Virus record (IMG/VR): IMGVR_UViG_3300037598_000161
Span: 1 to 21,144 of that record
Length of the DNA stretch: 21,144 bases
Direction: 5' to 3' (one strand)
From: a virus
Position 1 is the first letter of the stretch; every line of letters begins with the position of its first letter. Below, piece after piece: positions 1 to 21,144 of the stretch. The notes under the pieces were generated by a model, which saw only the letters and a list, made by a program, of their open reading frames with translations, made no database searches and was not told the DNA's origin. Position numbers and translations under genes: made by a program.

Positions 1-51
1 GATTTAACGTATTCGCATTAGATTTCACCTTTCTATTTATAGTTAATATTT

Positions 52-64
52 AGGCAATATGCCT
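52..64 (-). promoter_or_regulatory. Short 5-bp hairpin with 3-nt loop, possible early promoter
   Basis: AGGCA-ATA-TGCCT forms a perfect 5-bp stem with a 3-nt loop, the same architecture and nearly the same stem as the four hairpins upstream of leftward genes at 5662, 7552, 8090 and 8647. It lacks their conserved CCCTTTATC flank. It lies about 30 bp from a Shine-Dalgarno-like AAAGGTG on the minus strand near the left edge. The ATG that follows is soon stopped (MRIR), so the gene it would serve is not visible. Confidence 0.35.
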
Positions 65-119
65 GTGTGGGTTCAATACCCTCAAATTATCTCTCCCCGC
101 AGGGCGAGAAGTTCACCCA

Positions 120-134
120 GCCACCGGAGGTGGC
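120..134 (-). promoter_or_regulatory. N4-type hairpin promoter candidate with GGA loop
   Basis: GCCACC-GGA-GGTGGC is a perfect 6-bp stem with a 3-nt loop. For leftward transcription the plus strand is template, so the loop centre is G. This agrees with the published rule for N4 virion RNA polymerase promoters (5-7 bp stem, 3-nt loop, purine at the loop centre about 11 nt before the start). It sits just beyond the leftward terminator at 155-207, a logical place to restart transcription. Promoter activity is inferred. Confidence 0.45.
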
Positions 135-154
135 GTACTATTAAGTCTTAACTT

Positions 155-207
155 AAAAAAATTAGCCCACCATCCCATTAGCCAGGTGAGGCCAATAGAA
201 TGGTGGG
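155..207 (-). terminator. Leftward intrinsic terminator ending the RNAP2 operon
   Basis: Read leftward, CCCACCAT pairs perfectly with ATGGTGGG (arms 200-207 and 166-173), with extra pairing possible inside the loop, and is followed by CTAATTTTTTT. This is a standard rho-independent terminator shape. It follows the small gene at 354-587; the 147 bases between that gene and the stem show no other feature I can support. Confidence 0.75.
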
Positions 208-353
208 TGCGGTTAGTATTGTCTTGAGATTATCACGATTAACAGTATAATTACGGTTACTTCAAACATAGTAATTCTCCTCAACTCACGCAGATTAAAA
301 TACATATTAGTAAAACAATTATCACACTAAGAGTACAGTAATTGGTACCTCCT

Positions 354-587
354 TTATTGATAAGGTGCTGTGTCTTCAGTTGCTTTGACATTTTTTAGTT
401 TACTACGAATTGCCGATATTGCTGAGGGTGAGAAGCTTGCCCTATTCAAGCAGTGGCCATCCACAAAGAACGCCCTACCGGGACGGTAAGTCAAATTGTA
501 AAAGATGTGGCTTGCAAGGTTCTTACTCTTAACTCCATTGGTTTTGCAGGAATTATTGGAGTAGTATCCTGCTGTAAAGTGGATCAT
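354..587 (-). CDS. Hypothetical 77-aa phage protein downstream of RNAP2
   Basis: I do not recognise this protein. The ATG at 587 is preceded by a good Shine-Dalgarno (AAGGAG, 10 nt away), and the gene is the last one before the leftward terminator at 155-207, so it is probably co-transcribed with RNAP2. The product is basic overall, with two cysteines (CKTNG, GHCLN) and a central PGRAFFVDGHC stretch. No signal peptide or membrane segment is visible. The start and context make it a likely real gene; the function is unknown. Confidence 0.65.
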   Translation of the reverse strand: MIHFTAGYYSNNSCKTNGVKSKNLASHIFYNLTYRPGRAFFVDGHCLNRASFSPSAISAIRSKLKNVKATEDTAPYQ

Positions 588-653
588 GATATAATTACTC
601 CTTAGCTAAGATGATAGTTTATAATCTTTTAAGGCTGAGTATGGTTGTCAATA

Positions 654-703
654 AGAGTACCCAGCTCAAAGAGTACTCAGCTCAAAGAGTACTCTGCCTC
701 AAG
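654..703. repeat. Three 16-nt tandem repeats at the end of RNAP2
   Basis: Units at 654-669 and 670-685 (AGAGTACYCAGCTCAA) and a diverged third unit at 686-703 (AGAGTACTCTGCCTCAAG) are head to tail. The third unit encodes the last residues of RNAP2 (EAEYSL) and the stop codon falls in the second unit, so the array straddles the end of the gene. Repeat slippage appears to have created the present C-terminus. Confidence 0.8.
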
Positions 704-1177
704 GATCTGGTTAGAGATACTATCAGCAAACTTGTCAATGGTTACAGGTGCTCCAGTGATTTCACTGAGCATACATTCAATCATGTTAGAATCAGATATC
801 TCTGCCATGATTTCGTTATAGGTTTGCCGGCAATAGTTCATATAATTGGGATGACATTTGAACTGATCATGAACCATTATAACAGGGAAGGATGGTCTGT
901 CCAGGTGACGCTTGATAAGAATAGCCAATCCTGTAGCGTACCCCATGCTTAGGTACTTAGTATCACTCCAAGTGAGGTCTTCGGCGCTGGCTAAAGTCAT
1001 CATCTGCTGTTCATTCCATATTGTGTTAAGTCGTGGTTCATTACCGATAGAGTGTGAGTATTTGGTATCAATATAGTACCTCAAATCGTTATATACATTA
1101 CTGAGCTTTACCCTGTCATAGTTACATCGTCTGCCCATCTCTCTGACGATGAGGCCATCCGTTGCCTGAGTAAGATT
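677..1177 (-). CDS. N4-like RNA polymerase II subunit RNAP2 (gp16-like), exon 2
   Basis: C-terminal part of a T7-family single-subunit RNA polymerase. It begins NLTQATDGLIVREM, which matches T7 RNAP NFVHSQDGSHLR (Asp kept; T7 His784 is Gln here). It also carries MVHDQF, matching the T7 HDSFG motif with the second catalytic aspartate (D344 of the predicted spliced protein, T7 Asp812). About 90 residues lie between these motifs, far more than in T7, which I take to be an N4-type insertion. An ATG exists at 1180 but there is no Shine-Dalgarno at a proper distance, and a stop codon (TAA) lies two codons upstream. I therefore treat this as an exon joined to 2519-3238 by splicing, giving 240+166 = 406 aa, close to the ~404 aa I recall for N4 gp16. 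The C-terminus ends EAEYSLS within tandem repeats. Confidence 0.85.
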   Translation of the reverse strand, partial: NLTQATDGLIVREMGRRCNYDRVKLSNVYNDLRYYIDTKYSHSIGNEPRLNTIWNEQQMMTLASAEDLTWSDTKYLSMGYATGLAILIKRHLDRPSFPVIMVHDQFKCHPNYMNYCRQTYNEIMAEISDSNMIECMLSEITGAPVTIDKFADSISNQILEAEYSLS

Positions 1178-2518
1178 CATTTGTTAATACAAGACGTTAC
1201 TCCTGTACCTTTCTGTATTTTACTCGCCAACCACTACGGGTATAGTTGGCGTCTTTCTTATGTTTATTGGTTTGTGCGAGGTGGTATCTAAGTGTAGCAT
1301 CACTCATATTTATTGCTGTTGCTGCTTGTAAAATAGATTCAAAGATTTTGATAATTCCTTTCCTATTTTCTATAGTTATTTCTTGGGAACTTGCATTGTC
1401 TTTACCACGAGCTTTAGGTCTGTTAATTGCATTAATATGTTTACGTTCTTGACATGCTTTTACTGCCTTCTCTGGGTCATTTAGATGTTGTGAACATAAA
1501 CAGAACCAAGTGTGTCCAGTTGCTACCTGTTTTTTATGAGCATCTTGGTATAGTGAACGTATCCTACTGTAATTAAGATTCAGCGCAGTTGCTGCTTCTG
1601 ATATACTCCCAAAAGTATGTATATTACTTAAATCGTCCTTATGTACCAGATGTATTGATTTTGCCATTGGGCTTTTAGCTCCTGATAGTTTGTCCCTCGT
1701 TCTTTGTTTGCATTTTTCACTACATGCCTGCCCTATATGGTAACTACCTATAAGTGCTCTTGTTTCTGCGGAATATCTACCTGTTACCCCTTTAAATGGG
1801 CTCGCTTTTCCGGCATTCTTTCCTTTACCACTTATACTCATTTTCTGTTTAGTTTCTTCAGAGTGTCTATTTCCTGTACAATCCGGAGGCAATCCACCAC
1901 CTACAGCAATGTTCCAACCTATGCATTTAGTGGGTCTTAATCTTTTTTCGAAATTATAGGCCATTCCAATACTACCCGTGTATAGTATTGTCCGTATAAT
2001 AGCCTGTTCTCCATACCTCTTAAAAGCATTATTTAATATGCTGACACATCTGGGGGTTGCTGCTGTATGTGCAAGATGTCTAACGTGTAAATTAACAGTA
2101 ACTCCTATATACCCCTGTGTTGTCATATCTGTGTGCTCTTTTAAGTGATACCAATAAACATAACAAGTCTTCGCCATAGTTGTCCCTTTAAATTAAGTTA
2201 AATGATGGTTTAACTATACGGGAATACTTAAGGGAAATCAAGTCTTTTCTTACAGAAAGTCTCTTATTTTCATAAGAGTATCGGACTATATCTTCACCCC
2301 TCATATGAGTAGGGTGTAAGGCGCTTCGATCCTCACTTGAGTGATCTACAGACATTATTGACCTGTATATACACAGGCTTCTCGTCTTAGTCTCTGAACT
2401 TTCAAGGAAGTTACCTTCCAAGCTTAGCTGCTGATTAGCATAGCATTACTGCCTTAGCCTTCCAGTCAATTCACCTTATTCTTAATGTATATTACTATAC
2501 ATTCTGCCAATATAACTT
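1178..2518 (-). mobile_element. Group I intron in the RNAP2 gene, carrying a GIY-YIG endonuclease gene
   Basis: Between the two polymerase exons the minus strand shows group I core elements. P7 pairs GACTA (2392-2388) with TAGTC (2288-2284); the latter is inside the hallmark AAGATATAGTCC. A P9-like hairpin CTCTTAT-GAAA-ATAAGAG lies at 2278-2261. GGAAG-GTAA-CTTCC is at 2419-2406, and a P2-like 8-bp hairpin with GTAA loop is at 2503-2484. For P1, exon end CTGCT pairs with guide GGCAG (2508-2504) with the diagnostic U-G pair, placing the 5' splice site after 2519. For P10, ATT next to the guide pairs with AAT of exon 2, placing the final G of the intron at 1178. The endonuclease gene follows P9 and nearly reaches the 3' splice site. 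Core is seen; exact splice sites are inferred. Confidence 0.85.
1197..2177 (-). CDS. GIY-YIG homing endonuclease within the group I intron
   Basis: 326-aa intron-encoded endonuclease expected to cut the intron-less RNAP2 allele and spread the intron. The N-terminus carries the GIY-YIG signature as YVYWY (residues 6-10) and GYIGVTVNLHVRHLAH (about 22-37), with the catalytic-type arginine in the latter. NUMOD3-like HSEETKQKMS sits around residue 105. Two NUMOD1-like helix-turn-helix modules follow (SISEAATALNLNYSRIRSLY and SILQAATAINMSDATLRYHL), giving sequence-specific DNA binding. The ATG at 2177 has AAAGGGA about 6 nt upstream. The gene stops 16 nt before the exon 2 ATG codon. It lies entirely inside the intron downstream of the P9 hairpin. 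Confidence 0.92.
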   Translation of the reverse strand: MAKTCYVYWYHLKEHTDMTTQGYIGVTVNLHVRHLAHTAATPRCVSILNNAFKRYGEQAIIRTILYTGSIGMAYNFEKRLRPTKCIGWNIAVGGGLPPDCTGNRHSEETKQKMSISGKGKNAGKASPFKGVTGRYSAETRALIGSYHIGQACSEKCKQRTRDKLSGAKSPMAKSIHLVHKDDLSNIHTFGSISEAATALNLNYSRIRSLYQDAHKKQVATGHTWFCLCSQHLNDPEKAVKACQERKHINAINRPKARGKDNASSQEITIENRKGIIKIFESILQAATAINMSDATLRYHLAQTNKHKKDANYTRSGWRVKYRKVQE

Positions 2519-3238
2519 AGCAGCATTAGCTACCCCATTCTCTTTACCTTCAATTTTCTCGAACTGATACATGAAAGTGGGATGATCTTCCAGCTCATCT
2601 ATCTCCACTTTGGTTTCTTTCTTTTGGGTCACCTTGACCACACAGCAGAAACCATCAGCCATCGTCCATGAGTGTTCGGTTGCCCAGGGAATCCAACTGT
2701 TAATCATGATGTTCATCAGCTTAGCAGCACCAGGTGCCACTCTCCCTGCTGCTGTAAGGAATGCTTCGTGTTCTTTACCTTCACCAAATATCTCTTTAGG
2801 TTTTGCTTGGCTGCCATAGAACATCGGCATGAGTGCACTCTTAACCAGCTTTCGTGAATACTCCTTTACTGAACCAAGCAGTACCTTCATAGTCTCTGTG
2901 ACTCTTTTATAGATATCAGATCTGACCTGGCCAAGTAATCCTGTATTAACAGCTCCAACGAGATCTCTCATGAAGGCACTCATAATTTGAGGACCTGATG
3001 CCGTGGCATCTAAACCAACAAGATATCCAGTGACTTTCCCAGCCTGTACATCTCTTAATGCCATGACAGCAGCAGCATACTGATACCGGTCATCGGCAGT
3101 ATCAATATGTCTTTCCAGATTATTTATATCTTGGTCAACCCAACTAATGCGTACATCAAAGGGTTCTTTATCCAGTCCTGCATGATTTGCGATGTCGATC
3201 TTAAGCCATTCGAGAGGTGTATATTTTGTGAGTGCCAT
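2519..3238 (-). CDS. N4-like RNA polymerase II subunit RNAP2 (gp16-like), exon 1
   Basis: This part holds the first half of the catalytic domain of the T7-like polymerase. LVGLDATASGPQIMSAFMRD (residues 72-91) aligns with T7 LAFDGSCSGIQHFSAMLRDE, so D77 is the T7 Asp537 metal-binding residue. RKLVKSALMPMFYGS (129-143) aligns with the O-helix, giving K133 = T7 Lys631 and Y141 = T7 Tyr639. The start TPLEWLKIDIANHAGLDKEP aligns with T7 EGYYWLKIHGANCAGVDKVP, just where RNAP1 ends, so the two subunits together rebuild one T7-type enzyme. The ATG at 3238 has TAGGAG 9 nt upstream. The unspliced reading frame runs on to a stop at 2495 (ending LYWQNV); the last exon codon is placed at GCT 2521-2519. 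Confidence 0.9.
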
Positions 3239-3249
3239 TGGTATTTCTC

Positions 3250-3429
3250 CTAAGTTATGATGTCTGTTAAAGGTATTACAATTTCATTACCGTGACAACA
3301 ATTTCTATTTGCCTCTTCTTTTGTTTTGAATACTCTGATGAGATGGATACTGCCTTTGGTATAAGATTTGTTTGAATTATGTCTTGTCACGTAACCGCCA
3401 CCTTGATCGAGTCGTTTTATTACATACAT
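3250..3429 (-). CDS. Hypothetical 59-aa protein
   Basis: Short gene beginning MYVIKRLDQGGGYVTRHNSN and ending IVIPLTDIIT, with Shine-Dalgarno AAGGAG eight nt before the ATG at 3429. It stops 11 nt upstream of the RNAP2 start, and its stop codon overlaps the RNAP2 Shine-Dalgarno (TAGGAG), suggesting coupled translation. It contains RVFKTKEEANRNCC, reminiscent of small phage proteins with a KTxEEA helix, but I cannot name a family. One of five small genes placed between RNAP1 and RNAP2. Confidence 0.75.
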   Translation of the reverse strand: MYVIKRLDQGGGYVTRHNSNKSYTKGSIHLIRVFKTKEEANRNCCHGNEIVIPLTDIIT

Positions 3430-3475
3430 AGTAGTTCTCCTTAATCTGCTTTACGTTTCAGTACATTATCCAGAT

Positions 3476-3697
3476 TCAAGTGCCATTGGTAGTTACTCCT
3501 TCTATTCGTTGGGTTTTTCGCCTGTCGGCTGCCTCTATGAGCTTTTGTTGAAGAGTTATTGCTTCTTCCTCTGTCTCATACCTTGGACCACATTCCAGTG
3601 ACCAACCGGTTTCAGTGACATCATCAATCCCACCATCGTCATGAAAGGTAAGTTCTTCGATACATATCCGGACACAGTATTTTTTCTCTTTACTCAT
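3476..3697 (-). CDS. Hypothetical 73-aa protein
   Basis: Starts MSKEKKYCVRICIEELTFHD. The ATG at 3697 overlaps the stop of the preceding gene by 4 nt (ATGA) and has AAAGGA about 8 nt upstream, so it was preferred over an in-frame upstream ATG at 3745 that lies inside the neighbour. The centre is acidic (DDGGIDDVTETGW) and is followed by a helix rich in E and Q (YETEEEAITLQQKLIEAADR). No known family recognised. The 46-bp gap to the next gene contains a relic of an RNAP2-like start (see findings). Confidence 0.7.
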   Translation of the reverse strand: MSKEKKYCVRICIEELTFHDDGGIDDVTETGWSLECGPRYETEEEAITLQQKLIEAADRRKTQRIEGVTTNGT

Positions 3698-3960
3698 TGG
3701 TTTATCCTTTTCATAAATAGTCTGGGGAATACTAACCAGGCACATGAATACTTGGTGTAGAATTTAGACAGACCAATCTTTTTGGCTTCTGCCTCTGCTT
3801 TTACTTTGGATCTCCAAAACTCGTGTTTACCTGCATTATGCTTAATCAGGTATCTTTTACAGGCTTTTAATGCTTCTACTCTGTTGGGCGTTGTTTTAAG
3901 GATTGGTTCATGCCTTTCCCTGGGATCTGATAATACAATATATATGACATTACGACTCAT
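3694..3960 (-). CDS. Hypothetical 88-aa protein
   Basis: ATG at 3960 with AAGGAG 7 nt upstream, overlapping the end of the previous gene by 11 nt. The product is strongly basic (many K and R, including KACKRYLIKHNAGKHEFWR and KVKAEAEAKKIGL) with a hydrophobic C-terminal patch (CAWLVFPRLF). The charge suggests nucleic-acid or host-protein binding, but this is only inference. Part of the overlapping string of small genes between the two polymerase subunits. Confidence 0.7.
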   Translation of the reverse strand: MSRNVIYIVLSDPRERHEPILKTTPNRVEALKACKRYLIKHNAGKHEFWRSKVKAEAEAKKIGLSKFYTKYSCAWLVFPRLFMKRINQ

Positions 3961-4153
3961 TTAACTTCTCCTTGTGGTATATTTGGTCTGACCATTCGTC
4001 TAACATATTTGATAGGCCTTTAATGTGCCCATATCTACCAGAGCCCAGTTCCTGGAATAGCTGGGAGTTGTTCTTGATATAACCAAGAGTATGTCGCTGC
4101 TCTTCCAGTAGTTTCAGATCAACACCTGGGATTATTAAAGTTTCAATTGTCAT
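3950..4153 (-). CDS. Hypothetical 67-aa protein
   Basis: ATG at 4153 with GGAGG 7 nt upstream; it overlaps both neighbours by 11 nt, as expected for translationally coupled phage genes. The sequence reads MTIETLIIPGVDLKLLEEQR, then a likely helical region with GSGRYGHIKGLSNMLDEWSD. No family recognised and no membrane segment visible. Confidence 0.7.
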   Translation of the reverse strand: MTIETLIIPGVDLKLLEEQRHTLGYIKNNSQLFQELGSGRYGHIKGLSNMLDEWSDQIYHKEKLNES

Positions 4154-4322
4154 CAGATTCCTCCTTTACCGTATTAACTATTTTTATCTGTTCTCTGAGT
4201 TGTGCACCTATTCCGGTTAAACCATGATGAGTCTTCTGCCGTTCATCATAGTTCTTGGGCAGGTTCTTTAACCAGTTTTGGTGTGCTATACGTTCCGGTT
4301 CCTCTTCCCAATTAGCTGTCAT
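4143..4322 (-). CDS. Hypothetical 59-aa protein
   Basis: Begins MTANWEEEPERIAHQNWLKN. The ATG at 4322 has AAGGAG 7 nt upstream; a longer in-frame start at 4349 lacks that site. It overlaps the end of RNAP1 by 11 nt and the next small gene by 11 nt. The product is hydrophilic and probably helical (DERQKTHHGLTGIGAQLREQ). Function unknown. In N4 the RNAP1 and RNAP2 genes are neighbours, so this and the next four genes look like later insertions. Confidence 0.7.
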   Translation of the reverse strand: MTANWEEEPERIAHQNWLKNLPKNYDERQKTHHGLTGIGAQLREQIKIVNTVKEESDDN

Positions 4323-5190
4323 TGAGTTTCTCCTTGTTATAGAGTTCAAGACTTGCTTTCTTGAAGCTACTTCCCTGGCAATTCAAGTGATAACCTACTT
4401 GATATGTACGTCCACGAGTACACAACTTATGATTAGGGAAGCATTTATTCCTCCCTTTACTACTCATCAGTTCAATGTACTTACTCCTGGCCTGTGCGGT
4501 TTGCATATCCCACATGATTGTCTTCTGCCTGGTCTTCCATGCTGGGTCAGACTCCTTGAAGTAACTTTCTTTAGGTTCCTCTTTATAGTCACATATGAAT
4601 CTCCAGTTTAGTGCCATAGGGACCTGGTTGAGTTTGTTTATATGATCCAAGCAGATATCATAATCATGGAAGTTTAACTTACCTCCCAGAATCATGCTTC
4701 CTTGCTCAGAATCGTAGTTCTCTTCAACAAGCTGAGGCCTGTTGAATGCTGTACCATGTCTATCAATATCAGGTACGTCATCCAGATCATACTCCGTACT
4801 GACCATGTAATAACCCGATTCAGACATCTTGAAGTCAATGAGTCCAGTCTTACTGATAAGGGCTATACAGGAGGCCAGGATGTTGACACGATCAATCAAT
4901 TCCTCCACTTTAATTATATGGTTCAACATCCCACACATTGCCTGGATAGTCATTGCTCCTTGAGCAAGAGCTGAACCAAATATAATATATACTATGTCGG
5001 TGACTTCGCTTAATTCAGCATCCCATTCACGGAGTCTGCGGTTCTTTAGGTCACGAGGTTTACCACTCTTACTTACGTATACCGTCCCTCTGAAATCATA
5101 GATAGCTTTAACTGATTCAGATATCTCAGGTAACCCACCCAAACGTGTAACTTCATCTTTGATGAACTGAATATCAACCGGTAATGTCAT
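4312..5190 (-). CDS. N4-like RNA polymerase II subunit RNAP1 (gp15-like)
   Basis: 292-aa partner of RNAP2; together they form the middle-gene RNA polymerase in N4. The C-terminal region KCFPNHKLCTRGRTYQVGYH aligns with T7 RNAP IWFPYNMDWRGRVYAVSMFN, the DxxGR motif that contacts the template near the active site, and the following QGSSFKKASLELYNKEKL aligns with QGNDMTKGLLTLAKGKPI. ICLDHINKLNQVPMALNW aligns with the T7 INIAQNTAWKINKKVLAV helix. The protein ends exactly where RNAP2 begins in the T7 alignment. The residue at the motif's Asp (T7 numbering ~421) is Cys here (CTRGR). The ATG at 5190 has AAGGAG 7 nt upstream. An intrinsic terminator lies just upstream of it. The length is close to the ~269 aa I recall for N4 gp15. 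Confidence 0.88.
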   Translation of the reverse strand: MTLPVDIQFIKDEVTRLGGLPEISESVKAIYDFRGTVYVSKSGKPRDLKNRRLREWDAELSEVTDIVYIIFGSALAQGAMTIQAMCGMLNHIIKVEELIDRVNILASCIALISKTGLIDFKMSESGYYMVSTEYDLDDVPDIDRHGTAFNRPQLVEENYDSEQGSMILGGKLNFHDYDICLDHINKLNQVPMALNWRFICDYKEEPKESYFKESDPAWKTRQKTIMWDMQTAQARSKYIELMSSKGRNKCFPNHKLCTRGRTYQVGYHLNCQGSSFKKASLELYNKEKLNDS

Positions 5191-5212
5191 GAGTTGCTCC
5201 TTGTAATACTTT

Positions 5213-5252
5213 TAAAAAGAAATGAGCTGCCCTACAATATGCAAGGCAGCTC
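5213..5252 (-). terminator. Leftward intrinsic terminator/attenuator upstream of RNAP1
   Basis: Read leftward, GAGCTGCC pairs perfectly with GGCAGCTC (5252-5245 and 5231-5224, 13-nt loop), followed by ATTTCTTTTTAAAA. It lies between the gp14-like gene and the RNAP1 start (5190), so it may reduce transcription into the polymerase genes by the early polymerase. The T tract is interrupted by one C. Confidence 0.75.
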
Positions 5253-5263
5253 GGGATTACGAT

Positions 5264-5596
5264 TTAGAACAGTTCAGCCAGGAGCTCATCGGCTGATGCA
5301 GCGACAATTTTCTTCTTATTGAGCCGGACAGTGATACGGGCATTCAAGGTAATGACATCATCTTCCTGCATTCCAGCCATCTGGATAAGTCGATCCTCAG
5401 CATCAGATTGGTACTTAGGATTCTGGAAGATGGCCATACCTTTGTCGTCCTTAAGGGCAACCTCACCGGCTTTATTCAGCACTTCCCAATGCAGGAATGC
5501 GATTGCTTTGTTCTCTGGTTTAACTACTTTCTGTTCGTTATTTTGTTTACCGTTGTTACGATTACCGTTTTTTGCGAGTCCTTTGTTTCTACCCAT
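5264..5596 (-). CDS. Hypothetical protein, gp14-like by position
   Basis: 110-aa protein starting MGRNKGLAKNGNRNNGKQNN, with a basic, Asn-rich, probably disordered N-terminus and a compact rest (AFLHWEVLNKAGEVALKDDK, then ITVRLNKKKIVAASADELLA). The ATG at 5596 has AAGGAG about 7 nt upstream; an in-frame ATG at 5620 lies upstream of that site and was rejected. Its place immediately before RNAP1 is the place of gp14 in N4, a gene I recall as conserved in N4-like phages; the function is unknown. It has its own hairpin promoter candidate at 5651-5676 and is followed by a terminator. Confidence 0.8.
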   Translation of the reverse strand: MGRNKGLAKNGNRNNGKQNNEQKVVKPENKAIAFLHWEVLNKAGEVALKDDKGMAIFQNPKYQSDAEDRLIQMAGMQEDDVITLNARITVRLNKKKIVAASADELLAELF

Positions 5597-5650
5597 GATG
5601 ATTCTCCTTAGATAATTCATTAATGATTCATTAATAGTAATGGGACACTT

Positions 5651-5676
5651 ATCCCTTTATCAAGCCGGTACGGCTT
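5651..5676 (-). promoter_or_regulatory. Conserved hairpin promoter candidate upstream of the gp14-like/RNAP1 block
   Basis: Flank ATCCCTTTATC (5651-5661) followed by AAGCCG-GTA-CGGCTT, a perfect 6-bp stem with 3-nt loop. Compared with the copies at 7552 and 8090, the stem bases have changed in compensating pairs (G-C to C-G, A-T to G-C), showing that the pairing itself is conserved. Read leftward the flank is GATAAAGGGAT, like the start region of T7-family promoters. It begins 1 nt after the stop of the upstream gene. Architecture fits N4 virion RNA polymerase promoters. Confidence 0.7.
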
Positions 5677-5677
5677 C

Positions 5678-6385
5678 TTACCTTGCGACTGCTGAGATTT
5701 TTACTGTCACATCTGGGAATCCTTTATCCCGTATATCAAGTAATAAGGCGACTGCTTCTTTATTTGTAATACCAAAATGGGAACGGATTTTTAACAATGT
5801 AACTGGTGCAGGTTTGTATGCTTGAACAAGGTGGATCAGATTCCCTGCTGTAGGGTCAGGCTTGTTCGTGGCAATTGACTGATATGAGAAAGCAATTGCT
5901 TCATGATTTACTATCTCCCGTGATGGAATGGTATCCTGTTCTGGAAAGATACCAGTGTTTACTACCTGCTCACAATCAACATCACCCAATAAGTTCTCTT
6001 TTGAAGGAGTAAAGAGTTCATTAGTATCACCGGTACCACGGTTATTTTCATATACGGTATTGTCGTCATTGAAGATATCAGACTCTACGTCTTCTTTAAT
6101 TGGTTTGTTATTGGTTTGGATCCTTTCCAGAACTGCATCAAGAGGATCTTCAATAAGCTCAACCGGTACAGGTGGTGTTTTATACATGTATTTAAAGTTA
6201 CCTTTAGATAGCTTAATGATTTGAATACCTTTGTCTTTCCCACGATAAGCAGCTCGGTGGATTACATCAGATAACCAGTAATCATTGGTAAGTATGTCAT
6301 GTAATGCTATGTTGATCTCAGTAATACTCATGGCGCAATCACTGTTTGTTCTCAATACTTCGAATACTCGATCTTGTTTATTCAT
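5678..6385 (-). CDS. Hypothetical 235-aa protein, possible winged-helix DNA-binding ends
   Basis: The N-terminal ~70 residues (MNKQDRVFEVLRTNSDCAMS, SDVIHRAAYRGKDKGIQIIK, LSKGNFKYMY) have the helix-helix-wing pattern of small winged-helix proteins. The C-terminal ~50 residues (VTLLKIRSHFGITNKEAVAL) again look like a helix-turn-helix. Between them lies an acidic, low-complexity linker of about 110 residues. I infer a DNA-binding early regulator, but no family is recognised. The ATG at 6385 has AAAGGA 8 nt upstream and overlaps the stop of the upstream gene (ATGA), indicating coupled translation. Confidence 0.8.
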   Translation of the reverse strand: MNKQDRVFEVLRTNSDCAMSITEINIALHDILTNDYWLSDVIHRAAYRGKDKGIQIIKLSKGNFKYMYKTPPVPVELIEDPLDAVLERIQTNNKPIKEDVESDIFNDDNTVYENNRGTGDTNELFTPSKENLLGDVDCEQVVNTGIFPEQDTIPSREIVNHEAIAFSYQSIATNKPDPTAGNLIHLVQAYKPAPVTLLKIRSHFGITNKEAVALLLDIRDKGFPDVTVKISAVAR

Positions 6386-6606
6386 GATATAGGTCCTTTT
6401 AAAAAGCTCGATTTATAAATTCCCATAGATTCACTATAGGTCGTCTGGAACATATTTGGACGGTATAGATCCCATGGCCTTGTACCGGACAATCCTTGTG
6501 AGTGCGGTGCGAGGCCATGGGATGAGTACTGGTTGGTCACACAGTCTCCGGGGTCTGAACATTCCTCTGTTCGAAGTTTCCGGCAAGTCTTACAATTCTT
6601 GATCAA
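6382..6606 (-). CDS. Hypothetical 74-aa Cys-rich protein, TTG start
   Basis: Starts MIKNCKTCRKLRTEECSDPG from TTG at 6606 with a strong AAGGAAGG Shine-Dalgarno about 7 nt upstream. Four cysteines in the first 22 residues (CKTC...C...C) could bind a metal. The remainder is polar with SSHGLAPHSQGLSGTRPWDL. An 11-bp inverted repeat lies within the coding region (6470-6522). The 4-nt overlap with the next gene supports it being real. Function unknown. Confidence 0.65.
   Translation of the reverse strand: MIKNCKTCRKLRTEECSDPGDCVTNQYSSHGLAPHSQGLSGTRPWDLYRPNMFQTTYSESMGIYKSSFLKGPIS
6470..6522. repeat. 11-bp inverted repeat within a coding region
   Basis: TCCCATGGCCT (6470-6480) and AGGCCATGGGA (6512-6522) are perfect inverted copies separated by 31 nt. 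A stem this stable inside a small gene could act on translation of the gene or of its overlapping neighbour. No T tract follows, so it is not an intrinsic terminator. Confidence 0.7.
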
Positions 6607-6660
6607 ATCACACCTTCCTTGAGGATCTTGTTAAATTGATTTATTTTCATATTAGCGGAT

Positions 6661-6852
6661 TTACTCCGCAGGCTTCAAAGCTCTGTGAGTATAATCTCTA
6701 TATATTTTATTTCCGCATCTCCAACAGCGGGGAAGGAATGATTTGGTGCTTTTGGCAGTATCATACCCGCACTTTTCACAAGGTCCATACCAAATATCAA
6801 AATCTCCCAAAACCTTATTCCTCCTTTTAGTTGTTTGATTTTTACATACCAC
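6661..6852 (-). CDS. Zinc-ribbon-like 63-aa protein, GTG start
   Basis: Begins MVCKNQTTKRRNKVLGDFDI and contains CEKCGYDTAKSTKSFLPRCW followed by RCGN, that is two CxxC knuckles 14 residues apart, the pattern of a zinc ribbon. Basic overall. The GTG at 6852 has GAGAGGA about 7 nt upstream. It lies in the early cassette of small genes; a role in binding nucleic acid or a host protein is inference. Confidence 0.72.
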   Translation of the reverse strand: MVCKNQTTKRRNKVLGDFDIWYGPCEKCGYDTAKSTKSFLPRCWRCGNKIYRDYTHRALKPAE

Positions 6853-6885
6853 TTTAAAATCCTCTCTCTATTCTGTTCTGGTTGA

Positions 6886-7020
6886 TTAACCTGGTTCGCC
6901 AGAGTTAATGTGTTGATCACCTGCATGTCTAAGTACTCGAACAGATACAACAGGCAATGAGCCATGATTTACTTCAACCATTTGTAGGTCACCAGTGATG
7001 GTGGAAACTTGTTGCAACAT
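6886..7020 (-). CDS. Hypothetical 44-aa protein
   Basis: Very small gene, MLQQVSTITGDLQMVEVNHG to the end RVLRHAGDQHINSGEPG. The ATG at 7020 has AAGGAG 7 nt upstream, and the gene starts 11 nt after its upstream neighbour stops, so it sits in a regular string of genes. The spacing and ribosome site are the main evidence; no function can be read from the sequence. Confidence 0.6.
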   Translation of the reverse strand: MLQQVSTITGDLQMVEVNHGSLPVVSVRVLRHAGDQHINSGEPG

Positions 7021-7031
7021 GATATAACTCC

Positions 7032-7193
7032 TTAATAGATTGAATGAATAATACAGAACTGATTAAGTTCACGAATGCTTAGAGACATCTCATCAACAGT
7101 CCAATAGGTGGATCTGCGTTCACTTCTAAGCTCACCGTGCCAGTGGTAGCCAAGCTCATATGCTTCAGCTTGGCTCAAACCTTCAAGATACAT
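7032..7193 (-). CDS. Hypothetical 53-aa protein
   Basis: MYLEGLSQAEAYELGYHWHG, then a polar region with RSERRSTYWTVDEMSLSIRE. The ATG at 7193 has AAAGGAG 5 nt upstream, and it begins 10 nt after the stop of the 97-aa gene upstream. The AEAYELGYHWHGE segment resembles small 'modulator-like' phage proteins, but this is not a firm family match. Confidence 0.68.
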   Translation of the reverse strand: MYLEGLSQAEAYELGYHWHGELRSERRSTYWTVDEMSLSIRELNQFCIIHSIY

Positions 7194-7203
7194 AACGACT
7201 CCT

Positions 7204-7497
7204 TTACTTAGTCCAATAGATAACTTGGCCAGAGATCTTCTTTAATACAACATGAACACTGATGTTACGACATTTGCCTTCATAACGATTGGCAGTCAAT
7301 GACTTAGTAAGGACATAAGATCCTTTACCAGTCTTGAGTGTGATTGAATCAATATCAATGTCACCACCAGGTGCTTCATTAACAACAACAGCAAACTTCT
7401 TATCAGCAGAGATGTATCCAACAACCTCTGCATTAATTTGAGCTGTTTCAGTTCGGGACTTCATACCTACGAGCTTTACATTTTTCTGGTTTGCCAT
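7204..7497 (-). CDS. Hypothetical 97-aa protein
   Basis: MANQKNVKLVGMKSRTETAQ, then alternating beta-like segments (VVGYISADKKFAVVVNEAPG, VHVVLKKISGQVIYWTK). The ATG at 7497 has AAAGGAG 6-7 nt upstream. It has its own hairpin promoter candidate (7541-7566) and is the first gene of the leftward cassette that runs to the 235-aa gene. A small all-beta fold is suggested; the function is unknown. Confidence 0.75.
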   Translation of the reverse strand: MANQKNVKLVGMKSRTETAQINAEVVGYISADKKFAVVVNEAPGGDIDIDSITLKTGKGSYVLTKSLTANRYEGKCRNISVHVVLKKISGQVIYWTK

Positions 7498-7540
7498 GAG
7501 TGGCTCCTTTGAAATTTGAGATTAAGGGATACCAAGGATA

Positions 7541-7566
7541 TCCCCTTTATCAAGGCAGTATGCCTT
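7541..7566 (-). promoter_or_regulatory. Conserved hairpin promoter candidate upstream of the 97-aa gene
   Basis: TCCCCTTTATC flank (7541-7551) plus AAGGCA-GTA-TGCCTT, a perfect 6-bp stem with 3-nt loop. Same motif as at 5651 and 8081, here 5 nt after the NADAR gene stop and 54 nt before the next gene's start. No T tract follows in the leftward direction (GATAAAGGGGAT), so it is not an intrinsic terminator. Confidence 0.7.
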
Positions 7567-7571
7567 CTCAC

Positions 7572-8027
7572 CTAACGTATGCTTACTGTTAGTAAGTCAT
7601 ACCTTACTTGCATTAGTAACTTACCTAATGTGTTTAATTTAGGTTTACAAGCACACTTAGGGCAGTTACAAGCACCCCAATAGTTGTCATGCCAGTAGTT
7701 ACCTTCAACAAGCTTAGTATTACCAGTGGCCAACAACAGTTTACCCATTTCAAGGTTCTTAGTAAACTTTAGCCGGAGGATACGAAGCATTGTACGGTCT
7801 TTTATATCATTCCAATCGGAACGAAGGGTAACACTCCTACCCAGGTATTTAGCTTTACCTGGAGTAGCAGCCAACCTGATCTGTTCTTGTTGAACAGGGT
7901 CATTAGTCTTACAGGCCATATACATATGCTCCGAAGTCTTCCAAAGCTTATCCTTAACAATTATGTTAATGTAAGCAAAGTTAGATAGGAAACTGAACTC
8001 ATCTTTAAACATTGTAATACTATTCAT
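7572..8027 (-). CDS. NADAR-domain protein (YbiA-like N-glycosidase family)
   Basis: 151 aa spanning a complete NADAR/DUF1768 domain. FSFLSNFAYINIIVKDKLWK and TSEHMYMACK give the N-terminal signature. TPGKAKYLGRSVTLRSDWND and LATGNTKLVEGNYWHDNYWG give the core with the typical catalytic region. NTLGKLLMQVR closes the domain. A CNCPKCACK insertion follows YWG and looks metal-binding. Family members hydrolyse N-glycosidic bonds (riboflavin-pathway intermediates, or ADP-ribosyl-guanine when paired with DarT-type toxins). In a phage early region a counter-defence role, reversing ADP-ribosylation, is attractive but inferred. The ATG at 8027 is preceded by AAAGGAGA; the hairpin promoter candidate at 8081-8106 lies 54 nt further up. 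Confidence 0.9.
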   Translation of the reverse strand: MNSITMFKDEFSFLSNFAYINIIVKDKLWKTSEHMYMACKTNDPVQQEQIRLAATPGKAKYLGRSVTLRSDWNDIKDRTMLRILRLKFTKNLEMGKLLLATGNTKLVEGNYWHDNYWGACNCPKCACKPKLNTLGKLLMQVRYDLLTVSIR

Positions 8028-8080
8028 ATTACTATCTCCTTTAGATGTATTAGTACTATTATAGAAGTATACAACATACT

Positions 8081-8106
8081 TCCCTTTATTAAGGCAGTAT
8101 GCCTTA
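8081..8106 (-). promoter_or_regulatory. Conserved hairpin promoter candidate upstream of the NADAR gene
   Basis: TCCCTTTAT flank then TAAGGCA-GTA-TGCCTTA, a 7-bp stem with 3-nt loop (8090-8106). Leftward reading downstream is ATAAAGGGAAG. It is about 210 bp beyond the terminator at 8316-8355, so it is not merely a read-through structure. Confidence 0.7.
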
Positions 8107-8315
8107 TTTAATATATAGTCATACTATCGGTTATAGATATAATAGAGATGGTATGTAGTTTGGTAGATATACAGTGAATAGCAGTACATTCTTGTTTAAG
8201 GATGATATAGTTATACATGTATAGTAGAGTATGAGTTTATGTAAGATAATCAATACACGCACACGTACGCGTATATAAGAGTCTTTATAATACTATCAAA
8301 TTTGTGTAATGTTGT
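8107..8315. other. Gene-free A+T-rich stretch with an alternating purine-pyrimidine tract
   Basis: No credible gene in this stretch. The notable part is 24 nt of strictly alternating pyrimidine-purine at 8254-8277, including the palindrome GTACGC/GCGTAC core. Such tracts can adopt Z-DNA, but nothing here shows it is functional. Confidence 0.4.
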
Positions 8316-8355
8316 GTATAAAACAACAAGCTCTACTACCCGAAGGCAGTAGAGC
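8316..8355 (-). terminator. Strong leftward terminator with UUCG loop after the first early gene
   Basis: Read leftward, GCTCTACTGCC-TTCG-GGTAGTAGAGC (11-bp stem with one G-U pair, arms 8355-8345 and 8340-8330) is followed by TTGTTGTTTT. It lies 6 nt after the stop of the gene at 8362-8601. Confidence 0.85.
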
Positions 8356-8361
8356 AAAGAG

Positions 8362-8601
8362 TTACTTCTCGGGAATGGACTTGGCTGCACGAGCAGCAAT
8401 GCGGTCAGCGAGGTCGAGGCGTTTGATGGATGCGTCATTAATGGAGGTGTCCTTAATGATGGCCGTTTGAGCTTGGGCTGCTACTACGAGGTCGTCGACT
8501 ACCATCACAGCAGTGGTGCATGTGGATATGGCTACGGTGAACATACCGAATAGGTCAGACATGTTAGACCAGAAGCCAGGCTTGGGTGTGGGAGTTGTCA
8601 T
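8362..8601 (-). CDS. Small membrane-associated early protein, 79 aa
   Basis: Starts MTTPTPKPGFWSNMSDLFGM. Residues about 17-42 (LFGMFTVAISTCTTAVMVVD followed by DLVVAA) form one weak transmembrane or amphipathic segment, and the C-terminal half is an Ala/Arg-rich helix. The ATG at 8601 has AAGGAT 6 nt upstream. It is the first gene of the leftward arm, with its own hairpin promoter candidate (8638-8659) and its own strong terminator, that is a stand-alone unit likely expressed first on infection. No family recognised. Confidence 0.8.
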   Translation of the reverse strand: MTTPTPKPGFWSNMSDLFGMFTVAISTCTTAVMVVDDLVVAAQAQTAIIKDTSINDASIKRLDLADRIAARAAKSIPEK

Positions 8602-8637
8602 GATGAGATCCTTAGTTATGGGATAGCTTGAGTGCTA

Positions 8638-8659
8638 CCATTGTCAAGGCGGTACGCCT
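8638..8659 (-). promoter_or_regulatory. Hairpin promoter candidate for the first early gene
   Basis: AGGCG-GTA-CGCCT (8647-8659), 5-bp stem with 3-nt loop. Relative to the other copies the base pair next to the loop is changed on both sides (A-T to G-C), a compensating change. The flank ACCATTGTC is a diverged form of CCCTTTATC. No gene lies upstream on this strand, which favours a promoter over an RNA-processing or termination role. Confidence 0.65.
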
Positions 8660-8744
8660 GTAGTTGTTTAGAAACGAGGTATGAAAAGTTACAGGTACCC
8701 GGGGGTAGTTTCGGAAATGAGGCTCTTGTGGAGCAGTACTGCCT

Positions 8745-8882
8745 TGATACTTAGGTGTGATGAAATCTGATACTGCGAATCACCCCACACTGATACTTAG
8801 ATGACATGTTTTCCCCAAACCTGCGAATGTAAATTCGCTCCTACACTCGTAGGTAGATGAGGTGTTTTCCAGTACTGCGAAA
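8745..8882. repeat. Three imperfect direct repeats in the divergent intergenic region
   Basis: Three related units end in CTGCGAA at 8773, 8821 and 8875. Two share TGATACTTAG (8745, 8791), and two share TAGATGANNTGTTTTCC (8798 and 8854). Spacing is about 48-55 bp. They lie between the early hairpin promoter and the rightward sigma70-like promoter, so they could be regulator-binding sites, an origin-like element, or part of the terminal repeat. Confidence 0.6.
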
Positions 8883-8924
8883 TCCCATATCCGGATTTCT
8901 GTAATCTGTCTTTCACCTTTTCCC

Positions 8925-8950
8925 TTGACAAGTTTTTCTAAATATATAAT
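8925..8950 (+). promoter_or_regulatory. Sigma70-like promoter for the rightward late arm
   Basis: A perfect TTGACA (8925-8930) and a perfect TATAAT (8945-8950), but only 14 bp apart; TAATAT at 8947-8952 gives a 16-bp spacing. The sequence around it is very A+T-rich. It points toward the gene at 9012. In N4 the late genes use host sigma70 RNA polymerase, which fits. Confidence 0.55.
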
Positions 8951-9011
8951 ATATGTAATTTTACAGTATGGGCGGTGGCTCATACCAACGTATAACAAAA
9001 TGAGGTGTATT

Positions 9012-9266
9012 ATGGATGCAGATCAACTAATAGACGATCTTGATGAAGAAGTAGAAGAGGTATCACCTGAGAAGGATGTGGTGGAACCTGTTATGAACTC
9101 CAATGATATTACACGCTCCCGCAAGATTGGTAAGGCAGAGCCTGGAGCCATTGCTTACAACTTTACCGGTGTTGATCCTGCCACTGGTAAGGACAGAACA
9201 GAGTCTATTGTGTATAACCGGGATAAGGGTGTAGTTGGGATCAATGATAAGGGAGTGTTGAGGTAA
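9012..9266 (+). CDS. Hypothetical 84-aa acidic protein
   Basis: First gene of the rightward arm. It begins MDADQLIDDLDEEVEEVSPE, a highly acidic N-terminus, followed by a more balanced C-terminal half (KAEPGAIAYNFTGVDPATGK and YNRDKGVVGINDKGVLR). The ATG at 9012 has GAGGTG 4-5 nt upstream and was preferred to the in-frame ATG at 9000. It is followed by an intrinsic terminator, so it is a one-gene unit. No family recognised. Confidence 0.75.
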   Translation: MDADQLIDDLDEEVEEVSPEKDVVEPVMNSNDITRSRKIGKAEPGAIAYNFTGVDPATGKDRTESIVYNRDKGVVGINDKGVLR

Positions 9267-9300
9267 CTCTTCTACTTTATTTACTTGGTTCAATGTTGAT

Positions 9301-9346
9301 AAGCCCAGTGACTCCCTCTTAGGGTAATGGTCACTGGGTTTTCTTT
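9301..9346 (+). terminator. Intrinsic terminator after the 84-aa gene
   Basis: CCCAGTGAC (9304-9312) pairs perfectly with GTCACTGGG (9330-9338), extended by A-T pairs outside, and is followed by TTTTCTTTT. It separates the 84-aa gene from the tRNA unit. Confidence 0.85.
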
Positions 9347-9401
9347 TGGTTCCTCTCCCGTGCCCTCTCCTTTATGTAAAACCGATAGGTTACCTTTATG
9401 C

Positions 9402-9430
9402 TTGACAAGGATTTGTAAGTTGTGTAGGCT
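9402..9430 (+). promoter_or_regulatory. Sigma70-like promoter upstream of the tRNA genes
   Basis: TTGACA at 9402-9407 and TAGGCT at 9425-9430 with a 17-bp spacer. The -10 box keeps only the first two and last consensus bases. Its position after a terminator and about 67 bp before the tRNA-Met makes it a credible tRNA/late promoter. Confidence 0.45.
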
Positions 9431-9441
9431 TGTTTCATTTA

Positions 9442-9486
9442 TCAGGGGTCGATTATGGAAGGCTGCGATACCAGCATCCCTGACCA
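9442..9486 (+). other. Short tRNA-like fold ending in CCA (45 nt)
   Basis: TCAGGGG (9442-9448) pairs with TCCCTGA (9477-9483), directly followed by CCA. Inside is a second stem GCTG/CAGC. It resembles a tRNA acceptor stem with one arm, but it has no D arm, no anticodon arm and no TTC loop. Possibly a degraded tRNA; it could also be chance. Confidence 0.25.
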
Positions 9487-9496
9487 AATAGTATGT

Positions 9497-9571
9497 TGCG
9501 GAATAGAGTATTGGTAACTCAGGTGTCTCATAAGCACCGACATGGCAGTTCGAATCTGCCTTCCGCAACCA
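9497..9571 (+). tRNA. tRNA-Met (anticodon CAT)
   Basis: Complete cloverleaf. Acceptor TGCGGAA/TTCCGCA with discriminator A and encoded CCA; D stem GAGT/ACTC with GG in the loop; anticodon stem GGTGT/GCACC with loop CTCATAA; 5-nt variable region; T stem GGCAG/CTGCC with loop TTCGAAT. The lack of initiator features (the first acceptor pair is formed) indicates an elongator Met tRNA. A CAT anticodon could also be modified to read the Ile codon AUA. Confidence 0.92.
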
Positions 9572-9580
9572 ATAACTGAT

Positions 9581-9653
9581 GTGAGGGTAGCTTACTGGTG
9601 AAAGCGCAGGGTCGTGGCCCCTGAGATAGAGTTCAATCCTCTCCCTCACCCCA
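9581..9653 (+). tRNA. tRNA-His (anticodon GTG), atypical
   Basis: Acceptor GTGAGGG/CCCTCAC is perfect, with discriminator C and encoded CCA; C at this position is typical of tRNA-His. D stem GCTT/AAGC with GG in the loop. Anticodon stem CAGGG/CCCTG with loop TCGTGGC, so the anticodon is GTG. Two oddities: the nearly universal T at position 33 is C, and the T stem has only 4 pairs (AGAG/CTCT, loop TTCAATC). The base before the acceptor is T, so the extra G(-1) of His tRNA is not encoded. Confidence 0.75.
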
Positions 9654-9681
9654 TTTTAATCTTTATCCAGGAGATAGATCT

Positions 9682-10152
9682 ATGAACACATTCATTGGAG
9701 TTAAACTTGTTGATACTGAACCCATGACCCGAGGTGAGTATAACACTTACCGTGGTTGGGCGTTGCCGGCTGATGAGAATGGCGATGATCTTGGTTACTT
9801 AGTTGTATACGGTTCTGGTTATGAGTCTTGGTGTCCTAAAGATGAATTTGATAAACAGAATTTCCCTATTGTAGGTGAGAAGAATATCATATGCCAGGAT
9901 GATGTTGATAATTTCATTGGTTCAACTACTGTCAATACACTCAATATTGGTGGAGCCCCTAAGAGTACTTTGGTTAGTGTTATTCTGAAGAATGGTTTTG
10001 TGATGCATGAGACAAGCCCTTGTGTGGACCCAGCTAATTATGATGAGCAGGTGGGTGCTGATATCTGTGTGAAGAGGATTAAGGATAAGGTATGGGGTTA
10101 TTTGGGTTTTATGCTGCAATGTGGGGTAAGCGGTTTTAAGGGGGTGAAGTGA
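9682..10152 (+). CDS. Gp49 family protein (N4 gp49 / Sf6 gp66 family)
   Basis: 156 aa. The C-terminal part (VSVILKNGFVMHETSPCVDP, then ANYDEQVGADICVKRIKDKV) is the Phage_gp49_66 domain. The N-terminal ~65 residues (FIGVKLVDTEPMTRGEYNTY and GYLVVYGSGYESWCPKDEFD) form a separate module often fused to it in tailed phages. The function of the family is not established. The ATG at 9682 follows AGGAGATAGATCT. It leads a tightly packed rightward operon that runs into the terminase genes. The family name fits the N4-like reading of the window. Confidence 0.88.
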   Translation: MNTFIGVKLVDTEPMTRGEYNTYRGWALPADENGDDLGYLVVYGSGYESWCPKDEFDKQNFPIVGEKNIICQDDVDNFIGSTTVNTLNIGGAPKSTLVSVILKNGFVMHETSPCVDPANYDEQVGADICVKRIKDKVWGYLGFMLQCGVSGFKGVK

Positions 10153-10373
10153 TGAATAAAGACACACCCTATCACTTATCTAATTTGGGGATAGCTCCCA
10201 TCATGAAGTTCTTTGCTTACGAGCATCTCCCAGAAAAGTTACAGAAGATCAGTCAACCCATTTGTGATATCGCCCGGGAGTATGAAAAGAGTATTTCTGA
10301 TAGTGCAGAGAAGAGTGCCGGACTTCGTAAGTTATTGGAAGCCAAAGATTGTTTAGTGAGGGCAGCATTATGA
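10152..10373 (+). CDS. Small helical phage protein, possible relative of Acb2/Tad1-hairpin proteins
   Basis: 73 aa starting MNKDTPYHLSNLGIAPIMKF, with FFAYEHLPEKLQKISQPICD and AEKSAGLRKLLEAKDCLVRA, predicted as two long helices. Small proteins with this 'F.YEHLP..LQ' start and 'LRKLLEAKDAxVRAAL' end are widespread in phages. I associate them with the two-helix hairpin fold of Acb2/Tad1, proteins that sequester cyclic nucleotide signals in anti-phage defence. This link is from memory of the pattern and not proven. The ATG at 10152 overlaps the previous stop by 1 nt (GTG at 10149 is possible). Confidence 0.75.
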   Translation: MNKDTPYHLSNLGIAPIMKFFAYEHLPEKLQKISQPICDIAREYEKSISDSAEKSAGLRKLLEAKDCLVRAAL

Positions 10374-10744
10374 AAGATAATATGGATGGTGGGTATATAA
10401 GCCGCAACTTCAATAAAGAGGTTGGTGAAGTAATCAAACCAGTAAGGAGAGATTCTATGAAGTCTTTAGGTAATACGGATGTGAATGGTGCAAAGAAGAA
10501 TGTAAAAGATATCGTGGTCTTTGGTGACGGAGATCTGTTCCAGCTCCTATCTAAGGCTTCCAGCGAGAACGAGGGCTGGATGAAAAGTACTAAGGCCATG
10601 GATGTTGGAGTGGGTTGTGTAATTCAGGTTACCACTCAGCAGAGGAACACTGATCTAACTTATTCGGTGGCTGAGGCTTTGACCTTTGTACCCGGGGTGA
10701 GGATTAAGTCCAATGCAGCAGGTAGAAAACTGGTGCCGATATGA
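10370..10744 (+). CDS. Hypothetical 124-aa protein
   Basis: The N-terminal third is polar (MKDNMDGGYISRNFNKEVGE). The C-terminal ~75 residues form one conserved-looking unit (IVVFGDGDLFQLLSKASSEN, EGWMKSTKAMDVGVGCVIQV, AEALTFVPGVRI). I have a sense of this unit from other phages next to Gp49-family genes, but no function is known to me. The ATG at 10370 overlaps the previous gene by 4 nt (ATGA) and has GTGAGGG upstream; an in-frame TTG at 10349 is less likely. Confidence 0.75.
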   Translation: MKDNMDGGYISRNFNKEVGEVIKPVRRDSMKSLGNTDVNGAKKNVKDIVVFGDGDLFQLLSKASSENEGWMKSTKAMDVGVGCVIQVTTQQRNTDLTYSVAEALTFVPGVRIKSNAAGRKLVPI

Positions 10745-11367
10745 AGCATAATATGTGTGAGACATGCGGCCGTAATAACGACATATTTCCTGCAGTTACT
10801 TGTGGTATGGAGCCTTATGGTGATGAGATTGTCCGTACGTTTTGTACTGGGTACCGTACAGTATGGGAATGGGCTGAATACACGGCAGCTAAGAAAGATG
10901 CTTATGAGAAGGAGGTGTTGCTGTACAGGAGAAAGAGGCGTATTGCAGCCCGAGCCCATAAGCGTAAAATAAACCATGACTCCAACCTGTGTAAGACATG
11001 TGCCAATAATCTTGATACATTTCCTTCGGTTCATTGCAGGAGGCATCCTTATCCTGGTGAGGAAAACTACCAGGATAAGTGTGGTGACTACCATAAGACC
11101 ACCCCTGGGGAGTTGATGGTGTTTATCAAGTTTCCTTGTGGGACAGAGAGGGTATTGGACTGGAAGCCAGACGATTACAAAGGGCCATTTGGCTTTACTC
11201 GGTGTGGTGATAGCAGAGCTATAAAAGCATCTTTGATTGGGACTACGCTAATAGATAAAGAGACGTTATTTGCTGCATACAAGTTCCTTGATCAAGCAAT
11301 GCACCCACTTAATCGTAAAATTTTCATGAATGCCCCTGTAAAAGAGGCTATGAAAGGTTATATATGA
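10741..11367 (+). CDS. Two Cys4-module protein, putative zinc-binding (208 aa)
   Basis: Contains two copies of one module: CETCGRNNDIFPAVTC (residues 6-21), then a cysteine 14 residues later; and CKTCANNLDTFPSVHC (around 84-99), then a cysteine 15 residues later. The pattern is C-x2-C-x11-C-x13/14-C followed by an aromatic residue. A lysine/arginine-rich linker (LYRRKRRIAARAHKRKINHD) separates them. The C-terminal ~95 residues are unrelated. A third copy of the module forms the core of the next gene, so it has multiplied here. Metal binding is inferred from the cysteines. The start overlaps the previous stop (ATGA). Confidence 0.75.
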   Translation: MKHNMCETCGRNNDIFPAVTCGMEPYGDEIVRTFCTGYRTVWEWAEYTAAKKDAYEKEVLLYRRKRRIAARAHKRKINHDSNLCKTCANNLDTFPSVHCRRHPYPGEENYQDKCGDYHKTTPGELMVFIKFPCGTERVLDWKPDDYKGPFGFTRCGDSRAIKASLIGTTLIDKETLFAAYKFLDQAMHPLNRKIFMNAPVKEAMKGYI

Positions 11368-11684
11368 AACCAATGACTAAGAAGACGATCCCTGAACCAA
11401 AAAAAGAATCCAGTATCTGTATGTGCTGTGCTTTGAATAGTGCCGATTATCCTGGAATTTGTTGTAAGCAAGATCCTTTTGGTGAAGGTACTGATGTGTT
11501 AAAGTGTAGTGATTACCTGACTGAGATAGAACAAGAGGATGGGATGCGTCATTACTACAAGCACTACGATATTTACAAGAAGATCGGTAAATTAAATCAT
11601 CAAATTTGGTTGCTTAACCGTGAGATTACATTAAAAGATCGGGAGGATGCCAAAAATGAAACCAATGACAGAGGAAGAGTTTAA
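11364..11684 (+). CDS. Single Cys4-module protein (106 aa)
   Basis: Residues about 19-34 (CMCCALNSADYPGICC) and a cysteine 14 residues later repeat the module seen twice in the preceding protein, with FGEGTDVLKCSDY closing it. The C-terminal half is helical and charged (YKHYDIYKKIGKLNHQIWLL). The ATG overlaps the previous stop (ATGA). Its first 14 bases are identical to the first 14 bases of the next gene. Function unknown. Confidence 0.75.
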   Translation: MKPMTKKTIPEPKKESSICMCCALNSADYPGICCKQDPFGEGTDVLKCSDYLTEIEQEDGMRHYYKHYDIYKKIGKLNHQIWLLNREITLKDREDAKNETNDRGRV

Positions 11685-12336
11685 AGAAGCCCTGCCTGTG
11701 GAATTTAAGAAGTCAGTGAACCCTACATTGATGAACCAGATTAATGGGATTTTAGCTGATCCGGAGACAATGCAGTATTTCAGGGAAAATTTGTTGAGTT
11801 ATACCGGTGTAATGAAGGAAGGCCGGTTTAAGACCAGTTCTTATGTGAGTGCCATCAAATATGTGAGTTTTAAGCTCTTTGGTGCTTCTAACAAGGACGC
11901 TTACGCAAAGACTTTTCCTGAGAAGATGGTTTATTACAAGAAACAGGGTACATCGTCCAAGGATATTGCCAGTTACTCTACTGCGTATAATAAGACCAAG
12001 TTGGTAAATTTGATTATGGCTCAGAGTATGATCCCGGTCCATATATTGAATGCCCCAATGTTTCAGGCTGCCTTAAACGTACAGGCAGGGTTGATGATGA
12101 CAGCGTATTCCGAGAAGGTTAGGAGTGATGCTGCAGATAGTGTGTTAAAGCACCTTAAACCTCCTGAGATTAAGGCTGCTGTGGAGCTGAATGTTGAAAC
12201 CAAACAGGATAAGACCCTTGATATACTTAGGGATACAGTCGGAGCCTTGGTAGCACAGCAAAAAGCAAATATCCGGAGTGGAGGTGCGACAGCTAAGACC
12301 ATTGCTGAGGGGGTACTCGTTGTCAACAGCAATTAG
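11656..12336 (+). CDS. gp69-like protein, putative small terminase / packaging partner
   Basis: 226 aa from the ATG at 11656, chosen because GGGAGG lies 9 nt upstream; the ATG at 11647 touches that site. The protein is rich in helix-forming segments (NPTLMNQINGILADPETMQY, MVYYKKQGTSSKDIASYSTA, AYNKTKLVNLIMAQSMIPVH) and ends with a likely coiled region. It lies directly before, and overlaps, the large terminase, the place of gp69 in N4-like phages, and is therefore a candidate small terminase subunit. No helix-turn-helix is obvious, so the role is inference. Confidence 0.78.
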   Translation: MKPMTEEEFKEALPVEFKKSVNPTLMNQINGILADPETMQYFRENLLSYTGVMKEGRFKTSSYVSAIKYVSFKLFGASNKDAYAKTFPEKMVYYKKQGTSSKDIASYSTAYNKTKLVNLIMAQSMIPVHILNAPMFQAALNVQAGLMMTAYSEKVRSDAADSVLKHLKPPEIKAAVELNVETKQDKTLDILRDTVGALVAQQKANIRSGGATAKTIAEGVLVVNSN

Positions 12337-13966
12337 AGATGAGATAGCTGCGGTGGTTGAAGAGGTACTGCAGGAGTCCCTGGGTCTTGACAAGAAAGGT
12401 GTGGAGGATTGGCTGAAAGATGTCAATTATGAGGATGATCCCGACTACATGCCTTCTGACTTTGCTTTGGAGTTTGTCAATTTTATTAAGTTGGTAAACG
12501 GTGAGGATGGGGAGGAGAATGTGACCCCGGTAATTCATTACAAGATGCTTGACAACATTCAGTATAACGACAAAGATACAATCAATATGTGTCACAGAGG
12601 TGTTGCGAAAACAACAGTGCTCGGTACTTACATGATTCTGTATTGTGCAGTGTATGGTGACATCCCGGGCTTTGGTAAAGTACCTTATGTCCTATATGTG
12701 TCAGATGCGGTGGAAAACGGTATTAAGAAGATGAGGAAGGATTTAGAATTCCGGTGGGATAATTCCTCCTTTCTTCAGGAATGGTTACCGTATAAACGAC
12801 TTACTGATGTGCGGTGGGAGTTTGCAAATAAGGATGGTGTACCCTTTGTTTGTACCGGGCACGGTGCCAAGACGGGAGTGAGAGGAACAAGAGAATTGGG
12901 GACAAGGCCATTGCTTGCAATACTTGATGATCTAATTTCTGATGATGATGCCCGATCACCAACGGTTATAGCCTCTGTTGAAGACACTGTTTACAAGGCT
13001 GTTGATTATGCCCTCCATCCTGCCCGTAGAAAGATCATTTGGAGTGGTACACCGTTTAACGCTCGGGACCCTCTATACAAAGCAGTTGAGTCTGGGGCCT
13101 GGCATGTAAATGTGTATCCGATTTGTGAGAAGTTCCCTTGTGCTAAGAAAGACTTTAGGGGTTCCTGGGAGAACCGCTTCTCGTTTGAGTATGTTCAGAA
13201 GCAGTATACCAAGGCCATGCTGTCCCATAAGATTGACACCTTCAACCAGGAGCTGATGTTGAGGATCATGTCAGAAGAAGATCGCTTAATTACCGATGAT
13301 GAGATTCTTTGGTATGGTCGGGACTTGTTGATCCAAAATAAAGATGCGTACAACTTCTACATTACTACCGACTTTGCAACCAGTGAGAAACAGGCAGCCG
13401 ACTTCTCGGTAATATTCGTTTGGGCCTACAATGCAAAGGGTCAGTGGTTTTGGGTAGATGGTGTTTGTAAGAAGCAGACCATGGATCATACTATGAATGA
13501 CCTGTTTCGGTTGGCCCAGAAGTGGGACCCTCAGCAAGTAGGCATCGAGATCAGTGGTCAACAGCAAGCATTTATTCCTTGGATCCAAGATCAAATGATG
13601 ATAAGAAAGTGCTGGTTTAATCTTGCTAAAGATAAAGACCAGACCAAACCTGGTATCAGGCCGAACACAGATAAGATGAAGAGATTTAATATTGTTGTTC
13701 CTTGGTTCAAGTCTGGTATGATATTCTTCCCCAGGGAAATGCAGTTGATGCCAATCATGGGCGAGACTGTGGATGAGTTATCCCTGATTTCACTTAAGGG
13801 AATGAAGAGTAGGAACGATGATACCAATGACTGTGTGTCAATGTTGGCCAACTTAACACCCTGGCGACCAAGTGAACACTTACCCCCTGAAGAAGGAGGT
13901 GAAAATATTTGGGAGACAGAAGCAATAAAGAGTGATATAAGTGGGATTGACTCGTACACCCCTTAA
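12320..13966 (+). CDS. Large terminase subunit (N4 gp68-like)
   Basis: Packaging motor ATPase and nuclease, 548 aa from the chosen start. Walker A-like CHRGVAKTT at residues 91-99, Walker B LLAILDDLI at 198-206 and coupling motif SGTPF at 242-246 make up the ATPase. The C-terminal nuclease starts at FYITTDFATS (D351), with IEISGQQQAF and a late Asp pair in RNDDTNDC. GTG codons at 12278 and 12284 are in frame. I prefer TTG at 12320 because GAGGGGG ends 6 nt before it, though 12284 (CGGAG upstream) is possible. It overlaps the gp69-like gene. Confidence 0.92.
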   Translation: MSTAIRDEIAAVVEEVLQESLGLDKKGVEDWLKDVNYEDDPDYMPSDFALEFVNFIKLVNGEDGEENVTPVIHYKMLDNIQYNDKDTINMCHRGVAKTTVLGTYMILYCAVYGDIPGFGKVPYVLYVSDAVENGIKKMRKDLEFRWDNSSFLQEWLPYKRLTDVRWEFANKDGVPFVCTGHGAKTGVRGTRELGTRPLLAILDDLISDDDARSPTVIASVEDTVYKAVDYALHPARRKIIWSGTPFNARDPLYKAVESGAWHVNVYPICEKFPCAKKDFRGSWENRFSFEYVQKQYTKAMLSHKIDTFNQELMLRIMSEEDRLITDDEILWYGRDLLIQNKDAYNFYITTDFATSEKQAADFSVIFVWAYNAKGQWFWVDGVCKKQTMDHTMNDLFRLAQKWDPQQVGIEISGQQQAFIPWIQDQMMIRKCWFNLAKDKDQTKPGIRPNTDKMKRFNIVVPWFKSGMIFFPREMQLMPIMGETVDELSLISLKGMKSRNDDTNDCVSMLANLTPWRPSEHLPPEEGGENIWETEAIKSDISGIDSYTP

Positions 13967-13978
13967 AAGGAAAAGAAT

Positions 13979-14716
13979 ATGGTCTTACAGGATTTGTTTG
14001 ATGAACTGGCAACCGGGGAGTTCTCCAATTTAGCTATTGGGAATTCTATTAATGGTTCAATTGAGCCTGACGCTTATAAAAAAGTGGTAACACAGGTTAA
14101 CGCTGGTTTACGGGAACTCTATAAGAGGTTCCTGTTAAAAGACAAAATCTGCTATATTACCCGCCCAACGGGTACAACCAATTACTTTCTACGGGATGTA
14201 AATGTGGTTGCCTCTTTTGGTGATGCGCCCACAGCAGAGACACCCATTACAGTTAGTGTGGAGTCAATAACTGAGAAACCAACTGTTTCCGATCTATGCC
14301 GGGTGATAGATGTATTTGGTGATGGTATTGATGAAACGACTGTCTACCTGAATGACAATAGACGACCTGATGGCGTATTCACCCATGGGCATGATCACAT
14401 TAGCATAAAGAATCCTCTACCTGTTGTACTGGGTGTCGTTTATCAGGCCTATTACCCCAGGATTATTCTTACCGAACTTTTTGATCCAGAAACATACAAC
14501 CTGTATTATCCTGAATACCTTTCCTATGCTCTTAAGTGTTATGTGGCCTCGGAGTTGTTCACGGGTAAAACGTCTAAGGCTACCGAGGGTGAAGCGCAGA
14601 TTTATAATACCTTTCATGGTAAGTTTGAAAAAGCTTGCAAGCTCATTGAAGACAGGGGCTTTGCAGAAGAGGTCAATACTGAGGATACCAAATTTGAAGA
14701 TGGAGGTTGGGCATAA
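13979..14716 (+). CDS. gp67-like virion protein, head-tail connector candidate
   Basis: 245 aa, starting MVLQDLFDELATGEFSNLAI. The N-terminal helical part (DAYKKVVTQVNAGLRELYKR) and a later helix pair (YPEYLSYALKCYVASELFTG, YNTFHGKFEKACKLIEDRGF) flank a beta-rich centre. This layout is shared with head-tail connector proteins such as T7 gp11, a resemblance judged by eye only. It follows the large terminase by 12 nt with AAAGGAAAAG before the ATG, matching the gp68-gp67 order of N4. Confidence 0.75.
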   Translation: MVLQDLFDELATGEFSNLAIGNSINGSIEPDAYKKVVTQVNAGLRELYKRFLLKDKICYITRPTGTTNYFLRDVNVVASFGDAPTAETPITVSVESITEKPTVSDLCRVIDVFGDGIDETTVYLNDNRRPDGVFTHGHDHISIKNPLPVVLGVVYQAYYPRIILTELFDPETYNLYYPEYLSYALKCYVASELFTGKTSKATEGEAQIYNTFHGKFEKACKLIEDRGFAEEVNTEDTKFEDGGWA

Positions 14717-15111
14717 TGATCCCTGGAAAATACGATATAACCATTTATAAGGGGGGTACTTTTTCAGTATCATTTACCTCTGAGAACAAGTTGGGTGTGC
14801 CTATGAATTTTGATGTCTATGATGAGATCCGGATGCAGATCCGGCCAACATGGGCAAAGATACCATATACTGGAGAGCCTTTGATGGACTTCACTGTGGC
14901 GAATGGTAGGATTGTCAGACCTGCAGATGGGCTGTCTCTGGGATTGAACATTGACGAAGCTGATACTACATTGATTAACTTTAAAGATGGTAAGTACGGA
15001 CTGGAGTTGATCAAGAATATTGATCTTTTGGCTAATCCCCCTATCCCTGTACGAATTGTAGATAAGTTTTTCGTTGGTTTGGTTGCTGTTCAGGAGGAGG
15101 TGATTGCATGA
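14716..15111 (+). CDS. Small beta-rich virion protein upstream of fibres (131 aa)
   Basis: MIPGKYDITIYKGGTFSVSF starts a pattern common to phage proteins placed next to fibre/baseplate genes: a 'kGgtf' N-terminus, then DVYDEIRMQIRPTW, a hydrophobic LSLGLNIDEADTTLINFKDG segment and a closing GLVAVQEEV strand (BppU N-terminal-like). The ATG overlaps the previous stop by 1 nt (TAATG) with GGAGG 9 nt upstream. Role as an adaptor or appendage component is inferred from context. Confidence 0.75.
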   Translation: MIPGKYDITIYKGGTFSVSFTSENKLGVPMNFDVYDEIRMQIRPTWAKIPYTGEPLMDFTVANGRIVRPADGLSLGLNIDEADTTLINFKDGKYGLELIKNIDLLANPPIPVRIVDKFFVGLVAVQEEVIA

Positions 15112-16910
15112 CTGATCAAATTGTAGTTGTAGAGGCTGATGCCTCAGAGGTATTTGTTGATACTGGTACTCCTGTAACAACCATTGTAGATAATACAACT
15201 GGTTTAAGTACTGTGGTGGATGCTTCACCCATTCAGACAATTATATCAGATGAACGTCCTAATGTTGTTGTGCGTTCTGGTAGTGGTGGCCATATGGATC
15301 TTACATCTATTATGACCATGCTGACTGGGCGTTTAACCCCTGGCCATATGGACCCGAATCTGTATCAAGACCTTAATATGCTTCGTGATCTTTGGGTGAG
15401 GATAGGGAACGACCTGCTATTAACTTATCCAGATGGTGTGATTATTCAGGAAGCTGGTAGATCCTACACAACACAAGCAATTACAGATACAGTTAATAGT
15501 ATTAATGTAACGATTGGTGGGGCAGTCTCAGCCAATACCTCACTAATCCAACAGACTGCCGTGGCAATTACCCAATCAGTAAATAGCCTTGAATTAGCTG
15601 TAAATGGTGATTTGGCTGTACATGATTCCAGGATTACTCAAACAGCTACCGACATTAACCAAACAGTCACTGCTTTAGTGAGCACGGATGGCTTGGTTGC
15701 CAAAGCTCAATCAGATATTCTACAAAGTGCTGATCAAATTGCTTTAGGTGTTACAAAACAAATTGAGGCTGATTGGGTAATTGCCACTGTTGGATCAAGA
15801 GTTACTATAACAGAAGACACCATTAACCAAACAGTCATTGATTTAGCGAGCACGAGTGGGTTGGTTACTTTAGCCCAATCAGACATCATTCAACAGGCTG
15901 CGAGCATAGCCCTCGGTGTTACAAAAGCTGTTGAGCAAGACGGTGCTATCGCCACTGTCGGATCAAGGGTCACTATAACAGAAGACACCATTAGCTCTGC
16001 CGTGACAGCTTTTGACAATACAACCAGTCGTGTGACAGCAGCCGAGATCGCCATCAATGAGACATCGGTTACCTTATCGGCCAGCAGCCAGTACCTTACA
16101 CAGAAGATAGAGACTGTACAGACGTTATTGGATAATCAGTGGGGTGTGACTATTGGGGAGGATGTTAATGGTAACTCCTATGTTGCTGGTTTTAGCTTAT
16201 TACTTCACCCCGCATGGGTATTAACTGAAGGTTATGCTGTAGGGGATACCGTTTACTTTCTTTCTAATGGCGTTGAAAGAGCCTATGTATGTATTCTTAC
16301 AAATATTGGGGATATTACCAATTCTCCTGTCAATACCCTCTACTGGACTGAAGTCCCGGGCAGTGCGAAATCCATCTTTACAGTCAGTGCTGAGCAGTTC
16401 CAGGTTACTGGTCCCGATGGTAATCCCGTACCTTTATTCTTGGTAGATGGTGTGACAAATGTTGTCACCATTAATGGGGCTCTTGTTGTTAAACTTATTA
16501 AGTCAGATGGTTTTGATTCCGGTATCGGCGCAGGGTTTAATCTGGATCCAACTACAGGTATTGCTGAGTTCCGTAATATGGTAATGACTTTTTCTTCTGT
16601 TCCTGAAAAGGTAGCAGTACAGACGGCTTTGGGTGTTATACCAGAACTCTTTGTATGGGAAGGGGTTGAGCCACTAAATAGTGGTACGGGTATACTCGGT
16701 GCTGATGAATGGACTTTTGATGGTGGTAAAGAGGGAGGAGTCCTCATACAGATTGAGGTGACTGATGATTTTGTTGGGGAACTTGATGTGGCTTTAAATG
16801 GCGAGATACTGACAATGGTTTACTGGGATAGTGGGTCTATACTGGATGATGTTGAAGGTATTATTGACTTAACACAGGCGGGCGAAAACATAGATTTTGG
16901 GGGTATATAA
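15108..16910 (+). CDS. Tail appendage/fibre protein with 56-aa repeats and a carbohydrate-binding module
   Basis: 600 aa. After an N-terminal acidic beta region, residues about 183-294 contain two nearly identical 56-aa repeats (INQTV..., ending RVTITEDT), predicted as a trimeric fibre shaft of the lambda gpJ kind. Residues about 366-418 (WVLTEGYAVGDTVYF, YWTEVPG) match the CBM5/12 chitin-binding pattern of spaced aromatic residues. SIFTVSAEQFQVTGPDG at about 421 is the DUF1983-type domain found at the end of gpJ-like proteins. The ATG overlaps the previous stop (ATGA) with AGGAGG upstream. It probably binds a host-surface glycan. Confidence 0.85.
   Translation: MTDQIVVVEADASEVFVDTGTPVTTIVDNTTGLSTVVDASPIQTIISDERPNVVVRSGSGGHMDLTSIMTMLTGRLTPGHMDPNLYQDLNMLRDLWVRIGNDLLLTYPDGVIIQEAGRSYTTQAITDTVNSINVTIGGAVSANTSLIQQTAVAITQSVNSLELAVNGDLAVHDSRITQTATDINQTVTALVSTDGLVAKAQSDILQSADQIALGVTKQIEADWVIATVGSRVTITEDTINQTVIDLASTSGLVTLAQSDIIQQAASIALGVTKAVEQDGAIATVGSRVTITEDTISSAVTAFDNTTSRVTAAEIAINETSVTLSASSQYLTQKIETVQTLLDNQWGVTIGEDVNGNSYVAGFSLLLHPAWVLTEGYAVGDTVYFLSNGVERAYVCILTNIGDITNSPVNTLYWTEVPGSAKSIFTVSAEQFQVTGPDGNPVPLFLVDGVTNVVTINGALVVKLIKSDGFDSGIGAGFNLDPTTGIAEFRNMVMTFSSVPEKVAVQTALGVIPELFVWEGVEPLNSGTGILGADEWTFDGGKEGGVLIQIEVTDDFVGELDVALNGEILTMVYWDSGSILDDVEGIIDLTQAGENIDFGGI
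15654..15989 (+). repeat. 168-bp tandem repeat within the fibre gene
   Basis: Two complete 168-bp copies (15654-15821 and 15822-15989), each coding 56 aa, with the start of a third (ATTAGC at 15990). The protein copies share IALGVTK and IATVGSRVTITEDT; DNA identity is high over the last ~45 bp, suggesting recent duplication. Confidence 0.85.
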
Positions 16911-16913
16911 ATA

Positions 16914-18596
16914 ATGACTGTGAATAAAAAAGGGACTGCTTTACAGTTCCGATTTGGTACCACTGCAGAACATGCAGCCTTCACAGGGTTGGATAGAGAA
17001 CTCACGGTTGATACGACCAAAAAGGTCACTATTGTTCATGATGGTCTCACACCTGGGGGTGTGCCCCAGGCCAGAGAAGACCATACACATTCCGGTATGG
17101 AGGTGGTTGTAACAAATGATCAGAGAATCCTTGGTCGGGTATCGGGAGCCCTGGGTCCAGCAGAAGAATTGACAGCTACCCAGGTCCGTACATTAGTCAA
17201 TGTGGAAAACGGTTCTGAAGCAAACAATATTTCGGATGCAAATGTCTTAGACTTAACCGATGCCGGGGATTCAGCTCTGCATTATCATTCAACAGATCGT
17301 AGTAGGGCAAACCACACAGGGACTCAAACTGCAAATACTATATCCGATTTTGATACAGCGGTTGGGGTCCTTGTTCCGGCTGGCACAACTGGGGATATCG
17401 GTAATCCCATATACCAATTACCCCTCAACAATTCATTAACACCACTGACCGGTGAAGGCTCTGTCACTCTTAACCGCAATGGATCTGCAACCCATATAGA
17501 CCGTTACGGTGTGGTGAAAGATTTATTAGCTGGTCAACCTGGGTTCGATGTTGATGGAGTTGATTTGCCTCCTGGGAGTACTAATATTTGTTTGCATTCT
17601 CAGGATTTTAGTAATGTTGCTTGGACCAAAACCGGAGCCACTGTTACCTCAAACGCAACCAATGCTCCTGATGGGACTTTGACTGCTGACAATCTTGTAG
17701 TAGACAACACTTTAGGGGAGCACAGGATAACTATAAGTGGCTCTACAAACTTAAATCAAGTACATACTTGTAGTATTTTTGTTAAAGGGACAGGGACAGA
17801 TATGAATATTAGAGTGCTTATCGGCAACTCCACGTTTTCAGGGGTGGTGTCATGTACTTTTGAGCAAACTAATGGGGTATTTACCGCAGCAAGTACTTAT
17901 GTAGTCGTAGGCAATGGTATTGCTGGTGATCCACCAACTATTACTCCTATGGGGGGCGGCATATACAGGCTAACCCTATCAGGTGTACCGGAATCAACTC
18001 TCGGAGCTGGCACATTCTCCGTTAGACTTAATTTACAAAAACCAGGGGGGGGAGCCAATTACCAAGGTGATGGCGTATCTAGCTTATATATTTGGGGCGC
18101 CCAATTAGAACAACTCCCATTCGCAACACCCTACATACCCACAACCACAGCACCAGTAGCAAGACTCGGAGCAATAGTAACATTCCCATATGCTGAGAAC
18201 TTTCCTGGGAGCCTCAAGGATAAGACAGTTGTTTTTGATGTTAATGTGGTTGGGACGAGTTGGTCTTTTGCCAAGGCATTTTATTCCGGTGATTTACGAA
18301 TGCTTGTAAGTTGGGCCAGTGCTGATAACGATACCCGGGTGTATATGGCAGTTGACTCTGATACAGGTGTCATCGTTAAAACAGGGGCTTTTAGGTTTGG
18401 TATGACATATAGTGTATCTACAACAACTCTTAGGATGTATCACGACGGCGTATTAGTCGCAGAAGATACAACAGCTACGGCAGCACATGCAGCATTAACC
18501 CTGATAACCATTGGTCATTCAGGAGCATACCTAAAAATCAAAAATCTAAGAATTTACGATAAGACATTAACAGAAAACCAAATGAGGATATTATAA
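16914..18596 (+). CDS. Tail fibre with lectin-like C-terminal domain
   Basis: 560 aa. The N-terminus (LQFRFGTTAEHAAFTGLDRE, VTIVHDG) is the short attachment module common at the start of phage fibres (Mtd_N-like). HYHSTDRSRANHTGTQTANT at about 122-141 is a typical fibre-shaft repeat. From about 225 to the end there are beta-sandwich, concanavalin/CBM-like segments (ICLHSQDFSNVAWTKTGATV, LYIWGAQLEQLPFATPYIPT, then VVFDVNVV to IKNLRIYDKTL). These are receptor-binding modules. The Shine-Dalgarno is weak (GGGGG 10 nt upstream). The last 24 bases of the gene are one copy of the repeat described at 18574-18597. Confidence 0.85.
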   Translation: MTVNKKGTALQFRFGTTAEHAAFTGLDRELTVDTTKKVTIVHDGLTPGGVPQAREDHTHSGMEVVVTNDQRILGRVSGALGPAEELTATQVRTLVNVENGSEANNISDANVLDLTDAGDSALHYHSTDRSRANHTGTQTANTISDFDTAVGVLVPAGTTGDIGNPIYQLPLNNSLTPLTGEGSVTLNRNGSATHIDRYGVVKDLLAGQPGFDVDGVDLPPGSTNICLHSQDFSNVAWTKTGATVTSNATNAPDGTLTADNLVVDNTLGEHRITISGSTNLNQVHTCSIFVKGTGTDMNIRVLIGNSTFSGVVSCTFEQTNGVFTAASTYVVVGNGIAGDPPTITPMGGGIYRLTLSGVPESTLGAGTFSVRLNLQKPGGGANYQGDGVSSLYIWGAQLEQLPFATPYIPTTTAPVARLGAIVTFPYAENFPGSLKDKTVVFDVNVVGTSWSFAKAFYSGDLRMLVSWASADNDTRVYMAVDSDTGVIVKTGAFRFGMTYSVSTTTLRMYHDGVLVAEDTTATAAHAALTLITIGHSGAYLKIKNLRIYDKTLTENQMRIL

Positions 18597-18597
18597 T
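18574..18597 (+). repeat. 24-bp direct repeat, copy 1 (copy 2 at 19521-19544)
   Basis: A perfect 24-bp sequence, starting AAAACCAAATGAGG and ending ATTATAAT, occurs at 18574-18597 and again at 19521-19544. It contains the end of the fibre reading frame (NQMRIL-stop) and the ribosome site for the next gene. The two copies bracket the lipoprotein gene. Confidence 0.95.
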
Positions 18598-19486
18598 GAA
18601 ACACTGGGCTTACATAATACTGATGTGCTTGGTATTTACTGGGTGCAATGACAGATCTGACTCCATAACTGCTAATATTCTCAATGACATAATTGATAAC
18701 TCCCCTACAGGTATCATTAACAATGATGTCATTGAGGTACGCCTATCAAACAGTGGTAGCATAGCGTACATAGCAGAGATAGGGGGCGAGAATTTAATCG
18801 ATAATCAGGATCTTGGCAGACAGATACAGCCATCATTTTATGCTGGTGAAGATCAGATCCACCAGGATCAACATAATGAATGGAGCCCATGGCCTTGGAA
18901 CATTATACAGTCTGGCGATGTATATGGCAATGAGTCCATTATCATAGATCAAATAGAGACTGACACTACAAGCATAACCACAGTAACACCAATGCTTTGG
19001 GATAGAATTAATGTACCAGAAGATGAGGCTGTTATCACCAATGATATAGAATTAATTGCTAACACAATAAAAGTCATTGTTAAGCTACAATTAACTAATG
19101 ACTGTGTGATTATTAATCCACAACCAAGGCATCAAGAGATGCCAGCTATTTACACAGTAGGAAGTTTAAATAATCTAATATCAGGTGACAACATTATAAA
19201 GAACTCCGATAACAAATGGGTGTATTGGAGTGATGAGGAGTGGGCAGGAGCTTTTGATGATGATGGTTATGGTATTGCAGTGTACAATCCAAATACTGAA
19301 TTATTTATTGGTGGGAGGTACGAAAGTGGTGCAGACAAAACAACATATTTTTCCCCGCTATGTACATTAACTATTAAGCCTGGAGATGAATGGGAGTACA
19401 CTTATTGGCTGATCATAGGAACAATACAAGAAGTTAAGGACGCAATTTTGGGAATACAGGCAGGAGAGGTAATTAACAATGCATAG
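18596..19486 (+). CDS. Lipoprotein, inserted cargo (moron-like) gene
   Basis: 296 aa. MKHWAYIILMCLVFTGCNDR is a type II signal peptide with lipobox FTGC and acylated Cys17; Asn at +2 favours the outer membrane if the host is Gram-negative. The mature protein is beta-rich, Asn/Ile-rich, with GGENLIDNQDLGRQIQPSFY and WSPWPWNIIQSGDVYG, a W/Q pattern seen in carbohydrate-active or carbohydrate-binding beta proteins, though no family is certain. The gene is bracketed by 24-bp repeats and overlaps the fibre stop by 1 nt. It could mask the receptor or alter the cell surface. A lipoprotein is unusual amid virion fibre genes. Confidence 0.82.
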   Translation: MKHWAYIILMCLVFTGCNDRSDSITANILNDIIDNSPTGIINNDVIEVRLSNSGSIAYIAEIGGENLIDNQDLGRQIQPSFYAGEDQIHQDQHNEWSPWPWNIIQSGDVYGNESIIIDQIETDTTSITTVTPMLWDRINVPEDEAVITNDIELIANTIKVIVKLQLTNDCVIINPQPRHQEMPAIYTVGSLNNLISGDNIIKNSDNKWVYWSDEEWAGAFDDDGYGIAVYNPNTELFIGGRYESGADKTTYFSPLCTLTIKPGDEWEYTYWLIIGTIQEVKDAILGIQAGEVINNA

Positions 19487-19520
19487 TTTAGCTGGATTAA
19501 GTACTACACAAATGAAACAA

Positions 19521-19544
19521 AAAACCAAATGAGGATATTATAAT
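19521..19544 (+). repeat. 24-bp direct repeat, copy 2 (copy 1 at 18574-18597)
   Basis: Identical to copy 1. It lies in the 59-bp gap after the lipoprotein gene and supplies the GAGG ribosome site for the gene at 19546. It still spells the end of the fibre frame, although the fibre gene is no longer attached to it. Confidence 0.95.
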
Positions 19545-19545
19545 T

Positions 19546-19920
19546 ATGAACACCTACACAGACGTTATTACACATTGTACAGACACACCAGCATTAGTAG
19601 CAGAACTGTTGGAGAAATTCCCTACACGAATCAATATAGATGACCCTGATAACCCAATCTTCTTGATTGACAAATCTCAAGGAACCATTAAAAAGGGCAC
19701 AGAAACACTTGTACTTGCGAGACTTAGTGGCCAAGACCTTACGGACATCAAGACACTTACGAGCTTAACGGTCTTGGGAACGTACGAAGAGGTTTTCGCT
19801 GATCCAGACAAGACCTTAATTTATGACCGAGTATATGATCAAACTCCGATTGATTTTGATGATGGAGAGGGTGGAGTGATGACATATACACCACCCCGTA
19901 AATTCGTTGTTTTCGCATAA
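19546..19920 (+). CDS. Hypothetical 124-aa protein between fibre genes
   Basis: MNTYTDVITHCTDTPALVAE, then PTRINIDDPDNPIFLIDKSQ and ends RKFVVFA. Compact alpha/beta-looking sequence, no membrane segment. Its ribosome site lies in the second 24-bp repeat. Placement between two fibre genes suggests a virion accessory protein or a fibre assembly chaperone, but no family is recognised. Confidence 0.75.
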   Translation: MNTYTDVITHCTDTPALVAELLEKFPTRINIDDPDNPIFLIDKSQGTIKKGTETLVLARLSGQDLTDIKTLTSLTVLGTYEEVFADPDKTLIYDRVYDQTPIDFDDGEGGVMTYTPPRKFVVFA

Positions 19921-19938
19921 CAGAAGTAGGGGAGTGGT

Positions 19939-21144
19939 ATGACAAAGTTGATTACCGTATTTGCACACAACCTGCAACCAACAGGGAATGTTCTTCAAGT
20001 GTGGCCCAGGGGTACTACTTCTGCGTCTGTGGTAAGGGTTGCTGTTTACAGTTCTGAAGAAGCAGGCCAAATAACTCGTTTAGATGATATGCCGGGTACT
20101 TTAGGATCGGTTGTCACTCCGGCCCATGCAGCAAATGTTCTGGCTGTCATTACTTCCGGAGCATATGCAGACGGGATTGTTACATTGGAGGAGGAGAGGG
20201 CTATTGCAGATGCCTCAGCAAAGGCTGATGCAGCAGAAGCAGCAGCTAATTTACATACCGAGGGTTGGTCTGATGAGGGTGCAACGGTAGGTACAACCGC
20301 TGCGGAGTCTCTTATCCTTACTAATGCTGCTGAAGATGCTGCAAACGCCAAAACACACCTTGACCAGTGGGCATCGGACGGAATATTTTCTTCCATTGAA
20401 AAGAGAAATTTTAGAGTCGGGTGGGTCATTCGCTGCACAGAGTACATTGACCTAAAGGCTCAGGCCATAGCATTGGGGTTATCTACAGTGACTTTTGTGG
20501 CTGCATTTGACACCTGGGGAACCTATATAAACGCCGGGGGTGCTTGGGATCCTCCCACAACTACTCCGATCACTGACGCTATGTTGCCCCTGTGGATAAA
20601 AGATGCGAATTTAGCAACAGATCAAGCCGTCACTCGGACAGCTTTTAATTCTGCTGCAGCAACCTATTTTGACGCTTTAGTTGCAATTAAAACAGCCATT
20701 GCCGATAAAATAAATAGTAATACAACAACAGCAGCACTGACGGCGACATGGCCAGGGGTGAGTGGCGATGGTAAGCCTGCTGATGGTGCCGATGTAACAG
20801 CAAATAATAAGCAAGGAGTATCTTGGCTAACTGATGCTGGGGCACTCGCAACAAAAAACGCTGTCGATTTGGCGACTACAGATGTCGCCAATAAGACGCT
20901 TGACAATATTAATGATGGGGTAACTTACGCCCGTGTGCTCAATGCCGACATTACCGCAGGGCATATTTTATTGTCATCTTGTACAGGGTCGCTTGACAAT
21001 ATTGCCAATGGAACCACTTATGGTAGGGTAAATGTTACAGCTATATCAGCGGGTAATATTTTACTCTCTTCTTGTACAGGCGATTTAGACGATATAGCCA
21101 ATGGAATTTACGGTAAGGTTCTGACCACAGCTATATCAGCAGGG
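19939..21144 (+). CDS. Tail fibre/appendage protein, N-terminal 402 aa (cut by window edge)
   Basis: Open frame from ATG 19939 (GGGGAG 5 nt upstream) to the end of the window. It starts MTKLITVFAHNLQPTGNVLQ, a short beta module resembling the start of baseplate/fibre proteins. It then has an Ala/Glu-rich helical stretch (VTLEEERAIADASAKADAAE), a SDGIFSSIEKRNFRVGW segment, and ends with three 31-aa repeats (LDNIxxGxTYxRV, ISAGxILLSSCTG). These features are typical of long gpJ-like or appendage proteins. The true length is unknown. Confidence 0.82.
   Translation, partial: MTKLITVFAHNLQPTGNVLQVWPRGTTSASVVRVAVYSSEEAGQITRLDDMPGTLGSVVTPAHAANVLAVITSGAYADGIVTLEEERAIADASAKADAAEAAANLHTEGWSDEGATVGTTAAESLILTNAAEDAANAKTHLDQWASDGIFSSIEKRNFRVGWVIRCTEYIDLKAQAIALGLSTVTFVAAFDTWGTYINAGGAWDPPTTTPITDAMLPLWIKDANLATDQAVTRTAFNSAAATYFDALVAIKTAIADKINSNTTTAALTATWPGVSGDGKPADGADVTANNKQGVSWLTDAGALATKNAVDLATTDVANKTLDNINDGVTYARVLNADITAGHILLSSCTGSLDNIANGTTYGRVNVTAISAGNILLSSCTGDLDDIANGIYGKVLTTAISAG
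20899..21144 (+). repeat. 93-bp tandem repeats at the end of the partial fibre gene
   Basis: Units start at 20899, 20992 and 21085 with a 93-bp period (31 aa); the third has lost one codon and is cut by the window edge. The shared protein unit is LDNI..G.TY.RV...ISAG.ILLSSCTG. Confidence 0.85.

Follow-up and report, generated by a model that had tools for sequence, protein, structure and literature searches.

Phage morons are extra genes that lie between conserved structural genes, differ in GC content, are absent from relatives and leave their neighbours unharmed. Classical morons have their own promoter and terminator, and some inserted genes that have neither are also known. Llp and Cor, by comparison, are small lipoproteins. 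The genes for the exclusion lipoproteins of T5 and its coliphage relatives follow immediately after the receptor-binding genes, and their products block the receptor, so that phages are also kept from being wasted on debris (PMC9586334); judging from the title of reference 22 in that paper, T5 llp is expressed early. A third point of comparison is offered by diversity-generating retroelements (DGRs) at receptor-binding loci, as in the Bordetella phage Mtd; such elements have previously been tallied in N4-like viruses (PMC10654107).

The locus described here shares features with all three. It is found in a fragment of an uncultured N4-like (Schitoviridae) phage, which makes up the whole of one IMG/VR record and is referred to as the window (the whole stretch of DNA analysed, 21,144 bases). 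The minus strand carries two N4-type RNA polymerase genes, and the window also encodes an N4 gp49-type protein and an N4-like terminase (PHROG 38, E 2.3e-89) that has about 60% identity with the terminases of cultured Schitoviridae-type phages. One RNA polymerase ORF (2495-3238, minus strand, 247 aa) aligns with just positions 2-240 of the PHROG 2051 model, which has 401 positions, and, based on this match, the gene may be truncated or interrupted. Just past its 3' end, between minus-strand early genes, is a homing-endonuclease-like ORF with NUMOD1 and NUMOD3 motifs (1197-2177, minus strand). A NADAR-domain protein with a possible role in counter-defence is encoded at 7572-8027 on the minus strand (PF08719, E 2.8e-27); the NADAR family is known for reversing ADP-ribosylation of DNA.

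Within the tail gene cluster, a gene for a candidate lipoprotein separates the receptor-binding fibre gene from a gene of 124 codons, and a short direct repeat stands on either side of it. The features are listed in Table 1.

Table 1 Features of the receptor-binding locus of the N4-like phage fragment.
Feature	Coordinates	Strand	Remarks
Window	1..21144		Whole IMG/VR record
Conserved tail gene	15108..16910	+	Upstream of the fibre gene; bounds the variable locus on its upper side; 66% identity with the closest relative
Receptor-binding tail fibre, 560 aa	16914..18596	+	Mtd_N N-terminal, GTA-type spike/fibre and LamG-like C-terminal domains
Repeat copy 1	18574..18597	+	Ends the fibre gene (final codons and stop) and supplies the ribosome site for the lipoprotein gene; 28/29 identical if extended to 18569
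Lipoprotein gene, probably inserted, 296 aa	18596..19486	+	Lipobox FTG-C, Cys17; ATG overlaps the fibre stop
Spacer	19487..19520	+	34 bp between the lipoprotein stop and copy 2
Repeat copy 2	19521..19544	+	Duplicates the fibre end but is non-coding; supplies the ribosome site for the 124-aa gene
124-aa gene	19546..19920	+	C-terminal half resembles the gene at the end of contig L002
Next tail-associated gene (start)	19939..21144	+	Also in the closest relative, with 44% identity across residues 1-117

The product of the fibre gene is matched by PF18454 (E 1.2e-9), by the tail protein family PHROG 5939 (1.4e-34) and by NF048003 (E 3.3e-39), and also by PF13385 with an E-value of 8.7e-4, a match that falls short of Pfam's own cutoff. 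The Pfam LamG match and two PHROG tail families extend to residues 556-558 of the 560, so that the codons in the first repeat copy are the authentic end of the fibre, as the first-pass annotation had proposed. A scan of IMG/VR with the fibre gave no match. Contig L002, which has the partial homologue of the 124-aa gene, also encodes Mu-like head proteins.

The same annotation had taken the gene between the repeats to encode a lipoprotein placed next to the receptor-binding fibre, and both points are supported. A lipobox, MKHWAYIILMCLVFTGC, is present in the 296-aa product by a pattern test, and the product is likely to be an envelope lipoprotein. The start codon overlaps the stop codon of the Mtd_N/LamG fibre as TAATG. 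The protein had no match in Pfam, PHROG, NCBIfam or PADLOC and none among the PDB sequences (Llp has a published structure, 8A60). Protein scans of IMG/VR did not find it either, and tblastn searches of phages and plasmids with the phage protein and its bacterial homologues came back empty.

The GC content of the gene is 38%, compared with 42-47% in its neighbours. Its codon usage is unremarkable (z 1.7), so the acquisition was not necessarily recent. Promoter-like and terminator-like sites at the gene are at chance level. The gene thus resembles the phage morons in its position between conserved structural genes, its different GC content, its absence from relatives and its unharmed neighbours, but differs from the classical ones in its coupling to the fibre stop and in having the duplicated junction on either side. 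Since inserted genes without their own promoter and terminator are known, the lack of these sites lowers only the claim to a classical moron. Near the start of the gene, in a linker region that is specific to the phage protein (window 18680-18736), there is a near-perfect 20-bp inverted repeat; the RNA of this region folds better than 199 of 200 shuffles (z -3.6).

The only relatives found are secreted, non-lipoprotein proteins in two Desulfovibrionales genomes, with approximately 40% identity over most of the length. One (L083) came from a single genome scan and the other (L086) from a survey of 348 Desulfovibrionales genomes (2 of 348 in total); broader draws from the phylum gave no further relatives. 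Both have ordinary signal peptides and no lipobox, and both genes (in L083, within 1-7000, and in L086) adjoin type I secretion ABC genes, a neighbourhood that is conserved and has no name. The phage protein differs from this unnamed bacterial family in its lipobox, its longer linker and the absence of two loops, and its gene is AT-rich. The motifs GRQIQ, WSPWPWN and PRHQEMPA are invariant between the phage and bacterial proteins, indicating that the protein is under constraint, and the conserved Trp-rich site probably binds a ligand or is catalytic. The 124-aa gene had no match among the Desulfovibrionales genomes, and the host of the phage is therefore not established as a member of that order.

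Comparison of a predicted structure with carbohydrate-binding folds had been suggested as a check. The AlphaFold models of the family were too poor to be usable, with a mean pLDDT of 37 from two sequences and 44 from three. A Foldseek search with the better model gave no match under E 0.001 and TM-scores near 0.2, with a weak trend towards galactose-mutarotase-like and glycosidase domains; for a galactose-mutarotase-like fold this is a hint only.

The analogy with T5 Llp that had been drawn for this gene is weak. Like Llp and Cor, the protein has a lipobox and is encoded directly downstream of a receptor-binding gene. By contrast, at 296 aa it is several times larger, it has no detectable sequence relation to them (PDB, Pfam and PHROG), and its kin are secreted bacterial proteins. 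Membership of the Llp/Cor group is rejected on size and absent homology, while position and lipobox fit. T5 llp is an early gene, whereas the gene described here lies in the late tail cluster of an N4-like podovirus. N4-like phages are reported to use surface glycans, for example NGR in the case of N4 (PMC12892993) or the host LPS (PMC13001222), and a sugar-binding or sugar-editing lipoprotein is thus a reasonable guess. By analogy, a role in receptor masking or exclusion is possible, if doubtful.

The cargo might instead be a periplasmic enzyme active on sugars, as its bacterial relatives may be, with a role in nutrition or the remodelling of the envelope and no part in adsorption. The Trp, Arg, His and Glu residues of the motifs conserved with the secreted bacterial proteins are consistent with such an activity, as is the weak Foldseek trend, while the place of the gene in the late tail cluster and its coupling to the fibre stop suggest a role in adsorption or release over one in metabolism. 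We regard a metabolic or remodelling role as conceivable without favouring it.

Part of the evidence for acquisition comes from the repeat. The 24-bp sequence AAAACCAAATGAGGATATTATAAT occurs, exactly and at the coordinates first reported, at the two sites in Table 1 and nowhere else in the window, where no further site was found with up to 3 mismatches (0 expected from shuffles); the repeat is accordingly not one that is common within the window, which would have spoken against a cassette. No exact direct repeat in the window is longer, and the longest repeats in 100 dinucleotide shuffles had a mean of 14 and a maximum of 18. Extending the comparison to 18569-18597 and 19516-19544 gives 28 of 29 matching bases, the one difference being a G in the fibre copy and an A in the detached copy. 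Outside these 29 bases, there is no similarity beyond chance, either upstream or downstream.

The repeat has two roles: it closes the fibre gene, and it forms a region for translation start. Copy 2 comes after the stop codon of the lipoprotein gene (19484-19486) and ahead of the 124-aa ATG at 19546. GAGG, within the repeat, precedes the ATG of the lipoprotein gene by 8 nt and that of the 124-aa gene by 11 nt, which suggests that the two genes use the same duplicated initiation region; the view that copy 2 is a detached fibre end now serving as ribosome site for the next gene is thereby upheld. Copy 2 holds fibre codons that have no coding use there, and this is the mark of a duplication, as a ribosome site that was merely selected would not need them. 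When one repeat and the insert are deleted on paper, the whole fibre gene is kept and the 124-aa ATG falls a few bases past the fibre stop. Insertion of the lipoprotein gene is likely. Precise excision, which had also been proposed, agrees with the paper junction in that both neighbours are left intact; excision and insertion as events are inferred, as no phage with the same fibre but no lipoprotein was found. No other phage with this fibre and 124-aa gene was found, and the exact 24-mer was in none of the other viral contigs of IMG/VR, so the direction of the event, insertion rather than the loss of something else, is read from a single genome.

The closest phage found is L003 (IMGVR_UViG_3300031603_000021), with a terminase that is 87% identical; a scan of IMG/VR with the upstream tail gene gave only this phage again. 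The upstream tail gene, the N-terminal 49 residues of the fibre and the beginning of the 19939 gene are common to L003 and the window, and everything between differs. Different modules thus stand between conserved genes and, based on these sequence comparisons, the receptor-binding module at this locus is swapped as a block between relatives. Neither the lipoprotein nor the 124-aa gene was found in the 28-kb record of L003. The comparison with related phages that had been called for therefore shows a closest relative without the lipoprotein, and it is not the case that all relatives carry it with unrelated flanks. At the same locus, L003 (7493-11833) has an intact DGR with two tandem Mtd_N proteins, bAvd and a reverse transcriptase. 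Its variable repeat (9989-10101) and template repeat (10554-10666) are 113 nt long and 565 bp apart, and all of their differences (24 of 24) are at template adenines. Since DGRs of N4-like viruses have already been counted, the L003 example is not new in kind. Mtd_N is present in the fibres of both phages, but a reverse transcriptase, Avd, a template repeat and a C-type lectin domain are all absent from the locus in the window.

Further genes were observed in other records. In the N4-like phage L020 (15870-20949; also in L017 and L019), CsgF and CsgG of the curli pore (Pfam E 1.4e-15 and 3.9e-48, respectively) are encoded downstream of the tail genes, together with a repeat-rich, curlin-like secreted protein, a FecR-domain protein and a CHASE2-cyclase; phage csgGF has been published for methylophages and pelagimyophages (PMC9004378). 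L081 (4303-6957) has an 884-aa terminase ORF with a LAGLIDADG-type insertion, probably an intein.

The main rival to insertion is that the repeats are the remnant of tandem fibres, an array of fibre, lipoprotein and second fibre having lost the second fibre save for its last 24-29 bp, in which case the lipoprotein gene was never inserted alone. The two tandem Mtd_N genes of L003 at this locus agree with such a history, as does the nature of copy 2 as a detached fibre end. In addition, the spacer in one frame reads LSTTQMK, which bears a weak likeness to LTENQMR at the end of the fibre (an equal score is reached by 1.4% of random segments of the window), and it is possible that the spacer is a relic of a second fibre end; the likeness is short, post hoc and was sought after being seen. 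Upstream of the 29 bp, however, there is no homology to the fibre, as 26% of random windows align equally well, and we consider loss of a second fibre unlikely.

Alternatively, selection for matched expression could have preserved the translation start region ahead of both genes, with no mobility of a cassette. Both ATGs are just past the repeat with GAGG at similar distances, as would be expected, but the other late genes in the window have different ribosome sites, and the 5' half of the repeat (AAAACCA) is superfluous for ribosome binding and codes for fibre residues in copy 1 only. Such a purely functional duplication appears improbable. Misassembly of the metagenome at a short shared word is very unlikely; a single record holds the junction, but the repeats are in register with working starts on both sides and, at 24 bp, are shorter than one read, so that reads should span them. 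That the fibre 3' end is a variable repeat and the detached copy a template repeat, as the intact DGR of L003 at exactly the same place and the single A (detached) to G (fibre) mismatch might suggest, is rejected as extremely improbable, because the similarity stops after 29 bp with upstream differences that are not limited to adenines, the fibre region of the window has no reverse transcriptase or Avd, and the fibre end is LamG-like and not C-type lectin-like.

The best explanation as a whole, which we hold tentatively as falling a little short of probable, is that an N4-like phage acquired segment 18574-19544 as a moron in its receptor-binding locus. The ancestor would have had a fibre-124-aa junction with a single copy of the repeat. 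The lipoprotein gene would have entered by recombination in this short repeat, duplicating the junction with no damage to either neighbour, and would have obtained a ribosome site linked to the stop of the fibre gene. Its source may have been the rare secreted-protein family seen in Desulfovibrionales, with the signal peptide replaced by a lipobox. The lipoprotein would then be made together with the fibre, be anchored in the envelope of the infected cell and possibly bind or edit the surface sugar that the fibre recognises. The outcome could be less superinfection or less loss of progeny on debris, as with T5 Llp for a protein receptor. In its most specific form, the proposal is that a captured secreted, probably sugar-active bacterial protein lets infected cells edit or mask the sugar bound by the fibre, which would be a kind of exclusion distinct from the transporter plugging of Llp and Cor, and that the repeats make the gene a swappable part of a locus otherwise able to hold a DGR; this we put forward as a speculation with little likelihood in all its parts.

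The repeat-flanked, probably acquired gene at this hypervariable receptor-binding locus is real; phage morons are a known kind of element, and the family of the cargo is uncharacterised. The locus is a concrete case of how a gene can be added between a fibre gene and the next gene, neither of which is harmed, by way of a duplicated sequence that is both gene end and start signal. It also presents two receptor-binding solutions in the same slot, one mutated by a retroelement, in L003, and one replaced whole, in the window. With one phage and two bacterial members, the uncharacterised protein family offers a candidate for the blocking of sugar receptors that can be put to the test.
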